Below, piece by piece: positions 1 through 64,000 of a stretch of 64,000 nucleotides of DNA; position 1 is the first letter of the stretch, and every line of letters starts with the position of its first letter. The position numbers and the translations under genes were made by a program. The notes under the pieces are model-generated. The model saw only the letters and a program-made list of their open reading frames with translations, had not been told where the DNA came from and searched no databases. Source of the DNA: Acetoanaerobium noterae (GTDB lineage Bacteria > Bacillota > Clostridia > Peptostreptococcales > Filifactoraceae); contig NZ_FUYN01000001.1 in assembly GCF_900168025.1 (NCBI RefSeq), positions 1 to 64,000 of the forward strand, given 5' to 3'.

Positions 1-1
1 T

Positions 2-235
2 AAAGAAAATGGTATTATCCAAAGCATGAGTAAAACTGGCTGTCCATATGATAATGCGCCCATGGAAAGATTCTACAAATCATTTAAAGCAGAGTTAATA
101 TATCCAAATAAATTTAATACTGAAGATCAATTAGATGAAGCTGTAAATAGATATGTCCATGTTTGGTACAACCACATTAGACCTCATTCATATAATGGTG
201 GATTAACACCTTTCGAGGCGCGAAATTTGGCTTAA
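2..235 (+). pseudogene. IS3-family transposase, C-terminal fragment
   Basis: This frame is open from the left window edge, so the gene starts upstream. About 77 residues remain, covering the end of the DDE integrase core: the GCPYDNAPMERFYKSFKAE block, which carries the catalytic Glu, and the WYNHIRPH motif near the C-terminus. Both are standard in OrfB of IS3-family elements. It differs clearly from the complete IS3 copy at 6.7-7.9 kb, so it belongs to another subgroup. The element probably ends around 240-262. Whether the upstream part is intact cannot be seen here. Confidence 0.85.
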
Positions 236-248
236 AAAACCGTACTTA

Positions 249-668
249 GTGTTACAAAAAAGCTTGACCATTACAATGGGCACGTTTGGGCATAAGATTT
301 TCGAGCCATTAGTTACTATATCCAAGGCGACTTCAACTGAGCCATCTAGCATCGGCGAAGAGGTGATGCTTTTTCTTAAAACTTCGAAAGCAAACGCAAC
401 AGGTCGAATAACGAATGAGGGTTTTGTTGTTTTCAAGGGGGGCATAGTTTCTGCAACTCCAACGAAAAGTTGTCCTGAGAACATCCAACATTTACGTGAG
501 CAATTTGCAGAAAGAATCGACATAAATAATGTGTTACTAGAAGATACACTATTTAAAAGTCCCTCTGCAGCCGCCGGCTTTATAACCTACGCTAGCGCTA
601 ATGGGCTTATAATGTGGATGACCTCTGATGGCACAACACTAAAAGATATTGAAAGCAAGGATTCATAA
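249..668 (+). pseudogene. C-terminal DUF4357 domain, remnant of a GIY-YIG nuclease-like protein
   Basis: The 139-residue frame opens with GTG directly after the transposase fragment, and its first codons probably lie inside the IS end. The C-terminal half resembles DUF4357: a GRITNEGFVVFKGG segment followed by LFKSPSAAAGF and SANGLIMWMTSDG. In the family this domain usually sits at the C-terminus of GIY-YIG nuclease-type proteins of about 300 aa. Here no GIY-YIG part is present and the N-terminal stretch fits only the linker before DUF4357. I infer that insertion of the neighbouring IS removed the N-terminus. Base composition is richer in G+C than the flanks, which suits transferred DNA. Confidence 0.6.
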
Positions 669-1046
669 TTTAAACGATTCTTCTAATCGCTGGAGTTGCA
701 AAAATAAGAAATAAGCGACCTACAATAATCTCCGAGAAATCTTTTTTCAAGGCATTTCAGGACAAAGTATAACCACCACCAGATAAAATACTTTTTATCA
801 ATTGATGATGGTATAATTTTTGTTGCACTTTTTAATTTGATACAATTAGGTAATATTTCGCGTTAAGCTAAACATGATATAAATCGGGCAATAACATACT
901 CTTTAATTTTGCCTACACTTTTTAATTATTTCTTCCATGTCTCTTTTGCAGGGTAAGTTACTAAAAGGCCGGTGACCTATCATGCGGTGCGGCTAATATC
1001 AAATATATGAAGATAAACGCTTCCTACGATGATCAATAATCTTAGG

Positions 1047-1103
1047 AAGCCCTTATTTCAAGCTTTTTTCAGCACATTTGTGCCGGAGAGGGCTTTTTCT
1101 TTT
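1047..1103 (+). terminator. possible intrinsic terminator
   Basis: AAGCCCT at 1047 pairs with AGGGCTT near 1089, followed by a T-rich run. The long loop contains a smaller hairpin (GCACA/TGTGC). The loop length makes this weaker than the other terminators in the window. Confidence 0.45.
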
Positions 1104-1184
1104 TGTATCAAAATCAGCAAGAACATAGATATAATCATTCAGAAATTGATACAATTTAATTATCCTAAAAGATGCTATGGTTAG

Positions 1185-1213
1185 GGGTGTGCAAACTCAA
1201 AAATGGGTGTGCA
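1185..1213 (+). repeat. two direct repeats GGGTGTGCA spaced 20 bp
   Basis: GGGTGTGCA occurs at 1185-1193 and again at 1205-1213, a start-to-start distance of 20 bp, about two helical turns. They lie 120 bp before the next gene. A dimeric regulator site is possible, but no regulator is identified. Confidence 0.45.
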
Positions 1214-1334
1214 GTGGTAGAAGTCGAGGTTGCTCGGCTATTTTTATTTCCTAATAGTTTTATAATTGGTGCAGGGGTATTATTAAATATATAGATTCAA
1301 ATTTATTTATGTAAAGCTGGATGAGGAGGAAAAG

Positions 1335-2150
1335 ATGATTATGGTTAATATGACTTACGATATTAGAACAACTGAATATGCTCAACAGACATTGATGAAT
1401 CTCACAGGTGTTCCAATCTCAAAGTGGGAAAAATATCTTGGTCGCCAACACGAGTATAAATATACAGACTATCTTGTGGAAGACGTGATTAGTTCTTATG
1501 GGCATTTACCACGAAGCTACAAAGATTTTGAATTTATCTATTTTCATGTGACAACAAGTGCAAACGGGTGCACTTCCTTTCAGAAACATGGAGTATTAGA
1601 TCTAAAACAATCATATTTGTGTCAAGACTCTGAGTTAAGACAGTTCTTGGAAAAACACGGTATTGATATCAATCTAGATGAGCGGATACTGATATATCGA
1701 GGAAAAAGATTTGATATTACTTTTGGGGCTTGCCCAAGACAAGATACAGAGGCTTATAAATGTTGGTCCATAGGGAGAAAGTTTTACTATGATTATACTA
1801 CGTGTGGGTTTTTATCAGTGTGGGAGAGAAGTCCTTACGGAGGACAAGTTCATCATAGACCAGAAATATTGATGGATATCGATAATCTTCTTGGATTGAA
1901 TTTATCCCAAGAGTGGGCGTCTATTAACGATCCTTATGAGATAGTTGCAAAGGTAAGTGGTGAAAAAATCATCTATGACAGTGATGACAATCAAAGTGAT
2001 AAGGATAAGGTCCTAAACTATTTGACGAAAGCATATTTTACAGCCTTTGGAGAACCGACTGAAGAGGTACTTCTGATTAAGAACCATGTGCAAATACCTC
2101 CTATAGATATTCTTGAAATAAAGCCATTGCCACATTGGAAAGATTATTGA
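1335..2150 (+). CDS. hypothetical protein of 271 aa
   Basis: The start is supported by GAGGAGGAAAAG just upstream of the ATG. I do not recognise the family. The protein is soluble, without signal peptide or membrane segment, and rich in aromatic residues (Tyr, Phe, Trp). A segment near residues 66-90 reads FIYFHVTTSANGCTSFQKHG, which superficially resembles the His-x-Ser/Thr-x-x-x-Asn-x-x-x-Ile-x-x-x-Gly opening of some ADP-ribosyltransferase-like toxins. That similarity is too weak for a functional call. It stands alone, transcribed convergently toward the LysR gene, inside the accessory region, so a role tied to the mobile element is plausible but unproven. Confidence 0.7.
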   Translation: MIMVNMTYDIRTTEYAQQTLMNLTGVPISKWEKYLGRQHEYKYTDYLVEDVISSYGHLPRSYKDFEFIYFHVTTSANGCTSFQKHGVLDLKQSYLCQDSELRQFLEKHGIDINLDERILIYRGKRFDITFGACPRQDTEAYKCWSIGRKFYYDYTTCGFLSVWERSPYGGQVHHRPEILMDIDNLLGLNLSQEWASINDPYEIVAKVSGEKIIYDSDDNQSDKDKVLNYLTKAYFTAFGEPTEEVLLIKNHVQIPPIDILEIKPLPHWKDY

Positions 2151-2170
2151 TGTTTTATGTATTGAAGTGT

Positions 2171-3055
2171 TTATTTTTGATACGAAAGTAAATTATTGGC
2201 TTTAAGAAATTTTTCTATCATGGGATTGTGATTATCTATTCGATAATAAACCCACATATCCACGAATTGTGCTTCTGCAAATGGTTTATTTATTAGGTAT
2301 GAACGATTCATGTATTTTACACTATATGGAAGTATACATAGACCTTTTGTTTGTTTTAATGTTAAGCCGATGATATCTATCTGTTCGCAGCATTCTACAA
2401 TACTCGGAAATATTAATTTTTGATCCATACCTTGGAGATATTCCCTTTTCCATCTATCGAACCCTTTCATATATATGTAGGGCTGATTATTAAAATCATT
2501 TAAAGATATAACTTTCTTTTGAGTATAACAGTGTTCATTATCCATAAAGACATGTAATTCCTCTTTTGCAAAGGGTACACCGGATATTAGCGTAGATATG
2601 TCTTTCATTTCCATTGATATGAAAATGTCACATTCCCCATTCTCCAACCCCATAAGGCCATCAATTGGTTGGCATGAATTAACTGATACATTACATGAAG
2701 GATAATCTTCCACAAACCGGTTTATCAATGGTTCTGTGTAATCTCCAGTCCAATAATATGGGCTGTTTATTATTATGTTTTCTATAGGATTAACTGCAAG
2801 AGATTTTGCCTGCCAACGTGCTGTTTCATATAGATTAAGAATACTGCGAAATGCTTCATAAACAACCTCTCCTGATGGTGTCAATTTAACCTCTCTGGTA
2901 GAGCGCTCAAACAATCGGCAATCAAATTCTTCCTCTAGAATAGCAATATGTCGGCTGAGTGCAGGCTGGGTAATATATGATAGCTCTGCTGCCTTTGTAA
3001 AACTCAGCGTTTCCGCCAAAATAACATATTCTTTTATAAAGCTCCATTTAATCAT
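2171..3055 (-). CDS. LysR-family transcriptional regulator
   Basis: About 294 residues, the usual LysR length. The N-terminal winged helix-turn-helix is clear: FTKAAELSYITQPALSRHI, then LEEEFDCRLFERSTREVKLT. A periplasmic-binding-like effector domain follows. I place the start at the ATG at 3055 because GGAGG lies five bases upstream; an in-frame TTG at 3070 lacks such spacing. It is divergent from the GcvT/LigM-like gene at 3216, the classic layout for a LysR protein that controls its neighbour, and a perfect 14-bp palindrome lies between them. The effector is unknown, perhaps the methylated substrate of that enzyme. Confidence 0.9.
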   Translation of the reverse strand: MIKWSFIKEYVILAETLSFTKAAELSYITQPALSRHIAILEEEFDCRLFERSTREVKLTPSGEVVYEAFRSILNLYETARWQAKSLAVNPIENIIINSPYYWTGDYTEPLINRFVEDYPSCNVSVNSCQPIDGLMGLENGECDIFISMEMKDISTLISGVPFAKEELHVFMDNEHCYTQKKVISLNDFNNQPYIYMKGFDRWKREYLQGMDQKLIFPSIVECCEQIDIIGLTLKQTKGLCILPYSVKYMNRSYLINKPFAEAQFVDMWVYYRIDNHNPMIEKFLKANNLLSYQK

Positions 3056-3099
3056 AACTACCTCCACCAAATCTACATTTATATACGATTATATAATAA

Positions 3100-3130
3100 A
3101 GTGATTTATAACGCAACGTTATAAATCACT
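3100..3130. promoter_or_regulatory. perfect palindrome, candidate operator
   Basis: AGTGATTTATAACG at 3100-3113 is matched base for base by its reverse complement at 3117-3130, with CAA between. It sits in the 160-bp divergent gap between the LysR gene and the methyltransferase gene, with no T-run after it. An operator therefore fits better than a terminator. Confidence 0.65.
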
Positions 3131-3215
3131 ATCAAATGTAGCATTTCTCAAAAAAATGAAATTATGGTACGGTATAGTGAAAGCACATCACAATATTTGA
3201 AGGAGGTTTATTTCT

Positions 3216-4553
3216 ATGTTTAGTATTGATAGTAGTATCAATCAAGGTGCACCGTTGCTTTTCAATTTTGGTAATTCTACATACGCACCACTTATGTTTA
3301 CTTCTCCCCAAGATGAACTGCTCGCATGCCGTAATGGAGCCTGGCTTGGATGTATGCTCACCCTTTCTCCAGTTTATGATATCTCTGGACCAGATGTCGT
3401 AAAATTAATGAACTATGTGAGTGTAAATAGGGATTATGCAAAACTGAAGGTTGGAGGTTCCAGACATACTATTCTGTGTAATGAAAAAGGGCAGATGCTT
3501 GCAGATGGTGTCTTGATGAGACTTGAGGAAGATCTATACCGTTCATATTGGCTTGCACCTGTATTGGCTTATTATGTAGAAACACTAGGGTTCAATGTTC
3601 AAGGAAAATGGGTGTATGATGAATTCTTTTTACAGATTGATGGACCGCGTTCTCTTGAAATCATGGAGAAGGTTTCTGGAACAAATATTCATGATTTGAA
3701 GTTCGCTCAACATAAATTTATTGAAATAAAGGGGATTCCTACATCTATACATCGTCTTGGTATGTCGGGCAGCCTTGCATATGAAATGCATGGTGCAATG
3801 AAAGATATCGATACTGTATATAATGCGATTGTAGAAGCAGGCCAAGAATTTGGTATTAAGCGCCTCGGTCTTGTAAATTATTGCAGAAATCATACGCAAG
3901 GTGGCTACCCGAACCAGTATATCCATTTTTACTATCCATTCCTTATTAATGGTGAAGGTATGAAACAGTACGTTCTCGATCATATGGGTTATAATGTTCA
4001 GTTTGGGCAGTATAAATTCTACGGAAGTGCATCTGATGATATTCAAAATGCTTTTGTTACACCGTTTGATGTAAAATGGGACTATCTGATTAACTACGAT
4101 CATGACTTTATCGGTAAGGAAGCGCTGTTAAAGTTAAAAGAAAATCCTCCACGTACTGTAGTGACATTAGAGTGGGATGCCGAGGATGTCGCAAAGGTCT
4201 TTGTCTCCCAATTTATGGGAAAGGACATTGCCCCTTGTGATGATATCTCTGGTGTCGCAGATGGAGCATTAACTGATCCATTTGTAATTAGCAAAGTTAT
4301 TAAAGATGGAAGTATGATTGGTGTTGCATCAGGCCGCTTAAAGGATTTTTATCATCAGAAGATGATTTCCCTTGCGTTTATTGACCGGAAATATGCAAAT
4401 GAAGGTGAAGAACTGAGTGTGCTTTGGGGAACAGATCCTAATACAGCCATGCCAATCAAAGTAACAGTTGCACGTTTTCCTTATTTTAACGAAGAATACA
4501 GAAATGAAACTTTTGATGTTGAAAAAATACCACACCCTAATTTTAACAAATAA
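3216..4553 (+). CDS. GcvT/LigM-like aminomethyltransferase-fold protein, candidate tetrahydrofolate-dependent demethylase
   Basis: The 445-aa protein has the glycine-cleavage T-protein (GcvT) fold layout: an N-terminal folate-binding domain and a C-terminal barrel with a GSMIGVASGRLKDF-type segment. Length and divergence from classical GcvT (about 360-370 aa) fit the LigM/DesA group of aromatic O-demethylases and related methyl-group transferases, which move a methyl from substrate to tetrahydrofolate. No other glycine-cleavage gene is nearby, which argues against GcvT itself. The start has AGGAGG about ten bases upstream. It is divergent from a LysR regulator and followed by a strong terminator, so it is a single-gene unit. 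The substrate cannot be read from sequence. Confidence 0.72.
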   Translation: MFSIDSSINQGAPLLFNFGNSTYAPLMFTSPQDELLACRNGAWLGCMLTLSPVYDISGPDVVKLMNYVSVNRDYAKLKVGGSRHTILCNEKGQMLADGVLMRLEEDLYRSYWLAPVLAYYVETLGFNVQGKWVYDEFFLQIDGPRSLEIMEKVSGTNIHDLKFAQHKFIEIKGIPTSIHRLGMSGSLAYEMHGAMKDIDTVYNAIVEAGQEFGIKRLGLVNYCRNHTQGGYPNQYIHFYYPFLINGEGMKQYVLDHMGYNVQFGQYKFYGSASDDIQNAFVTPFDVKWDYLINYDHDFIGKEALLKLKENPPRTVVTLEWDAEDVAKVFVSQFMGKDIAPCDDISGVADGALTDPFVISKVIKDGSMIGVASGRLKDFYHQKMISLAFIDRKYANEGEELSVLWGTDPNTAMPIKVTVARFPYFNEEYRNETFDVEKIPHPNFNK

Positions 4554-4631
4554 TTTTGTATGCAGATATATCAAGTTTGTCATAAGAAAATAATACAATT
4601 ACAAGAAGGGACTATAGGGAAATAGCTCCAT

Positions 4632-4671
4632 AAAAAATCAGTACACTTTTAAGTAAGGTACTGATTTTTTA
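4632..4671 (+). terminator. intrinsic terminator after the methyltransferase gene
   Basis: AAAAAATCAGTAC at 4632 pairs with GTACTGATTTTTT ending near 4670. A T-run is present in both directions, so it may serve either strand. Confidence 0.85.
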
Positions 4672-4819
4672 TACAAAAAAGAAAAAAGATGGCTAATCAG
4701 TACTATCCTTCCTCCACTACAGTGTATACTGTTACTAAATGAAAAATTCATATTACACTTCATGTTATAATCATTTTTGAAATAGGGCAACGAGCAATCG
4801 GCTCCTCCAATTAGTCTTC

Positions 4820-5140
4820 CTATATAAACGCATCTAGATTTAATTCCCTATAATATAAAATTGTCATTGTTGTAAAAGCTGCAAAATTGAATAACCCGAG
4901 TAGAATTGCGATAAATGATATTACCATACTGAGTTTAAATTTGAATTTCATAGATACAATAAAAAATACTGCAGATGAAATTAATATATAAGCTTCCTGC
5001 TTAATATAAGGGATTTCTTCTGGGAAATAGACAATATGTAATGCGGTAAACTTGGTGAGTATATACACTGATGCAAGACTCATGATTAATAATGCAAAAT
5101 TCAATATAGTAGTAACAATTTTGTATTCTTTTTCGTTCAT
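4820..5140 (-). CDS. small membrane protein, three predicted transmembrane segments
   Basis: A 106-residue hydrophobic protein not assigned to a family. Three membrane stretches are visible, near residues 9-30, 48-65 and 71-95, with short charged loops between (KFKFK before the third). AGAGG lies upstream of the ATG. It lies alone between the methyltransferase terminator and the recombinase remnant. Nothing in the context indicates a function. Confidence 0.6.
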   Translation of the reverse strand: MNEKEYKIVTTILNFALLIMSLASVYILTKFTALHIVYFPEEIPYIKQEAYILISSAVFFIVSMKFKFKLSMVISFIAILLGLFNFAAFTTMTILYYRELNLDAFI

Positions 5141-5298
5141 GGTCAGAAACCTCTTTTTTAATATAATGGTTTGTGTTCATCTGGAAAAGTACAGGGTTCT
5201 ATGAGACTGGTATTATTATACAATATTTTGATATATATTACATCATAAATAATCCATAAATACTTGGTTAAGAGGACTAAAAAATTAAGGCATAAGGA

Positions 5299-5340
5299 AA
5301 CCCCCTTACAGGTAAATATCCATGAAGGGGGTCATTTTTT
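5299..5340. terminator. inverted repeat, likely terminator of the recombinase gene
   Basis: ACCCCCTT near 5300 pairs with AAGGGGGT near 5327. A T-run follows on the plus strand and a weaker one on the minus strand. It lies immediately past the stop of the minus-strand recombinase remnant. Confidence 0.65.
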
Positions 5341-6647
5341 ATGTCTGTATAACTGTTCCATTCTTGAAGGTGAACCGAATATCCTCTTTATCGTAAACAG
5401 TAACGTAGTCCACAAGGCTACTCCACAGATTCTCATCAAATTCAGTAAGAAGGTTATCTTGCCTGCAAAGGGTGAAGAGGAAGGAACTCATTGTACTGAG
5501 CCTTATCTGCTTATCAGTGATTTCTTCTGTAATCCTAGTATGGCGAGCCTTGGCAAGGCCAAAGCGTTCAACCAGTCCGTTGTATCGATTCTGATATTCT
5601 TCCTGGTCAAGAGCAAAGTGTGCATTGGATGAGATGGCTTGTTGTATCATCCCTGCTACAACCTCGATTTCCTTTTGCAGTTCATCCTGCTCCTTTTCCA
5701 GGGTAGAAGTATCAAAAAGGCTTACTTTTATGGCTTCAAAGTTGGTTATGATTTCATCCTTATCATCTAGAAGTTTATTTGTTGCCTGTATAAATAGCTC
5801 CCTAATTAAATCTTCATCCAGATGAGGAGTTTTGCATTTCTCATCTTGATTAAACTTATGGTTACACTGCCAGACCATTCGGCGGTACTTACTGTTGGAA
5901 TGCCAAACTTTAGAGCCATACCAGCTACCACATTCCCCGCATTTTATTTTTCCAGAGAATATATGAACACCGCTGTGACGATTGTTTGCAGGGTTTCTCT
6001 TTTCTAACTCATTCTGGACCAGGTCGAAGACCGCTGGCTCGATAATCGCTTCATGGTTATTCTCAACATAGTATTGAGGGATTTCACCCTCGTTGGCTTT
6101 TTTCTTTTTGGTAAGAAAATCTACAGTGTAGCTTTTCTGTAAAAGCGCATCTCCTTTATATTTTTCATTTGTGAGGATGCGCTTGATGGTGCCTGCGTTC
6201 CATTTATCTTTCTTGGCGGGTGATAAAATGCCGTCTGCGGTAAGCTGCTTGGCAATACCATAAGGCGTCATGCCCTGTAGGAACATGCTGAAGATCCTCT
6301 GGATTATAACTGCTTCATTGGGGTTCAAGACAAGGTTGCCGTCTTCACCCCGATCGTAACCGAGGAAGTGGCCGAAGGGAACTGTAACCTTCCCGTCTGC
6401 AAATCTCTTGCGCTGTCCCCATGTGACGTTCTCTGAAATGCTGCGGCTTTCTTCCTGGGCAAGGGATGACATGATGGTGATTAGAAGTTCACCTTTAGAA
6501 TCTAAGGTCCAGATATTTTCCTTCTCAAAATAAATCTCGATTCCTTTCTCTTTCAATTGGCGAACGGTGGTGAGGCTGTCTACTGTGTTCCTTGCAAATC
6601 GGCTGACTGACTTGGTAACAATGAGGTCGATCTTGCCACTTAAGGCG
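5339..6647 (-). pseudogene. large serine recombinase, N-terminus lost to an IS3 insertion
   Basis: An intact frame from the IS junction (about 6647) to 5339 encodes the later part of the resolvase domain (IVTKSVSRFARN, then SSLAQEESRSISENV), the recombinase domain (MTPYGIAKQLTADGI, NAGTIKRILTNEKYKGDALLQ), a zinc ribbon (CGECG, then CNHKFNQDEKC) and a C-terminal coiled segment. The first 60-80 residues, including the catalytic Ser, are missing. Beyond the IS the reading does not resume, so the 5' part was deleted rather than only displaced. Large serine recombinases move integrative elements by site-specific recombination. This copy should be inactive, leaving the element stranded. Confidence 0.88.
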
Positions 6648-6722
6648 TGGATAGGTTACACTAATTTAGACAGAAAATACTCGGACATGATAAAATAAAT
6701 TAAATTAATTTGGAGGTTTATC

Positions 6723-6995
6723 ATGTCTAATACAAATAAAAGGTATAATGAAGAATTTAAAAAGCAAATTGTAGAACTTATAAATAGTGGAAAAAACATA
6801 AATGAAGTTGTTAAAGAGTATAACATTGCTAGGTCTACTGTAAATAAGTGGGTAAAAGACTATTCTTCTTCTGGTTCTTTTAAAGCGAAGGATAACAGAT
6901 CTAATGAAGAAAATGAGCTTATTAAACTTAAAAAGGAAAATCAAAGGCTAAAGATGGAAAATGATATTTTAAAGCAAGCGGCGCTGATACCCTAG
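6723..6995 (+). CDS. IS3-family OrfA (helix-turn-helix)
   Basis: 90 residues. The helix-turn-helix part reads YNEEFKKQIVELINSGKNI and EYNIARSTVNKWVKDY, followed by a leucine-zipper-like coiled coil (ENELIKLKKENQRLKMEND) that mediates dimerisation. The AAL ending is usual for OrfA, but the frame then closes prematurely at TAG 6993. About 26 bases at 6990-7015 look inserted. Without them OrfA would end IMGRK and OrfB would lie in the expected -1 frame. Confidence 0.85.
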   Translation: MSNTNKRYNEEFKKQIVELINSGKNINEVVKEYNIARSTVNKWVKDYSSSGSFKAKDNRSNEENELIKLKKENQRLKMENDILKQAALIP

Positions 6996-7071
6996 CTTCG
7001 CTGGGGCAGACTCTAATGGGACGAAAGTAGATATAATTAAGGCTAATAAGCATAAATACAGTATCAGCGCC
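6980..7071 (+). repeat. inverted repeat flanking the OrfA/OrfB junction, with an inner hairpin
   Basis: GGCGCTGATAC at 6980-6990 is the exact reverse complement of GTATCAGCGCC at 7061-7071. Between them, 6990-7006 forms CCCTAGC-TTC-GCTGGGG, a seven-pair stem with one G-U. The structure covers the point where IS3 elements shift frame. It may influence or destroy frameshifting. Confidence 0.55.
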
Positions 7072-7869
7072 ATGTGTAAAATCTTAAATATCTCAAGGAG
7101 CCTAATTTACTATAAAAAAATTGAAAAAATTTGCGATAGCAAGTTAGATAATGAGATTATATCTATCTTTAAAAAGAGCCGAAATAACTACGGCAGTAGA
7201 AAGATTAAGGTTGAATTAAGCAAAATAGGTTACATTGCTTCAAGAAGAAAAATACGAAGAATAATGAGCAAATACTCACTGGTTTCTAAGTATACTTTAA
7301 AGCAATATAAAGTTCATAAGACAAAGTGCAATGAGGAAAAAATAAATAATCTTCTTGAAAGAGATTTCAAAAATAAAGAAAAATTAGATGTTATTGTAAG
7401 TGATTTAACATATGTAAATGTTAATGGAAAATGGAACTACATATGCATACTTTTGGATCTGTATAATCGAGAGATTATCGGATACTCTGCTGGCGCAAAT
7501 AAAGATAAATACATTGTTTACAAGGCTTTCGCTAATGTGAAGTATCCACTAGATAATATAAATATACTCCATACTGATAGAGGTAATGAGTTTAAAAATT
7601 CTATGATTGATAATCTTCTGAAAACCTTTAGTATTAGCAGGTCTCTGAGTAAAAAAGGGTGTCCATATGATAATGCAGTAGCGGAAGCTACCTTTAAAAT
7701 CATAAAGACAGAATTTGTTTTTAATAGAATATTTAAAAGTTTTGAAGAGTTAGAAACATCATTATTTGATTATGTCAACTGGTATAACAAATTTAGGGTT
7801 CATAGTTCTTTAGGATATCTTAGTCCTATTGAATACAAGGCAATTCTGTCCGAGAAAAAGTTGTCCTAA
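7072..7869 (+). CDS. IS3-family OrfB, DDE integrase
   Basis: 265 residues from the first ATG; the frame extends upstream to the OrfA junction (KVDIIKANKHKYSISA), as expected for an OrfAB fusion made by frameshifting. An N-terminal HTH_21-like part (NYGSRKIKVEL) precedes the integrase core. The catalytic triad is visible as VSDLTYV, HTDRGNEF and the Glu in AVAEATF. The WYNKFRVHSSLGYLSP end is typical. The catalytic core is intact. Frame relation to OrfA is +1 instead of the usual -1, apparently because of a 26-base insertion, so this copy may not make the fusion transposase. Confidence 0.9.
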   Translation: MCKILNISRSLIYYKKIEKICDSKLDNEIISIFKKSRNNYGSRKIKVELSKIGYIASRRKIRRIMSKYSLVSKYTLKQYKVHKTKCNEEKINNLLERDFKNKEKLDVIVSDLTYVNVNGKWNYICILLDLYNREIIGYSAGANKDKYIVYKAFANVKYPLDNINILHTDRGNEFKNSMIDNLLKTFSISRSLSKKGCPYDNAVAEATFKIIKTEFVFNRIFKSFEELETSLFDYVNWYNKFRVHSSLGYLSPIEYKAILSEKKLS

Positions 7870-7990
7870 TAAGTGTTGACAATCCATCCCTTCTGTTTTA
7901 GTAAATTAAATTATTAAGGTGGAACTCTCCAAACAATATAAATAAACAAAATGTAAATCCTCCTCTCTTTTTAAATTATCTTAAACTCAA

Positions 7991-9025
7991 TTAATCATAT
8001 GAATATAGGTCATGATTTACTTTTGATGTATAGTATAGGTTCATAGTTGAAGAAGCGTTATATAGCGATGTAATGATGTATGACCTTATGTCTTTAACTT
8101 GAGTAGTGTTTTTTGACAGGCAATCAATTACAAATTCTATATGCATATGATTTAGTTTTAAGAATCTAGACTTTATAATGCTAGCTGATGTATCACATCC
8201 ATTAACTCTAAATTTTTCTTTGGTTGAACAAACAATATCTAAAATTATTTGTACAATTTCAGCAACTAACTCTGGATTGCTATTATTCATTAATAAATCA
8301 AAATCGATATTCTGTTTGACAATTTTTTCATACTTTCTGTATTCTTGATCTGAAATTTCTTTATCATTTAGACTTCGTTTATTTAACTCTTTATCATCAT
8401 TCAATCCTTCACTTTCTTCTTCATTTTTTTCTTCTTCACTATTTTTATGATAGATAGAAGGATTAATATATATTTTATCTATATCGTTATCTATATATTT
8501 ATTAAGTGTCGTAATGTTTCCGGTTCTAGACTCGGAGCTTTTACGGTTTAAATCATTATTTGCTAGTGATTCGTAATTATTACGGTTCATTGATATATCA
8601 ATAATTGCATTATCTTCTATATTTTCTAACTCATTAAAATCTAATATGTCCTCATCTTGATTTTCTTTAATAATTTTTTCTATATCTGGATAAGTGAGGT
8701 ATATTAGATTAGGTCTTCCTTTTCCCTGCCTAACTTCTATAAGCAAGTTGTATTCTTTTAATTCATTTATAGCTTTGGTTATTGTTTTATCTGAGCTTCT
8801 TAATGTCTTTTCCATTTCCTCACGCTTCATAATTAGATATACATTGCCTTCTTTGTCAAACCATCTATTTTTTATAGATAGCTCATGTCTACTTTTTAAA
8901 AGAGAATATAGAATAATTGCTTTATCAGATATTTTGGGAAAATCTTCTAAAAAGAAAAAACTCGGCAGCTGATGAAATGAATTGTTGTATATATCATTAA
9001 CTGAAAATTTCTTTTGACTGTACAT
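7991..9025 (-). CDS. RepA_N-family replication initiator
   Basis: 344 residues. The N-terminal 120 residues match the RepA_N winged-helix domain: a SFHQLPSFFFLEDFPKISDKA opening split by the usual YSLLKSRHELS and NRWFDKEGNVYLIMKREEM blocks, then a recognition-helix-like SDKTITKAINELKEYNLL. The middle is low-complexity and acidic (repeated Glu/Asn). A C-terminal domain follows near residues 230-340. RepA_N proteins initiate replication of theta plasmids and of integrative elements in Firmicutes. GGAGG lies six bases before the ATG. With the recombinase remnant and the tRNA scar, it marks this region as a former autonomously replicating integrative element. Confidence 0.85.
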   Translation of the reverse strand: MYSQKKFSVNDIYNNSFHQLPSFFFLEDFPKISDKAIILYSLLKSRHELSIKNRWFDKEGNVYLIMKREEMEKTLRSSDKTITKAINELKEYNLLIEVRQGKGRPNLIYLTYPDIEKIIKENQDEDILDFNELENIEDNAIIDISMNRNNYESLANNDLNRKSSESRTGNITTLNKYIDNDIDKIYINPSIYHKNSEEEKNEEESEGLNDDKELNKRSLNDKEISDQEYRKYEKIVKQNIDFDLLMNNSNPELVAEIVQIILDIVCSTKEKFRVNGCDTSASIIKSRFLKLNHMHIEFVIDCLSKNTTQVKDIRSYIITSLYNASSTMNLYYTSKVNHDLYSYD

Positions 9026-9094
9026 TTTCTTCCTCCATTTCTTTAATAAATTTTGATTTGATATCTCTATATTCTTTTAATTTATTTCAACAAA

Positions 9095-9122
9095 AAAAGT
9101 GATACAGATTTTGTATCACTCT
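9095..9122 (-). terminator. intrinsic terminator of the RloAB operon
   Basis: GTGATACA and TGTATCAC pair around a five-base loop (9099-9119). On the minus strand seven T residues follow, placing it just after the RloB stop. Confidence 0.85.
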
Positions 9123-9175
9123 TGACTTTGGATTATTCAATTATATTTATGTTTGAAATTTATCATTTCCATTGT

Positions 9176-9832
9176 TTAAACCAATCCACAGTCATTTAAA
9201 ACTCTTTCAATTATTTCCCATATTGCTAATGATGGATTTTCATTATAATATTCATAACCTTTATATTTTTGTAGTATATATCCATTTTCTAAATTTCTTT
9301 TCATAATCATCTTTGAACGTTTAACCGCATCAATTACATTTTGCAATGACGTTTTTCCTAGAATTCTCTTAAAATTATTCTCATGTTTATAATCATCCAT
9401 CTTTTGGAAAGTTTCGCAGAATCCACGATTAATATATTGTAAGTAATGCTTTCTATGAGCTAATGCTCCATTACAATCTGTTTTATGAAGCACAATCCAT
9501 AAATCAAAAGTCAAGTTAGAATACCCAAATTTATAATTTATTTGCTTTCCTATTTTTTTCGCTTCACTCATTCTATCAATAGTTTCTTTGAATTCTCTTA
9601 CATGAGTTTCATCATTACTTTCATAATCTGATATATGATATATTTCAGTTTTCCCAGTTAGAACAATTGATTTAGCCCTTCTTAGTGGATTTTTTTGAAC
9701 TGGACAATCAAATGAAACTTTAATTTTCGATTCAGGTGTTTGGTTAATTAAATTTTGAAGCCATTTTAAATACCATTGTTCTGTTTCTCCTTCTACACTA
9801 AAATAATACTTTTTTGTGTGCTTTAACCTCAC
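9176..9832 (-). CDS. rloB: RloB-like TOPRIM-type nuclease
   Basis: 218 residues. The N-terminus carries the RloB signature YYFSVEGETEQWYLKWL, with the conserved Glu of EGxTE, and an acidic patch around residue 68 (HISDYESND). A FDLWIVLH motif follows near residue 110. This is the family named after R-linked ORF B in Campylobacter restriction loci, considered TOPRIM-like. The start is a GTG five bases after the stop of the upstream ATPase gene, with the ribosome site inside that gene's end, so translation is coupled. I infer it is the effector nuclease of a two-gene defence module whose sensor is the ATPase. Confidence 0.8.
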   Translation of the reverse strand: MRLKHTKKYYFSVEGETEQWYLKWLQNLINQTPESKIKVSFDCPVQKNPLRRAKSIVLTGKTEIYHISDYESNDETHVREFKETIDRMSEAKKIGKQINYKFGYSNLTFDLWIVLHKTDCNGALAHRKHYLQYINRGFCETFQKMDDYKHENNFKRILGKTSLQNVIDAVKRSKMIMKRNLENGYILQKYKGYEYYNENPSLAIWEIIERVLNDCGLV

Positions 9833-9837
9833 TTTTT

Positions 9838-11166
9838 CTACACCTCTCTTTCTCTCGAGATTAGCTCCTCGAAGACTGGTGTAAAATCAATATCTTTAAT
9901 TGCACCATATTGACTTATAAAATAATTTTTCATATAGTCTTCATGCTTTCTAACGCCCTTTTCACCTGTAGTTCCAAAATCTGACAAAGAATACAATACA
10001 CTATTATTACTGTCATCATCTCTCTCTACAAACTTAATTTCATCTCTTCTAAAAATGTTAGAATTTAAAAATATAGGATTATGAGTATTGAAAATAAGCT
10101 GCGCATGTTTTAAGTTAATCTCATCATTATGGAATATATTTATAATGCTCATCAGTGCCATTGGATGTATTGATGCATCAAATTCATCAACAACTAATGT
10201 CCCACCTGTTAAAATCGCTCTTATTACTAATGGAAACATATTAACAAACCTTATAGTCCCATAAGACTCAAATATTTCTGCAGCAACAATTGCATTTTTT
10301 TTATTTTTTATATTTTCAAATATTGAAAAAAGTTTAGCGTCTGCCTCATCCTCACTTATGACATATCCTAAAGCATTAGAATTAATTCCAAATAACTTTG
10401 CAGCATTATTCGTCGTTTTTTCAATATATACTGTTTGTTTTTGTGGATTTACAAATCTTTCAATAAGTTGTATTGAATCCGCCCTATAAATAACCATGAA
10501 CTTATTTGAAAACCAATTTGATATCAGTTTAACAAAACTTTGACTAATTATTAGTTTAAAACCATTCATTAAAAATAGTTCTTCATCATTCAAACTATTC
10601 TTTGCTATCTCTACAATGCTTTTTTCATTTTTTTTGATGTTGTCAGCTATAAATTCATTGATAACTTTAAAATCTCCGAAAAATAAATTTTTATCTCTAA
10701 CAAAAATTTTTTCATTATTTACATGAAGCTCTTCATGTAAAACTTTTCTATTGTAGTCATTATCCAAAAAACAACCTAAATCTAGACTTACCTCATAATA
10801 GATTAAAAAATCATTTTCGATAAATTCTATAGTAAATGTTACTGGTTCAGAACAACTTGTAGCATTGTTTGGTATCAGTTCCAAAGCACTTGATGCTTGA
10901 TTTGGGGAAGTTTGATCTTCTGAATTCCGAATGTTTCCTCTGAGTACAATAGCTCTAAAAGTATCCATAGCTCCAATAATATTGGTTTTCCCAGATGCAT
11001 TAGGTCCATATATTACTGAAGAACACAACCCTTTTATACTCTTTCCTTTTATCTTTTGAATAAGCAAGCTATAATCTAATCCAGTCTGTTTAGGTGCAGC
11101 AGTCATAGATAGAGCTGCCTCCTCTACAAAAGACTTATAATTTTTTGTTTTAAATTGTAAAATCAT
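9838..11166 (-). CDS. rloA: RloA-like AAA ATPase (AAA15/AAA_21 type)
   Basis: About 442 residues from an ATG at 11166, chosen because GGAG lies nine bases upstream; an in-frame ATG at 11205 has no such site. The protein opens like other SMC/OLD-related ATPases (ILQFKTKNYKSFVEEAALSM), has Walker A GPNASGKT near residue 55, and a Walker B/signature region LVVDEFDASIHPMAL followed by a switch His in IFNTHNPIFL. COG1106-type ATPases of this layout pair with a nuclease in RloAB and, with a different partner, in PARIS. The RloB-like gene follows immediately. The pair sits next to the attachment scar, a usual place for element-borne defence genes. Confidence 0.82.
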   Translation of the reverse strand: MILQFKTKNYKSFVEEAALSMTAAPKQTGLDYSLLIQKIKGKSIKGLCSSVIYGPNASGKTNIIGAMDTFRAIVLRGNIRNSEDQTSPNQASSALELIPNNATSCSEPVTFTIEFIENDFLIYYEVSLDLGCFLDNDYNRKVLHEELHVNNEKIFVRDKNLFFGDFKVINEFIADNIKKNEKSIVEIAKNSLNDEELFLMNGFKLIISQSFVKLISNWFSNKFMVIYRADSIQLIERFVNPQKQTVYIEKTTNNAAKLFGINSNALGYVISEDEADAKLFSIFENIKNKKNAIVAAEIFESYGTIRFVNMFPLVIRAILTGGTLVVDEFDASIHPMALMSIINIFHNDEINLKHAQLIFNTHNPIFLNSNIFRRDEIKFVERDDDSNNSVLYSLSDFGTTGEKGVRKHEDYMKNYFISQYGAIKDIDFTPVFEELISREREV

Positions 11167-11351
11167 ATTCAGCATCTCCATTCTGCAATTTTTATGCAAA
11201 ATCACTCTTTCATTATATTCAATATTTGAATATAAGTCAATTTTCAGCTTTCATTTGCATAAATACAGCAAAATCGTTATCAAAGAATACAATTCAAATC
11301 ATTATCACGCTACTTATATTATTTGCTAATTATTATGACTTTTGTCTTAAC

Positions 11352-11385
11352 AAAAAAAGACTAGCAAAATATAGTCTTTTTTTTT
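11352..11385. terminator. bidirectional intrinsic terminator
   Basis: AAAAAAAGACTA at 11352 pairs with TAGTCTTTTTTTTT at 11372, giving T-runs on both strands. It lies between the RloAB promoter region and the attachment scar. Confidence 0.75.
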
Positions 11386-11615
11386 ATCACAATTAGGTAA
11401 CATTTCTAAAATTGTATTTTGTACACTAAATCTCAAATTAAATTAGTTCTCTTAAAGTTCTCTCATTTTATTCTTAAACGCGTTTTTCAAGAAAAACCTA
11501 CAACATTTTATATTCCTCAACAAAATAGTTATACAGTATGAAAACACTTAATTACATGTCTTTTATATTCAGTTAAAATCTATTAAAGTTTTATATACTC
11601 CACTGGGAAGAAACA

Positions 11616-11671
11616 ACTCAAAATCCGCCATAGGTGACTATGTGGGGGTTCAAATCCCTTCACCCGCACCA
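11616..11671 (+). tRNA. 3' half of a tRNA-Leu(CAA), probable attR scar (not a functional tRNA)
   Basis: The sequence begins in an anticodon loop (CTCAAAA, anticodon CAA), continues with the 3' anticodon stem TCCGC, a long variable arm (CATAG-GTGA-CTATG), a T arm with TTCAAAT, and an acceptor strand ending CACCCGC-A-CCA. The long variable arm and CAA anticodon indicate tRNA-Leu. The 5' half is absent: the five bases before the loop (AACAA) cannot pair with TCCGC. A 3' tRNA half starting at the anticodon loop is the typical scar left when an element integrates into a tRNA gene. The orientation puts the element, and the restored tRNA, to the left. Confidence 0.75.
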
Positions 11672-11856
11672 CTTTCCTTATTTTTATCTCTCCTGTCATA
11701 TCCCCAAATATTTTTAAACTATTAGGAATTAACTTTCAATATACAAATCTATAACTATTTTTTTATAATCTAGTTTTTCTTCTTATGATAAAAAATAAAA
11801 ATCACATAAAAAGTTTAGACTTTTCCTTATCCTATTTTGCACATAATCTATGACTA

Positions 11857-11890
11857 CAAAAAACCTGTTTGGATATCAAACAGGTTTTTA
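11857..11890 (-). terminator. intrinsic terminator of the NlpC/P60 gene
   Basis: AAAAACCTGTTTG and CAAACAGGTTTTTA pair around GATAT, with T-runs on both strands. It lies about 60 bases past the stop of the minus-strand hydrolase gene. Confidence 0.88.
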
Positions 11891-11948
11891 ATAATTATTT
11901 ATAAAATTTTATCTAATGGCTTGAAATACTAAATATTTAATAATATAT

Positions 11949-12827
11949 CTATTTTAAAATTCTTGATGCTGTGATGTATCTATTTGAGTAATATCCTTGA
12001 CTCAAACTATCTATACTTACCCCATCACCTGATGATGAAGCATGAATGAAGTTTCCATCTGATAAATATATCCCAACATGGGTGATGCTTCCAGGCTTTC
12101 CAAAAGTATTAAATGCAACTATATCACCAGACTTAAGGTCATTTTTTGAAACCGTCTCCCCTGCCCTAGCTTGATCTTTTGATACTCTAGGAAGTGTAAT
12201 TCCAAGGGCATTTTTGTACGTATATTGGATAAAGCTTGAGCAATCAAAACTGTTGGGGCCATTTGAACCATAACTATAGGGAGTTCCAATCAGTGAGTTT
12301 GCCATGATTAAAAGCTTTTCAGCATCATTTCTCTGACCTGCTCTTGATACTAAGGCCTTAAATTCATCTTCAGTAGCTATAAACTTTGAAAAAACATAAC
12401 CTGTATTACCTTCAAATAATACTTTCGACCATTCTCCATTTTTTTCAAGTACTAAAACTCTATCAGAGTTATTCACTACACTAAGAGCTTTACTTTCAAT
12501 ATTTGGGCGTAATCTAAGATTAACTCCATCATTAGTTACTATCCCTTCATATGTTTTTTTGATATTTAACTCATTTTTATTTACATACCCTTCCACTCCA
12601 AGTTGAGTTTTAACTTTTACCCAATTACCTTCTTCTTCCAATACAAAAAGTTCTTGTCCTTGTATCGCTTTTGATACTAAAGCGGAATCTTCATTTGCCT
12701 GTGTTCTTACAAATACTAGATTTGATTTTACTTCTGCTTTATTATAAGTATTGGCATATGATGCAATTGGAATAGAAAAAATCATTCCTAAAACCATTGC
12801 ACTTGCTAAAATAGTATTTTTTTTCAT
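11949..12827 (-). CDS. secreted SH3-domain NlpC/P60 peptidoglycan endopeptidase
   Basis: 292 residues with a Sec signal peptide (MKKNTILASAMVLGM, cleavage near residue 25). Two bacterial SH3 repeats follow, near 30-90 and 95-155 (VKTQLGVEGYV; LRLRPN and EGNTGYV). The C-terminal NlpC/P60 domain begins near 165 (AEKLLIMANSLIGTPYSYG), with catalytic Cys in SFDCSSFIQY, His in ITHVGIYL and a third polar residue (NFIHAS). Such enzymes cut within the peptide stems of cell-wall peptidoglycan outside the membrane. AGGAGG precedes the ATG. A second protein of the same type lies at 60956-61870. Confidence 0.92.
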   Translation of the reverse strand: MKKNTILASAMVLGMIFSIPIASYANTYNKAEVKSNLVFVRTQANEDSALVSKAIQGQELFVLEEEGNWVKVKTQLGVEGYVNKNELNIKKTYEGIVTNDGVNLRLRPNIESKALSVVNNSDRVLVLEKNGEWSKVLFEGNTGYVFSKFIATEDEFKALVSRAGQRNDAEKLLIMANSLIGTPYSYGSNGPNSFDCSSFIQYTYKNALGITLPRVSKDQARAGETVSKNDLKSGDIVAFNTFGKPGSITHVGIYLSDGNFIHASSSGDGVSIDSLSQGYYSNRYITASRILK

Positions 12828-13165
12828 TTCGTCCTCCTAAAGAAATATTAATTGTCTAATAAAACGTCATTGATTTGACTATTTAATCTTAATAAATGTT
12901 TATGGAGATTTTGTGAAGAAATGAAAAAAATTACAAAAAAGTTAAAATCCATTTTTTTAAATAAATAAATTTTTAAGATATTTATAGTTAAACTATAATT
13001 GAATTTATTTAAGGTTACTTATGTAAACTTCTAAGTATTAGGAGGTCAATTCACATACTATATTAATCCAAACTCAAATAAAAAACTCCTTAATTGAAAA
13101 GGTTTCATACCCATTCATAAATTATTAAGGAGTTTTTATATAAATACCAAAATTCTTATGTTTTT
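12828..13165. other. 338-bp intergenic region
   Basis: It contains the promoter side of the NlpC/P60 gene and, at 13081-13138, the aspartokinase terminator. I see no additional gene. Confidence 0.6.
13081..13138 (-). terminator. terminator of the aspartokinase gene
   Basis: AAAAACTCCTTAAT at 13081 pairs with ATTAAGGAGTTTTT near 13123-13136. The loop is about 28 bases, and T-runs follow on both strands. Confidence 0.75.
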
Positions 13166-14497
13166 TTAAATATTAGCTTGCTCGAAAGCATAATACACTG
13201 CGTTTACTGCGCTTTCAAAATCTTCATTTTCTATTCCTATAATTATATTAATCTCACTAGAACCCTGCGATATCATTCTCACGTTAATTTGCTGTTCTTT
13301 AAGGGCAGTAAATAATCTAGCAGATATTCCTCTTGTTCTTATCATGCCTTTACCAACTACTGCCATTAATGCCATGTTTGGATATACCTCTACAGAATCT
13401 GGGTTTAATTTAGTCCTTATCTCCTCGATAACCTTATCAAGTTTATTTCTGAGCTCTTCATCACTAATAATTAATGATACAGAATCTATGCCTGAAGGTA
13501 TATGTTCTACTGAAATATCATTATCTTCAATTATTGATAATAGCTTTCTTAAAAATCCTTTTTCCTCATTCATAAGCATTTTTTCAATTGCTATAACTGT
13601 AAAATCTTTTTTCCCTGCTATTCCTGTAATAGTTTTAGGATATTTAGGGCTTTCAAAATCACTTAGAATAAGAGTTCCTTCATCCATAGGGCTATTAGTA
13701 TTTCTTATCTGAATAGGAATTTTTGATTTTTTTACTGGAAATACAGCATCTTCATGAAGTACAGAAGCTCCCATGTAAGATAGCTCTCTAAGCTCTTTAT
13801 ATGTTATTTTTTCGATATGTCTTGGATGGTCAACTATTCTAGGATCTGCTTTTAAAAATCCCGATACATCAGTCCAATTTTCATACAAAGAAGCGTTAAC
13901 TCCATTTGCAACTAGTGAGCCCGAAAAGTCAGAGCCTCCCCTTGAAAATACTTTTACAATGCCTTTATCAGTAGCTCCATAAAATCCGGGAATAACAGCA
14001 TAATCATATTCCAGTGACATTTTATAAAGCCTTGACTGAGTTTCATCAAAGTTTAATTTGCCATCTTCAAGAAAAACTATGACCTCAGCTGCATCTACAA
14101 ACTTAAAGCCTAGATACGCAGCCAGCACAATTGCATTAAGATATTCTCCTCTACTTACTATGTAATCAAGGCTCTTATTCTGATAGACTGTATTTTTAAT
14201 TTCTTCACAATAACTTAATATATCTAAATCAAGTTCAAGCTCATTACATATTTGTATATATCTATCTTCAATTATTTTGAATGTCTCAATAAATTTCTCT
14301 TTATTTTCAATGCTGTTATAGCATTGAAATAGCAAATCAGTTATCTTTTCATCGTCCTTATATCTTTTGCCTGGTGCTGAAGGCACAATAAATTTTCTCT
14401 TTTTATTGGAAAAAACTATATCCTTCACTTTTTTAAACTGATTAGAATCAGCTAGCGAGCTTCCTCCAAATTTTGATACGACTATTTCACTCAACAA
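13166..14497 (-). CDS. lysC: aspartate kinase, monofunctional type III
   Basis: 443 residues, the length of type III aspartokinases. The N-terminal kinase domain shows VVSKFGGSSLA, the conserved FSRGGSDFSGSL substrate/nucleotide loop and WTDVSGFLKADPR. Two ACT domains follow after residue 300 (FTVIAIEKMLMNEEKGFL; MALMAVVGKGM), the site of allosteric feedback by lysine and/or threonine. It phosphorylates L-aspartate, the first step toward lysine, threonine and methionine. The start is TTG (14497, or the adjacent TTG 14494), with GGGGG just upstream. It is a single-gene unit; no lysine riboswitch or T-box is visible in the 120 bp before it. Confidence 0.92.
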   Translation of the reverse strand: MLSEIVVSKFGGSSLADSNQFKKVKDIVFSNKKRKFIVPSAPGKRYKDDEKITDLLFQCYNSIENKEKFIETFKIIEDRYIQICNELELDLDILSYCEEIKNTVYQNKSLDYIVSRGEYLNAIVLAAYLGFKFVDAAEVIVFLEDGKLNFDETQSRLYKMSLEYDYAVIPGFYGATDKGIVKVFSRGGSDFSGSLVANGVNASLYENWTDVSGFLKADPRIVDHPRHIEKITYKELRELSYMGASVLHEDAVFPVKKSKIPIQIRNTNSPMDEGTLILSDFESPKYPKTITGIAGKKDFTVIAIEKMLMNEEKGFLRKLLSIIEDNDISVEHIPSGIDSVSLIISDEELRNKLDKVIEEIRTKLNPDSVEVYPNMALMAVVGKGMIRTRGISARLFTALKEQQINVRMISQGSSEINIIIGIENEDFESAVNAVYYAFEQANI

Positions 14498-14619
14498 TGT
14501 TTCCCCCTTAAATCAATTTGTCTTCACTGTACAAACAGATGTTTTTAATATAAAGATTTAATGATTTTATAGCTTTTTAGTGGGGTTGTCAAGGATAAAA
14601 GATTATTTTTATTTATGAA

Positions 14620-15498
14620 TTAAATTTTCTTCCAATACATTTTGCTGCCAGAAAATTCATATGTCAGTAAATTTTCATCAGACATATATGATAAGTACGA
14701 CCGTAATGTACTTCCTACTAGTATATATTGGTTAGCATCCATTTTTAATGAATATACAGAAAATATATGCTGAAGAATATCTTCAAATAATCGTGGATTT
14801 TCACAAAACAGCAAAATATGATTAACAATTTCTTCTATCTTATTTCTATTAGCTTTTATCAAGCTCTTAATATTTTTCGTAGGCTCACAGTGAGATGGTA
14901 CGTAAATATCAGCCTCTAATCCATCTAGCATATTGAGAGTTTCTATATATGCTTTAATATCATATATAAAAAATATGTGATACTTATTTATTATTTCCTC
15001 TGAAAAAAGACTATCTCCTAAAAAAGCTACTTTATCGTCAGTTATAATACCAATCATATCAAAAAAATGCCCTGGAAGCTTAATATAAGATAAGCCTATG
15101 ATTCCAGCTGTTTCTATATCAGAGGTTGGATTGCTTGCTTCTGCCATTATAAATTTATTTCTGATAGCTTTAAATGGATATCCTCCATACAAAAATGATG
15201 GTTCTAAAACTGGATGCTTAGTAAATGAATTTTCCATACTTGTAGATATGATTTCGCAGTCGTGTCTTGCCTGAAGCATTTTATTGCCCCCAACATGATC
15301 TGCATTTGAATGAGTATTTATTATTCCTTTCAAGGTCCAATTATTTTCTTTAATATGCTTGTCAATTTTTCTAGCTGCATCTTTGTCATTACCACTGTCA
15401 ATCAAATATATCTCTTTATCATTTATTTTAAATAATCCTACCTTTGAAGGAGAGTTGATATAATAGGTTTTATTAGTTAATGAAATTAATTCATACAT
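14620..15498 (-). CDS. MBL-fold metallo-hydrolase-like protein
   Basis: 292 residues. The metallo-beta-lactamase fold is indicated by INTHSNADHVGGN near residue 60, KLPGHFFDMIG near 140, FLGDSLFS and PSHCEP. The usual HxHxDH metal motif reads HSNADH here, so the second His is Asn, while the first His and the Asp-His pair remain. A C-terminal extension of about 80 residues is helical. GGAGG precedes the ATG. It follows the ApbE gene after about 160 bp and may be read from the same strand as the electron-transfer cassette, but no functional link is shown. Substrate unknown. Confidence 0.8.
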   Translation of the reverse strand: MYELISLTNKTYYINSPSKVGLFKINDKEIYLIDSGNDKDAARKIDKHIKENNWTLKGIINTHSNADHVGGNKMLQARHDCEIISTSMENSFTKHPVLEPSFLYGGYPFKAIRNKFIMAEASNPTSDIETAGIIGLSYIKLPGHFFDMIGIITDDKVAFLGDSLFSEEIINKYHIFFIYDIKAYIETLNMLDGLEADIYVPSHCEPTKNIKSLIKANRNKIEEIVNHILLFCENPRLFEDILQHIFSVYSLKMDANQYILVGSTLRSYLSYMSDENLLTYEFSGSKMYWKKI

Positions 15499-15656
15499 GG
15501 TTCTACCTCCATAAAAAAAGATTAAATGATATTTTTACTATAATATCACTTAATCTTCTATTTATCTTCCATAAAAATATTTTTTTGCATAATTTATTAA
15601 TTATTTTAAAATAGAGTATCAACATTACATTTTTTGATAATTTTTATCAAAAACAA

Positions 15657-16709
15657 TTAGGGCTTTATTTGAAAGTTTTTAAATCCCTCTGAATATACAA
15701 TACTATTGTCTTTTAAAACCCACATTGCTTCTAATCCTTCTTTGGATTCAACTAGTTTTTTACCTTCTTCAAGAGGTAAATTAAATACAGCTGTAGAATA
15801 TGCATCAGCTATACCTGAATCTTTAGCAACTATACTCACTTGTCTAAAATATTCTGATGGAAATAACGTATTTGTATCTATAATATGGTGATATCTTTTT
15901 CCATCTACCATATAATATCTTTCATAGTCTCCACTTGACACTAGCGACATATCGCTTAAGTATAAAGTTCCTGTTATATCCTCGTCACTATCCTTGTTTG
16001 GATTTTGAATACCTACTCCCCAAGGCTTATTATTATCCTTAAGTCCAATTGCGCATACATTACCACCAACACTTATAACTCCGTTATCAAATCCATTTTT
16101 CTTAGCCTTCTCTACCACTTTTTGAGTTGCATAGCCTTTAGCTATTGCTCCTACATCAAGTTTCATATTTTTGTCAGGTAAATATACTGTAGAATTTATT
16201 TCATCTATAATGATTTCATTTATATCTGTGAACTTATTTGCGTTTTGTAAATCTATAAGCTTCGGAAGCTCTGCCTTTTCAGGTTCTTCAACTCCATTAT
16301 CCCTATATCTGCTCCAAATTCTAAGCACTGGTCCAAAAGCTATATTAACCTGTTTACCTGTTTCACTATACATCTCTTTAGAAAAATTAATTAAATCAAT
16401 TATTTCTTTATCAACTTCTACTGGTTTAATTCCAGCATTATCGTTAATTGTTTTGATATTGTTTACACCTTCAAAATCATCATAGATATTATATAACTGA
16501 TGATAATGCTCTAATTCATTATAAATAAATTCTGATTGCTTTTTAAATTCTTCTTCACTTTCAGAATAAGATATTATTTTAGTTACAGTATTAAATAAAA
16601 TCATAAATTCTGCACTATAGGATTGTTTTTTCGGTACACAGCCAGTAATTAATATTGAAAAAATAGTGAAGATCATAATGATCTTCACTATTTTGGTACT
16701 TCTTTGCAT
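15657..16709 (-). CDS. apbE: FAD:protein FMN transferase, lipoprotein (ApbE family)
   Basis: 350 residues. A lipoprotein signal ends in LITGC near residue 23. ApbE landmarks are visible: ITGCVP-type anchor, VDVGAIAKGYA-like stretch (KLDVGAIAKGYATQKV), the GGN loop (ISVGGNVCAIG), KPWGVGIQNP and the HHIIDTNT metal site, followed by DAYSTAVFNL. ApbE attaches FMN through a phosphoester bond to Thr/Ser of extracytosolic proteins, using FAD and Mg2+. It starts three bases after the stop of the tandem-repeat lipoprotein with a poor ribosome site, so translation is probably coupled. That lipoprotein is the obvious substrate. Confidence 0.93.
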   Translation of the reverse strand: MQRSTKIVKIIMIFTIFSILITGCVPKKQSYSAEFMILFNTVTKIISYSESEEEFKKQSEFIYNELEHYHQLYNIYDDFEGVNNIKTINDNAGIKPVEVDKEIIDLINFSKEMYSETGKQVNIAFGPVLRIWSRYRDNGVEEPEKAELPKLIDLQNANKFTDINEIIIDEINSTVYLPDKNMKLDVGAIAKGYATQKVVEKAKKNGFDNGVISVGGNVCAIGLKDNNKPWGVGIQNPNKDSDEDITGTLYLSDMSLVSSGDYERYYMVDGKRYHHIIDTNTLFPSEYFRQVSIVAKDSGIADAYSTAVFNLPLEEGKKLVESKEGLEAMWVLKDNSIVYSEGFKNFQIKP

Positions 16710-16712
16710 AGA

Positions 16713-17774
16713 TTAGTTTGCTTTTTTAACTGAAGCTTCAGCTAGTTTAATGAAATCAGTAACATGTACAGTTACAGATGACTTAAGTTCTTCTTCTTCA
16801 GTTACCCCATCAGCAGAAACTTTCATACCTTTTACTTCATCGGCTGTTTTACCTTTTATAAATTCTGCAAAAGCATCAGCTTGCTCATTCCACTCTTTGC
16901 CAATTGCTGAAGCTTTTTTCATTCCGTAGCCTTCTCCAAGCTCTTGCTTAGTTTTTAGCTCAGCTGTTAAATCAGAAGTGATTTTGCCTGTAGCATCAAA
17001 ATTAATATTAGCTTGAGAACCATCTATCATAGCACTAGTGATTTTTCCGTCAGCATCTGTAGTTGTAACAACATAAGTAGAGTATGCTTGAGCAAGTCCT
17101 GCCTCATCTCCTGCATCTTTAGATTTTGCAATATTAGTTTCAATCGCAAGACCTAATTTGTCAGTAGAAGATGCACCGATTTCTTTAGCATTAGCTGCAG
17201 CTTTTTCAATACCAGCTATAAAATCTTTAACTTTAACAGTAACAGATCCTTTAATGTCGTCACCAGTTGGCACGCCTTCTTCTGTAACTGCAATACCTTT
17301 TATTTCTTCAACTGTCTTACCTTTTACGTAATCAGCAAACGCAGCAGCTTGCTCATTCCACTCTTTGCCAATTGATGATGCTTTTTTCATTCCATACTCT
17401 TCGCCCATATCAACCTTTGATTTAAATATTGTAGCTAAATCAGTAGTAATTTTTCCTTCTTTAGAAAAATTGATTTTAGTTTGAGCACTATCAATTACTG
17501 CGTTTACAATTTTACCGTCTTTATCAACGATAACTGCAACCGCTAAAGAATCTGTCTGAGCTAGGCCATCTTCTTCTGCTGCATCCTTAGATTTAGCAAC
17601 ACTTGAAATAACAGCAAAACCAGTTTTTGCGTCTCCAGCTGCTGGCTCAGCAGTTTCCTCAACTGCAGGCTCTTCAGTTGGTGCTGGCTCCTCAGTAGTT
17701 GTTGATCCTCCACAAGCTGTTAGTGAAAAGATCATTGCAAATGACAATAAACCTGCTAACATTTTTTTCTTCAT
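16713..17774 (-). CDS. tandem-repeat lipoprotein, probable ApbE substrate (PplA-like role)
   Basis: About 353 residues. A lipobox (SLTACGG) is followed by a Glu/Pro/Thr-rich linker and two homologous domains, roughly residues 50-200 and 205-350. Each repeats SKDA..GLAQ, EYGMKKAS or GYGMKKAS, IGKEWNEQA, and ends with GSVTVKVKDFI or SSVTVHVTDFI. That end aligns in position with the SGAT flavinylation motif of FMN-binding domains, but the residues are SVT. I infer the Thr there as the FMN site. Gene order with apbE, ubiA, polyprenyl synthase and ndh2 mirrors the Listeria EET locus, where the lipoprotein is PplA. ATG 17774 has AGGAGG ten bases upstream. Confidence 0.72.
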   Translation of the reverse strand: MKKKMLAGLLSFAMIFSLTACGGSTTTEEPAPTEEPAVEETAEPAAGDAKTGFAVISSVAKSKDAAEEDGLAQTDSLAVAVIVDKDGKIVNAVIDSAQTKINFSKEGKITTDLATIFKSKVDMGEEYGMKKASSIGKEWNEQAAAFADYVKGKTVEEIKGIAVTEEGVPTGDDIKGSVTVKVKDFIAGIEKAAANAKEIGASSTDKLGLAIETNIAKSKDAGDEAGLAQAYSTYVVTTTDADGKITSAMIDGSQANINFDATGKITSDLTAELKTKQELGEGYGMKKASAIGKEWNEQADAFAEFIKGKTADEVKGMKVSADGVTEEEELKSSVTVHVTDFIKLAEASVKKAN

Positions 17775-17921
17775 AAACAAAACTCCTCCTATTTGTAAAA
17801 TAAATTTTTTATTTAAAGGATAGGTATGAACTACCTTCCATTAAACCAAGTTCATAAATCAAAAATAAAAACAAATAATTAAAGTATATTCTTTAGCTTA
17901 AGATATTTAGTCCTATACTTT

Positions 17922-18842
17922 TTAAAGTAAATTATCTATCATCATGGTTATCACTAATCCTAAATTTAAGATTACATAATTTTTTATAGAAACTATAAAT
18001 GTTTCTGATTTAACCTGTTGGTTCTCAAATTCTTTTAAATTTTTTGCCACAGGAATTATTCCGACTAGTGCTACTAGTGAAATTAGTCCTAATTCTCCTA
18101 TAAATACAAGAATAGGAATCATTAAATATGATGTTATATATATCCATTTAAAGAGACTGACTGAAGCTTTTTTCCCTATATAGTAAGGTAAAGTATGCCT
18201 TTTTTGCAAAATGTCCTTTTCTAAATCACAAGTATTGTTTGCAAGCATTATCCCTGCAGTTGTAAGTGTTGGTATAGCAAACAATAATACTAAATGAATT
18301 AAATTAATATAGTTTGCCTCTAATAAAACGTGTGTATCAGTAAACAAGACTTTTAAATAATATCCCTCAGGAAAATTAATATACAGTAAAATCAGAGGAA
18401 TAAAGAATCCATAGAATATCCCAGAAATTATTTCTCCAAAGGGAGTTCTTGAAATAGGAAGTGGTCCAAAGGTATAAAAAATACCAAATGCAAAGCATAA
18501 ACTTCCTAAAATCAAGACTATCCAATCTGTATAGTAAACCAACACTAATCCTAAAGCTATACTGATTGCTAACATGATATATATTAATATCCTGCCCTTT
18601 TTCCTACTATATGGAATACTATCACCATTAGTTTTAGTATCAATATAGTTGTTAATTGCAGTTGTTTCTAAATCAAACAAAAACATAGCACTAAAAAATA
18701 GGATAGTTTCAAATATTTTTACTTGTTGGTTTTTAGACATAAGATACAGTATTGATATTAAAAAAGGAAATAAGCTAGTTATCTTAGTTCTAATTTCAGT
18801 AAACTGAAAGTATCTGGATATAGTAGTGTTGCTTTTTTCCAT
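17922..18842 (-). CDS. UbiA-family prenyltransferase (DmkA/MenA-like)
   Basis: 306 residues with eight or nine membrane segments. The two Asp-rich motifs of UbiA enzymes are present: NNYIDTKTNGDS near residue 63 and NNTCDLEKD near 200. These enzymes transfer a polyprenyl chain to an aromatic acceptor, here probably the naphthoate precursor of (demethyl)menaquinone. The gene begins two bases after the polyprenyl synthase stop, with AAGGAGA upstream, so the two act together. The position within an ndh2-apbE cassette matches DmkA of the Listeria extracellular electron transfer locus, which makes a dedicated quinone. No men genes are in the window. Confidence 0.85.
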   Translation of the reverse strand: MEKSNTTISRYFQFTEIRTKITSLFPFLISILYLMSKNQQVKIFETILFFSAMFLFDLETTAINNYIDTKTNGDSIPYSRKKGRILIYIMLAISIALGLVLVYYTDWIVLILGSLCFAFGIFYTFGPLPISRTPFGEIISGIFYGFFIPLILLYINFPEGYYLKVLFTDTHVLLEANYINLIHLVLLFAIPTLTTAGIMLANNTCDLEKDILQKRHTLPYYIGKKASVSLFKWIYITSYLMIPILVFIGELGLISLVALVGIIPVAKNLKEFENQQVKSETFIVSIKNYVILNLGLVITMMIDNLL

Positions 18843-18844
18843 AT

Positions 18845-19780
18845 TTATCTCCTTGCTGCTACATCTAAAACATTTTTTATCATAGTATATTTTTCAGAAG
18901 ATATTTCTAGCTTGTCTAAGCAAACTATACTTTTGTCATAATATCTGTCACTAAAAGCCTTTGTAAATTCCACTCCACCAAAATTTATTATTTCTCTAGC
19001 TAGAATATTTTTATCATATCCTTGCTCTAGCTTCTCACGAATAGTTTCATTTTTTTTCATTGCATATATTAACGGAAGAGTAATGACTCCTTTTGCAATA
19101 TCAGATAAAACTGGTTTATTTGATTCAGCTTGAGTAAGCTCATAATCCATACAATCATCAGACATTTGGAAAATCATTCCTATATATCTTCCTATTTTCT
19201 TATATAAATCCACATTGGACTTTGGCTCTCCCAAAACAATAGCTCCACTGACAAATGCGGCTTCAAATAGAGCTGCTGTCTTACCTCTAATTATTGTTAG
19301 ATATCTTTTTAAGCTCAAATTATAATTGAATAGATTTGTATCCTGCATAAGCTCGCCAAGACATACAGATTTCGCATAATTTGCAAGTGAATACTTTTTG
19401 TACTCATCTTTTATATCCACTTTTAGAGCTAATTCAATAGCCATAGCTAGGATATAGTCTCCACAGATAACTGCAGTTTTTTTATCGAATCTACTTTGTA
19501 AGCTATCCATCCCTCTTCTTTTAGGGGAATCATCTATGATATCATCGTGTACCAGTGTAGCTAAATGAAAAAGCTCGATTGCAACTGCTAAATTAATTGC
19601 ATCCTCGTGAACCAATTGATTTTCATCCGATGCTACGATAAGAATACAATTCCCTCTAAGATTTTTCCCTAGTGATTTCGATAAATATGAAGTGCACTCT
19701 CTAATAGAAGGTGGCGTTTTTCTTAAAACCTCTACTAGCTTATTATTAAATTCATTTTTTGCTGATTCTAAACTAATCAT
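18845..19780 (-). CDS. trans-polyprenyl diphosphate synthase (DmkB/IspB-like)
   Basis: About 311 residues from ATG 19780, chosen because it gives the normal N-terminus (MISLESAKNEF) and overlaps the ndh2 stop by a few bases. The first Asp-rich motif is LVHDDIIDDSPKRRG, and the second is DDCMD. Both bind Mg-diphosphate. The enzyme extends allylic diphosphates with isopentenyl diphosphate to make the quinone side chain. It supplies the UbiA enzyme encoded next. As DmkB in the Listeria EET locus, it is a second polyprenyl synthase distinct from the housekeeping one; whether the genome has another cannot be seen. Confidence 0.88.
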   Translation of the reverse strand: MISLESAKNEFNNKLVEVLRKTPPSIRECTSYLSKSLGKNLRGNCILIVASDENQLVHEDAINLAVAIELFHLATLVHDDIIDDSPKRRGMDSLQSRFDKKTAVICGDYILAMAIELALKVDIKDEYKKYSLANYAKSVCLGELMQDTNLFNYNLSLKRYLTIIRGKTAALFEAAFVSGAIVLGEPKSNVDLYKKIGRYIGMIFQMSDDCMDYELTQAESNKPVLSDIAKGVITLPLIYAMKKNETIREKLEQGYDKNILAREIINFGGVEFTKAFSDRYYDKSIVCLDKLEISSEKYTMIKNVLDVAARR

Positions 19781-21758
19781 GATATAGATACCACTTCCTA
19801 GCAAAACCATTATTTCTCCATGCTTTCTTTAGCCATGGCATTACATAGTAATCAAGTCCTAAGGTTCTACCAGCACCAATAAGCACAGCAATTCCAGCAA
19901 ATATCATCCATACAGTATCTAAGTGAAGTCCGGTTGTGGTTAAAAACATAATTTGAAGTACAACAGATACTCCAGCGGATAGAAATGTAAATAATCCCGC
20001 TATAAGAGCTAGTCCAATCGCAATTTCTAATATAACAATAGTTGTTTGCATAAATATTTGTATTCCATCACTTGAAGTAATAAATTTGTCAAGGAATAAG
20101 TTCAAAATTGGTACATCTAATTTAATCGTCAAATCATGTAAGGTAGATTCTGCAAATGTAAGTCCACTTACAAAATAAATTTTCAATAATCCAAAAATAT
20201 CTAGATTTAAAAATGCATGTCCTGCAGACTGTACTGCATCCGCCGCTACTGTCGCTCCTGTAACTGAGTGAGCCTCGGCAGTTCCTGTTGCAGCACCCAC
20301 CGCATCAACCACAGCTCCAGGATTAAGAATATTTTGATACCAAGCATTTGCTCCACCAAAAAAACCAGTTAATTTTGGTGCCTCAAACCACCCTTCATTT
20401 ACTTTCTTTACCCCTTCAAAAAACCATACTCCGCCAAGCCATACTCTAAGTGGTACCATCAAAAAACTTGGAGTAACATTAGAGAAATGTCCTCCGACTA
20501 TACTTCTATTATTCCTAATTGTAAAAAATTCATGTTTTAAATAGCTGAATATTTTAGTCCAACCCATTACTTGAATGAAATAAACCATATTGATAAGATG
20601 TTTTACCATCATTGCAAAGAAAGATGGAAGATTCATCATCATTTTAGGAGTACCAACTCTTGCTACTGCATATCTTCCTCCAACGGAAACCATAACTCCA
20701 TGAAACTCAGGCTTATATTTTTTTAGCTGACCACTCTTTGTAATTGAAGTAAAAATATTATGTGCAGCTGTAGAAGCGGAATGTTCACAGTTTTCAACCA
20801 TCTGTGGAACCGGAGCTGCTTCTCCCTCTGGTATATAAAACATGTTATCTCCAATAACATATACTTTTTCATCGTCGATTGATCTTAAATAAGGGTCAAC
20901 TTTAATTCTGCCTCTTCTTTCAGAGCTTATTTTTGAAGCAGCATCATTTGTAATATCTGACCCTTCAATTCCAGCAGCCCATATTACTGTTCCAGCTGGA
21001 AAAACATTTTCCTCACCATTAATTTTAACTTTAATAAAGTCCTTGCCTATTCCAACTACCCCAGCACCAAGAATCATATTTACATTCATTTTTTTAAGTC
21101 TATTTTCAACTTTATCTGATAATTTTTCTGGAAGAATTGGTACTGTTCTTGGTAATATATCTACATTGTTTAGCGAAACATCTGCTTTATTAATTTCGTA
21201 CTTATGACATAAAAATGGAACATATTCTGCAAGCTCTCCTATCATTTCTACGCCTGTAAATCCAGCTCCAACTACATAAAAGCTAAGCAGTAACTTTCTT
21301 TTCTGTGCATCAGTTTCAAGTGCAGCTTTTCTAAATGATTCATGTATATGCTCTCTTAATTTAACTGCATCATCATAAGACCATAGTTTGTGACTGAATT
21401 CTTCAGCGCCCTCTACACCAAAATATGTAGGCTTTGAACCAGCTGCAATAACCAAGTAATCATAAGGATAATCAGTAGTTTTTCCTACCAGTTTTTTGTT
21501 TTCAAAATCAACATTATCTATATCATCCATTACTACATTTACTTTTCTGCCAGCAAATATTTTCTTTAGACTCATTTTTATACTGTCTTCATCAACTCTA
21601 TTTGCAGCTACTTCATGTAGCTCAGTAAGCATAGTGTGAAATGGATTTTTGTCGATTATTGTTATAGATATATCGGTATTCTTTTTAAATTTTTTCTCAA
21701 GCTTTTTAGCAGTTAAAACCCCTGCGTATCCTGCTCCTAAGACAACAATTCTCTCCAT
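19773..21758 (-). CDS. ndh2: type II NADH dehydrogenase with C-terminal membrane domain (Ndh2-like)
   Basis: 661 residues. The N-terminal 400 are a two-dinucleotide-binding flavoprotein: FAD motif VVLGAGYAGVLTAKKL, second Rossmann motif FYVVGAGFTGVEMIGEL, and the C-terminal FAD motif VYVIGDN. The last ~200 residues add about four membrane helices resembling DoxX (WLGGVWFFEG; IAIGLALIAGLF). Ordinary Ndh-2 is about 400 aa, and such an added membrane part is what distinguishes the Listeria EET Ndh2. It oxidises NADH at the membrane and reduces a quinone. It is the first gene of the cassette and has AGGAGG before its ATG. Confidence 0.9.
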   Translation of the reverse strand: MERIVVLGAGYAGVLTAKKLEKKFKKNTDISITIIDKNPFHTMLTELHEVAANRVDEDSIKMSLKKIFAGRKVNVVMDDIDNVDFENKKLVGKTTDYPYDYLVIAAGSKPTYFGVEGAEEFSHKLWSYDDAVKLREHIHESFRKAALETDAQKRKLLLSFYVVGAGFTGVEMIGELAEYVPFLCHKYEINKADVSLNNVDILPRTVPILPEKLSDKVENRLKKMNVNMILGAGVVGIGKDFIKVKINGEENVFPAGTVIWAAGIEGSDITNDAASKISSERRGRIKVDPYLRSIDDEKVYVIGDNMFYIPEGEAAPVPQMVENCEHSASTAAHNIFTSITKSGQLKKYKPEFHGVMVSVGGRYAVARVGTPKMMMNLPSFFAMMVKHLINMVYFIQVMGWTKIFSYLKHEFFTIRNNRSIVGGHFSNVTPSFLMVPLRVWLGGVWFFEGVKKVNEGWFEAPKLTGFFGGANAWYQNILNPGAVVDAVGAATGTAEAHSVTGATVAADAVQSAGHAFLNLDIFGLLKIYFVSGLTFAESTLHDLTIKLDVPILNLFLDKFITSSDGIQIFMQTTIVILEIAIGLALIAGLFTFLSAGVSVVLQIMFLTTTGLHLDTVWMIFAGIAVLIGAGRTLGLDYYVMPWLKKAWRNNGFARKWYLYHD

Positions 21759-21995
21759 TAATACATCCTCCTGTTCTATAATATACTAATAAAGTATATC
21801 ATCAGTTAGTTGCTCTTACAACTATTATTGATAAAAAAATAATTAAATTTGATAGTTTTTTTTATATGATAATTGTAATCATAGTAAAATTTATTTATAT
21901 TTCAATCATTTTACAATTTATACCCAGGAAATCTTTTTCCTACTAAAAAATAAAAAAAATATTTGCAAAATTTGCAAAATTTATTGAATTTGGTG

Positions 21996-22024
21996 TTGAC
22001 AAGTTGAATTTCTTATACTAGAAT
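21996..22024 (+). promoter_or_regulatory. promoter of the branched-chain amino acid operon
   Basis: TTGACA at 21996-22001 and TAGAAT at 22019-22024 are separated by 17 bases, an almost consensus sigma-A promoter placed just before the T-box leader. Confidence 0.8.
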
Positions 22025-22044
22025 AACTAAAACAATCATTTAAA

Positions 22045-22312
22045 TGCTTTGAAAGAGACAAAACTATTCACTTAGCTATTTACAGAGAGTCGGAAGTGCT
22101 GAGAACCGACAATAGCAGAATACAATGATCACTCTTGAGCAGTTTCTTCGAAAGATTAAACAAGTAGAAGAAAACGGATGCCACCGTTAACAAGGCTAAG
22201 GTTGATAGACCTGAATAAAGTGATGGCATGAACGCCATAAATAGGGTGGTACCGCGAATCCTTCGTCCCTATAAGTCTATTAATTAGATTTATAGATACG
22301 GAGGTTTTTTTA
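22045..22312 (+). promoter_or_regulatory. T-box leader, probably isoleucine-specific
   Basis: The leader has a Stem I region, the conserved T-box AGGGTGGTACCGCG at 22242-22256, and a terminator (22257-22312). The terminator arms CCTTCGTCCCTATAAGTCTA and TAGATTTATAGATACGGAGG pair, and a T-run follows. Uncharged tRNA would bind the specifier and the T-box, favouring the antiterminator. The likely specifier triplet is ATC (Ile) at 22128-22130, directly followed by A and by CTCT, which can pair with AGAG near 22084. The specifier call is by eye; the T-box identity is firm. Confidence 0.9.
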
Positions 22313-22340
22313 TTTTATATTTTAAATAGGAGGTAACAAA

Positions 22341-22544
22341 ATGCAGACGAATGTACAAGTTAATTTAATTTCTGGAATTGATTCTGCTCTTAGAGCTGTA
22401 ACTATGCTAAGACGAAAGGGTATCAAATTTTATGAGATATCTATTTATAGCAATTCGTTAAGCCTCATCATTCCTATTGAAACTGAATCTATAGTAAGAG
22501 CACAGCTCTCCAAGCTATCAGATATAGAAGTATTAGTTAATTAA
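22341..22544 (+). CDS. ilvN: ACT-domain small regulatory subunit of acetolactate synthase
   Basis: 67 residues with a single ACT fold: VQVNLISGIDSALRAVTMLRRKGI, then EISIYSNSLSLIIPIET. The size resembles the short IlvM/IlvN-type subunits instead of the 160-aa IlvH. It binds the large catalytic subunit, encoded three genes downstream, and probably confers valine-type feedback. AGGAGG lies seven bases before the ATG. It is the first gene after the T-box. Confidence 0.8.
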   Translation: MQTNVQVNLISGIDSALRAVTMLRRKGIKFYEISIYSNSLSLIIPIETESIVRAQLSKLSDIEVLVN

Positions 22545-22609
22545 TTTTTATTGTATTCAAAATACAATATTCACAAAATAATTTAAACATTACTTAGGAG
22601 GAATTTAAA

Positions 22610-23596
22610 ATGTATTACGAAAATGATGTTCAAGCAGATGTACTTAAAGGTAAAAAAATAGCTATTCTTGGTTACGGTAGCCAGGGTCACGCTCATGCAC
22701 TTAACTTAAAAGAATCAGGTCTTGATGTATTAGTTGGTCTTAGAGAAGATAGTAATAGCAGGTCAAAGGCTCTGGAAAGCGGGCTTACTGTTAAGTCTGT
22801 TGATGATTGCGTTAAAGAAGCTGATGTTGTTATGGTTCTATTACCTGATGAAAAGCAGAAGGAAGTATATGACAGCCAGATTGAAAAAAATTTAAAACCT
22901 GGTCAATCACTTGTGTTTGCTCATGGATTTAATATTCACTATAAACAAATCGTTCCACCAGAGTTTGTAGATGTTTTTATGGTTGCTCCTAAGGGACCAG
23001 GGCATCTTGTAAGAAGAACCTATGAAAAAGGAAGCGGAGTACCTGCCCTCATTGCTGTACACCAAGACTACAGCAGTAATGCTAAAGATAAAGCACTTGC
23101 ATATGCAAAAGCCCTAGGTTCATTAAGAGTAGGAGCTATTGAAACAAGCTTTAAAGAGGAAACAGAAACTGATTTATTCGGTGAACAAGCTGTACTTTGT
23201 GGTGGGGTTACAGAATTAATTAAAGCAGGATTCGATACCTTAGTAGAAGCTGGCTATCAAAGTGAAATAGCATATTTTGAATGTCTTCATGAAATGAAAC
23301 TAATTGTGGACTTACTTTATGAAGGTGGATTTGAGAAAATGCGTTATAGCATTAGTGATACTGCTGAATATGGAGATTATAGGGTAGGACGTAGGATAGT
23401 AAATCAGGAAGTGAGAAATGAAATGAAAAAAGTACTTTCAGAGATACAAGATGCTACATTTGCAAATCAGTGGATTGAAGAAAATAGAACAGGTAGACCT
23501 TTTTATAACCAGGTTAAAGCCGATGAGCTTAAACACCCTATTGTCAATACAGGCAAAAGCTTAAGAACAATGATGAAACTTGAAGGTGATAAGTAA
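22610..23596 (+). CDS. ilvC: ketol-acid reductoisomerase
   Basis: 328 residues, class I length. The Rossmann motif is [18 protein letters not shown], and the catalytic domain has [27 protein letters not shown] and [13 protein letters not shown] with Mg-binding acidic residues. It converts acetolactate or acetohydroxybutyrate to the dihydroxy acid using NAD(P)H. The stop and the ilvD start share one base (TAATG), so the two are translationally coupled. Confidence 0.97.
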
Positions 23597-25254
23597 TGAA
23601 TAGTGACAACCTAAAAAAAGGCTATGCAAGAGCTCCTCATAGAGCTCTGCTTAAGTCTCTGGGACTTGATGATGAGGACTTTGAAAAACCTTTCATTGGA
23701 GTCGTAAATGCATTTAATGAAATTGTCCCTGGCCATATCCATCTACGAGAACTAGCCCAAGAAGTAAAAAATGGAATCTATGCTGCTGGAGCTATACCAT
23801 TTGAGTTTCCTGTCATAACAGTATGCGATGGTTTAGCAATGAATCATGAGGGAATGAGATATTCTTTGCCAAGTAGAGAGCTTATTGTTGACAGTATAGA
23901 AGTGATGGTAAAAGCACATGCATTTGACGGCCTAGTGATGATTCCAAACTGTGATAAATCTGTTCCAGCTATGCTTATGGCTGCAGCTAGACTTAATATT
24001 CCTTCAATAATAGTAAGTGGAGGCCCCATGCTTAAAGGAAAATCTGCTACTAAAGATTTGGATTTAGTTAGTGCCTTTGAGGCTGTTGGAAGCTTTGCTG
24101 ATAATAAAATCACATCTGAGGAACTGTTAGAAATAGAGAATATGGCTTGTCCTACCTGCGGAAGCTGTGCAGGAATGTTCACAGCGAATTCTATGAACTG
24201 TATTACAGAAGCTTTAGGTATGGCTATGAGAGGAAATGGTACTGTTCCAGCCGTACTTTCAAAACGAAAGCTATTGGCACGTAAATCTGGTAAGTTAGTC
24301 GTTGATTTAGTAAATAAAAATATTCTTCCTAGAGATATAATGACCAAGGAAGCTTTCCAAAATGCACTAGCTGTAGATATGGCACTTGGATGTTCTACAA
24401 ATACCATCCTTCATTTAACTGCTATCGCAAATGAAGCAAGGGTGGATTTTGATTTATCCTTGGTTGATGAGGTTAGCAAAAAAGTTCCCAACTTATGTAG
24501 GCTATCACCAGCTGGTGAAGCTCATATAGAGGATCTCAACGACAGTGGTGGAATATATGCTGTAATGAATGAGCTTTCTAAAGCAAATCTAATAAATCTA
24601 AATGTAAAAACTGTATACGATAAAGCTCTTGGCGAGCTTATAGCTGACATAAAAAAAGGATTAGTAATTAGAGATATAAGTAGTCCATATTCACCTACAG
24701 GAGGAATAAAAGTCTTGTATGGAAATATAGCTCCAGACGGCTGCGTTGTAAAAAAATCTGCAGTAGATGAAAAGATGTTCAATAAAACTCTTAATGCTAG
24801 AGTTTTTGATTCCGAAGAGGAAGCAGTAAATGAAATATTGTCTGGAAATATACAGCCAGATGATGCAGTATTAATAAGATATGAGGGTCCTAAAGGGGGA
24901 CCAGGAATGAGAGAAATGCTATCCCCTACTTCAGCTTTATGTGGAATGGGCTTAGATGATAAAGTTTGCCTAATCACAGATGGACGTTTTTCTGGTGGAA
25001 GCAGAGGAGCTGCAATTGGTCATGTTTCTCCAGAAGCAGCGGTTTGTGGTCCTATATCATTAGTTTTAGATGGTGATATTATAATTCTTGATATCGATAA
25101 GGGTTCTATTAATCTAGATTTATCTACAGAAGAACTAAATAGAAGAAAAGCTTCTGCAGAATTTAAATTAAAATTGCCAAAGCAAAATATTGGATACTTA
25201 AAAAGATATGCTGATTCAGTATCATCAGCTTCTAAAGGTGCAATTTATAAATAG
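23596..25254 (+). CDS. ilvD: dihydroxy-acid dehydratase
   Basis: 552 residues, the full family length. Iron-sulfur cluster Cys are visible in [12 protein letters not shown] and [18 protein letters not shown]. The C-terminal part has [12 protein letters not shown] and [13 protein letters not shown] with the catalytic Ser. It dehydrates dihydroxy acids to the 2-keto acids of valine, leucine and isoleucine. Its ATG overlaps the ilvC stop. No frameshift or missing motif. Confidence 0.97.
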
Positions 25255-25269
25255 AAAGGAATGAATACA

Positions 25270-26904
25270 TTGAACGGTGCAAAATACCTGATAGAGTGCC
25301 TTTCTAAAGAAGGCGTGGATGTTATTTTTGGTTATCCTGGTGGAGCTGTGATTCCACTTTTTGATGCCCTGTATGAGTCTGAGGGTTTTATACAAATTCG
25401 AACTTGTCATGAACAAGGAGCTTCTCACGCTGCAGATGGTTATGCCAGAACTACAGGTAAAGTTGGTGTTTGCATCGCAACCTCAGGTCCCGGCGCAACT
25501 AATATAATTACTGGGCTGGCTACTGCTTTTATGGACTCTGTTCCAGTTATAGCAATCACTGGTCAAGTAGGAAAATCACTACTTGGCAAGGACTCATTTC
25601 AAGAAATAGATATAACTGGCTTGACTATGGGAATAACAAAACATAATTTCCTAGTAACAGATGCTAATGACTTAAAAGATGTAGTCTCTAAAGCCTTTTA
25701 TATAGCTCAAAATGGCCGGCCTGGCCCTGTATTAATAGATATATCTAAGGATGCTTTTATGCAGGAAATAGAGACTAAGGAATATCATAAGATTGATAAA
25801 ACTACAGATAAAAGACATCTAAACTATCAAGCTGAAATCGACAAGGTGGTTAATCTAATTAAATCATCTAGACAGCCTGTTATTTACGCTGGTGGTGGAG
25901 TAATAAAAAGTAAATCTTGGGATAGCTTGCATGAGCTTTCTACTAAACACAATATTCCTGTAGTGAACTCAATTATGGGTCTAGGTTCTTTTGATAGAAA
26001 TTCTAACCTATCTTATGGCATTGTCGGAATGCATGGCGATAAAGACGCAAATATGCTTTGCTATGAAAGTGATTTAATTTTAGGTGTAGGGGTAAGATTC
26101 TCTGATAGAGCTATAGGTAATAGAAACGGGTTTACTAAAAATTCAACTATAGTTCACATTGATGTTGATGAGACTGAACTAGGTAAAAATATTGATGTTT
26201 CATATGAAATTCTAGGTGATTTAAACGAAATCATGAATGAAATAAGCACTAAGCTTATGGAATATAAATCCCCTCATACTAGAAGCAATGATTATTTAGC
26301 AAAAGATTATGAAGGCTTTCATCCAAAAAATATTTTAACTGTAACTCAAAAATCTGTACCAGAAAATACTGTAGTTGTAACCGATGTTGGTCAGCATCAA
26401 ATCTGGACCGCTAAATTCTGGAAGTTTTCGCTTCCTATGAAATTTGCAACATCTGGTGGACTTGGTACTATGGGTTTTGGGATGGGCGCAGCTCTTGGTG
26501 CAAAGCTTGGAAATCCAGATTCTCATGTTCTGCTTATAACCGGAGATGGCTCATTTAGAATGAACCACCCTGAACTACTTACTCTTTCAAGGCACAACAT
26601 CCCTATTACAATTTTGCTTTTTAATAACTCGTCACTAGGAATGGTAAGGCAGTGGCAGAATCTATTTTGCAATTCAAGGTATGCTCAAACAGATATAAAC
26701 GATGGCTTAAACCTAGAGTTTTTATCAAAAGCATATGGAATAAACTATTATAAAGCTTCAGATTTAGATACATTAGAATCAATCCTAAAAGTTCAGGATA
26801 AATCTCAGATTAATTTAATAGAATGCCTTTTAGATAGTGATATAGGAGCATATCCAATAGTCCCTCCTGGGAAATCTATTGATACTCTACTCACTGAGGA
26901 TTAA
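25270..26904 (+). CDS. ilvB: acetolactate synthase, large catalytic subunit
   Basis: About 544 residues. The N-terminal ThDP part has VIFGYPGGAVIPLFDAL with the catalytic Glu in TCHEQGASHAADGYAR. The C-terminal ThDP/Mg motif is GDGSFRMN ... NNSSLGMVRQW. I favour the TTG at 25270 as start because AAAGGA lies nine bases before it; the ATG at 25261 abuts that site with no spacing. It condenses pyruvate with pyruvate or 2-ketobutyrate. With the ACT subunit, ilvC and ilvD it completes the common isoleucine-valine route. It is the last gene of the operon and overlaps the convergent CDF gene by four bases. Confidence 0.95.
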   Translation: MNGAKYLIECLSKEGVDVIFGYPGGAVIPLFDALYESEGFIQIRTCHEQGASHAADGYARTTGKVGVCIATSGPGATNIITGLATAFMDSVPVIAITGQVGKSLLGKDSFQEIDITGLTMGITKHNFLVTDANDLKDVVSKAFYIAQNGRPGPVLIDISKDAFMQEIETKEYHKIDKTTDKRHLNYQAEIDKVVNLIKSSRQPVIYAGGGVIKSKSWDSLHELSTKHNIPVVNSIMGLGSFDRNSNLSYGIVGMHGDKDANMLCYESDLILGVGVRFSDRAIGNRNGFTKNSTIVHIDVDETELGKNIDVSYEILGDLNEIMNEISTKLMEYKSPHTRSNDYLAKDYEGFHPKNILTVTQKSVPENTVVVTDVGQHQIWTAKFWKFSLPMKFATSGGLGTMGFGMGAALGAKLGNPDSHVLLITGDGSFRMNHPELLTLSRHNIPITILLFNNSSLGMVRQWQNLFCNSRYAQTDINDGLNLEFLSKAYGINYYKASDLDTLESILKVQDKSQINLIECLLDSDIGAYPIVPPGKSIDTLLTED

Positions 26905-27833
26905 ATTTTGCTTACTTTGCCAACTGGGTCTACATGGATTACTATATCTATCCCAGTTTGGCTTATAATATCTTTTTCTATTTTATCTACGATTGAGTGA
27001 GCATGAACTAACTCAAGTGAATCAAGCAGCTCAACATGAACAGAACCTATCGATCTTCCTGGACCATAATCGTGTATTCTCAAATCATGTATTCCAATAA
27101 TATACTCATTTTTTTGGATGAAACTACATACTTTCTCTACAGTTTCCTCTGATGGTGATTGTCCAAGAAGTATATTTACAGTGTCTTTTGATATATTAAA
27201 CCCAGTGTAGATTATTATAAGAGAAACAAGGACTCCTACAAACCCATCCACTGGAGCATTTACATAGCGCTGAATTACTGTAGATAAAATCACTGCACTA
27301 GTTGCTATAACATCGTTAAGGCTATCAGCTGCAGTTGCTTTATTTATACTTGAATTTATAGTTTTTCCAATATAAGTGTTATAAGAAAACATCCATATTT
27401 TAACTAAAATTGACATAAGTAAAATCAACATTAATATAGGATTAAATATTACTTCTTCAGGATTTCGTATTTTATCTACTGAGCTTTTTAATAGTTCAAA
27501 GCCTACTAACATGATTATAAAAGAGACTATTAGAGAAGATATATATTCTATTCTTCCATGACCAAATGGATGTTCCTCATCGGGTAAAGAATTACTCATT
27601 TTCACTCCTAGTATAGTTACTATAGAGGTACCCATGTCGGATAGATTGTTAAATGCATCAGATATTATGGCTATACTGTTCATAATTAATCCTATAGTCA
27701 GCTTGAGTCCAAACAAAAATAAATTACATAGGATGCCTAAAATACCTGACAATATCCCATAGGATTCTCTTACATATTTATTTTCTACGTCATTATAGTT
27801 TTTTACAAATTTTTTTATAATTAATTTTATCAA
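26901..27833 (-). CDS. cation diffusion facilitator metal exporter
   Basis: About 310 residues. Six membrane segments carry the CDF metal sites: SIAIISDAFNNLSDMG in helix 2 (Asn and Asp) and ATAADSLNDVIATS in helix 5, with HPFGHGRIEY between. The cytosolic C-terminal ferredoxin-like domain ends with HVELLDS and VIHVDPVG. These proteins exchange Zn, Mn or Fe for protons. No sound ribosome site precedes the first TTG (27872). The TTG at 27833 has GAGG ten bases before it and gives a normal N-terminus, so I choose it. It is convergent with ilvB. Confidence 0.88.
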   Translation of the reverse strand: MIKLIIKKFVKNYNDVENKYVRESYGILSGILGILCNLFLFGLKLTIGLIMNSIAIISDAFNNLSDMGTSIVTILGVKMSNSLPDEEHPFGHGRIEYISSLIVSFIIMLVGFELLKSSVDKIRNPEEVIFNPILMLILLMSILVKIWMFSYNTYIGKTINSSINKATAADSLNDVIATSAVILSTVIQRYVNAPVDGFVGVLVSLIIIYTGFNISKDTVNILLGQSPSEETVEKVCSFIQKNEYIIGIHDLRIHDYGPGRSIGSVHVELLDSLELVHAHSIVDKIEKDIISQTGIDIVIHVDPVGKVSKI

Positions 27834-27992
27834 TTTATAACATCCTCTTCTAAAAAAATCAAATTTACTCAATGATTTATATTGTATTCAAAATTATATT
27901 ATAGCCCTAAGCTTATGTTTTTGTTTAGAAATTTATTTGAATAAGCTTAGCCATTTCTATATATAATAACATTTTTCTTAAAAACAAACATA

Positions 27993-28027
27993 AAAAACTC
28001 ACAAAAGACTAAACTTTTGTGAGTTCT
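27993..28027 (-). terminator. terminator of the rhodanese lipoprotein gene
   Basis: AACTCACAAAAG and CTTTTGTGAGTT pair around a six-base loop, and a run of T follows on the minus strand. Confidence 0.85.
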
Positions 28028-28035
28028 TAATTTTA

Positions 28036-29007
28036 TTATTCTTGTACTAGAGGGTATCCCTTATTAATCCATCCACCTTCACCTGTTGCTGGTGTTCCTG
28101 CTCCAAAGTTCATGGAAACTGCATCATATCCTAAAATTCTTAGACCTGCTACTGCTTGTCCAGCTGTTTGTCCTGTATAGCAGTAAACAATAATTTTTTT
28201 GTCTGTTGGTAAAGTTCCAAATGATTCTTGCATTCCCTTTCCAAATGGAATGTTAATTGCTCCTTCAATATGTCCTTTAGCATAATCTTCTGCTTTTCTA
28301 ACTGATAGGAACTGGATACTTTCATCCTTTGCATCTAATAAAGCTTTTGCATCATCTTCGCTTATCTTATGATTTTCGTAAGTAGTTCCTTTTGCTGCTA
28401 CTAACTCATCAAAGTACACTTTTATTGCATCCTTTAACTCTGGAGCAATATCTGCTGGAGTAGATTTTACTAGCTCTACAGCTTCTGTTTGAGTTACTTC
28501 CTCGATACCTTCAACATTTGAAAGTCCTAATTTCCATCCTAAGTTTATAGAACGAACATTATATCCAGCCATATTAAGAAGAGCTGTAGCTTGTCCAGCT
28601 GTTTGTCCTGTATAGCAGTATAAGTAAACATCTTTATCTACTGGTAAATTCTCAAGGTTTTCAGCTATTGCCGGCCCCCAAGGAATGTTTACTGCATTCT
28701 TAAGATGTCCTTTGTTATAGTCTTCGTTTGATCTAATATCAACTACCAACATATCTTCTTCTGCTTTTACTTTTTCAACCAATTCTTTTTCATCAATTTT
28801 GTAAATGTTTTCAGGCATATTCGCAAAATATGCATTTGCTGCGTCTTTAACTACATCGGCTTCTTCTACTTGCTCAGTTTCAGTGCTCTCAACTGGTGCT
28901 TGAGGAGCTTCTTGAGCTGGCTCTTGAGATGGAGCACATGCTGCAAGTGATAAAGACATAATTAATGCAAGTGAAATAACAGAAAACTTTGATTTCAATC
29001 TTTTCAT
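28036..29007 (-). CDS. surface lipoprotein with two rhodanese domains
   Basis: 323 residues. A lipobox (SLAACAPS) near residue 24 is followed by a Gln/Glu/Pro-rich linker and two rhodanese-like domains, near 65-165 and 200-320. Both retain a Cys-centred active loop with the same sequence CYTGQTAGQA and a preceding SNEDYNKGHLKNAVNIPWG or KAEDYAKGHIEGAINIPFG block. Rhodaneses carry a persulfide on that Cys. The outward location implies extracellular sulfane-sulfur chemistry, for instance on thiosulfate or polysulfide, linking it to the YeeE/TusA cluster 8 kb away. AGGAGG precedes the ATG; single-gene unit. Confidence 0.88.
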   Translation of the reverse strand: MKRLKSKFSVISLALIMSLSLAACAPSQEPAQEAPQAPVESTETEQVEEADVVKDAANAYFANMPENIYKIDEKELVEKVKAEEDMLVVDIRSNEDYNKGHLKNAVNIPWGPAIAENLENLPVDKDVYLYCYTGQTAGQATALLNMAGYNVRSINLGWKLGLSNVEGIEEVTQTEAVELVKSTPADIAPELKDAIKVYFDELVAAKGTTYENHKISEDDAKALLDAKDESIQFLSVRKAEDYAKGHIEGAINIPFGKGMQESFGTLPTDKKIIVYCYTGQTAGQAVAGLRILGYDAVSMNFGAGTPATGEGGWINKGYPLVQE

Positions 29008-29195
29008 TTATATACCCTCCTAATGTTAACGTTATCTTTTTAACGTTTTATCTTTAACTAAATATTAACATCTAATTTTCATTCCAACTAATATATATTA
29101 GTTATACTACATAAGGTTTTGTTATACATTTCACATGTGACAATAATTAAAATCTATATTAAGATATATTAAGTTAAAAAATTAGGAGTAGTAAA

Positions 29196-30851
29196 ATGAA
29201 AATAAATAAAAATCAAATATTGTTATTCATAACTATAATTTCATATATATCCTTAAATCTAATTTATTTAGATAAATTTCCTTTCGTTCATTCTGATGAG
29301 CCATGGCTTAGCGGCTTATCTAAAAATATGCTCGAAAATACCTCATTATCTGTTACTGAACCTTTTTTTGATTTAATGCCTAGATATCCTCATGCATTAA
29401 AAGTAATTTTTCATTTGATTCAAATCCCTTTCATCTACTTTTTGGGTTATAATATTTTTTCAGTGAGATTAATATCTCTTATCTTTGGTCTATTGACACT
29501 ATTTATATTTTATATTTTGTTAAAAAAGCTCACAAATAAAACTTTAATTTCCTATTTAGGCACACTTTTATTAGCTGTAGACATTCAATTTATTTATGCT
29601 TCACATTTTGCAAGGCAAGAAATACTCTTGCTTTTTATATTTCTAGTTTCCCTATACATTTTATTTATCTGTAGATTTAATATAACTTTGACACCATCTA
29701 GAAACCAAAAATTAAATATGCTTTTTAATAAGCTTTCTGTTTTTACAATAAAAAGCGAGCCACTTTTAATTGGCTCGCTAATTGGCTTATCCATAGGAAT
29801 TCATCCTAATAGTTTTATAATATTTTTACCTATTTTTTTAATTTATAGTTTTGAATTTTTTTACAATAAACAAAAAAAAGATTATAAAATTTTTATATTT
29901 TTAACAACAGTCTCTTTGTTCGCTGCTTCATTTGTGCTACTTAGCTTTTATTTCGATAGTGACTTTGTAGCTCATTACTTTTCTTATGGCAAAAGTTTTA
30001 AGGTTGACTCATCTATTGTTGGAAAAATAAAAGGTTTTACTAAATTTTACAAGGATATTATAGAGCGAAACGGAAAAACATATTACATACCTAATCTGGA
30101 TTTCCAGTTTGTATTTTTTATAACTACTTTTATTTTATCTTTAATTGAATTAGTAAAAAACTATACAAATAATAAAAAAACTGAATTTACATGTTTATTA
30201 TATATGATTTTAAGTATAGCAGGTTTAAATTTAGGAGCTATGATTATTGGAAGATTTAATCAAACAAGTATTATTTTTCAGTTCCCACTTTATTATATTT
30301 TAGCCGTGTTATTAGTCAGAAACTTAAGTTCTAAAGCCCAAAATCTAGTCTTAATTAGCATAATAATTATTTCTAGCTATTTTTCATATATAAATATAAT
30401 GCCCTATAAGAATCTCGAATATAATTCATATCTAAAGGTCTTAAATGCTATACCATCGGATAGTATAGTATTAAGCAATCTAAATACTCACTATTATTTT
30501 CAAAACTCAAATTTTTATGATTATAGAAATTTGCCATATCTTGAAGAAAATAATTTAAGCATTAAGGAATATATTGAAAAAAATAAAATTGAATATATAG
30601 TAATCACTGAAGATCTAAGTTTTTTTTATAATAATAAGCCTCACTATAATGGGGTTTATGGCAATATAAATTTTTATCCAGATTTAGAAGTATTTTTAGC
30701 TCAAAGATGCAGTATAATTTCAAAAAGTAAATCTAGACTTTATCCCATGCATATGGTTAAATTCACTGGCCTTTATGAAGAATACAAATCCATTGCTGTT
30801 AAGGATTACTGGGACATTACAATTTATAAAGTTAATTACCCAATTAACTGA
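29196..30851 (+). CDS. GT-C membrane glycosyltransferase (ArnT/PMT-like, GT39/GT83 type)
   Basis: 551 residues with about eleven membrane segments. The first extracytoplasmic loop has HSDEPWLSG near residue 34, with the acidic residue expected for the GT-C catalytic centre, and a second loop has ASHFARQEILLL near 132. Length is like ArnT (about 550). Such enzymes move a sugar from a polyprenyl-phosphate donor to an acceptor outside the membrane. A GT2 of the polyprenyl-phosphate-sugar synthase type is encoded 4 kb away in the convergent operon and could make its donor. The end overlaps the ABC ATPase gene by 16 bases on the opposite strand. Acceptor unknown. Confidence 0.78.
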   Translation: MKINKNQILLFITIISYISLNLIYLDKFPFVHSDEPWLSGLSKNMLENTSLSVTEPFFDLMPRYPHALKVIFHLIQIPFIYFLGYNIFSVRLISLIFGLLTLFIFYILLKKLTNKTLISYLGTLLLAVDIQFIYASHFARQEILLLFIFLVSLYILFICRFNITLTPSRNQKLNMLFNKLSVFTIKSEPLLIGSLIGLSIGIHPNSFIIFLPIFLIYSFEFFYNKQKKDYKIFIFLTTVSLFAASFVLLSFYFDSDFVAHYFSYGKSFKVDSSIVGKIKGFTKFYKDIIERNGKTYYIPNLDFQFVFFITTFILSLIELVKNYTNNKKTEFTCLLYMILSIAGLNLGAMIIGRFNQTSIIFQFPLYYILAVLLVRNLSSKAQNLVLISIIIISSYFSYINIMPYKNLEYNSYLKVLNAIPSDSIVLSNLNTHYYFQNSNFYDYRNLPYLEENNLSIKEYIEKNKIEYIVITEDLSFFYNNKPHYNGVYGNINFYPDLEVFLAQRCSIISKSKSRLYPMHMVKFTGLYEEYKSIAVKDYWDITIYKVNYPIN

Positions 30852-31558
30852 TATATCTTATCGTATAAATCTAAAATCTCATTATTTTTTAATCGATGTT
30901 CTTTAGGTATGTTTAGAGGAATGTCTATAATAGTATCTCCTAAAACAACTATTCTATCTGATATATTTAGCGCCTCTAAAATATCATGGGTGACAAATAA
31001 AACTGTCATCTCTTTTTTCTCACTCAAATCGACTAGTAGATTTTGCATTGAAGTTCTAGTTTGTGCATCTAGACTGGCAAATGGCTCATCCATGAGAAAA
31101 AGTGCTGGATTAAGGCAAAGTGCTCTTGCCAGTGCTACCTTTTGCTTCATCCCTCCAGAAAGTTGAAAAGGATATTTATTTAAATCATCATCGTATTCTA
31201 CAAGCGATAAATAGTTTCTTGCCAGACTGACTATATCATTTTTTCTAAATTTAGATTTTTTACGCTTTTCAAGAGGAAAGCTAACATTTTGAAGCACTGT
31301 TTTCCAAGGAAAAAGCTGATTGAAATTCTGAAAAATCATAAATACTTTATAATCATAAGCACTATTGTTTATCTCTATATAGCCTTCATCTTTTGTTTCC
31401 ATCGATGCAATTAATCTAAGTAAAGTTGATTTTCCACAACCTGATTTCCCAAGTATGCTAACAAATTCGCCTTTCATAATACAAAGCGATAAATCTGAAA
31501 TAACTTTGCTTCCCTTATATGACTTATTTAAATTTTTAATTTCTAAAATAGGTTTCAT
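30836..31558 (-). CDS. ABC transporter ATPase, NitT/TauT (SsuB/TauB) type
   Basis: About 240 residues. Walker A is GKSGCGKST, the signature is LSGGMKQKVALARAL, and Walker B is LFLMDEPFASLDAQT. The family drives uptake of sulfonates, nitrate, taurine, thiamin precursors and similar small molecules. The start is placed at 31558 because its ATG overlaps the permease stop as TAATG; an earlier in-frame ATG at 31573 is less likely. It is the last gene of the six-gene operon. Confidence 0.88.
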   Translation of the reverse strand: MKPILEIKNLNKSYKGSKVISDLSLCIMKGEFVSILGKSGCGKSTLLRLIASMETKDEGYIEINNSAYDYKVFMIFQNFNQLFPWKTVLQNVSFPLEKRKKSKFRKNDIVSLARNYLSLVEYDDDLNKYPFQLSGGMKQKVALARALCLNPALFLMDEPFASLDAQTRTSMQNLLVDLSEKKEMTVLFVTHDILEALNISDRIVVLGDTIIDIPLNIPKEHRLKNNEILDLYDKIYQLIG

Positions 31559-32322
31559 TATATCATTCCCCATTTTTTTAAAGTTTTGTTTTCAAAAACT
31601 GAAAATAAATAATCCACCAAAGCACCTAATAGTACAATTACTATAAGACTTGCATACATAGCATTTGTATCCATAAAAACTCTTTTTTCAAATATATAAT
31701 ACCCGATACCACTTTTTCCATCGATAGCTCCGAATATCATTTCTGCTCCTATTAAAGCTCTCCAAGCTCTAGCCCAAGCTACTTTTAGCCCTGTAATAAC
31801 GCTTGGCAGTGCACCGATTAGCTGAATTTCAAAAAAACGCTGAAGCTTATTTATTCCAATCAAATCTGCTAGCTCTCTATATACTATAGGCTGAGTCTTT
31901 ATTCCACTCTTAATATTCACCATAACAGGCCAAATTACAGAGTGAAGAATAATAAAAATAATAGAATTTTTCCCCGTTCCAAACCACAAAATAACTATAG
32001 GAAGTATAGCTAAAGAAGGAAGTGGATCTAGCATTGAAGCCAATGTATCTGATAAGCTATCTATATATTTGTTATTCAAAGAAAAAATTACTAACATACA
32101 TGCAACTAAAAATCCCAAAGCAAGACCTTTGAGAATAAATGAAATAGAGTATGCTAATTTAATGTGTAAATCTTCCTGAAAAAACGAGTGTCCTAGAGCA
32201 GTAATAACTGAGCTAGGAGACGGAAATAATATTGGATTAAATATCTCAAGTTTAAACAATATTGACCATAGCATTACTATTAAAAAAATCCAAAAAAATT
32301 TAATTTTAATCATAGTACCCAT
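31558..32322 (-). CDS. ABC transporter permease, NitT/TauT (SsuC) type
   Basis: 254 residues and about six membrane helices, with the cytoplasmic EAA-type loop ELADLIGINKLQRFFEIQLIGALP that docks on the ATPase. The binding-protein-dependent permease fold of the SsuC/TauC group fits. The gene overlaps the substrate-binding gene by up to 17 bases; ATG 32322 or 32313 could start it. Gene order (binding protein, permease, ATPase) is usual for the family. Confidence 0.87.
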   Translation of the reverse strand: MGTMIKIKFFWIFLIVMLWSILFKLEIFNPILFPSPSSVITALGHSFFQEDLHIKLAYSISFILKGLALGFLVACMLVIFSLNNKYIDSLSDTLASMLDPLPSLAILPIVILWFGTGKNSIIFIILHSVIWPVMVNIKSGIKTQPIVYRELADLIGINKLQRFFEIQLIGALPSVITGLKVAWARAWRALIGAEMIFGAIDGKSGIGYYIFEKRVFMDTNAMYASLIVIVLLGALVDYLFSVFENKTLKKWGMI

Positions 32323-33283
32323 CCCATATTACTTCTTTTTCGTTATAAGCTTTTGATATATACTCTACCTTATTCATAAATTCACTAAATCTATTTACTC
32401 CCTTTATTTCCTGATTAAACTTTACCCCTTCCATATTCATAAAATCCTTGCTTTCCGGTATTGTCATATTGTATTTATCAGAAAAAATAGCAGCACTATC
32501 TTCAGGGTTAGCTTCAATATAAATAAGGGCATCCTTGATAGCTTCATTTAAGATTTTAACTTTTTTTATATCTGTTTCATTTTCTATTTTTCCAGCACCT
32601 ATTATAAATGTGAATTCTTCTCCAAAAGCTTCATTAGATTCCAGTATTATTTTCATGTCTTTGTCTTTTAATTCCATCTGAGTATACGGAGGTGTTGTAA
32701 AGTGTCCTTTTATTTCGTTTTTAGTTCTAAGTATATCCATAGCATCAGGGTGACTCATTGCAAGTAGCATAGAATCAAATTTTTTCGGCTCATTAAAAGC
32801 TTTATCTGCTGCCATTGAAAGTAAAATGTGCTGTACACTCCCTTGCTGAGGTAATGCTATTTTATCCTGAGCAGTAAAGTCCCCAAGAGTATTTATATCT
32901 GGCGAATTTACTACAAGTGATGAAGGAACACTAGAAAGTCCTGTAAAAGCTTTCCAGTTCATACCTTTATCATATCCAATCAAAAATGGAGGAATCGCCA
33001 TAAATCCAAAATCTATATCCCCAGAAAGCATACCTTCTCTTATAGCAGCAGTATTTCCAAGCTGCTTCCAGCTAATAGTTGTATTAGGATACTTTTTTTC
33101 TATAATTTTATTAATTTGGATTATCTCAAGTGGAAAATAGGCAGTTCCAAATTGATATCCTATATTAATCTCTAGATTATCTGTATTTTCGGCTTTTTTT
33201 GAAGAACACGATATTAAATTCATTGAAACTATTACTACAAGCAAAATCACAGCTGACGTTTTTAATTTATTATATATTCTCAT
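32306..33283 (-). CDS. ABC transporter substrate-binding lipoprotein, NitT/TauT type
   Basis: About 325 residues. A lipobox (MNLISCSS) is followed by a periplasmic-binding-protein type 2 fold of the SsuA/TauA/NMT1 group: EINIGYQFGTAYFPLEI at the start of the mature part, GMLSGDIDFGFMAIPPFL, and LPQQGSVQHILL. The ligand is not readable. Sulfonates, taurine-like compounds and thiamin precursors are all known for the family. ATG 33283 is preceded by GGGGG nine bases upstream; the ORF's earlier GTG lies in that site. It follows the ATP-grasp gene by about 20 bases. Confidence 0.83.
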   Translation of the reverse strand: MRIYNKLKTSAVILLVVIVSMNLISCSSKKAENTDNLEINIGYQFGTAYFPLEIIQINKIIEKKYPNTTISWKQLGNTAAIREGMLSGDIDFGFMAIPPFLIGYDKGMNWKAFTGLSSVPSSLVVNSPDINTLGDFTAQDKIALPQQGSVQHILLSMAADKAFNEPKKFDSMLLAMSHPDAMDILRTKNEIKGHFTTPPYTQMELKDKDMKIILESNEAFGEEFTFIIGAGKIENETDIKKVKILNEAIKDALIYIEANPEDSAAIFSDKYNMTIPESKDFMNMEGVKFNQEIKGVNRFSEFMNKVEYISKAYNEKEVIWDGYYD

Positions 33284-33305
33284 CGTAATTACCCCCACTA
33301 CATCA

Positions 33306-34541
33306 TTAATTTTCTAAATCAAGTAGAATATTTTCATTGTGCTCATTATATATTTTTAGTTTACTAAAAACTCTATCAATATTTTCATCTAGGTTAACTT
33401 TATTATCTCCTTTTATAACTACATATCCAACTCTAAGTCTAGCGTCTTGAATGTCTCCAAGTATATCTCCAGCCTTATAATTATATCCAGCTGCTAAAAC
33501 CCCATTCATTGATACGATTTCATTTATATCAGTCATTTTATTTATTAAGCCTGGCTTTGCAAATAACATAATAACCTTTAAAAACTCTTTGTTTTTATCT
33601 ATATCATAGTTCTCAATTTTAGAAATATCGATTTTTTCTCCAAGGCTCGATTTAATCAGAAAATCTAAAAAGTCGACTCCAGTTATTATAGGAATAAAAA
33701 TATCTTCATAAGCTCCTCCTATTCTAGCAGCTATTTCATTTACAATTATTCCCCTATTTCCAATTAACAGTTGATAATAAATAGGTCCATTTTCAATATC
33801 AAATGCTGTTGTTATTCTTTCACTTATATCATGTATTTCTTTATAATATTTATCATAATATTTAGAAGGAAAAACATGGCTCTTGCATATACCTATATGT
33901 TTACCTGAGCTAAAAGTATTTCTATCTGTTATAGTAAGTATTTTCAGCTTTTTATTATAGACCCACCCACTTACAGTAATCTCGTCTGATTCATAATACT
34001 CTTCAATGAGTGCTATATTAGCTCTTGAAAATGTCAACACTGAGTCGATATCAGTCTTTATTTCCTCTATAGTATTTAATTTGTATACTCCTCTTTGTCC
34101 TTGACTATCAATGGGTTTTATAACGAAGGGAGGATTTAAATTACTTAATTCTTCCTCCATAAAATTTTTACTTATAAATCTGAAATTTGCAGTTGGTATA
34201 TTATTTTTTTCAAATATTTGTTTCATTTTACTTTTGTTAGTAACGTTTACTGCCGTTTCTACATCAATACAAAAAGGTAACCCTAATTCTTCTGAAACTT
34301 TTGCGCAAGTCAAAACTGGCTGATCTGTACCTAAAGTCATTACTCCATTTATATTAAATTTTTTCGCTTCCTCTAAGCATCTACCGTAATCAAAAGTGCT
34401 CGCTTTAACAAAAGTATCTGCAATTTCTCTGCCTGGTGGATTATCAAGATAATCAGCTACAATAACTTCATGACCAAATTCTTTTGCTTTATTTATTGCA
34501 TTGACTTGACATGAGCCTCCTCCTAATATCATTAATTTCAA
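33306..34541 (-). CDS. ATP-grasp ligase (carbamoyl-phosphate-synthase-like)
   Basis: 411 residues. The N-terminal pre-ATP-grasp domain begins MILGGGSCQVNAINKAKEFGHEV. ATP-binding is shown by PFVIKPIDSQGQRGVY, and the Mg-binding end by IVNEIAARIGGAYED. This group (PurK/LysX/carboxylate-amine ligases) forms acyl-phosphates from carboxylic acids and joins them to amines. TTG start with AAGGAGG upstream; TTGA overlap with the GT2 stop. Sitting after an aminosugar transaminase, it could join an amino acid to an amino sugar or sugar lipid. That role is inference from context. Confidence 0.82.
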   Translation of the reverse strand: MKLMILGGGSCQVNAINKAKEFGHEVIVADYLDNPPGREIADTFVKASTFDYGRCLEEAKKFNINGVMTLGTDQPVLTCAKVSEELGLPFCIDVETAVNVTNKSKMKQIFEKNNIPTANFRFISKNFMEEELSNLNPPFVIKPIDSQGQRGVYKLNTIEEIKTDIDSVLTFSRANIALIEEYYESDEITVSGWVYNKKLKILTITDRNTFSSGKHIGICKSHVFPSKYYDKYYKEIHDISERITTAFDIENGPIYYQLLIGNRGIIVNEIAARIGGAYEDIFIPIITGVDFLDFLIKSSLGEKIDISKIENYDIDKNKEFLKVIMLFAKPGLINKMTDINEIVSMNGVLAAGYNYKAGDILGDIQDARLRVGYVVIKGDNKVNLDENIDRVFSKLKIYNEHNENILLDLEN

Positions 34542-35290
34542 GAGTTTTTCCTCCTTAATTTGATAAAATCTATTTCATACTGAGGTCTTTTATTGATATA
34601 AGTATCAAAATTTAATCTGCTATAATAAATAATTAAATTTATATAGAGCCTAACTAATTTTCTTATATTATAATTTGATTTCCCCACTTCTCTTCGTCTA
34701 TGACTTACATCTATATATGTTACATTTGTAGTTCTTTTAAATAATAAAGCTGATATATAAATAAAGTTTTTATCTGTTTTTATTATTTCGTCTATGATAT
34801 TTTTTCTTATTACTCTAAAACTTCCTATTTTTATATGCTTTGGTTTTCCAACAAGCACATTAAATGTACTATTCGTCAATTTACTTCCTAAATTTCTATA
34901 TAAATTATGTTGCTTATGCTTAGCAACACCATAAACTGCATCAAAACCTTGGTTGAGCCTTTCTTCCATTTTGAAAATCTCAGTTACTGGATTTTGCAAA
35001 TCATCATCCATAGTAACAACTAAATCATATACACAATATCTAAACCCACACAAAATTGCATTTTGCTGTCCATAATTTTTCTTTAATGAAATTACAGTTG
35101 TTTTATCTGGGTATTCACTGTAGATTTTATTTAGTACATCTAAACTTTCATCTTTGCTTGAATCATTGACAAATATCACTTCAAAATCTTTATTTTTATT
35201 TATAAACTCACTATATATTTCTTTAAATAAACTCATCAAAGTTAAACTACTATTATAAACAGGAACTACAATTGATATTTTGGATTTCAT
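34538..35290 (-). CDS. family 2 glycosyltransferase, polyprenyl-phosphate sugar synthase type
   Basis: 250 residues. The GT-A fold shows ISIVVPVYNSSLTLMSLF, EVIFVNDSSKDES, the metal-binding VTMDDDLQNPV and a YRNLGSKLTN segment. It is like DPM1, ArnC and GtrB, which put a sugar on polyprenyl phosphate, but it lacks the C-terminal pair of membrane helices. The end is rich in Arg/Lys/Tyr, suggesting a peripheral membrane position. It overlaps the aminotransferase stop as ATGA and the ATP-grasp start as TTGA, so the three proteins are made in close ratio. Confidence 0.87.
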   Translation of the reverse strand: MKSKISIVVPVYNSSLTLMSLFKEIYSEFINKNKDFEVIFVNDSSKDESLDVLNKIYSEYPDKTTVISLKKNYGQQNAILCGFRYCVYDLVVTMDDDLQNPVTEIFKMEERLNQGFDAVYGVAKHKQHNLYRNLGSKLTNSTFNVLVGKPKHIKIGSFRVIRKNIIDEIIKTDKNFIYISALLFKRTTNVTYIDVSHRRREVGKSNYNIRKLVRLYINLIIYYSRLNFDTYINKRPQYEIDFIKLRRKNS

Positions 35291-36435
35291 AATATCTGTT
35301 CTCCAACAAAATTATCTATATAATCACAAACATAATTAATCTCTTTTTCAGAAATAGCATTATACAACGGAAGCCTTAGTAAGCGTTGACTTAGATTATC
35401 AGTATACTTTAGCTCATTACTCTCAAAACCATATTTTTTCCCCATAATTGAATTATGTAGCGGAATAAAATGAAAAGCTGAACCTATATTATGCTTTTTT
35501 AAAAAAGTCTGAAGTTCATCTCTAATAATTTTGTTCTTTGTAATTATATAAAAAATATGATTATTGGAATTTGCATACTCAGGTAAAATCATAGGTCTAA
35601 AATAGTTTTTATATTTCTTTTTACTCAATCTTTCTAAATATATGCTAGCAAGTTTTTTTCTTTTACTATTTATTCTATCAAAGTTTTCAAGTTGACTACA
35701 CAAAACTGCCATCAGAATTTCTGATGGACAATAACTTGATCCTTGATCTACCCACTCATATTTTGACACCTTTCCATTAATTAAATCTTGTCTATTTGTT
35801 CCTTTTTGTCTTATAATTTCAGCTTTTTTTAGCCACTCTTTATCTTTTCTATTTATAATTAAACATCCTGCTTCTCCTGCTATGAAATTCTTGGTACTAT
35901 GAAAGCTAATGCATGCCATATCCCCCATGCTTCCTAGATTTTTATCATAAAATTTTGAACCTAATGCTTGAGCCGCATCTTCAATAACAGGTAGTTTATA
36001 TTTTTTTGATATTTCCATAATTTTATCCATATCACAGGCTATTCCTGCATAATGCATAACTATAATTGCCTTTGTCTTACTAGAGATATTTTTTTCAATT
36101 TCCTCAGGAGATATATTCATGGTTTTTGGATCCAAATCAACAAAAACAGGAGTAGCTCCTCTTAATACTATGCAATTAGCTGCCGATGGGAAATTAAATG
36201 AAGCCAATATAACTTCATCTCCTTGCTTAAAATCAAGTATAAGTGCCGCCATTTCCAAAGCATGAGTAGCCGAGGTTGTCATATATACTTCTTGAAACCC
36301 AAATTTATCTTTTAATAAAGCTTTTGCCTTGCTTGTATATTTTCCATCTGAAGCTGTAACTCCAATATCAAAGGCATCTTTAACATATTCTAGTTCTTGT
36401 TCAAAGTGATATTCCTTATGAAAAGGTATTTCCAT
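35287..36435 (-). CDS. DegT/DnrJ/EryC1 aminotransferase, WecE (RffA)-like
   Basis: 382 residues. PLP-binding motifs are clear: TTSATHALEMAAL, HYAGIACDMDKIM, VIEDAAQALGS and the Schiff-base Lys in SFHSTKNFIAGEAG. Blocks such as EIIRQKGTNRQD, YEWVDQGSSY and HFIPLHNS match WecE, the dTDP-4-amino-4,6-dideoxygalactose transaminase of enterobacterial common antigen. It would transaminate a 4-keto-6-deoxy nucleotide sugar with glutamate. No RmlA/RmlB-type genes are in the window, so the substrate must come from elsewhere. First gene of the six-gene operon, divergent from a TusA-like gene with a shared promoter region. Confidence 0.88.
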   Translation of the reverse strand: MEIPFHKEYHFEQELEYVKDAFDIGVTASDGKYTSKAKALLKDKFGFQEVYMTTSATHALEMAALILDFKQGDEVILASFNFPSAANCIVLRGATPVFVDLDPKTMNISPEEIEKNISSKTKAIIVMHYAGIACDMDKIMEISKKYKLPVIEDAAQALGSKFYDKNLGSMGDMACISFHSTKNFIAGEAGCLIINRKDKEWLKKAEIIRQKGTNRQDLINGKVSKYEWVDQGSSYCPSEILMAVLCSQLENFDRINSKRKKLASIYLERLSKKKYKNYFRPMILPEYANSNNHIFYIITKNKIIRDELQTFLKKHNIGSAFHFIPLHNSIMGKKYGFESNELKYTDNLSQRLLRLPLYNAISEKEINYVCDYIDNFVGEQIL

Positions 36436-36477
36436 AACTATTAACCTTCTTTGCTTTTTATAATTGTTTATTTGTGT

Positions 36478-36501
36478 AAGTATGAGTTATACTTATAGTG
36501 T
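36478..36501. promoter_or_regulatory. inverted repeat with ATACTTATAG motif, candidate LysR site
   Basis: AAGTAT-GAGTT-ATACTT forms an inverted repeat, continuing as ATACTTATAG (36489-36498). It lies between the divergent aminotransferase operon and the TusA-like gene. The same ten bases recur at 37761-37770, upstream of the YeeE gene and next to a LysR gene. Confidence 0.5.
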
Positions 36502-36554
36502 TAACTTAATTATTAATTTTGTTTAGTAATCAAACCACAGTCAGGAGAATAGAA

Positions 36555-36773
36555 ATGATAGAGATTGATTGTCTAGGTGATATGTGTCCAGTTCCAATCC
36601 TTAAACTTAAAGACGCAATTAAAACTGCTTCTGCTAACCAAACTATAAAATTAATCACTGACCATAGCTGCGTTTTAGAAAATATAAAAGATATTCTTCA
36701 AAAATCCCCCTACACTTTCTATTTTGATGAAGTTATAACTGGTGTATGGGAAATTTTTGTAGAGGTAAATTAA
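36555..36773 (+). CDS. TusA-family sulfur carrier
   Basis: 72 residues from ATG 36555, which has AGGAG eight bases before it; an earlier ATG at 36519 has no ribosome site. The TusA fold is shown by IDCLGDMCPVPILKLKDAI with the persulfide-carrying Cys in CPVP. TusA-like proteins pass sulfane sulfur between enzymes, and those next to YeeE-type channels (YeeD/TsuB) handle thiosulfate. The end overlaps the convergent LysR stop. A second copy is at 38648. Confidence 0.88.
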   Translation: MIEIDCLGDMCPVPILKLKDAIKTASANQTIKLITDHSCVLENIKDILQKSPYTFYFDEVITGVWEIFVEVN

Positions 36774-37666
36774 CAAAAGCTTTTTTCTCCTACTTTTTTA
36801 AGGAAATCAATAAACTCTTTTACGCTTGTATCCATCTCTTTATCCTTTTTATAAATTATGTTTACATCATATTCTAAGCTCTCATCAAAAACTTTAATTT
36901 CTTTTAATTGTTTAAGATACAGCTCCTTTTTAATAGAGCTATATGGAAGAATCGATATTCCTAAGCTCTTTATCAATAATGTTTTTATAGATTCTATAGA
37001 ATCTAAACTAAATAACACATTCTGATTTTTTATATCAAAGCCTAAATCCATAAGTTTCTTTTCTAATACTTTTTGAGCTTTATACTCTTCGATTAAAAGT
37101 ATCATAGGATACCTATTTAACTCATCTACAGCTATTTTATCTGGTATATCATAATCTTTTTCTGCAACAATCACCATTCTATCCCTACCAACTGAGGAAT
37201 AAAATAAATCATTATTATCAGGTGCTCCTTCAATAAATCCCACATCACAAACGTCATTTATTATGTTGCTTTCAACCTTCTGTGAGTAGTCGGAATTAAG
37301 ATAGTAATTATAATTCGAATATTTTTCTTTTATCATATATATAGTACATGGAAGTGCATAAGTTGCCATCGTAGGAAAGGCATCTATTCTTATAGCCTTA
37401 TTGTTATTGCTTATATCATTTAAATCTACTAGCATATTTTCATATACCTTTAATATATTCTTTGCATATTTTTCAACAATTTTGCCAGCCTCAGTTAACT
37501 GAACTCCTTTATTGCTTCTATCTAAAAGCTTATATCCTAGATTATCCTCTAATTTATGTATCTGCTGGCTGAGTGCAGGCTGTGAAATATGTGAATTATT
37601 AGCAACTTTTGATATGCTTTTCACTGATGCTACCTCATAAAAAAATCTTAAGTATTCAATGTTCAT
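36770..37666 (-). CDS. LysR-family transcriptional regulator of the sulfur/aminosugar region
   Basis: 298 residues. The helix-turn-helix reads SISKVANNSHISQPALSQQI, then KLEDNLGYKLLDRSNKGVQLT; a typical effector domain follows. AAGGAGA precedes the ATG. It is divergent from the YeeE operon and lies two genes from the aminotransferase operon. The ATACTTATAG motif occurs in both intergenic regions, so it may control both. A CysB/CysL-like sulfur-sensing role is inference. Confidence 0.88.
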   Translation of the reverse strand: MNIEYLRFFYEVASVKSISKVANNSHISQPALSQQIHKLEDNLGYKLLDRSNKGVQLTEAGKIVEKYAKNILKVYENMLVDLNDISNNNKAIRIDAFPTMATYALPCTIYMIKEKYSNYNYYLNSDYSQKVESNIINDVCDVGFIEGAPDNNDLFYSSVGRDRMVIVAEKDYDIPDKIAVDELNRYPMILLIEEYKAQKVLEKKLMDLGFDIKNQNVLFSLDSIESIKTLLIKSLGISILPYSSIKKELYLKQLKEIKVFDESLEYDVNIIYKKDKEMDTSVKEFIDFLKKVGEKSFC

Positions 37667-37754
37667 TTGAGTAATCTCCTTATTAATCCAAAATTTATAT
37701 GAAATATCTAAACAGTTATTTTATTAACAAATATTATATCTAGTTATAAGATTA

Positions 37755-37800
37755 TAAGCAATACTTATAGCAAAACCTCTACCATAGAAAGTACTTATAT
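37755..37800. promoter_or_regulatory. repeated (A/G)TACTTATA motifs before the YeeE operon
   Basis: ATACTTATAG at 37761-37770 (preceded by ATAAGCA, giving a partial dyad) and GTACTTATAT at 37791-37800 lie between the divergent LysR and YeeE genes. A TATAAT-like box follows near 37841. The layout suits LysR binding. Confidence 0.5.
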
Positions 37801-37894
37801 TATATAATCACAAGCAATAAGTAATACCTATTGCCTTATGCTATAATCAAAGCATAAAGAGATTAATAAAAATATAACAAGAGGAGTGTGAAAG

Positions 37895-38605
37895 ATGTCT
37901 GAAATTAATTCTACAGAAACTTCTGCTTCTTCAAGAAGAAGTAGTAGAGCTTCATCTAGCTCACGCAGAAAACCTAAGAAGAACCAGATTCCCTTTGGAA
38001 TAGGAATTTTTTTCTTCATTGTATTGTTTGGTATTTATCTATCAACAAAATCAAGTAATTTAGCTTTCTTTTGGATTACAGGTAATGCTTTTGGATTTAT
38101 ACTTCAAAAATCAAGATTTTGCTTTACAGCTTCCATGAGAGACCCGCTTTTAACTGGAAGCACTAGCGTTACTAGAGCTGTAATGGTAGCTTTAGCAATT
38201 ACTACGCTTGGATTTACAGCAATAAAATATGGAGCACATATAAACGGGCTTCCTATTCCTGGTCAAGGTTACATAGTTCCAATAAGCTTTGCCACTATAT
38301 TTGGAGGAGTAATTTTTGGTATAGGTATGGTTATAGCAGGAGGCTGTGCTTCTGGAACTCTGATGAGAGTTGGTGAAGGCTTTCAAATGCAAATGCTATC
38401 ATTAGTATTCTTTGTAATAGGTTCTTTGGTTGGTGCAAATAACTTTGGTTGGTGGCATAAAGTATTTATTTCTAAAGGGCCATCGGTTTTCCTTCCAGAT
38501 ATTTTCGGTTGGGCGGGGGCTGTAGTTGTACAGCTACTTATTATTGCAGGTGTGTATATTTTAGCTGATAAATGGGAAAATAAAAAAACCAATGAAGCTA
38601 ATTAA
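37895..38605 (+). CDS. YeeE/YedE-family sulfur-compound transporter, first half
   Basis: 236 residues. An unusual Ser/Arg-rich N-terminal tail (about 30 residues, cytoplasmic) precedes five or six membrane segments. Family motifs are SRFCFTASMRDPLL and MVIAGGCASGTLMRVGEG, both containing the conserved Cys that relay thiosulfate through YeeE (TsuA). The complete YeeE is about 350 aa, so this is one of two half-size proteins; the other is at 38918. A TusA-like gene sits between. In related anaerobes such proteins are linked to thiosulfate or selenium compounds. Confidence 0.87.
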   Translation: MSEINSTETSASSRRSSRASSSSRRKPKKNQIPFGIGIFFFIVLFGIYLSTKSSNLAFFWITGNAFGFILQKSRFCFTASMRDPLLTGSTSVTRAVMVALAITTLGFTAIKYGAHINGLPIPGQGYIVPISFATIFGGVIFGIGMVIAGGCASGTLMRVGEGFQMQMLSLVFFVIGSLVGANNFGWWHKVFISKGPSVFLPDIFGWAGAVVVQLLIIAGVYILADKWENKKTNEAN

Positions 38606-38647
38606 AATACTAATTTTTAATCAAAACTTTTAAGGAGGATTTCTAAA

Positions 38648-38872
38648 ATGAAAGAAGTAATATTAGATTGTCTAGGCGAGGCTTGTCCAATTCCACTGGT
38701 TAAATCAGAAAATGCTATGAAAGAGTTAGCTTCTGGTGACGTACTTATAGTGCAAATCGACCACAGCTGTGCTATGAAAAATGTACCTGAATGGGCAAGA
38801 AAAGAAGGACATAATGTAGAAATCGAAGAAGTAGATGACGGTGAGTGGGAAGTAATAATAGAAAAGGCATAA
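38648..38872 (+). CDS. TusA-family sulfur carrier, between two YeeE genes
   Basis: 74 residues, with LDCLGEACPIPLVKSENAM and the sulfur-carrying Cys in CPIP, then QIDHSCAMKNVPEWA. TAAGGAGG precedes the ATG. Placement between two YeeE halves matches YeeD/TsuB beside YeeE/TsuA, the protein that takes sulfur from imported thiosulfate. The stop codon lies in the centre of a perfect palindrome. Confidence 0.9.
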   Translation: MKEVILDCLGEACPIPLVKSENAMKELASGDVLIVQIDHSCAMKNVPEWARKEGHNVEIEEVDDGEWEVIIEKA

Positions 38873-38886
38873 TATGCCTTTTCTAT
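38858..38886 (+). terminator. perfect 14-bp palindrome over the TusA stop codon
   Basis: ATAGAAAAGGCATA at 38858-38871 and its exact reverse complement at 38873-38886 are separated by one base. A short T-rich stretch is inside the arm but no long T-run follows, so partial termination or mRNA end protection is more likely than full stop. Confidence 0.55.
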
Positions 38887-38917
38887 TATACAAACGAAAA
38901 TTAAGGAGGTAATCTCT

Positions 38918-39451
38918 TTGGATATAAAGAATAATAAATATTATAAATTATGGTTTAAGGATCCAATGACTTATGTTATGGGTGCTGTATTACTTTCAGT
39001 TTTTCAAATAATAACCTTTGCCGTTACTGGTAACCCATGGGGTGTTACTGGACCATTTGCAAATTGGGGCGCTTGGGTATTTGAATTATTTGGTGGAAAT
39101 GTGGATAGCTGGAGTTATTTTAGTACAAAAAGTGCTCAAGCAACTTTAAAAGCTGGATTTTTAAATGATCCAGGGTCAATAAGAAATTTAGGTGTAATTG
39201 TTGGAGCACTTTTTTCTACTCTAATGGCATCTCAGTTTAAATTCAAAAAAATCAAAAGCAAGAAGCAAGTAATAGCTGCCGTTTTAGGAGGATTTTTGAT
39301 GGGTTATGGCGCTAGACTAGCTTATGGATGTAATATAGGAGCTTTCTATAGTGGTATAGCTTCATTATCACTATCAGGCTGGATATTTGGAATAGCGCTT
39401 TTCATAGGAGCTTTTTTAGGTAGCAAGCTTTTAGTAAAATACTTCATGTAG
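38918..39451 (+). CDS. YeeE/YedE-family transporter, second half
   Basis: 177 residues with about four membrane segments. The signature is GYGARLAYGCNIGAFYSG, with the conserved Cys. TTG start, supported by AAGGAGGT at 38903-38910. Together with the protein at 37895 it would make a complete YeeE-like channel. It is followed after nine bases by the thioredoxin reductase fusion. Confidence 0.87.
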   Translation: MDIKNNKYYKLWFKDPMTYVMGAVLLSVFQIITFAVTGNPWGVTGPFANWGAWVFELFGGNVDSWSYFSTKSAQATLKAGFLNDPGSIRNLGVIVGALFSTLMASQFKFKKIKSKKQVIAAVLGGFLMGYGARLAYGCNIGAFYSGIASLSLSGWIFGIALFIGAFLGSKLLVKYFM

Positions 39452-39460
39452 GAGGACAAA

Positions 39461-40684
39461 ATGGATAAAAAAGTTGAATCATATGACGTAGTAGTTATAG
39501 GTGGTGGAGCTGCTGCCCTTACAGCTGCAATTTATTGTGGTAGAGCTAGATTAAACACTCTAGTAATAGAGAAATCTTTAGTAGGTGGACTTGCTACATA
39601 TACAAATGAAATTGAAAACTATCCTGGATTTCCAGAAGGAACAACAGGTCTAGGTTTAATGGACAACTTTCATAAGCAAGCAAAGAAATTTGGAGTAAAG
39701 TTCAAGCTTACAGATGTAAAATCTGTTGATTTAGAAGGAGAAATAAAAAAAGTAGAAACATTTAGAAATATTTTCGAAGCTAAAGTCGTTATAGTTGCTT
39801 CAGGCGGAAAACCTAGATTAACTGGAGCTAAAAATGAGGAGCTTTTCCTATATGATAAAGGAATTTCATTTTGTGCTACCTGCGACGCTGCTTCAAATAC
39901 GGATAAAACAGTATTAGTAGTTGGTAGTGGAGATGCTGCTATCGAAGAGGGTATGTTTTTAACTAAGTTTGCAAAAAAAGTTATTGTTTCTGTAATGCAT
40001 GATACAGGTAAGATGGACTGTAACGAAATCGCAAAAAATGAAGCCCTTCAAAACTCAAAAATGGATTTCAAATGGAATACAGTAGTTGATAGCTTTGAAG
40101 GTGATGAAAGACTGACTAGAGTAAACTTAAGAAATGTTAAAACTAATGAAATTATTCCTATAGATGTAGATTCTTGTTTCTTATTCATCGGATATATTCC
40201 TAACACAGAAATATTCAAAGGTATTCTTGATATGAATAAGAATGGTTATATGCTTACAAATGAAAAAATGGAAACTAATATCGAAGGAGTTTTTGCTGCT
40301 GGTGATGTTAGAGATAAATTCCTTAAGCAGGTTGCGACAGCAGTTGGCGATGGCGCTATTGCTGGTTACGCAGCAGAAAAATATCTTGCAGAAAGCGAGA
40401 CCTTCCACACTCAAATCATGAGCAAAGACCTTCCAGGCGTAGTTTATATTTGGAATGCCGTTGATGAAAAATGTAGAGAGCTTCTTCCAATAATAGACAG
40501 CTTTGAAGCAAAATATAAAGACAAAGTTAAAGTGACAAAAGTAGATATATATAAATCAACTGGTCTTGCTAACAGACTTGGTGTTACTACTTTCCCTGCT
40601 CTTGTTGCTACTAGAGATGGTAAAATATCTAAAATCATCAAAGAAATTGATAATGAGCAAGATGTAGAAGCAGCATTTATTTAA
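39461..40684 (+). CDS. thioredoxin reductase fused to a thioredoxin-like domain
   Basis: 407 residues. The first 310 are a low-molecular-weight thioredoxin reductase: FAD motif VVIGGGAAALTAAIY, active-site SFCATCDAAS, NADPH motif VLVVGSGDAAIEEG and FAD-binding VFAAGDV. The last ~90 residues are a thioredoxin fold (VVYIWNAVDEKC ... LGVTTFPALVA). In this domain the usual CGPC is DEKC, so only the second Cys remains, while the cis-Pro is kept. It may pass electrons to sulfur carriers instead of acting as a normal disulfide reductase. It closes the YeeE/TusA operon. Confidence 0.9.
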   Translation: MDKKVESYDVVVIGGGAAALTAAIYCGRARLNTLVIEKSLVGGLATYTNEIENYPGFPEGTTGLGLMDNFHKQAKKFGVKFKLTDVKSVDLEGEIKKVETFRNIFEAKVVIVASGGKPRLTGAKNEELFLYDKGISFCATCDAASNTDKTVLVVGSGDAAIEEGMFLTKFAKKVIVSVMHDTGKMDCNEIAKNEALQNSKMDFKWNTVVDSFEGDERLTRVNLRNVKTNEIIPIDVDSCFLFIGYIPNTEIFKGILDMNKNGYMLTNEKMETNIEGVFAAGDVRDKFLKQVATAVGDGAIAGYAAEKYLAESETFHTQIMSKDLPGVVYIWNAVDEKCRELLPIIDSFEAKYKDKVKVTKVDIYKSTGLANRLGVTTFPALVATRDGKISKIIKEIDNEQDVEAAFI

Positions 40685-40724
40685 CTAAACAAACTGACTA
40701 AACCTAATCATAGTAAAACCCTAA

Positions 40725-40757
40725 AAAATAGACCCATTAAAGGGTCTATTTTTTCAT
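40725..40757. terminator. bidirectional terminator between convergent genes
   Basis: AAAAAATAGACCC and GGGTCTATTTTTT pair around ATTAAA, with T-runs on both strands, between the thioredoxin reductase and molybdoenzyme genes. Confidence 0.9.
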
Positions 40758-42701
40758 TTCAATATCTACGAATGTTTCATGGTAAGAGACTTGCCCTCCA
40801 ATATCAGAGCTTTCGCTCGAGGTCAAAATATTTGGATTTCCGTGTTTTTGGTGATAGCCTGTATAAATGTACACTACTTCATCCTCCCCTTGCACTCTAA
40901 CTTTTGCCTCTATACTTCCTTTGTCATTTTTTACTATAACTGTATCTTCATTATCTAGGTCTTTTTCTTTTGCTATTTTTTCAGACATATAAACTAATGG
41001 TATTCCTTCATAGTCAAAAAGATGCTGACTAAATAACGAATCCTTTCTGTGTGGAGTAAGTAGTCTATATGGATACTTAGGCAGTTTCATATCACATTGC
41101 AAGATTGCCATAGGATATCCCCAAGCCTTAGCTCTTTCTGAATAGAACTCATATTTTGTTGATGGAGTTTGAAATATCAAATCCTTATAGGGTACACTAC
41201 TAGCTTGCAAATTAACATAATCATTCTTTAGAGACTCTAGCGTTATGCCCTGTGATTTGACAGGCTCAATTACAGCCTTAATGTAATCTTTCTTTGGTAT
41301 ATCTGGAAAATCTATACCTATCAATTTTGAAACCGCTTTTATAAACTCAAATTCATCCATCAAAATATTATCAGGTTCTACTACCTTAGGATTGTAATTG
41401 AGATATGGGGAATTCATCGAGCTATAAATCAAATCTTCAGTTTCTAGAGTATTGCTACATGGTATAACTAAATCAGATAAATTTGCAGTATCTGTCATAA
41501 ACATATCGAAGGTTACTGTAAAATCAATAGATATAAATGCCTGATGAGACTTAAGTACATCTGCAAATTGAGACATTGGGTTAGCAGTAGAAATAATAGC
41601 CATCTTAACAGGTTCTTCTACTTGGGCTTTAATAAAATCAGCAAATTCATTTACAAAGAATTCTCTTTCATTTTTTTTATATTTTTCACTCTTAAAAGGA
41701 TCTAGATTCAAAAGCAAAGGATAAATTCTATTTGCATAATTTGCTCCTGCTCCCTCTACTCCTATATTTTTGCTTAAAAAACAAAGAGCATCAATAAGTC
41801 TAACTGAGTTTCCTCCATTGTTGTATTTTTGCATTCCATAACCTATATAAGTTGCACATGGAGAGTTGATATAAATATCTGCAAGAAAATCAAAGGTTTC
41901 TTCACTAAGCCCAGTTCTATCATATATGATTTTCATATCTATGCTTTTAATATAATCTATAAACTCAGTCCCTTTATGTGAATATTTATCTATATACTGA
42001 TAATCCAACTTGTCTTTGAATAAAAGTTTTTTAATGATTCCTATAGCCAGTGCATCATCACTTCCAGGCTTTGGCTTTATATGGTAATCAGATTTTTTTG
42101 CAGTTTCTGTGCTTATAGGATCTATTGTTATTATAGTCGCTCCATTTTTTTGTGCATCTAACACAGCTTTCATTAAATGAACCGATGTATTAGCAGGATT
42201 TCTCCCCCATAAAATTACAGCATTTGAGTTTAATAAATCCTCCAGCGAATGACCTAAAGCTCCTCCAAAATCACATTTCTGAGCTTCCATTCCAGCTGCC
42301 CAGCAGGTCCCTCCTTTAGAAGTAGTTATTCCTCCTAAGTAATTAAAAAAATGCTCCCAAGCAATGCTTTTCATAACTGACGAATCTCCTGATTCGCTAT
42401 ATCTTAAAATCGATGTAGAGCCATACTGCGATGTATATTTTGTTATTTTATGAGCAAAAATATTAACAGCTTCTTCAAATGAGATTTCTTTAAATTTTCC
42501 ATCTACCTTTAATAAAGGAGTTTTTAATCTATTCTTATCATAAAGTCTATCTAAGTGCTTCATCCCTTTCGAACACATAAAACCTTTAGTGTAAGGATGA
42601 TTTTTATCCGGTTTTATTGAGACTACTTTATTTTCGTCTACTTTAGCCACATATGTACATAAATCAAAACAATCTAAAGTACAAGCACGTTTAAACTCCA
42701 T
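40746..42701 (-). CDS. molybdopterin oxidoreductase with an iron-sulfur cluster (DMSO reductase family)
   Basis: 651 residues. The N-terminus binds a [4Fe-4S] cluster: CTLDCFDLC, then Cys in GFMCSKGM (spacing 3, 3, 27). Molybdopterin-binding regions include LWGRNPANT, TIDPISTETAKKSD and the C-terminal LLTPHRKDSLFSQH and VRVQGEDEVVYIYTGYHQKHG. A possible Mo ligand lies in GGTCWAAG. No in-frame TGA is present, so no selenocysteine. No signal peptide or partner subunit gene is adjacent, so it is probably cytoplasmic. Substrate unknown; position beside the sulfur cluster suggests a sulfur oxyanion, without proof. AGGAGG precedes the ATG. Confidence 0.88.
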   Translation of the reverse strand: MEFKRACTLDCFDLCTYVAKVDENKVVSIKPDKNHPYTKGFMCSKGMKHLDRLYDKNRLKTPLLKVDGKFKEISFEEAVNIFAHKITKYTSQYGSTSILRYSESGDSSVMKSIAWEHFFNYLGGITTSKGGTCWAAGMEAQKCDFGGALGHSLEDLLNSNAVILWGRNPANTSVHLMKAVLDAQKNGATIITIDPISTETAKKSDYHIKPKPGSDDALAIGIIKKLLFKDKLDYQYIDKYSHKGTEFIDYIKSIDMKIIYDRTGLSEETFDFLADIYINSPCATYIGYGMQKYNNGGNSVRLIDALCFLSKNIGVEGAGANYANRIYPLLLNLDPFKSEKYKKNEREFFVNEFADFIKAQVEEPVKMAIISTANPMSQFADVLKSHQAFISIDFTVTFDMFMTDTANLSDLVIPCSNTLETEDLIYSSMNSPYLNYNPKVVEPDNILMDEFEFIKAVSKLIGIDFPDIPKKDYIKAVIEPVKSQGITLESLKNDYVNLQASSVPYKDLIFQTPSTKYEFYSERAKAWGYPMAILQCDMKLPKYPYRLLTPHRKDSLFSQHLFDYEGIPLVYMSEKIAKEKDLDNEDTVIVKNDKGSIEAKVRVQGEDEVVYIYTGYHQKHGNPNILTSSESSDIGGQVSYHETFVDIEMKK

Positions 42702-42718
42702 ACCATCCTCCTTGAATA

Positions 42719-43129
42719 TTATTGCTTAATTGTATCGATATAGCTATTTATCAATTGATTCATTTTAGATTTTTCTTCATCTTGAGACCCTATTTGGTTA
42801 AACGTATTAAAGCAGCACAGAAATTCTTCTTCATCGCCTATTTTTTTGCTTATACAATAATTAAAATAACAGCTTTCAATTACTTTATATGAGCCATACT
42901 CCTCTTGTATTCCATTTTTAGAAATTAGCTCCTTCAAGTCCAATGGGAAATCATCGTAATTTTTATATTTTAAATTATCTTTCTTAATTAAAGTATCTCC
43001 AACTATTGTTAAATACAAAATGTAGTTATCAGTTTCCAAAACAGCCAAATCATCTTCTATTCCTGCGTATTCTAACGAATAAACTCTATCATCTACATAC
43101 CAGTCAAAATATAACATGTTTTCCTTCAT
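42719..43129 (-). CDS. hypothetical protein of 136 aa
   Basis: Not recognised. A soluble acidic protein, rich in Tyr, Asp and Glu, with no signal peptide or membrane segment. Two Cys pairs occur near residues 98 and 115 (SCYFNYC, LCCF). AAGGTGATG precedes the ATG. It ends 17 bases before the molybdoenzyme start and is probably co-transcribed with it, so a maturation or partner role is possible. Confidence 0.6.
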   Translation of the reverse strand: MKENMLYFDWYVDDRVYSLEYAGIEDDLAVLETDNYILYLTIVGDTLIKKDNLKYKNYDDFPLDLKELISKNGIQEEYGSYKVIESCYFNYCISKKIGDEEEFLCCFNTFNQIGSQDEEKSKMNQLINSYIDTIKQ

Positions 43130-43307
43130 TTCATCACCTTCAACCCATAAATTTAATGTCTTGTTACAAAATCATTATAACCTTTTTATATAAATAATTC
43201 CAATTATAAAATAATGTTTCTATGTACTAGATTATGAGTATAAATCTAATATCAGCTTTTCCCTTAAGGTTAACGCTAATTACATAAACTTTGAAAGGGG
43301 AATTACT

Positions 43308-44444
43308 ATGAGACATTATATGCACTTATCAGATTCTGAACTTAATAAAATTTTCTATAAAAAACCAGAAGCCTTTGATAATACAACAAAGAAAAATCAG
43401 TTAAGATACGCTCTAGGCGCAACCCTATACCTTCCAGCAACTAAATATATTGCTCCCTATCTGCTAGAAAAAAGATATTCTCATCTTACATCTTTCGTAA
43501 TGTGCTTTGAAAATCTAATTGAAGAGAGAAATATTAATATTGCAGAAAAAACTCTGCTCAATACATTAAGAACTTTAAAAATGGCTGAAAATGAAAATCG
43601 AATAAATAAAGATGAGCTTCCCTTGTTTTTTATTCACGTCAAGGATCCTTTGCAATTCGAAAGACTATATGAAATTTTAATTAAAGAAAAAGATATAATT
43701 TCATATATTTCTGGATTTTTTTTGCCAAAGTTTAACTCAAATAACGCAGATGCTTATCTAAGTACGGTAAAAAAAATAAGATTGATTTCAGAATATATAT
43801 ATGCACTTCCAATAATAGAAAGCAAAGAAATTATTTCTCTAGCTTCTAGAATATCTGAATTAATTACTCTAGAAAAAACAATATTTGAGTATAGAGATAT
43901 GATTTTAGGTATAAGAATTGGCGGTTCTTATATTAATTCAGTTCTTGGAGTAAATTCGCTTGAAGCAATGTCAATTTATGATGTAGGAATAACAGCTAGT
44001 ATAATTTACGACATAATAAACAGCTTTATAAATTTAAGTTACGAAGATATAGCAATATACTCATCTTCATGGGATAAAAAAATAACTTCTTTTCAGACTG
44101 TTTCAAAAAGCAGCAATGCCTTTGACCAAAACAAAGTTATATATAATCATGCCTTTACACATGATCCTTCCCTAGATGGCTTCATAAGGGAGATATTACT
44201 TGATAAATTAAATGGCTGTGTCGGCAAAACAGTCGTTTACCCAAATCAAATATCTATTGTCAACGCTCTTTATAGTGTTGAAAGGAAAGACTATGAGCTT
44301 GCTCTTAGTATCAATTCTTCAAACGAACCTTCATTAAATTATGGCGAGCAGATTAATAATAAAATTTGGTCTAATAAAATTCTAAGCTTAAGCAAAATTT
44401 ACGGCGTTTTAAATGAGAACTATTCTGCAGTAGATTTATTTTAA
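43308..44444 (+). CDS. HpcH/HpaI-like C-C bond lyase (TIM-barrel) protein
   Basis: 378 residues. The N-terminus has RYALGATLYLPATKYIAP, like the start of the C-C bond lyase family known from tellurite-resistance-type gene sets, a branch of the HpcH/HpaI citrate-lyase-like barrels. Barrel strands with FVMCFENLIEE, LFFIHVKDP and YALPIIES follow, plus GIRIGGSYIN with a metal-ligand type layout. In that gene set the lyase sits with phosphoribosyl and TerD-type genes, none of which is here. AAAGGGGAA precedes the ATG. It stands alone, divergent from the hypothetical gene. Reaction not known. Confidence 0.65.
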   Translation: MRHYMHLSDSELNKIFYKKPEAFDNTTKKNQLRYALGATLYLPATKYIAPYLLEKRYSHLTSFVMCFENLIEERNINIAEKTLLNTLRTLKMAENENRINKDELPLFFIHVKDPLQFERLYEILIKEKDIISYISGFFLPKFNSNNADAYLSTVKKIRLISEYIYALPIIESKEIISLASRISELITLEKTIFEYRDMILGIRIGGSYINSVLGVNSLEAMSIYDVGITASIIYDIINSFINLSYEDIAIYSSSWDKKITSFQTVSKSSNAFDQNKVIYNHAFTHDPSLDGFIREILLDKLNGCVGKTVVYPNQISIVNALYSVERKDYELALSINSSNEPSLNYGEQINNKIWSNKILSLSKIYGVLNENYSAVDLF

Positions 44445-44521
44445 GTTAATATAACTTTTAATAACAAATTATGTATGATATTCTATATATATAAAAGAAA
44501 TTTTATGATGGAGGTTTTGTT

Positions 44522-45970
44522 ATGCAATTATCAAAAAATGGACAGATTGTAATGGACTGGTTTAGAGAAATAACTAAAATTCCTAGATGTTCAGGAGAAG
44601 AAGCGGGAATATCTGAATTCCTTATAAAGTTTGCCAAAGATAACAATTTAGAAGCATTTATTGAAGAAACTACTGGTAACGTAATAATTAAAAAAAATGC
44701 TACTAAAGGCTATGAAAATTCAAAGACTGTCATTTTACAAGGCCATCTAGACATGGTATGTGAAAAAAATCAAGGTATAGTTCATGATTTTTCTAAGGAT
44801 GCATTAAAGCTTACAGAACATGAAGGTTTGCTTAGAGCTACTGGAACTACACTTGGTGCAGATAATGGAATTGCTATAGCATATGCACTTACTATACTTT
44901 CTTCTGATGAATTTGAGCATCCTCCTATTGAGGTAATTCTTACTACAGAAGAAGAAACTTCTATGAAGGGAGCCGAATTTTTCAATCCACAGAATTTAAA
45001 AGGTAGCAGATTGTTAAATCTAGATGCTGAAGAAGAAGGCGTATTTTATATTTCTTCTGCTGGAGGAATTGACCATCACATGTATTTGGATTTCAAGAAA
45101 TCAAAGCCTAGTTTGGATTCAAAATATAAAGTCCTTATTTCAGGTTTAAAAGGTGGCCATTCAGGTTCAGATATTCATAAAGAAAGAGGAAATTCAATCA
45201 AGCTTTTAGCAAGAACCTTGGCTGAGCTAAACTCAAAATTCAACCTTGAACTAGCTGATTTTAATGGTGGTTCTAAAATAAACGCAATTCCTAGAGAAGC
45301 ATCTTGTGCATTTTATATTGATAAAAGCTTTGAATCAGATTTAAATAAAATGATTAAAGAGCTAGAAAATCTATATAATAACGAGATGGGCTCTGCTGAT
45401 TCTGTAACTTTAAGTATCGAAAAAAATCATGAATTTGATGCTGTTATGGATAAAGAATCTACAGATAAATTAATTAATGTACTTTTACTAATCCATTCTG
45501 GTATAGATCATAAAAGCGTAGATATAGAAGATTTTGTAATCAGCTCTCAAAATTTAGGAGTAGTTAAATTTGAAGATAATACAGTAATTATTTCAAATTC
45601 CTTAAGAAGCTCAATAAAAAGCTTAAAAACAGCAATGGTTCAAAAGCTTGATATAATTGCAAACGCTTTTAACCTTAGATTTGAATCTGAAGCAGATTAT
45701 CCTGAGTGGCAATATAAGCCAAACTCAGATTTAAGAGATATAGCATGTAAGCTATATGAGGATTTAACAGGTAATAAGCCAGTAATTAAAGCTATTCATG
45801 CAGGTCTAGAATGCGGCTTCTTTGCAGATGCTCTAAAAAATAACGATATAGATATTTTATCGTTCGGTCCTAATATGGATGGGGTTCACTCTCCTGATGA
45901 ATATCTCGATATAAATTCAGCTGATAGAGTTTTTGGATTCTTAGTTGAACTATTAAAAACATTAAAATAA
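44522..45970 (+). CDS. pepD: aminoacyl-histidine dipeptidase (beta-Ala-His dipeptidase, M20C)
   Basis: 482 residues, the usual PepD length. Metal-binding motifs are visible: ILQGHLDMVCEK (His-Asp), TTEEETSMKGA (catalytic Glu pair), LLNLDAEEEG, and a C-terminal HAGLECGFF His. The lid domain lies between residues 185 and 390. The enzyme hydrolyses dipeptides such as carnosine-type substrates in the cytoplasm. ATGGAGG precedes the ATG. It ends at a strong terminator. Confidence 0.95.
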   Translation: MQLSKNGQIVMDWFREITKIPRCSGEEAGISEFLIKFAKDNNLEAFIEETTGNVIIKKNATKGYENSKTVILQGHLDMVCEKNQGIVHDFSKDALKLTEHEGLLRATGTTLGADNGIAIAYALTILSSDEFEHPPIEVILTTEEETSMKGAEFFNPQNLKGSRLLNLDAEEEGVFYISSAGGIDHHMYLDFKKSKPSLDSKYKVLISGLKGGHSGSDIHKERGNSIKLLARTLAELNSKFNLELADFNGGSKINAIPREASCAFYIDKSFESDLNKMIKELENLYNNEMGSADSVTLSIEKNHEFDAVMDKESTDKLINVLLLIHSGIDHKSVDIEDFVISSQNLGVVKFEDNTVIISNSLRSSIKSLKTAMVQKLDIIANAFNLRFESEADYPEWQYKPNSDLRDIACKLYEDLTGNKPVIKAIHAGLECGFFADALKNNDIDILSFGPNMDGVHSPDEYLDINSADRVFGFLVELLKTLK

Positions 45971-46014
45971 TAAAAGACCTTAACGTATAATGAGCTTAAT
46001 TCTATTTACAATAA

Positions 46015-46055
46015 TTAAAAATCCTAGAAGAATTTTCTTCTAGGATTTTTTTTAT
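46015..46055. terminator. bidirectional terminator between pepD and the holin-like gene
   Basis: AAAAATCCTAGAAGAA and TTCTTCTAGGATTTTT pair around a short TTT loop, with T-runs on both strands. Confidence 0.9.
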
Positions 46056-46402
46056 TTATCATTCACATCTAAAAAATTTGATAGAATCATATTTATTATA
46101 CTTACAATTATAGCTCCAAAAATTGCACCAGAAAAGCTATAAACCTCGAATCCAGGGACTAGCCCTGCAACCATTGAAAAAATTATGCCATTTAATACTA
46201 AAGTAAATAAGCCAAATGTAAGAATAGTTATAGGCAAGGATAATATAAAAAGGATAGGCTTTATAATAGTATTAAATCCAGCAAATATTATCGCTGCTAT
46301 AAATGCAGCCACAAATCCAGTAACCTCAACAGAACCTAAAAGATAGGAAGTAGCCATCAGTGCAAGTGCAAATACAAAACATCTGACTAGAAATTTACTC
46401 AA
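46052..46402 (-). CDS. phage-holin-family (Phage_holin_4_2/YvlD-type) membrane protein
   Basis: 116 residues with four hydrophobic segments and the pattern AAIIFAGFNTIIKPILFILSLPIT then FGLFTLVLNGI, found in the Phage_holin_4_2 (YvlD) family. Despite the name these are common chromosomal membrane proteins. TTG start with AAGGAGATG before it, overlapping the thiI end by eight bases, so it is last in the LUD-iscS-thiI operon. No phage genes are nearby. Confidence 0.85.
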   Translation of the reverse strand: MSKFLVRCFVFALALMATSYLLGSVEVTGFVAAFIAAIIFAGFNTIIKPILFILSLPITILTFGLFTLVLNGIIFSMVAGLVPGFEVYSFSGAIFGAIIVSIINMILSNFLDVNDK

Positions 46403-47579
46403 ATTTTTTCATCTCCTTAATAACTCTAGAATCTATAGCATTGTTAATAAGCATTTCAATATTCAAGTTCTCTTCTGCTTTTAATATTTTTTCAAGCTTC
46501 GGCTTTGTAGCTGGCCTCTTTGGTAGAAACACAGTACAGCAATCCTCTTCAGGTATAATTGATACATCAAAGGTATCAATCTCTTTGGCTAAGGTTATTA
46601 TATCCTCTTTATCATAAGATATAAGAGGCCTAAACACTGGAAGTAGCTTTACAGCGTTATTCGTTGCTAGTAGACCTTCAGCCGTCTGGGAGGCTACTTG
46701 ACCCATGCTTTCTCCTGTAATAAGACAATTGCACTCTGTCTCTGTTGCTATTCTTTCAGCTATAGCCATCATAAAGCGTCTAGATAGAATAGTCATTAAT
46801 TCCTCTGGGCAATTTTCTGCAATTGATTGCTGTATTTCTAAAAGATTTACCATATGAATTTTAATCTGGCCGGTATATGGTAATAAGGTTCTTGCTAAAT
46901 CCATGATTTTTTCCTGTGATTTTTCACTTGTAAAAGGAAAGCTATGAAAATGAACAGCTTCAATATAAAGTCCTCTTTTAGACATAAGATAGGCAGCAAC
47001 AGGGCTATCAATTCCTCCTGAAAGCAAGATACAACCCTTGCCATTTATTCCCCTTGGTAAACCTCCAACTCCTTTTATCTTGTCAGCAAATATTATATTA
47101 GAATCCGCTCTTAACTCAGCAGTAATATTTAAATCCGGATTTACTACATCGACTTTAAACCTTTGAGGGAATGTCTTGAGAACATAACCTCCAAGATCTA
47201 TGCTCATTTCAGGAGATTTCATTGGAAATCTTTTGTCTAGTCTTTTAGCATTTACTTTAAAAGTCATAAGCTTGCTATCTTTAGTTTTTTCATCAACAAG
47301 CTTTTTTATTCCCTCTTTAAGATTCTCATATCCAGGCTCTGTAACAATAGCTGGACTAATAGATACAACTCCAAAAACATTCTTAATTTTTTTAACTATT
47401 TGGTTAGGATCCTCACCATTAAGATGTACATAAATCCTTCCATCACCTTTTTTTACTTTCACGCTTTTGAATTGATATAGGGTGTACTCTATATTTTTGA
47501 TTAGTTTATTTTCAAAAACTGGTCTATTCAATCCTTTTATTGCAACCTCACCATTTCTTATTATTAAAATATCGTACAT
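46395..47579 (-). CDS. thiI: tRNA 4-thiouridine synthase
   Basis: 394 residues. An N-terminal ferredoxin-like and THUMP domain (to about residue 165) is followed by the PP-loop ATPase motif LLSGGIDSPVAAYLM and GESMGQVASQTAEGL. Near the end EEDCCTVFLPKRP holds the conserved Cys. The C-terminal rhodanese domain of enterobacterial ThiI is absent, as is normal in Firmicutes. It adds sulfur to U8 of tRNA and helps in thiamin thiazole formation. The cysteine desulfurase just upstream is its sulfur donor. Confidence 0.95.
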   Translation of the reverse strand: MYDILIIRNGEVAIKGLNRPVFENKLIKNIEYTLYQFKSVKVKKGDGRIYVHLNGEDPNQIVKKIKNVFGVVSISPAIVTEPGYENLKEGIKKLVDEKTKDSKLMTFKVNAKRLDKRFPMKSPEMSIDLGGYVLKTFPQRFKVDVVNPDLNITAELRADSNIIFADKIKGVGGLPRGINGKGCILLSGGIDSPVAAYLMSKRGLYIEAVHFHSFPFTSEKSQEKIMDLARTLLPYTGQIKIHMVNLLEIQQSIAENCPEELMTILSRRFMMAIAERIATETECNCLITGESMGQVASQTAEGLLATNNAVKLLPVFRPLISYDKEDIITLAKEIDTFDVSIIPEEDCCTVFLPKRPATKPKLEKILKAEENLNIEMLINNAIDSRVIKEMKKFE

Positions 47580-47598
47580 TCTTGCTCCTTCCTAAGCT

Positions 47599-48750
47599 TT
47601 ATTTATAATTCAATAATTTTCTTAGCTTTGTAATTTCTTTTTTTAATACTTCTACTGTAAACTGAAGCTCGTCATCAGTGGTATTTTTTGAAAATGAAAA
47701 TCTAATTGCTGAATCTTTGATTCCTAAACTTAAATCCAAGGATTCTAAAACTCTTGACCCTTTCTTTTTTGAAGAACAAGCTGATCCGGTAGAAACGAAA
47801 ATACCTTTTTGTTCAAGAGTATGAAGTAGGATTTCTCCTTTTACTCCTAAAAACGAGATGTTGCAAATATAAGGTAATGAGCTTTCAGATGAGTTTACAA
47901 CTATATCCGTTATTTCTGATTTTAAATTTAAAATAAACTTTTCTCTAAGTTTTTTTATTCTATTTAAATCCTCACTTAAGCTGCCCTTTTGTATATCTAT
48001 TGCTTTTGATAACCCAGCTATATAAGCAGTATTTTCGGTGCCTGACCTAAATTGCATCTCCTGCCCTCCACCTGTGAGCAGTGGATGGATTTTCGTCTTT
48101 TCTCTTATATATAAAGCTCCTATCCCCTTAGGTGCATGAACCTTGTGTCCGCTTATGCTTAACAAATCTATATTTTCTAGATTAATTTTCAGCTTCAAAA
48201 ATGATTGAACAGCATCTACATGATAGACTATGCTTTGTTTATATGATTTTATAACTTGGCCTATTTCATTTATAGGATTAATATCTCCTATTTCATTATT
48301 TACATGCATAAGACTAACAAAAATAGTATCTTCTTTCAATGCATTTTTAACTTGGTCTGCAGTTATAATTCCATCTTTGTTCGGCTTTAAAAATGTCACC
48401 TTATAATCTTCTCTTTGTTGTAAATCTTCTAGTGTTTTGTATACTGAGTCATGCTCAGAAAAAGAACTAATTATATGCTTACCAGCTCTTTTGTTTGCAG
48501 ATAAAGCGCCTCTAATAGCCATATTATTCGACTCAGTTCCACAAGAAGTGAACACAATTTCTTTAGGTTTTGCATCTCCTAACGCATCAGCTAGAGTGCT
48601 TCTTGATTTTTTTATAATTTTCTCAGCTTCTATTCCAATTTTGTGTATAGATGATGGGTTGCCAAAACACTCCCTAAGATTTGATGTGATTTCATCTATT
48701 ACTTCTGAATTCGGTATAGTTGTTGAGCTATTGTCTAAATATATTTGCAT
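47599..48750 (-). CDS. cysteine desulfurase (NifS/IscS type)
   Basis: 383 residues. PLP fold with IYLDNSSTT start, VSLMHVNNEIGDI, YHVDAVQSF, and the PLP-binding Lys in SISGHKVHAPKG. The catalytic Cys is in STGSACSSKKKGS, the class I loop type. It releases sulfur from cysteine as a persulfide. It lies 20 bases before thiI on the same strand, the usual Firmicutes NifZ-ThiI pairing, and is probably dedicated to tRNA thiolation. A separate isc/suf set is not in the window. Confidence 0.94.
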   Translation of the reverse strand: MQIYLDNSSTTIPNSEVIDEITSNLRECFGNPSSIHKIGIEAEKIIKKSRSTLADALGDAKPKEIVFTSCGTESNNMAIRGALSANKRAGKHIISSFSEHDSVYKTLEDLQQREDYKVTFLKPNKDGIITADQVKNALKEDTIFVSLMHVNNEIGDINPINEIGQVIKSYKQSIVYHVDAVQSFLKLKINLENIDLLSISGHKVHAPKGIGALYIREKTKIHPLLTGGGQEMQFRSGTENTAYIAGLSKAIDIQKGSLSEDLNRIKKLREKFILNLKSEITDIVVNSSESSLPYICNISFLGVKGEILLHTLEQKGIFVSTGSACSSKKKGSRVLESLDLSLGIKDSAIRFSFSKNTTDDELQFTVEVLKKEITKLRKLLNYK

Positions 48751-48759
48751 TTTTCACCT

Positions 48760-49365
48760 CTAATAACCTAAATTTTCTCCAACTATACATATCCTAATAT
48801 CAGTTGTAGGGATATTTCCTTCAATTATAGTTGTTACATTACACATTCTTTCATCACTTCTACAGTCAGTACATTGTCCTGTCACTGCACAAGGCAAGTT
48901 TCTTTCAAGTCTTCTTGCATTTTGAGGACATGCAATAGTTTTAATGCGATTTAGAGCGCTATCTAAATCATTTGCAATTTTATTTTCTCCAGCTATTATA
49001 AAAACTTTTTTAGGCCCAAAAATCATCGAGGCAACTCTGTTTGCATTACCGTCGATATTCACAAGTCTCCCATCTAAGGTAATTGCATTTGTGCTTGAAA
49101 AATATGAATCTACGTGCTGAGCTTTCTTTAGCACTTCGAGTCTCTCATTTGGCTCAGCCTTCCAGTGCCAAAAAACTTCTTTTCCTTGGCCTATGAACTG
49201 TTCATAAAGACCTAAGTCATCTAATGTTTTTGATCCGCCAAATCCTATTTTTTCATCCTGATTTGTTTCCTTAATGATGTATTTAAATAATTCATCTCTA
49301 TCTACAAAGAACTCTGCTTTAAATCTTCTTATTCTTAGATTTTTAATTAAATTATCTATACTCAA
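48760..49365 (-). CDS. LUD-domain protein (LutC/YkgG-like)
   Basis: 201 residues of the LUD (DUF162) fold: KIGFGGSKTLDDLGL, NAITLDGRLVNIDGNANRV and FIIAGENKI. A C-terminal Cys-rich tail (IACPQN, PCAVTGQCTDCRSDERMC) looks like a metal or iron-sulfur site, seen in stand-alone LUD proteins of anaerobes. TTG start with AGAGGTGAG upstream. It begins a set with iscS and thiI, spaced by nine bases. LutC itself acts in lactate oxidation, but no LutA/LutB is here, so the role is open. Confidence 0.85.
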   Translation of the reverse strand: MSIDNLIKNLRIRRFKAEFFVDRDELFKYIIKETNQDEKIGFGGSKTLDDLGLYEQFIGQGKEVFWHWKAEPNERLEVLKKAQHVDSYFSSTNAITLDGRLVNIDGNANRVASMIFGPKKVFIIAGENKIANDLDSALNRIKTIACPQNARRLERNLPCAVTGQCTDCRSDERMCNVTTIIEGNIPTTDIRICIVGENLGY

Positions 49366-49494
49366 TTTTACTCACCTCTAACGATAATTTTATATAATAT
49401 ATTATTTATTATAACTTATAACAAAATTTATTATAACTTAAAACAAAAAAATTACCTATCATAATTATGTTTTATGCAGCTTTTTAAAAAATTA

Positions 49495-49523
49495 TTGCAG
49501 ATAATACATTTATTTGGTATACT
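49495..49523 (+). promoter_or_regulatory. sigma-A promoter of the small RNA
   Basis: TTGCAG at 49495-49500 and TATACT at 49518-49523 are separated by exactly 17 bases. This predicts a start near 49530. Confidence 0.75.
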
Positions 49524-49529
49524 ATTAAA

Positions 49530-49625
49530 GACGGTTATCCCCCCTGATAACCTCAAAATCTCTATTCCCAATACCCCTTTGAAACGAGTTTTTCGTTTAC
49601 CTCTGCAAATGCAGAGGTTTTTTTC
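49530..49625 (+). ncRNA. candidate small RNA of about 95 nt with C-rich loops, or attenuated asparaginase leader
   Basis: The predicted transcript has a hairpin GGTTATC-CCCCCT-GATAACC (49533-49552), an unpaired stretch with TTCCC and ACCCC, a small hairpin AAACGA/TCGTTT, and a terminator CCTCTGC-AAAT-GCAGAGG (49600-49617) with seven T. C-rich single-stranded patches of the UCCC/CCCC kind are characteristic of Firmicutes small RNAs that pair with G-rich ribosome sites. No reading frame fits it. It could instead be a leader that controls the asparaginase gene, since it is on the same strand, but the strong terminator suggests a separate RNA. Confidence 0.6.
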
Positions 49626-49700
49626 TATTTATGTAGACTTTTATAACTTTAAAATGTTAGAATTTTATTATGCTGAAATTCACGAGAGGGGTTAGACAAA

Positions 49701-50678
49701 ATGAAACCAAAAGTGGCAATTATATTTACAGGCGGAACTATTTCTATGACCGTAGACGAAAAAGTAGGAGCAGCAATTCCTACATTAACTGGTAGCCAAA
49801 TCCTGTCTATGGTATCAAACATAGACAAGCTAGCAGAAATTGAAGTAATTGAATATGCTGAAATTCCTGGTCCTCATATGACTATAGATAGATTAATGGA
49901 AATTCGCTCATTGATTCAAGATTTAGTGAAAAGAAATGATATAAGTGGAGTCATAATAACACATGGAACAGATTCCCTTGAAGAAACTGCATATTTTCTT
50001 GACTTAACGATTAATACACCTAAACCAGTAGTTGTTGTGGGTGCTATGAGAAACAGTTCAGAGCTTGGATATGATGGTCCAAGCAATTTAGCTGCAGCAG
50101 TTTGTACTGCGATATCTCCTCTTGCTATGAACAAGGGAGTCTTAGTAGTATTAAACAACGAAGTTAACCTTGCAATGGAAGTTACAAAAACTAATACCTT
50201 GTCACTTAATACTTTTCAGTCTCCATATGGTCCAATTGGAACAATTGATACAAATGATTTAATCGTACATAGAGATATAGTAACAAAACAATTTATCAAC
50301 ACTGATACCATAGAAAATAATGTCTATCTAATTAAATCCTATTTAGACATGGATGATTCTCTTATAAACTGTGCTGTAAATGCCGGAGCAAAAGGAATAG
50401 TCATAGAAGCAATGGGAAGAGGTAATTTGCCTCCAAAGGCCTTAGCTGGAGTTAAGTATGCCCTTAAAAATAATGTAGTAGTTGTAATAGTATCTAGATG
50501 CCCTTCAGGTAGGGTTATGGAATCTTACGGATATGAAGGCGGGGGAAAGGATTTGACCTCTATGGGAGTAGTTCTGGGAGGCGAGCTAAATGGTCAAAAA
50601 GCAAGACTTAAGCTAATGGTAGCACTTGGATATACTGATAATATTGATGAAATTAGAAATATTTTTAAAATATCTTAA
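49701..50678 (+). CDS. ansA: L-asparaginase
   Basis: 325 residues. The two catalytic Thr motifs are FTGGTISM near residue 10 and ITHGTDSLEETAYFL near 90; NNEVNLA and GAKGIVIEAMGRGNLPP follow. The enzyme hydrolyses asparagine to aspartate and ammonia. No signal peptide, so it is the cytoplasmic type. AGAGGGG lies before the ATG. It is a single-gene unit closed by a strong terminator; aspartate produced here could feed the aspartokinase route. Confidence 0.95.
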   Translation: MKPKVAIIFTGGTISMTVDEKVGAAIPTLTGSQILSMVSNIDKLAEIEVIEYAEIPGPHMTIDRLMEIRSLIQDLVKRNDISGVIITHGTDSLEETAYFLDLTINTPKPVVVVGAMRNSSELGYDGPSNLAAAVCTAISPLAMNKGVLVVLNNEVNLAMEVTKTNTLSLNTFQSPYGPIGTIDTNDLIVHRDIVTKQFINTDTIENNVYLIKSYLDMDDSLINCAVNAGAKGIVIEAMGRGNLPPKALAGVKYALKNNVVVVIVSRCPSGRVMESYGYEGGGKDLTSMGVVLGGELNGQKARLKLMVALGYTDNIDEIRNIFKIS

Positions 50679-50735
50679 TAGCAAATAGCTACAAAAATTC
50701 CATTAGGATTTTAGTAGTCTCAATAAAAATAGTAG

Positions 50736-50785
50736 GGCTAATTGGAAATAAAGAACTTTCATTTCCAATAGCCCTATTTTTCTTT
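50736..50785. terminator. terminator between asparaginase and activase genes
   Basis: TAGGGCTAATTGGAAAT and ATTTCCAATAGCCCTA pair across a short loop; T-rich runs on both strands serve both convergent genes. Confidence 0.88.
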
Positions 50786-50803
50786 TAACACTAACGTTCT
50801 AAA

Positions 50804-51574
50804 CTACATTAATATTTTATTTGCTTTTTGATTGCCAATAACAGCTGCCCCAATTGCTCCAACATACTGAGCATATTCATGAGTCACCACTTCGCAATTT
50901 AGCTTTTCAGCTAATAGTAATCTTACTTCATTGCTCTTAGCAAGGCCTCCACTAAAAAATACCTTAGATTTAGAATTGATTGGCATTTTTTTTGCAAAAT
51001 TTGAAGTTCTAATACAAATAGAATCAATAATTCCCTTTGCTATATTTCCTGGATCATTATTATTAGCTAAAAGGCTAATCACTTCACTCTCTGCAAAAAC
51101 TGTACACATACTCGAAATCTTAACAGCAGTTTTATCCTTGATAAAGCTATCTATATGTCCAATGTCTTTATGAAGTATTTTCATCATTACTTCAATAAAC
51201 CTGCCAGTTCCTGCTGCGCACTTATCATTCATAAGAAAATCTATAACTTGGCCATCAGAGCTTAGCATGATTGCTTTACTATCTTGACCTCCAATGTCGA
51301 TTACTGCATCAATTCCCTTACATAGATAAGAAGCACCCTTTGCATGACAAGTTATCTCCGTAATAGATTTATCGGCATTTTCAAGTAAGTTTCTGCCATA
51401 TCCAGTTGTTACAGTATAGGCTTCTTTTCCCTTAGTCAGCTCTGAGTGTATACTCATAATCGTACTCTTTGGATTATAGCCAGTTGGCTCAATAAGAGTT
51501 TTTATAATTGAATTATTTTCAAGCAAAACTCCTTTTGTGGTAGTAGAGCCAGAATCAATTCCTACAATTAACAT
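50804..51574 (-). CDS. ATP-dependent activase of the HgdC/BadF family (double-cubane protein reductase)
   Basis: About 256 residues from ATG 51574, with AGGAGG five bases upstream. It has the ASKHA ATPase fold: IVGIDSGSTTTKGVLL phosphate motif, DIGGQDSKAI, and the interface Cys in LMNDKCAAGTGRFIEVM and SSMCTVFAESEVI, which hold the [4Fe-4S] cluster between two subunits. The family injects one low-potential electron per ATP into 2-hydroxyacyl-CoA dehydratases or double-cubane proteins. It lies six bases after its partner gene. Confidence 0.92.
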   Translation of the reverse strand: MLIVGIDSGSTTTKGVLLENNSIIKTLIEPTGYNPKSTIMSIHSELTKGKEAYTVTTGYGRNLLENADKSITEITCHAKGASYLCKGIDAVIDIGGQDSKAIMLSSDGQVIDFLMNDKCAAGTGRFIEVMMKILHKDIGHIDSFIKDKTAVKISSMCTVFAESEVISLLANNNDPGNIAKGIIDSICIRTSNFAKKMPINSKSKVFFSGGLAKSNEVRLLLAEKLNCEVVTHEYAQYVGAIGAAVIGNQKANKILM

Positions 51575-51583
51575 CAATTCCTC

Positions 51584-52738
51584 CTATAGCATCTCTATAA
51601 ACGCCGACATTCTAGTATTAAGCTGTCCTACATCAGATGTAGAATAATCAGTTTCTATACTCATATACGGAATATTTTTTTCTTTATTTACAAATTGCTT
51701 GATTGTAAGAGTTTCAACGCTATAGGTATGACAAGCTTGCAATAAAACATCTACAACTGCATCTACCTTATATTCATCTATAGCTTTATTAAGCATAGTT
51801 ATCCTATTAGGATTAGGGGTCATGCATGAACAGCCTATTGAAAGATATTTCTCAGCAAGAGCAGCATAAACATCGTCATTATCTTCTGATACATTTTCTT
51901 CAATAGCTTTAGCTCCCATACAGTTTTCAAAAAAAACAACATAAGCACCATTGTCTTCGATTGCTTTTACAACCTTTTCAGTTACTCCTCCAATTGGACA
52001 GCCTGTAATTAATATTCTAGGTTTTGAGTCCAGTTTTTTGCCAGCATTATACTCATCTAAAATTCGACTTGTAAGATTTTTTACTTCTTCAATAGTGTCT
52101 TCTCTATTAAACTTAAATGTTGAACCATAAAGAACTTTTAAAATATCTCCTCCTGAAATTGCTGGAGGATTTAGTTTTCCAAGAGAATAAAAATCCTTAA
52201 GAGCTGAACGCTCTCTATTTTTTAAATTAATAGCTGATTTTATTGCATCCTCAGTTATTTCAACATCAAATTTTTCCTCTAGTAACTCTTTTAATTTTAC
52301 TATTTCACTTTTCCACAGCTCAAATGCCTGTTCTCCAAACTGAGTATTAGGAAGCTGCATCACATGTACATCTTTAAACTGCCCCATGTGCTCGTACATT
52401 TTCTTTTTACCATCACAAGTTGTCTCTCCTACTACTAAATCAGAAAAATAAAAATATGGACATTTATCTGTTTTTCCAAAGCCATAGCTTGACTTAATAA
52501 GTGGACAGAGATTTCTCGGTAAATCAACCTCAGCTTCAGCTATAGTCTCGTCAGATGTAGCACATAAAGAAACTACTGCTGCTCCCATAGCAAGAGGTAG
52601 CTCTTGAGGCATATATGTACAAAATGTTCCAATCATTGGTTTATTTTGATCTTTGAATTGTTTTGCAGAAATAAAACCATTTCTTCTTGCTTCAGAAAAA
52701 TCTTCAAAAATTTCAGGTAAGTCTTTTCTTATTTCCAT
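51584..52738 (-). CDS. double-cubane cluster protein (HgdB-family, single subunit)
   Basis: 384 residues of the HgdB/BcrB-like fold. Cys possible for cluster binding occur in IGTFCTYMP, LPRNLCPLIKS, GKTDKCPYF, ETTCDGKKKMYE, ITGCPIGG, FENCMGA, and SIGCSCMTPN. True dehydratases need two different subunits plus a CoA-transferase; here one subunit with its own activase is encoded. That matches YjiM/YjiL-type pairs and the double-cubane cluster proteins that reduce small molecules at very low potential. Natural substrate unknown. AGGAGG precedes the ATG. Confidence 0.85.
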   Translation of the reverse strand: MEIRKDLPEIFEDFSEARRNGFISAKQFKDQNKPMIGTFCTYMPQELPLAMGAAVVSLCATSDETIAEAEVDLPRNLCPLIKSSYGFGKTDKCPYFYFSDLVVGETTCDGKKKMYEHMGQFKDVHVMQLPNTQFGEQAFELWKSEIVKLKELLEEKFDVEITEDAIKSAINLKNRERSALKDFYSLGKLNPPAISGGDILKVLYGSTFKFNREDTIEEVKNLTSRILDEYNAGKKLDSKPRILITGCPIGGVTEKVVKAIEDNGAYVVFFENCMGAKAIEENVSEDNDDVYAALAEKYLSIGCSCMTPNPNRITMLNKAIDEYKVDAVVDVLLQACHTYSVETLTIKQFVNKEKNIPYMSIETDYSTSDVGQLNTRMSAFIEML

Positions 52739-52881
52739 TAAAATAACCTCCTAGGATTAATAATACTTCAATATTAATCATAAGATAGAAAAAAATACCC
52801 GTCTAATAGAAAGATTTTATTCATCAAATAGAAATTTCAAATACCTGCATTTTTTTAGTGTAGTATATTAAAGGTTTAATC

Positions 52882-54075
52882 TCAAATTGATGCGCTATAA
52901 CCACTTAGGGCCCCTGTAGAAAATGCTATTTGCAGGTTATATCCCCCAGTATTTGCATCTAAATCCAGCACTTCTCCCGCAAAATAAAGGCCCTTTACAA
53001 TTCTAGATTCTAAGGTTGATGGATTTACTTTTTTTAAATCCACGCCTCCTTTTGTAACTATCCCTTCAGAGAGCTTTCCAAACCCAGTTACTTCGACATT
53101 ATATGATTTTAAATTGCCAACTAATTCATTTGCTTGAGCTTTTTTCAAATTAAAAATCTTATCTGCATCTATATCTGGAAGTATTGTTTTAATAAGCTCT
53201 GTTGGAAGATATCCCTTGAATCTATTGTAAAGATTCTTCTTCGACTTTTCATATAGTATGTCAGTAATTTTATCGCTAGATATTTCTGGTAAAAAATCTA
53301 TAAATAAACTTATATCGCTTGGCTTATAGCTAGATATATAGCTGCTCAAATCTAACACCGCAGGTCCACTAATTCCATTATGAGTAAATATCATAGAGCC
53401 TCTAGTTGAATATAATTTTTTACTATGCTTTGAAGTTAGTATAACATCATCTAATGATATCCCCGCTAAGTTTGAAGTCATGGAAGTTTTTAGTGGAACT
53501 AGGGCTGGATGTAACTTTGTTGTTTTTATACCTAGCTTTTTTAAAATAGAAAATAGCTTTCCATCAGAGCCTGTTAAAGGATAACTGCATCCACCTGAAC
53601 ACACAACAACGCAGTCCGAAGTATATAAATTTTTATCAGTTTTCACACCCACTACCTTAGAATCTTGGACTATTATGTCAGATACGTCTTCGTTTAGCTT
53701 AATATCGACTTTACTTTCAATGAGCAGCTTTTCTAACACAGATAAAATCTCATCTGCCCTATTGCTTACTGGATATATTTTTTGCCCTTCAGATTTAAAT
53801 TTAACACCTTCACTTTTAAACATTTCCAAAAGCTCATCTTTTCCAAAAAAATTAAATGAGCTATAAAGAAATTTTTCATTGCTAGTAATATGAGAATAAA
53901 AATCACTTAGAGGCAGATTGCTAGTAATATTGCATCTGCCTCCACCTGTTATAAGCAATTTTTTACCTAAAATTTTATTCTTATCAAGCAGTGTTACACT
54001 TGAGCTTTGTTTCGAAGCATAAAGCGCAGCCATCATACCTGATGGGCCTGCGCCAATTATAACTATCTTTTTCAA
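52882..54075 (-). CDS. HI0933-family flavoprotein (BaiN/YhiN-like)
   Basis: 397 residues. N-terminal FAD motif IVIIGAGPSGMMAALYA, the family's LITGGGRCNITSN, VVCSGGCSYPLTGSDG, HPALVPLKT, IFTHNGISGPAVLDLS and the C-terminal GEVLDLDANTGGYNLQIAFSTG. Reductases of this family include BaiN, which acts on bile-acid intermediates, but most members have no defined substrate. TTG start after AAGGAGATTATA. It leads a run on the same strand with the next two genes. Confidence 0.92.
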   Translation of the reverse strand: MKKIVIIGAGPSGMMAALYASKQSSSVTLLDKNKILGKKLLITGGGRCNITSNLPLSDFYSHITSNEKFLYSSFNFFGKDELLEMFKSEGVKFKSEGQKIYPVSNRADEILSVLEKLLIESKVDIKLNEDVSDIIVQDSKVVGVKTDKNLYTSDCVVVCSGGCSYPLTGSDGKLFSILKKLGIKTTKLHPALVPLKTSMTSNLAGISLDDVILTSKHSKKLYSTRGSMIFTHNGISGPAVLDLSSYISSYKPSDISLFIDFLPEISSDKITDILYEKSKKNLYNRFKGYLPTELIKTILPDIDADKIFNLKKAQANELVGNLKSYNVEVTGFGKLSEGIVTKGGVDLKKVNPSTLESRIVKGLYFAGEVLDLDANTGGYNLQIAFSTGALSGYSASI

Positions 54076-54104
54076 TATAATCTCCTTTATCTTACACCGT
54101 CAAA

Positions 54105-54641
54105 TTAATTCATTGATAAAATTAAATTTTTAATATAATCCTTTACTTCTTTATCTTCAAATAAAACTACTTCCTCATTAAATAAATCTGGTTTTACTAA
54201 AAAGAAGTTTAAATATAGTTTATTATTTTCAATCTTATTAGCATCCATATGCCCAGGGAAAAACACAATCTCTATTTCTTCATAAGGGAAATCAGCTTTG
54301 CTTTCATTAATTTCTTTAGCTACATTATCTAAATTTAATTTTTTTAGCGGAGCTATCATCTGTTGCATTAGAGTCATATCTTCAAGCATCCACATGTTAT
54401 TATTCCAAAATCTTCTTTCTTTTTTATTTGTGCTATTAAGTAGCTCTCTATTTGATATAGCACTTAAAACCACTCTTACAGATTCCATACCAAACTCAGA
54501 ATCATATACTTCTTTCATAGCATCTTTTCCTGCTATGCTCATTATATATGCCTCTCCTACCTTTTCCTTATCTTTTGTTGCTTGCCAAAAATAAAGCATT
54601 CCTTCTAAAACTTCTAGGTTTAAAACTATTCTCTTTAACAT
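54105..54641 (-). CDS. hypothetical protein of 178 aa
   Basis: Not recognised. A soluble protein with several predicted helices. Conserved-looking blocks are FWQATKDKEKVGEAYIMSIA near residue 18, ERRFWNNNMWMLEDM near 75 and EIVFFPGHMD near 122. AGGAGG precedes the ATG. It lies 30 bases before the flavoprotein gene and after chorismate mutase, probably co-transcribed. Confidence 0.65.
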   Translation of the reverse strand: MLKRIVLNLEVLEGMLYFWQATKDKEKVGEAYIMSIAGKDAMKEVYDSEFGMESVRVVLSAISNRELLNSTNKKERRFWNNNMWMLEDMTLMQQMIAPLKKLNLDNVAKEINESKADFPYEEIEIVFFPGHMDANKIENNKLYLNFFLVKPDLFNEEVVLFEDKEVKDYIKNLILSMN

Positions 54642-54672
54642 TTTTCAGCCTCCTAAAATAATTAATATAATT

Positions 54673-54951
54673 TTAATTTCCTGTATCCTTTGATTTAAGT
54701 TGTAGCTTTCTAGATATTGCGATTATAGCTTTCATATACTCAGTTATCTCATCACTATAAGTCTTATTATTTAAGTTACAGATTGCTTGGCTTATCACTT
54801 CTGCTTCTCTAAGCTCATTTACAATAGGTATATCATTATTTTTTTTAACCTTATGGATATTTGTTACTATATCTAATCTTTGCTCAAACAAATCAATCAG
54901 CTTTTTGTCAATTTCATCTATTTGGGCCCTATATGTTTTTAAATCTTTCAA
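54673..54951 (-). CDS. chorismate mutase, AroQ type
   Basis: 92 residues, the size of a stand-alone AroQ domain: YRAQIDEIDKKLIDLFEQRLDI with catalytic Arg, VKKNNDIPIVNELRE, and an AIIAISRKLQ end. It turns chorismate to prephenate for Phe and Tyr synthesis. The start is TTG with AGGAG upstream. It has no fused dehydratase or dehydrogenase; none is adjacent. Confidence 0.9.
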   Translation of the reverse strand: MKDLKTYRAQIDEIDKKLIDLFEQRLDIVTNIHKVKKNNDIPIVNELREAEVISQAICNLNNKTYSDEITEYMKAIIAISRKLQLKSKDTGN

Positions 54952-54988
54952 TAAAATCTTACTCCTAACTAATCACTTCTTAGCAAAA

Positions 54989-57091
54989 CTATATCCATTT
55001 TATAACAACTTCATCGCCATTTTTTAGCTCCTTCATAAAATCAGCTTGATTTCCATTATGAAGCAAAAGCAGCTTTCCGTTTGCCTTAGTTCTATCAAAA
55101 TCTATATAATCAAAAATATCAATAAATAGCAATTTTGATTTTTTAGGCGCTAGCTCTAGTAGCTCATCATTATATTTAATCTTAAATGATGTATATAAAA
55201 AATCTCTAGTTTGTCCAATATCATTATACACCTTATTATGTTCAGCTGTTACATTGTCATTTTTCGTATCTATTGTCAAGTTCTCGAAATAATTCTCTTT
55301 AGCTTCTTCTAATTCTTCTTCATCAATATCATAAGCTTGTAAATTCTCATACTCATTCGTAAAATCTATTTCACATCCAGAAACAAGAGGGGATGTAAGC
55401 TCAGACAGTTTTTCGTTTACAAGTATGCTATCTGTCGCACCAATATTATAGTAATCAAATAAGTCTTTGACTGAGTACAAATATTTATAATCTATCTTAT
55501 CATTGTCATTTAACTCGCAATCCCAAGCATCTATGCTTTTGCCATTTAATGTAACATCTACTATTCTATTTTTAGGTTCTTTTTTTAAATATACTACATC
55601 TTTTTCATCCAAAATTTGATTTAAATAAATCTTTGCATTTTTACCTTGAATAGCAGGATCTATTATTATACTATCTCCATCGTTGATGTCAGAATCTAAG
55701 TTTGCAATTTTTCCATTTAAAAATATATTTGCTTCCTTGCCGTACTCTCCTGTAATTAGCTTCTCAGTATTATTAACATAAATTTTTAAGGACTTGCCTT
55801 TTCTTGGTATAAGATCAATTGGATCAAATCCAGCTAAAATTATAGCATCACTAATTTTAAGCTTTTTACTTCTAAACATCTTTACTTTAGAGTCATTGAC
55901 TCTTACTTCTATAAAATCATTTCTCTTATTTTTCGATGTGCACAAAATTATACCAATTGGAGTAACTCCTTCTGGTCCATTTACCATACCTTTTGATGCA
56001 ATCAAATTTGGTATAGCCTCAATAGTTTTTATTGCAACTCTTTCTTTTGGAAGCTCCAGCTTTGATGCAATGAAATTATTCAGTCTAGGTATTTGGCTGG
56101 CTCCACCAATCAAAAATACTGCACTAGGAGACTTACCATTATGTTTTATTATATTTTCAGCTATCTCTGATGCTACACTTTCAATAGATGGCTCTATAGT
56201 ATCTAGGATGTCAGCTGATGACATACTTTGATTGATGCCCAAAATGTCATTAAACGATTGCTCACTGCTATTACATAAATTACATTTTACAGCTTCAGCA
56301 GTGTCAAAATCTAAAAGATAGGTCTTTGCTAACATTTCTGTAATTTCATCGCCAGCTGTTGAGGTCATAGCATAGGCCGCAATCGTACCATCTTTTGTAA
56401 TTGCAATATCTGATGTTCCAGCGCCAATATCTACAAGTGCAACATTTAATAATCTTATATTATTTGGAACAGCTGCTTCTATGGCTGCAATTGGCTCTAG
56501 AGTCATGAATCCCACATCTAGACCTATATTATCCATAACCTTATAAAGCCCATCTACTACAATTTGAGGTAGAAAAGTAGCTATAATTTCAATATACAGA
56601 TTTGAACCTTTATGCCCAAGTGGGTTAATTATCATTGAATTATCAAGCATATAATTTATAACTGTATGACCCACATTATAGTAGTTATGGTTATTTTCAT
56701 CTTGCTGAACAAGTATTTGCCTAGCTTTTTGGATAGCCTCTATTTCTAAGCTCTTTAGTATATGTTTATCTACAGGTACATCCGGCTCTATTTTGATACT
56801 TGAATCTGTTCTTATTGTTTTTAATGATCTTCCTGCCGCAGCTATAGATACTTCTTTTAATTCATATCCAATTTCAGATTCTAACTTTTCTTTTACTAAT
56901 CTTGCTATTTTGGTTACACCTTCAATATCATGAATTTGTCCGTCAAGCATAACCCTATCTTTATGAAATTCAGTTACACTATGGATAATATTCAGCTTAT
57001 CGTCAATAAACTCTGCTACTATACCCATGATGCTTCTAGTTCCTATATCAAGACAAAAAAATATTTTATTTTGGTTATCTATGGTAGTCAT
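54989..57091 (-). CDS. FtsA-like protein with C-terminal beta-grasp-like repeats
   Basis: About 700 residues from ATG 57091, which has AGGAAGG eight bases before it. The first ~370 residues are an FtsA-type actin fold: CLDIGTRSIMGIVAEF phosphate motif, an SHS2 insertion (ELKEVSIAAAGRSLKTI), VDIGAGTSDIAI and FLIGGASQIPRLN. FtsA itself is about 420 aa and ends in an amphipathic helix. Here about 330 residues follow with at least three repeats of the form LNGK...LNDGD or LVNEK...VSGCE, suggestive of small beta-grasp folds. The protein ends NGDEVVIKW. Role in envelope or division is inference. Confidence 0.82.
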   Translation of the reverse strand: MTTIDNQNKIFFCLDIGTRSIMGIVAEFIDDKLNIIHSVTEFHKDRVMLDGQIHDIEGVTKIARLVKEKLESEIGYELKEVSIAAAGRSLKTIRTDSSIKIEPDVPVDKHILKSLEIEAIQKARQILVQQDENNHNYYNVGHTVINYMLDNSMIINPLGHKGSNLYIEIIATFLPQIVVDGLYKVMDNIGLDVGFMTLEPIAAIEAAVPNNIRLLNVALVDIGAGTSDIAITKDGTIAAYAMTSTAGDEITEMLAKTYLLDFDTAEAVKCNLCNSSEQSFNDILGINQSMSSADILDTIEPSIESVASEIAENIIKHNGKSPSAVFLIGGASQIPRLNNFIASKLELPKERVAIKTIEAIPNLIASKGMVNGPEGVTPIGIILCTSKNKRNDFIEVRVNDSKVKMFRSKKLKISDAIILAGFDPIDLIPRKGKSLKIYVNNTEKLITGEYGKEANIFLNGKIANLDSDINDGDSIIIDPAIQGKNAKIYLNQILDEKDVVYLKKEPKNRIVDVTLNGKSIDAWDCELNDNDKIDYKYLYSVKDLFDYYNIGATDSILVNEKLSELTSPLVSGCEIDFTNEYENLQAYDIDEEELEEAKENYFENLTIDTKNDNVTAEHNKVYNDIGQTRDFLYTSFKIKYNDELLELAPKKSKLLFIDIFDYIDFDRTKANGKLLLLHNGNQADFMKELKNGDEVVIKWI

Positions 57092-57275
57092 GACAACACC
57101 CTTCCTGATAATCATTAATAACAATATAAATTATAGCATAAATAGTTTTTATTAATAGATATAATCGACTAAGCTTGTTGAATTTCTATTAATATAAACT
57201 TATACTAAAAAGTGGAACAATATTATGAAATCTAAGATATAATATAATACATAATAATCAAGTGGAGGAAATATA

Positions 57276-58166
57276 ATGGACTTTAGACAATTAGAATCTT
57301 TTATAGCTATTGCAAAAAATAAAAGTTTTTCTAAGGCTGCTCGTGAGCTTTACCTGACTCAGCCTACACTTAGTAATCATATGCAGAATTTAGAAAAAGA
57401 GCTGGGTACTTTTCTTCTCAATAGAACAAATAGAGAAATCTCGTTGACTAGAGCTGGAGAAATTTTTTATGATTACGCACAGAAAATTTTATCTTTAAAA
57501 GATACTGCTCAGTATAATCTAGGCGAATATGTTGGAAAAATAGAAGGTACTCTTACTATAAATGCCAGTACTATACCAGAGCAATACATAATTCCTAGCC
57601 TTCTAACGGATTTTAGCTCACTTTATCCAAATATTACATATAAGGTAAATCATTTAGATTCTTTTGAAATAGTTGAATCATTAAAAGATTGTAAGATTCC
57701 ATTTGGATTTACAGGCTCATTCTTTAAAGATTCATCTTTAGAATACCTTCCTATTATGAAGGATGACCTTGTTTTAATTACTCCAGTAGATTTTGATAAT
57801 GAATCAGAGGTAGTAAGCTTAGAAACTTTGCAAACTCTTCCACTAGTTTTAAGAGAGGAAGGCTCAGGAACTAGAAATCTTTTATCAAAAGAATTAAAAA
57901 GGCATAAAATAAGCATCTATGACTTGAAAATCAAATCCATGGCAGAAAATACCCAAACAATAAAAAGCTTAGTTCAAGCTGGACTTTGCTGCTCTATTGT
58001 TTCATCCAAAGCTATTGAAAATGAACTTAAGCTTGGACTTATAAAAAAATACAAAGTGGCTGACTTGAATTTGGAAAGAAATTTTTATTTTGTTTATTCA
58101 AAAGAAAGAATTTTCTCTCACCTAGAAAAAAACTTTATTGATTATATTGCCTCTATTTACAAATAA
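57276..58166 (+). CDS. LysR-family transcriptional regulator (CysB/CysL-like)
   Basis: 296 residues. The helix-turn-helix is very typical: SFSKAARELYLTQPTLSNHM, then LEKELGTFLLNRTNREISLT. The effector domain includes LPLVLREEGSGTRNLL, a phrase common in CysL/CbbR-type members. AGTGGAGG precedes the ATG. It is divergent from the FtsA-like gene and followed by a terminator, so its targets may be elsewhere. Confidence 0.93.
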   Translation: MDFRQLESFIAIAKNKSFSKAARELYLTQPTLSNHMQNLEKELGTFLLNRTNREISLTRAGEIFYDYAQKILSLKDTAQYNLGEYVGKIEGTLTINASTIPEQYIIPSLLTDFSSLYPNITYKVNHLDSFEIVESLKDCKIPFGFTGSFFKDSSLEYLPIMKDDLVLITPVDFDNESEVVSLETLQTLPLVLREEGSGTRNLLSKELKRHKISIYDLKIKSMAENTQTIKSLVQAGLCCSIVSSKAIENELKLGLIKKYKVADLNLERNFYFVYSKERIFSHLEKNFIDYIASIYK

Positions 58167-58247
58167 CAAAAAATTAAGAACTCATACCTTTAAAGAAATT
58201 AAAGGCTTCACAAAGTATAATCAATCCTTATTGAATTCACAATAAAA

Positions 58248-58305
58248 CAAAAACCTCCATTTAGAAAATCTAATTATAGATTACTCTAAACAGAGGTTTT
58301 TTATT
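58248..58305. terminator. terminator after the LysR gene
   Basis: AAAACCTC-CA-TTTAGA pairs with TCTAAA-CA-GAGGTTTT; the loop is about 20 bases, and T-runs lie on both strands. Confidence 0.82.
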
Positions 58306-58398
58306 ATTAATAAAATAATTTTCTTTTCTGAAAAAGCACTAGGCTTTGTTAGATTCTATAGCAAGTCTTCATTACTTTTATTACTAAGGTTATTGTGC

Positions 58399-59799
58399 TT
58401 ATTTTAAGAAACTGCTGTAAGCTCTATAAGTCATATAGATATCAGCTTTGCTTACAAGCTCAAGAGGTGCGTGCATGCTAAGCATAGGAACACCACAATC
58501 AACTACTTCTGCGCCATATTGCGCAAGGATATAAGCGATAGTTCCTCCTCCGCCTTGATCAACTTTTCCAAGTTCACCAATTTGCCAGATAACTTCGTTT
58601 TGATCAAACACTTTTCTTACGTAAGCAAGGTATTCAGCATTTGCATCATTACAGCCACCCTTGCCTCTTGCTCCAGTATATTTAGAAATTGTAACTCCAT
58701 GACCAATCATAGCGGCATTCTTTTTATCTAAAACTTCTGGGAATGTAGGATCAAATCCAACTGTAACGTCTGCAGATAATACTTTAGAGTTAGCAAATGC
58801 TCTTCTTACCTTTAGATCAGAATATTCTCCCTGTAAGGCAATAAGTTCAGCTATCATATTCTCAAAGAATTTAGATTCCATACTAGTGTTTCCTACTGAG
58901 CCTATCTCTTCTTTATCTACAAATAAAGAAACTGCAGTAATCTCAGGGATTTCCACATCAAATATAGCCTCTAAACCAGCATATGCACATACTCTATCAT
59001 CATGGCCGTGAGCTGAAATCATAGAGCTATCAAGTCCAACATGTCTTGCTTTATCTGCTGGAACTATTTCAAACTCTGCAAGCATAAAATCTTCTTCAAT
59101 TATTCCGTATTTTTCATTAAGTATATGTAGAATATTTTCTTTTACTGGGTCTTTAATTTCTTTTTCTTCGCTGTCAATTGAAATCATAGGTCTATGGCCT
59201 ACAACAACATTTAATTGCTCACCTGTTATTCCTTCAGATAATTTCTTTTGCATTTGGTCAGCTGATAAATGAATTAGTAAATCATTAATATAAAATACTG
59301 GCTCATCTTGATTCTCTCCAATAGAAATATCTATTTTATTTCCGTCTTTAGTAAATACTATTCCATGTAGGCTAAGTGGTATGCATGTCCACTGATATTT
59401 CTTAACTCCACCATAATAATGTGTTTTTAATAATGCCATATTTCCATCTTCATAAAGTGGAAATGGCTTTAAATCAAGTCGTGGTGCATCGATATGTGAA
59501 CCAACAATATTCATTCCAGCTTCTAAGCTTTGTTTTCCTATAACTACAAGTGCTACTGACTTTTCTTTATTATTGAGATATATCTTAGTTCCAGGTTCAA
59601 TCTTTCCTGTTTTTAGAACTTCATTATAATCTTCAAAGCCATTATTTTTAGCTAATTTTATAATTTCATTAGCACAACGTCTTTCAGTTTTAGAATTATC
59701 TAGAAATGCCATATAGCGATTTGCATAATCCATAACTAAGTCAAGTTCATTTTCTTTTAAATTTTTCCAAACATTTTTCGATTCATGTTTCAACGCCAT
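58399..59799 (-). CDS. M18-family aminopeptidase
   Basis: 466 residues, the M18 length. Metal-binding motifs are NIVGSHIDAPRLDLKP (His-Asp), FVDKEEIGSVGNT (catalytic Glu pair), HGHDDRVCAYAGLEAI and the C-terminal MLSMHAPLELVSK His. The enzyme removes N-terminal residues, often acidic, from peptides in the cytoplasm. TGGAGGT precedes the ATG, single-gene unit. It fits a peptide-fermenting life together with PepD. Confidence 0.94.
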   Translation of the reverse strand: MALKHESKNVWKNLKENELDLVMDYANRYMAFLDNSKTERRCANEIIKLAKNNGFEDYNEVLKTGKIEPGTKIYLNNKEKSVALVVIGKQSLEAGMNIVGSHIDAPRLDLKPFPLYEDGNMALLKTHYYGGVKKYQWTCIPLSLHGIVFTKDGNKIDISIGENQDEPVFYINDLLIHLSADQMQKKLSEGITGEQLNVVVGHRPMISIDSEEKEIKDPVKENILHILNEKYGIIEEDFMLAEFEIVPADKARHVGLDSSMISAHGHDDRVCAYAGLEAIFDVEIPEITAVSLFVDKEEIGSVGNTSMESKFFENMIAELIALQGEYSDLKVRRAFANSKVLSADVTVGFDPTFPEVLDKKNAAMIGHGVTISKYTGARGKGGCNDANAEYLAYVRKVFDQNEVIWQIGELGKVDQGGGGTIAYILAQYGAEVVDCGVPMLSMHAPLELVSKADIYMTYRAYSSFLK

Positions 59800-59928
59800 A
59801 AATTACCTCCAAAATATATTTAATTTTTTTAACATTGCGATAATCTATTAAAATTATATCATAAAGTTTTGGTTATAAATATAAATTTAATTATATAGTT
59901 AGATATTTTTGAAATATATTTAAAAAAA

Positions 59929-59954
59929 CTGAATCACTTTGCAAAGTGATTCAG
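59929..59954 (-). terminator. terminator of the HD-GYP gene
   Basis: A perfect palindrome CTGAATCACTTTG/CAAAGTGATTCAG is followed on the minus strand by seven T. Confidence 0.85.
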
Positions 59955-59957
59955 CCT

Positions 59958-60911
59958 TTAATTAAATCCATGTTTTAAATATGACTGTACTGAAGGGTTA
60001 GGAGTTTTTTCCAAAATTGCCTTAACAGTAATTGAAGGGTTATCCATCAAAGATACTTCTTCCATAATAATTCTTGTATCTAATTGTTTTACTATTTTTA
60101 TTACAGGTCTAAATAAGAAGCCATCAGGAATTCTTTCAACTACCCCAACTCTACCATCGCTTAATCTAACTAAAGTTCCTATAGGATATGGAATTATTTT
60201 CTTAAAAAAAACTTTTACTATGTCATAATCAAACATAGTTCCTGAATAAGCCATAATATACTCTACAGAATCATAGGGAGCAAAAATTCCATTTTCTCCA
60301 TTTTTATTGTTCATTGCATCGTATACATTTGCAATTGCAACTATTCTACTTAGTAAAGAAATATTTTCAAAATCTATTCCATTTGGGTGCCCAGAGCCAT
60401 CATAATGCTCATGATGCTCTAATATTATTTTTTTTGCATATTCGCTTATATCCGAAAAGCTGTCTATATGCTGTTTACCTCTTAAAACATGAGTATAAAT
60501 ACTTTCATCATCTTCATCAAAAAATACTGTGTTTTTCAGTCCAAAGGCCTCCTCTTCAAAAATTTTTCCAATATCATGAAGAGCTCCTCCCATAATAGTA
60601 TTTTTAATATTGCTATTTGGAAGATTCATAAATGATGCAATAATTCCTGAATATACGGCTGTATTAATGCTGTGCTCCAACAAATCAATGTTGGCATTTT
60701 TTATTAAAAAAATATTATTCGAAAAATCTATATTTTTCATCAAAGAAGTAAAAATAGATACTAATTTTTCATACATGTTTTCGCGTAGAACTTCAGACAA
60801 TCTCGAGTCCAATCCGAAATAAAAATTTTTATCTAACATATGTCTCAATTTTTCATTAAAAATATTAATAACGTCGCTAGTATCTAACAATATCTTATTA
60901 TTTCTATACAT
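59958..60911 (-). CDS. HD-GYP domain protein, candidate cyclic-di-GMP phosphodiesterase
   Basis: 317 residues. An N-terminal helical region of about 70 residues is followed by the HD domain: LEHSINTAVYSGII, GALHDIGKIF, ILEHHEHYDGSGHPNG (the GYP site reads GSGHP), and IVAIANVYDAM. A C-terminal beta-rich tail of 60 residues contains GTLVRLSDGRVGVVERI. HD-GYP enzymes hydrolyse c-di-GMP. The usual DGxGYP is DGSGHP here, with His for Tyr. GGAGGC precedes the ATG. It is followed upstream by the NlpC/P60 gene on the same strand. Confidence 0.88.
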   Translation of the reverse strand: MYRNNKILLDTSDVINIFNEKLRHMLDKNFYFGLDSRLSEVLRENMYEKLVSIFTSLMKNIDFSNNIFLIKNANIDLLEHSINTAVYSGIIASFMNLPNSNIKNTIMGGALHDIGKIFEEEAFGLKNTVFFDEDDESIYTHVLRGKQHIDSFSDISEYAKKIILEHHEHYDGSGHPNGIDFENISLLSRIVAIANVYDAMNNKNGENGIFAPYDSVEYIMAYSGTMFDYDIVKVFFKKIIPYPIGTLVRLSDGRVGVVERIPDGFLFRPVIKIVKQLDTRIIMEEVSLMDNPSITVKAILEKTPNPSVQSYLKHGFN

Positions 60912-60955
60912 ATAGGCATGCCTCCGCAGTTCTATAAATTAATGGCATTATCCCT

Positions 60956-61870
60956 TTATAAATATCTCTTGGAGAATAAATATCTAGTTTTATAATATCC
61001 AGTTGTAAGATCACTTATAATTACTTTCTTCCCTCCAGATGAGGCATGAATAAACTTATTATCTCCAATATACATACCAACATGGGTTACTTTCTCGAGA
61101 ATAAACGAGTTTGATGAAGTTTTTTGATCTCTTAATGACGATAGCTCATTTTGAAATAATATATCTATATATTGCTCACTATCTTCATATGAATCAGTTA
61201 TATCAAAGCTATTATTAACACTTCTAGTATCAAAAAAAACTAAATCTCCAGGCATAAGACTACTTTTATCAACATTAATCCCTTTTTGAGATTGCTGCTC
61301 TGAGGTTCTAGGTATTTTTATTCCTATCTCCTTATAAATATAGTAGGTAAAACCAGAACAATCAAAGCTTTCTGGCCCTGCCATAGAATATACATATGGT
61401 TTATCTAATTGCTTAAAGGCATACTCGAATAAAGGATTGCTTTTCATTAGCTCAGTATATTTAGTATTGTCCATTACCTCTTTAGGTAAATTATAGCTTG
61501 TAGAGTTTGAAGCATTATAATCAAAAAGTACTTTAGATAAATCATCAAAATAAGTTTCTTCAAAATAAGTCTGAGTAGAAACATCATTTATAATATCTAT
61601 AGAATTACTCTGATAAGTAAGATATTGTGATGAAACATAGGCCTCTTGGCTGTAGTAATCTATTTTTGACCATTCCCCAGATTCAAGAACCGTAACAAAT
61701 TCTCCTTTTGGAATCTTTCCAATTATTTCTGAGTTTATTTGTGGTGAAGTTCTTACATTCAAGATGTCAGCAGTAACCAAAGCTTTTGTCTGGGCAAAAG
61801 TTGATGAAGAAAACAGATTAAAAATTATTATAGATACTCCAAGTTTTAAAATTAAGTTGTCTTTTTTCAT
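60956..61870 (-). CDS. secreted SH3-NlpC/P60 endopeptidase
   Basis: 304 residues. Signal peptide to about residue 26 (FNLFSSSTFAQT), one SH3 domain (LNVRTSPQINSEIIGKIP) and a C-terminal NlpC/P60 domain with catalytic Cys in SFDCSGFTYY and His in VTHVGMYIG. A roughly 40-residue acidic insertion (near residues 210-250, SYEDSEQYIDI) separates the two catalytic motifs, absent from the homologue at 11949. AAAGGACG precedes the ATG. Acts on peptidoglycan outside the membrane. Confidence 0.9.
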   Translation of the reverse strand: MKKDNLILKLGVSIIIFNLFSSSTFAQTKALVTADILNVRTSPQINSEIIGKIPKGEFVTVLESGEWSKIDYYSQEAYVSSQYLTYQSNSIDIINDVSTQTYFEETYFDDLSKVLFDYNASNSTSYNLPKEVMDNTKYTELMKSNPLFEYAFKQLDKPYVYSMAGPESFDCSGFTYYIYKEIGIKIPRTSEQQSQKGINVDKSSLMPGDLVFFDTRSVNNSFDITDSYEDSEQYIDILFQNELSSLRDQKTSSNSFILEKVTHVGMYIGDNKFIHASSGGKKVIISDLTTGYYKTRYLFSKRYL

Positions 61871-61883
61871 AGCATTTCGTCCT

Positions 61884-62558
61884 TTATATTAAATAATCGT
61901 TGATATCACAAATAACAGTTATTTTTTTCCCATCCATATTTAACATATTTTCATCTTGCATCTTAATCAATTCTCTTGATAAGGATGGCCTTTCAACGCC
62001 AATTTTATTTGCCAAATCCTGTTTTGCTATCTTAATTGATAAATGCCCATTTTTATCTTGCTTTCCTTCTTTCGAAATATAAAATAATATCTTATGTCTG
62101 ATACTTTTCATAGAAAGAAGAGACACCTTATTGTTTAAAATACTGATTTTAGTTGATAAAATCCCCATGAACTTCTCTATAAAATCAGGATATTTAGAAC
62201 ACATTTTTACTATGTTTTCCCTAGATATAAATAATACCTTTGAGTCAGAAGAAGCTTCAATAGTAGCTGGAAATTTATGATATTGAGAAAAAACCACAGC
62301 TTCTGCAAACATATCTCCGGCTTTAATTTTAGTAATATTGACCTTTTTTCCAATTGTAAGGCCTTTATTAACTTCCACTTCTCCATCTAAAACTATCCCT
62401 ATAGAATTACAATCATCGCCTTCAAAAAATAGTATTTCATTTTTTTTATAATCAAGAATTCTAAATGGAATTTCATTAACTATCTCATTAAAATTAACTT
62501 CAGAAACGTCCTTAAATATAATGCTTTTGCGCAAAGAATTATATAGTCTAGTGTCCAT
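61884..62558 (-). CDS. Crp/Fnr-family transcriptional regulator
   Basis: 224 residues. The N-terminal cyclic-nucleotide-like beta-roll has EILFFEGDDCNSIGIVLDGEVEV and AGDMFAEAVVF; the C-terminal helix-turn-helix is KQDLANKIGVERPSLSRELIKMQ. The Cys cluster of Fnr is absent, so it does not sense oxygen that way. The ligand is unknown. It is followed on the same strand by the cell-wall hydrolase gene after 13 bases, an operon-like distance. Confidence 0.9.
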   Translation of the reverse strand: MDTRLYNSLRKSIIFKDVSEVNFNEIVNEIPFRILDYKKNEILFFEGDDCNSIGIVLDGEVEVNKGLTIGKKVNITKIKAGDMFAEAVVFSQYHKFPATIEASSDSKVLFISRENIVKMCSKYPDFIEKFMGILSTKISILNNKVSLLSMKSIRHKILFYISKEGKQDKNGHLSIKIAKQDLANKIGVERPSLSRELIKMQDENMLNMDGKKITVICDINDYLI

Positions 62559-62577
62559 AATTTCCTACACCTATTTT

Positions 62578-62730
62578 CTATAGATTGTACTTGTTTAATA
62601 TATTATTGATTTTACTGGATAATCTATTAATTCTTTTGTTTAGATTCAAGCTGTTCTTAGCTATGAGGATTAAATATACAAGGACTAAAAATAGAACAAT
62701 CAAATTCAAACTTAAGCCAATAGTCGTCAT
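62578..62730 (-). CDS. 50-aa single-pass membrane protein
   Basis: An ATG at 62730 with GGAGG seven bases before it opens a 50-codon frame ending TAG at 62578. The first half is one membrane helix (LSLNLIVLFLVLVYLILI), and the second is basic and Asn-rich (KRINRLSSKINN). The strong ribosome site and operon position between the sulfurtransferase and Crp/Fnr genes support a real gene. Family not recognised. Confidence 0.7.
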   Translation of the reverse strand: MTTIGLSLNLIVLFLVLVYLILIAKNSLNLNKRINRLSSKINNILNKYNL

Positions 62731-62748
62731 TTTATCGCCTCCAAGTAT

Positions 62749-63576
62749 TTAATCTTTTTCGATTACATTGTCTTTATATGATACATAATCACTATAACTA
62801 CCTAAGTAAAGTCTAGAATATAATCCTACCTCATCCATAGCTACTATATTTATCGGTGCTGTCACCCCTGAACCACAGTAAGCAATTACCATTTTATCAG
62901 AATCAATATTATTATATACTTTTTTTAAATCTTCAATTTCTTTTATTCTATTTTCATTCATTACATCCTTAAAGAATATATTGATTGAAGTTGGAATTCT
63001 TCCTGGAATTTTATCATAAGGTTCAATTAGCCCTTTATACCTTTCTGGTGATCTTGAATCGATTAAAATATAGTTCTTGCCTTTAGAAATTATGATTTTT
63101 AGTTCATCCATCTCTATTAATAGATCGTTATTTATTCTAGCATCGATTTTACCCTTCAGATGATTGCTTTTATTTGGTTCACCACTTTCCATCTCAATAC
63201 CTGCCTGAGCTGCTGCATTAATCCCACCATTTAATATTTTTACATTCGTAATTCCAATATATTTTAACATCCACCATAATCTTGCAGCAACTGAAATATC
63301 GTCATCGTAAACTAATATCTTTGTATCATTTGAAATCCCAATCGCCTCTAACTTATTTATAAACATGGCCATATCTGGCAATGGGTGTCTTCCTCCATGA
63401 ACAGACTTCTTTGCTGACATATCACCTTCTAAATCGAAAAAGAATGCATTTTTTATATGTGAGTTTTTATATGCCTTAATTCCATAGTCTGTTTCAACTA
63501 AATCAAATCTACAGTCTATAATTACGTATTCGTCTAAATTAGATTTAACTTCAAATGCTTCAATAAAATTTTTCAT
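62749..63576 (-). CDS. two-domain sulfurtransferase (thiosulfate/3-mercaptopyruvate type)
   Basis: 275 residues with two rhodanese-like domains. The N-terminal one lacks the Cys loop; the C-terminal one has AYCGSGVTAP with the catalytic Cys. The CGSGVTA loop is that of 3-mercaptopyruvate sulfurtransferases, although thiosulfate use is also possible. HPLPDMAMF and RGLLEP-like SRSPERYKGL blocks are typical. No signal peptide, so it is cytoplasmic. AGGAGG lies close to the ATG. It heads the run with the 50-aa protein and the Crp/Fnr regulator. Confidence 0.92.
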   Translation of the reverse strand: MKNFIEAFEVKSNLDEYVIIDCRFDLVETDYGIKAYKNSHIKNAFFFDLEGDMSAKKSVHGGRHPLPDMAMFINKLEAIGISNDTKILVYDDDISVAARLWWMLKYIGITNVKILNGGINAAAQAGIEMESGEPNKSNHLKGKIDARINNDLLIEMDELKIIISKGKNYILIDSRSPERYKGLIEPYDKIPGRIPTSINIFFKDVMNENRIKEIEDLKKVYNNIDSDKMVIAYCGSGVTAPINIVAMDEVGLYSRLYLGSYSDYVSYKDNVIEKD

Positions 63577-63740
63577 GACACCCTCCTCTTAATTTAAACT
63601 ATATAATTTATATTATCCTTTTTTAGCTAATTCATGCGCAAATATTTAAATTCTCGTTATTTATATGTAATTTCTTTTATTTTATCATATAATGGTTATA
63701 TCATAACTTACTATTTCAAAATAAAGGAGAATCAATAATA

Positions 63741-64000
63741 ATGAAAAAATTATTTATTTATATTTTGCTTTTCGCTTTTATCATTACAGGCTGCTCTTCT
63801 AATAAAACTATTTCTGATTCAGACTCAACAACTTCGCCTGCAGCTTCAAGTGTAGAAGCTGTTGATGAAAAGGTGGAATTTGAAATTCTTGAATCTGATG
63901 AGCTTAAGGCATTGAAAGTTGATGAAAGTCAAGAAGTAATGGTACTTATGTATCATAACATTGGCGAAGAGGAAGCAACTTGGACAAGAACACCTGAAAA
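63741..64000 (+). CDS. polysaccharide deacetylase-like lipoprotein, N-terminal part
   Basis: The frame runs off the right window edge with 86 complete codons. A lipobox (IITGCSS) is followed by a Ser/Thr-rich linker, and at residue 67 VMVLMYHNIGEEE matches the opening strand of NodB-type polysaccharide deacetylases. AAAGGAGA precedes the ATG. The catalytic part lies outside the window, so the enzyme class is moderately sure. Confidence 0.7.
   Translation, partial: MKKLFIYILLFAFIITGCSSNKTISDSDSTTSPAASSVEAVDEKVEFEILESDELKALKVDESQEVMVLMYHNIGEEEATWTRTPE

Follow-up and report, generated by a model that had tools for sequence, protein, structure and literature searches.

The window analyzed here, a 64,000-nucleotide stretch of the Acetoanaerobium noterae genome, carries a gene island that is conserved across many anaerobic-type bacteria and is nearly always accompanied by secreted sulfur-transfer proteins. 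The island appears to decorate the cell surface with an amino sugar that bears an acyl group. A preliminary description of this DNA had defined a unit of seven genes. Those genes are indeed conserved, but the unit proved to be wider, with a sulfur half that comprises a LysR regulator, YeeE, TusA, a TrxB-Trx protein and rhodanese lipoproteins.

ORF coordinates and family searches bore out the layout of six close-packed minus-strand genes converging on a GT-C gene, and profile searches returned the same families for the transaminase, GT2, ATP-grasp, importer and GT-C proteins as had been proposed. The minus-strand genes begin with a DegT/WecE-type sugar transaminase that resembles dTDP-4-amino-4,6-dideoxygalactose transaminase (35287..36435, 382 aa), followed by a GT2 that resembles the ArnC/polyprenyl-phosphate type but lacks C-terminal transmembrane helices (34538..35290, 250 aa), an ATP-grasp ligase of the L-amino-acid-ligase type with a TTG start (33306..34541, 411 aa), a NitT/TauT-type substrate-binding lipoprotein with a GTG start (32306..33298, 330 aa), an ABC permease (31558..32322, 254 aa) and an ABC ATPase (30836..31573, 245 aa). 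The convergent PMT-like GT-C glycosyltransferase gene (29196..30851, plus strand, 551 aa) shares its last 16 bp with the 3' end of the ATPase gene. The close junctions reported for the first five gene pairs were also observed: the transaminase/GT2 and GT2/ATP-grasp junctions are each 4 bp overlaps, the binding-protein/permease and permease/ATPase overlaps are 17 and 16 bp, and the ATP-grasp/binding-protein junction is a gap of 7 bp, or of 22 bp if the binding protein starts at a later ATG. That alternative start is possible 15 bp after the GTG. A promoter scan was uninformative (67 promoter-like sites versus 71.2 in shuffles), and a terminator scan gave 11 terminator-like sites versus 4.7 in shuffles.

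The concern that this gene order might not extend beyond the strain was dispelled by 59 island loci. Dozens of genomes repeat the order at ~35–52% ATP-grasp identity, and it is thus not due to chance. Left out of the 59 were L104, a copy of L039 and L084 whose ATP-grasp ORF is cut, and the remote ATP-grasp homologs L078-L081 and L083, which lie in other contexts (sequence suggests flagellar and polysaccharide loci for L078 and L080). GT2 adjoins the ATP-grasp gene in 54/59 loci, and LysR is present in 51, GT-C in 47, the transaminase in 45, the binding protein in 43, the permease in 42, the ATPase in 40 and TrxBA in 36. Neighboring pairs included binding protein–permease (39), permease–ATPase (35), GT-C followed by RhoB (34), ATP-grasp–binding protein (33) and RhoB–RhoA (31); YeeE was divergent from LysR in 38 of the loci, and LysR was followed by an opposed TusA in 34. 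The island proteins are correlated in their pairwise distances (r 0.50–0.88, 36 loci; 0.75 for ATP-grasp versus binding protein, 27 loci), which common descent alone partly leads one to expect.

The association with secreted rhodaneses is seen in genome counts, which ignore relatedness (a single family, f2, supplies 28 of the order's 34 positives). Among 297 genomes of the order, RhoA was found in 34/34 ATP-grasp genomes versus 1/263 others, in a search run at E ≤ 1e-50 only and with ATP-grasp positives defined at E ≤ 1e-80, a threshold set once the gap to 1e-55 was known. One genome with a contig-end ATP-grasp fragment (G024; 48% identity, E 2.5e-37) and no RhoA at 1e-50 was counted as negative. 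Phylum sampling covered 249–398 genomes. In one such sample, RhoA at E ≤ 1e-20 occurred in 15/15 positives versus 8/234 others (Fisher test applied), the 234 being the other phylum genomes, taken as ATP-grasp-negative with unlisted ones unchecked. At E ≤ 1e-15 a RhoA-like match was present in 19/19 phylum positives, 12 of which reach 1e-50. Four glycan modules (L118, L119, L120 and L122) had no rhodanese in their fetched flanks, two of them ending at a contig end, although these genomes still carry a RhoA-like match at E ≤ 1e-15. RhoA without glycan genes was observed in G007 of the order (L133) and in 8 genomes of the phylum sample. In several phylum loci YeeE, TusA or TrxBA was not near the module, and TrxBA tracks it only loosely.

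In the window, RhoA is a secreted two-domain rhodanese lipoprotein (28036..29007, minus strand). A TusA-like sulfur carrier (36519..36773, plus strand; TusA 60.5 bits) lies between the transaminase and the LysR regulator (36770..37666, minus strand), for which the best NCBIfam model was the selenium-metabolism-associated LysR (193 versus a cut-off of 250). The plus strand then encodes a YeeE/YedE-like protein with the first half of Sulf_transp (37895..38605, 111.9 bits), a second TusA-like protein (38648..38872, TusA 83.5 bits) that is TsuB/YeeD-like below cut-off (55.7 versus 147.5), a YeeE/YedE-like protein with the second half of Sulf_transp (38918..39451, 118.5 bits) and TrxBA, a thioredoxin-reductase/thioredoxin fusion (39461..40684; Pyr_redox_2 149.9 and Thioredoxin 44.1 bits). 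The first YeeE-like protein was below the cut-offs of TsuA models (72.2/400 and 64.1/645). Linkers were viewed in rhodanese examples from L106 and L112; that of the L106 lipoprotein is Thr/Pro-rich, and the L112 rhodanese shows none of this kind. We also considered thiosulfate reduction by rhodanese plus anaerobic sulfite reductase (Asr). AsrC exceeded its cut-off in 6/34 island genomes, A. noterae among them, versus 11/40 chosen others, and because AsrC does not track the island, a simple scheme of this kind is unsupported.

For the glycan half, the transaminase (DegT, 286 bits) passed the NCBIfam model PRK11706 for dTDP-4-amino-4,6-dideoxygalactose transaminase (468 bits, cut-off 375), and was below the cut-offs of the related TIGR02379 model (412 versus 435) and of the ArnB model (213 versus 631). 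RmlA and RmlB genes adjoin that of the transaminase in some relatives, and RmlB was within the fetched stretch of 19/59 island loci. The A. noterae genome has two RmlB over cut-off, one beside an RmlA-like ORF in a by-eye reading; its RmlA/RmlB genes sit on a different contig from the island. The GT2 scored 93.8 bits against its family profile, and its best NCBIfam model was the ArnC-type PRK10714 (138 bits, far under the cut-off of 529). A DDD motif at 95–97 was invariant in the 33 GT2 sequences aligned, and 47/54 GT2 orthologs have no hydrophobic segment. The GT-C protein exceeded the PMT cut-off (26.8 versus 22.7 bits), has an invariant D34-E35 near its N-terminus (36 sequences) and, in 43/47 cases, has 7–10 hydrophobic segments. 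No flippase gene was found in the window's module and no GtrA-type flippase was seen in its island; one GtrA is encoded elsewhere in the genome, within another sugar locus. In three relatives that were scanned (L118, L121 and L044), ArnE/ArnF-like small membrane proteins, under the model cut-offs, are encoded inside the module. With these proteins and with RmlA/RmlB beside the transaminase, both seen in relatives, the Arn-like logic first suggested for the gene set holds in outline.

The ATP-grasp protein exceeded the cut-offs for ATP-grasp_4 (45.9 bits) and for the L-amino-acid-ligase domain LAL_C2 (44.8 versus 29.4 bits). Its AlphaFold model (pLDDT 95) had as top folds 4dim, 3vot, BacD/YwfE (3vmm) and RizA (4wd3), with 15–18% identity to L-amino acid ligases over the structural alignment. 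By fold and C-terminal domain it is of the L-amino-acid-ligase type, and ligation is its predicted activity.

The permease (BPD_transp_1, 83 bits) and ATPase (ABC_tran, 107 bits) of the importer are both over cut-off. The binding protein fell under both of its cut-offs (NMT1_2, 24.0 versus 24.7; SsuA_fam, 64.5 versus 163.5), has a lipobox Cys31 in 36/39 sequences and gave a model (pLDDT 93) with TauA (6ssy) and SsuA (2x26) as top folds. The amine contacts of TauA are Glu106 and Asp205 (PMC6906117). In a weak 36-bit HMMER alignment with hand-mapped residues, TauA Thr132 fell on the invariant Ser154 of the binding protein, and no conserved acid matched Glu106 or Asp205. Because these contacts lack a conserved counterpart in that alignment, taurine is unlikely and was set aside as the ligand. 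The transporter of selenocysteine-assisted organometallic metabolism (Sao), considered for its matches, was also rejected, with SaoX (28.8/300), SaoP (100.9/295) and SaoA (182.7/360) all below cut-off.

Binding-protein matches at E ≤ 1e-30 were present in 32/34 ATP-grasp genomes of the order versus 10/263 others. The importer is not strictly required, since two ATP-grasp genomes (G120 and G095) had no importer match in this search. The ten outside genomes hold a divergent importer branch in one family, all <300 bits; a Fisher test used this 300-bit line, which was set after seeing the data, with the best outside score at 299.6 (G162), the weakest inside at 302.8 (G148, a truncated gene) and the next at 354.6. 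Nine of the ten divergent loci were examined (G269 was left out), and an AMP-binding ligase was nearby in six and a DltB-like MBOAT in four (the one scanned scored 146, cut-off 375); no carrier protein was recognized near them. Given that an acyl ligase neighbors these distant relatives in 6/9 loci, the acid for the ATP-grasp ligase probably comes through the importer. In L131, ~27 kb separate the importer from the ATP-grasp gene, yet it directly follows RmlB on the same strand. A ~380-aa neighbor in six of the nine divergent loci looked SGNH/DltD-like by eye only, and had no Pfam or NCBIfam match. Within the divergent branch, L124 has a binding protein without permease or ATPase, and L128 is a 5.7-kb contig.

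Building on the observed gene set, gene order, co-occurrence and family assignments, we infer the catalytic steps, the importer ligand, the acceptor and the link between glycan and sulfur. We lean, by a modest degree, toward a scheme in which an acylated Fuc4N-type sugar is displayed via a polyprenyl carrier with the help of an importer-fed ligase, and is tied to extracytoplasmic sulfane-sulfur handling. RmlA, RmlB and the transaminase would produce a dTDP-4-amino-4,6-dideoxyhexose, probably dTDP-Fuc4N, and the ligase would couple a small carboxylic acid or amino acid, brought in by the ABC importer, to the sugar amino group. The soluble ArnC-like GT2 would load the sugar onto polyprenyl phosphate, a flippase would turn it over, and the GT-C enzyme would hand it on to an extracytoplasmic acceptor. 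The product may serve, or be needed alongside, sulfane-sulfur handling by the rhodanese lipoproteins, YeeE and TusA, with LysR as the regulator. A bolder form of the hypothesis, which we think quite unlikely, is that the glycan itself is the sulfur carrier: an acid with a thiol, either cysteine or a mercapto or sulfo acid taken up from outside, would be ligated to Fuc4N and displayed by GT-C, the extracytoplasmic rhodaneses would draw on thiosulfate or polysulfide to load this sugar-thiol with sulfane sulfur, and YeeE and TusA would then bring the glycan-borne sulfur into the cell. If so, a surface sugar-thiol would have the part in these anaerobes that SoxYZ or glutathione plays in other organisms.

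The acylated amino sugar could instead be placed, as happens in LTA glycosylation or Arn, on a polymer or lipid of the envelope at large, such as teichoic acid or a glycolipid, with the tie to sulfur reflecting shared regulation or lifestyle. This is possible, though we find it doubtful. Such a role matches characterized multi-component systems (PMC8035078), and the sulfur half alone in G007 and the four modules without rhodanese in their fetched flanks would be in keeping with it. The rhodanese lipoproteins of all 34 ATP-grasp genomes of the order, the RhoA-like matches of all 19 phylum positives and the position of RhoB directly after the GT-C gene in 34/59 loci argue against it. That adjacency, the PMT-type family of the GT-C enzyme and the Thr/Pro-rich linker in L106 would all suit O-glycosylation by GT-C of the linkers of rhodanese lipoproteins, protecting or anchoring them, which we regard as unlikely; the L112 rhodanese, among the few examples viewed, lacks such a linker. 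The adjoining importer, ligase and transaminase genes, and the tracking of the ligase by importer matches across genomes, would also be consistent with the ligase and transaminase making a secreted amino-sugar dipeptide that is re-imported by the ABC importer as a sulfur or metal carrier. We consider this very unlikely, as the ArnC-like GT2, GT-C and ArnE/ArnF-like partners speak for a membrane-bound product linked to a polyprenyl, and no exporter family was among the conserved island clusters.

A literature search, with most subscription journals outside its reach, found no description of this gene set, nor a described pairing of an envelope amino-sugar module with secreted sulfur-transfer proteins. 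The island brings together the decoration of the envelope with amino sugars and sulfur transfer outside the cytoplasm, fields between which we found no link in print. Thiosulfate-reducing Fusibacter genomes are reported without dsrAB, phsA/psrA and glpE, three of them having sudhAB for polysulfide (PMC10386464), and a study of Halanaerobium grown on thiosulfate reports raised rhodaneses and one raised sulfite reductase subunit (PMC5497025). The island is present in two Halanaerobiales MAGs. With its multi-domain rhodanese lipoproteins and sulfur transport genes, it is a candidate route of thiosulfate uptake or reduction in bacteria of this kind, with the glycan as an unexpected part. If borne out, it would further exemplify a ligase of envelope acylation that is supplied by its own importer.

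The island resembles several known systems in part. Its sulfur transport genes share the Sulf_transp and TusA families with TsuA/TsuB (YeeE/YeeD) of thiosulfate uptake, but the YeeE-like protein is split in two with TusA between, and the TsuA/TsuB models remained below cut-off. The RhoB of L047 matches ExtH, a rhodanese-like protein of a selenite/tellurite reduction operon, but at 58 bits versus a cut-off of 200. The ligase shares its fold and LAL_C2 domain with the L-amino acid ligases BL00235 (3vot), RizA and BacD/YwfE, from which it differs in its low structural-alignment identity and its linkage to sugar genes. The AMP-binding ligase and DltB-like MBOAT near distant importer relatives recall Dlt D-alanylation, whereas the window has an ATP-grasp ligase and glycosyl transfer, and no MBOAT was among the conserved island clusters. 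The Arn (Ara4N) lipid A system uses ArnA formylation. The island is like Arn in its transaminase, ArnC-like GT2, GT-C and, in relatives, ArnE/ArnF-like proteins, but its transaminase is Fuc4N-type rather than ArnB, its GT2 is far below the ArnC model, and it has the ATP-grasp ligase, importer and sulfur genes. Multi-component glycosylation systems (GtlA/GtcA/GtlB, CsbB/GtcA/YfhO and GacI-L) combine a GT-A/GT2 polyprenyl-phosphate enzyme, the role predicted for the window's GT2, with a GT-C as the island does, and GacI/GacJ (PMC8035078) is a precedent for a soluble GT-A paired with a separate membrane protein. Unlike these systems, the window's island is without a visible GtrA-type flippase and has its own amino-sugar synthesis and acylation genes, an importer and an association with secreted rhodaneses.

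Profile searches and open reading frame (ORF) calling upheld the family assignments of the preliminary description and its coordinates for six tightly packed minus-strand genes with a convergent GT-C gene (29196-36435), read there as a candidate operon for modifying a glycan or glycolipid with an amino sugar. The window transaminase scored above the cut-off of the curated dTDP-4-amino-4,6-dideoxygalactose transaminase model, an L-amino-acid-ligase domain was present in the ATP-grasp protein, and the binding protein was a lipoprotein with the SsuA/TauA fold. ATP-grasp matches were sought in a genome-contig collection and in samples of 297 genomes from the order and 398 from the phylum, and ORFs called in the stretches flanking the best matches were labelled with profiles built from clusters. 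Sixty-four loci were kept after removal of one duplicate and one cut locus; five were remote homologs in other contexts and 59 were counted, those from the contig collection including Halanaerobiales, Calditrichales, Eubacteriaceae and Spirochaetes. These loci show that the gene set is not confined to this strain, so that the core of the preliminary description withstands its own refuting condition, and they place the set within an island larger than the unit first delimited.

Several of the 59 loci end at contig ends, so gene counts are lower bounds: at least 54 loci had GT2, 47 GT-C, 45 the transaminase and 19 RmlB; at least 43, 42 and 40 had the importer's binding protein, permease and ATPase; at least 51 had LysR, 45 TusA, and 43 and 41 the first and second YeeE halves; and at least 42 had RhoA, 38 RhoB and 36 TrxBA. 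Typically, one arm reads TrxBA, YeeE half, TusA, YeeE half, followed by a divergent LysR, an opposed TusA, the transaminase, GT2, ATP-grasp, binding protein, permease and ATPase, and at the far end an opposed GT-C, RhoB and RhoA. The window's island is complete in this order except for RhoB, and contains neither RmlA nor RmlB. Immediately past its TrxBA gene, outside the conserved clusters, lies a 651-aa molybdopterin oxidoreductase (40746-42701, minus strand). No ATP-grasp match was found in the genus mate or nine family members in the order sample, which suggests that the island was gained by transfer.

The arrangement varies. Some loci carry the transaminase and RmlB together downstream of the rhodaneses, and have the importer past the YeeE genes or at another site; in L131 (genome G091), RmlB is immediately followed on its own strand by the importer, which lies ~27 kb from the ATP-grasp gene. 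A single open frame encodes both GT2 and ATP-grasp at L071:8242-10275 and, judging by length, at L073:8156-10234, further evidence that the two act together. Five loci (L118-L122) have a divergent version of the module, with a different GT-C-sized protein between transaminase and GT2, that of L118 matching PMT_2 under the cut-off. Neighbors of the module in divergent loci include C_GCAxxG_C_C proteins (L118, L121), a NapC-type cytochrome (L118; a similar ORF in L121) and an NrfD/ferredoxin complex (L113). In the Spirochaetia locus L044, the next gene after the importer (7021-8985, 654 aa) encodes AIR-synthase-type and ferredoxin-thioredoxin-reductase domains in one protein.

The rhodanese partnership was close to obligate. 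RhoA (E ≤ 1e-50) occurred in 35/297 order genomes, including all 34 with ATP-grasp (E ≤ 1e-80), although Fisher tests on such co-occurrence take no account of relatedness and a single family contributes 28 of these 34. The remaining RhoA genome had the sulfur half, with no glycan gene labelled within the 19 kb fetched. Among 249 phylum genomes, RhoA-like proteins (E ≤ 1e-20) were found in 15/15 matched ATP-grasp positives versus 8/234 others; among 19 phylum positives (window's genome excluded), 19 had a match at ≤1e-15 and 12 at ≤1e-50. TrxBA (E ≤ 1e-120) tracked ATP-grasp more loosely, occurring in 38/297 order genomes, six of them outside the 34, and was not found in ATP-grasp genomes G057 and G181. 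Anaerobic sulfite reductase did not track the island. YeeE and TusA are members of families for the uptake of thiosulfate and selenium, and the rhodaneses are secreted, with lipobox-like motifs in 31/42 RhoA and 36/38 RhoB; the window's RhoA contains two rhodanese domains, whereas RhoA of L052 and of L121 contains four. In the window's TrxBA (39461-40684), the thioredoxin domain appears by eye to have only one active-site cysteine, and the reductase part retains CATC. Our boldest reading of how glycan and sulfur could be coupled, a speculative one, is that the product might be a surface thiol-glycan carrying sulfane sulfur.

Binding-protein matches (E ≤ 1e-30) occurred in 42 order genomes, comprising 32/34 ATP-grasp genomes and 10/263 others; the two ATP-grasp genomes without a match share one family (f11). 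The ten others, all of another family (f10) and at 258-300 bits, form a divergent branch. In the fetched flanks of nine of its loci, an AMP-binding ligase was present in six, a DltB-like MBOAT in four, and a conserved protein of ~380 aa, which matched no family and is DltD-like by eye only, in six; one other locus is a 5.7-kb contig and two had none of these. The same importer family thus accompanies two different acid-activating ligases, and we infer that it supplies the acid. The six ligase loci (L124-L127, L129, L130), with their DltD-resembling protein and, in four, the MBOAT, may represent a further system for envelope acylation, not yet described and served by a dedicated importer.

RmlB adjoins the transaminase in relatives, as does RmlA in L047; together with the over-cut-off transaminase, this points to dTDP-Fuc4N as the sugar nucleotide. 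The window's genome has two RmlB genes over cut-off outside the island, one adjoining an RmlA-like ORF. A further sugar locus there, with a GT2-like ORF, transaminase and GtrA (L140:129-6061), is probably a separate multi-component system.

The island binding protein shares its fold with sulfonate-binding proteins; Arg87, Trp115, His157 and His183 are invariant in 39 sequences, and the amine contacts of TauA, mapped by hand on a weak alignment, are not conserved. The window GT2 resembles ArnC of the Arn system but lacks its membrane helices; soluble GT-A enzymes working with a separate membrane partner have precedent, as indicated in excerpts of PMC8035078. The module of the window itself yielded no flippase. 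EamA proteins of L118, L121 and L044 match ArnE/ArnF models at 20-38 bits, under cut-off, and would support an Arn-like flip step. Overall, the gene set, without a matching description in the literature searched, probably represents a variant form of multi-component transmembrane glycosylation that is conserved across genomes and includes a ligase, an importer and rhodanese partners that are nearly always present.
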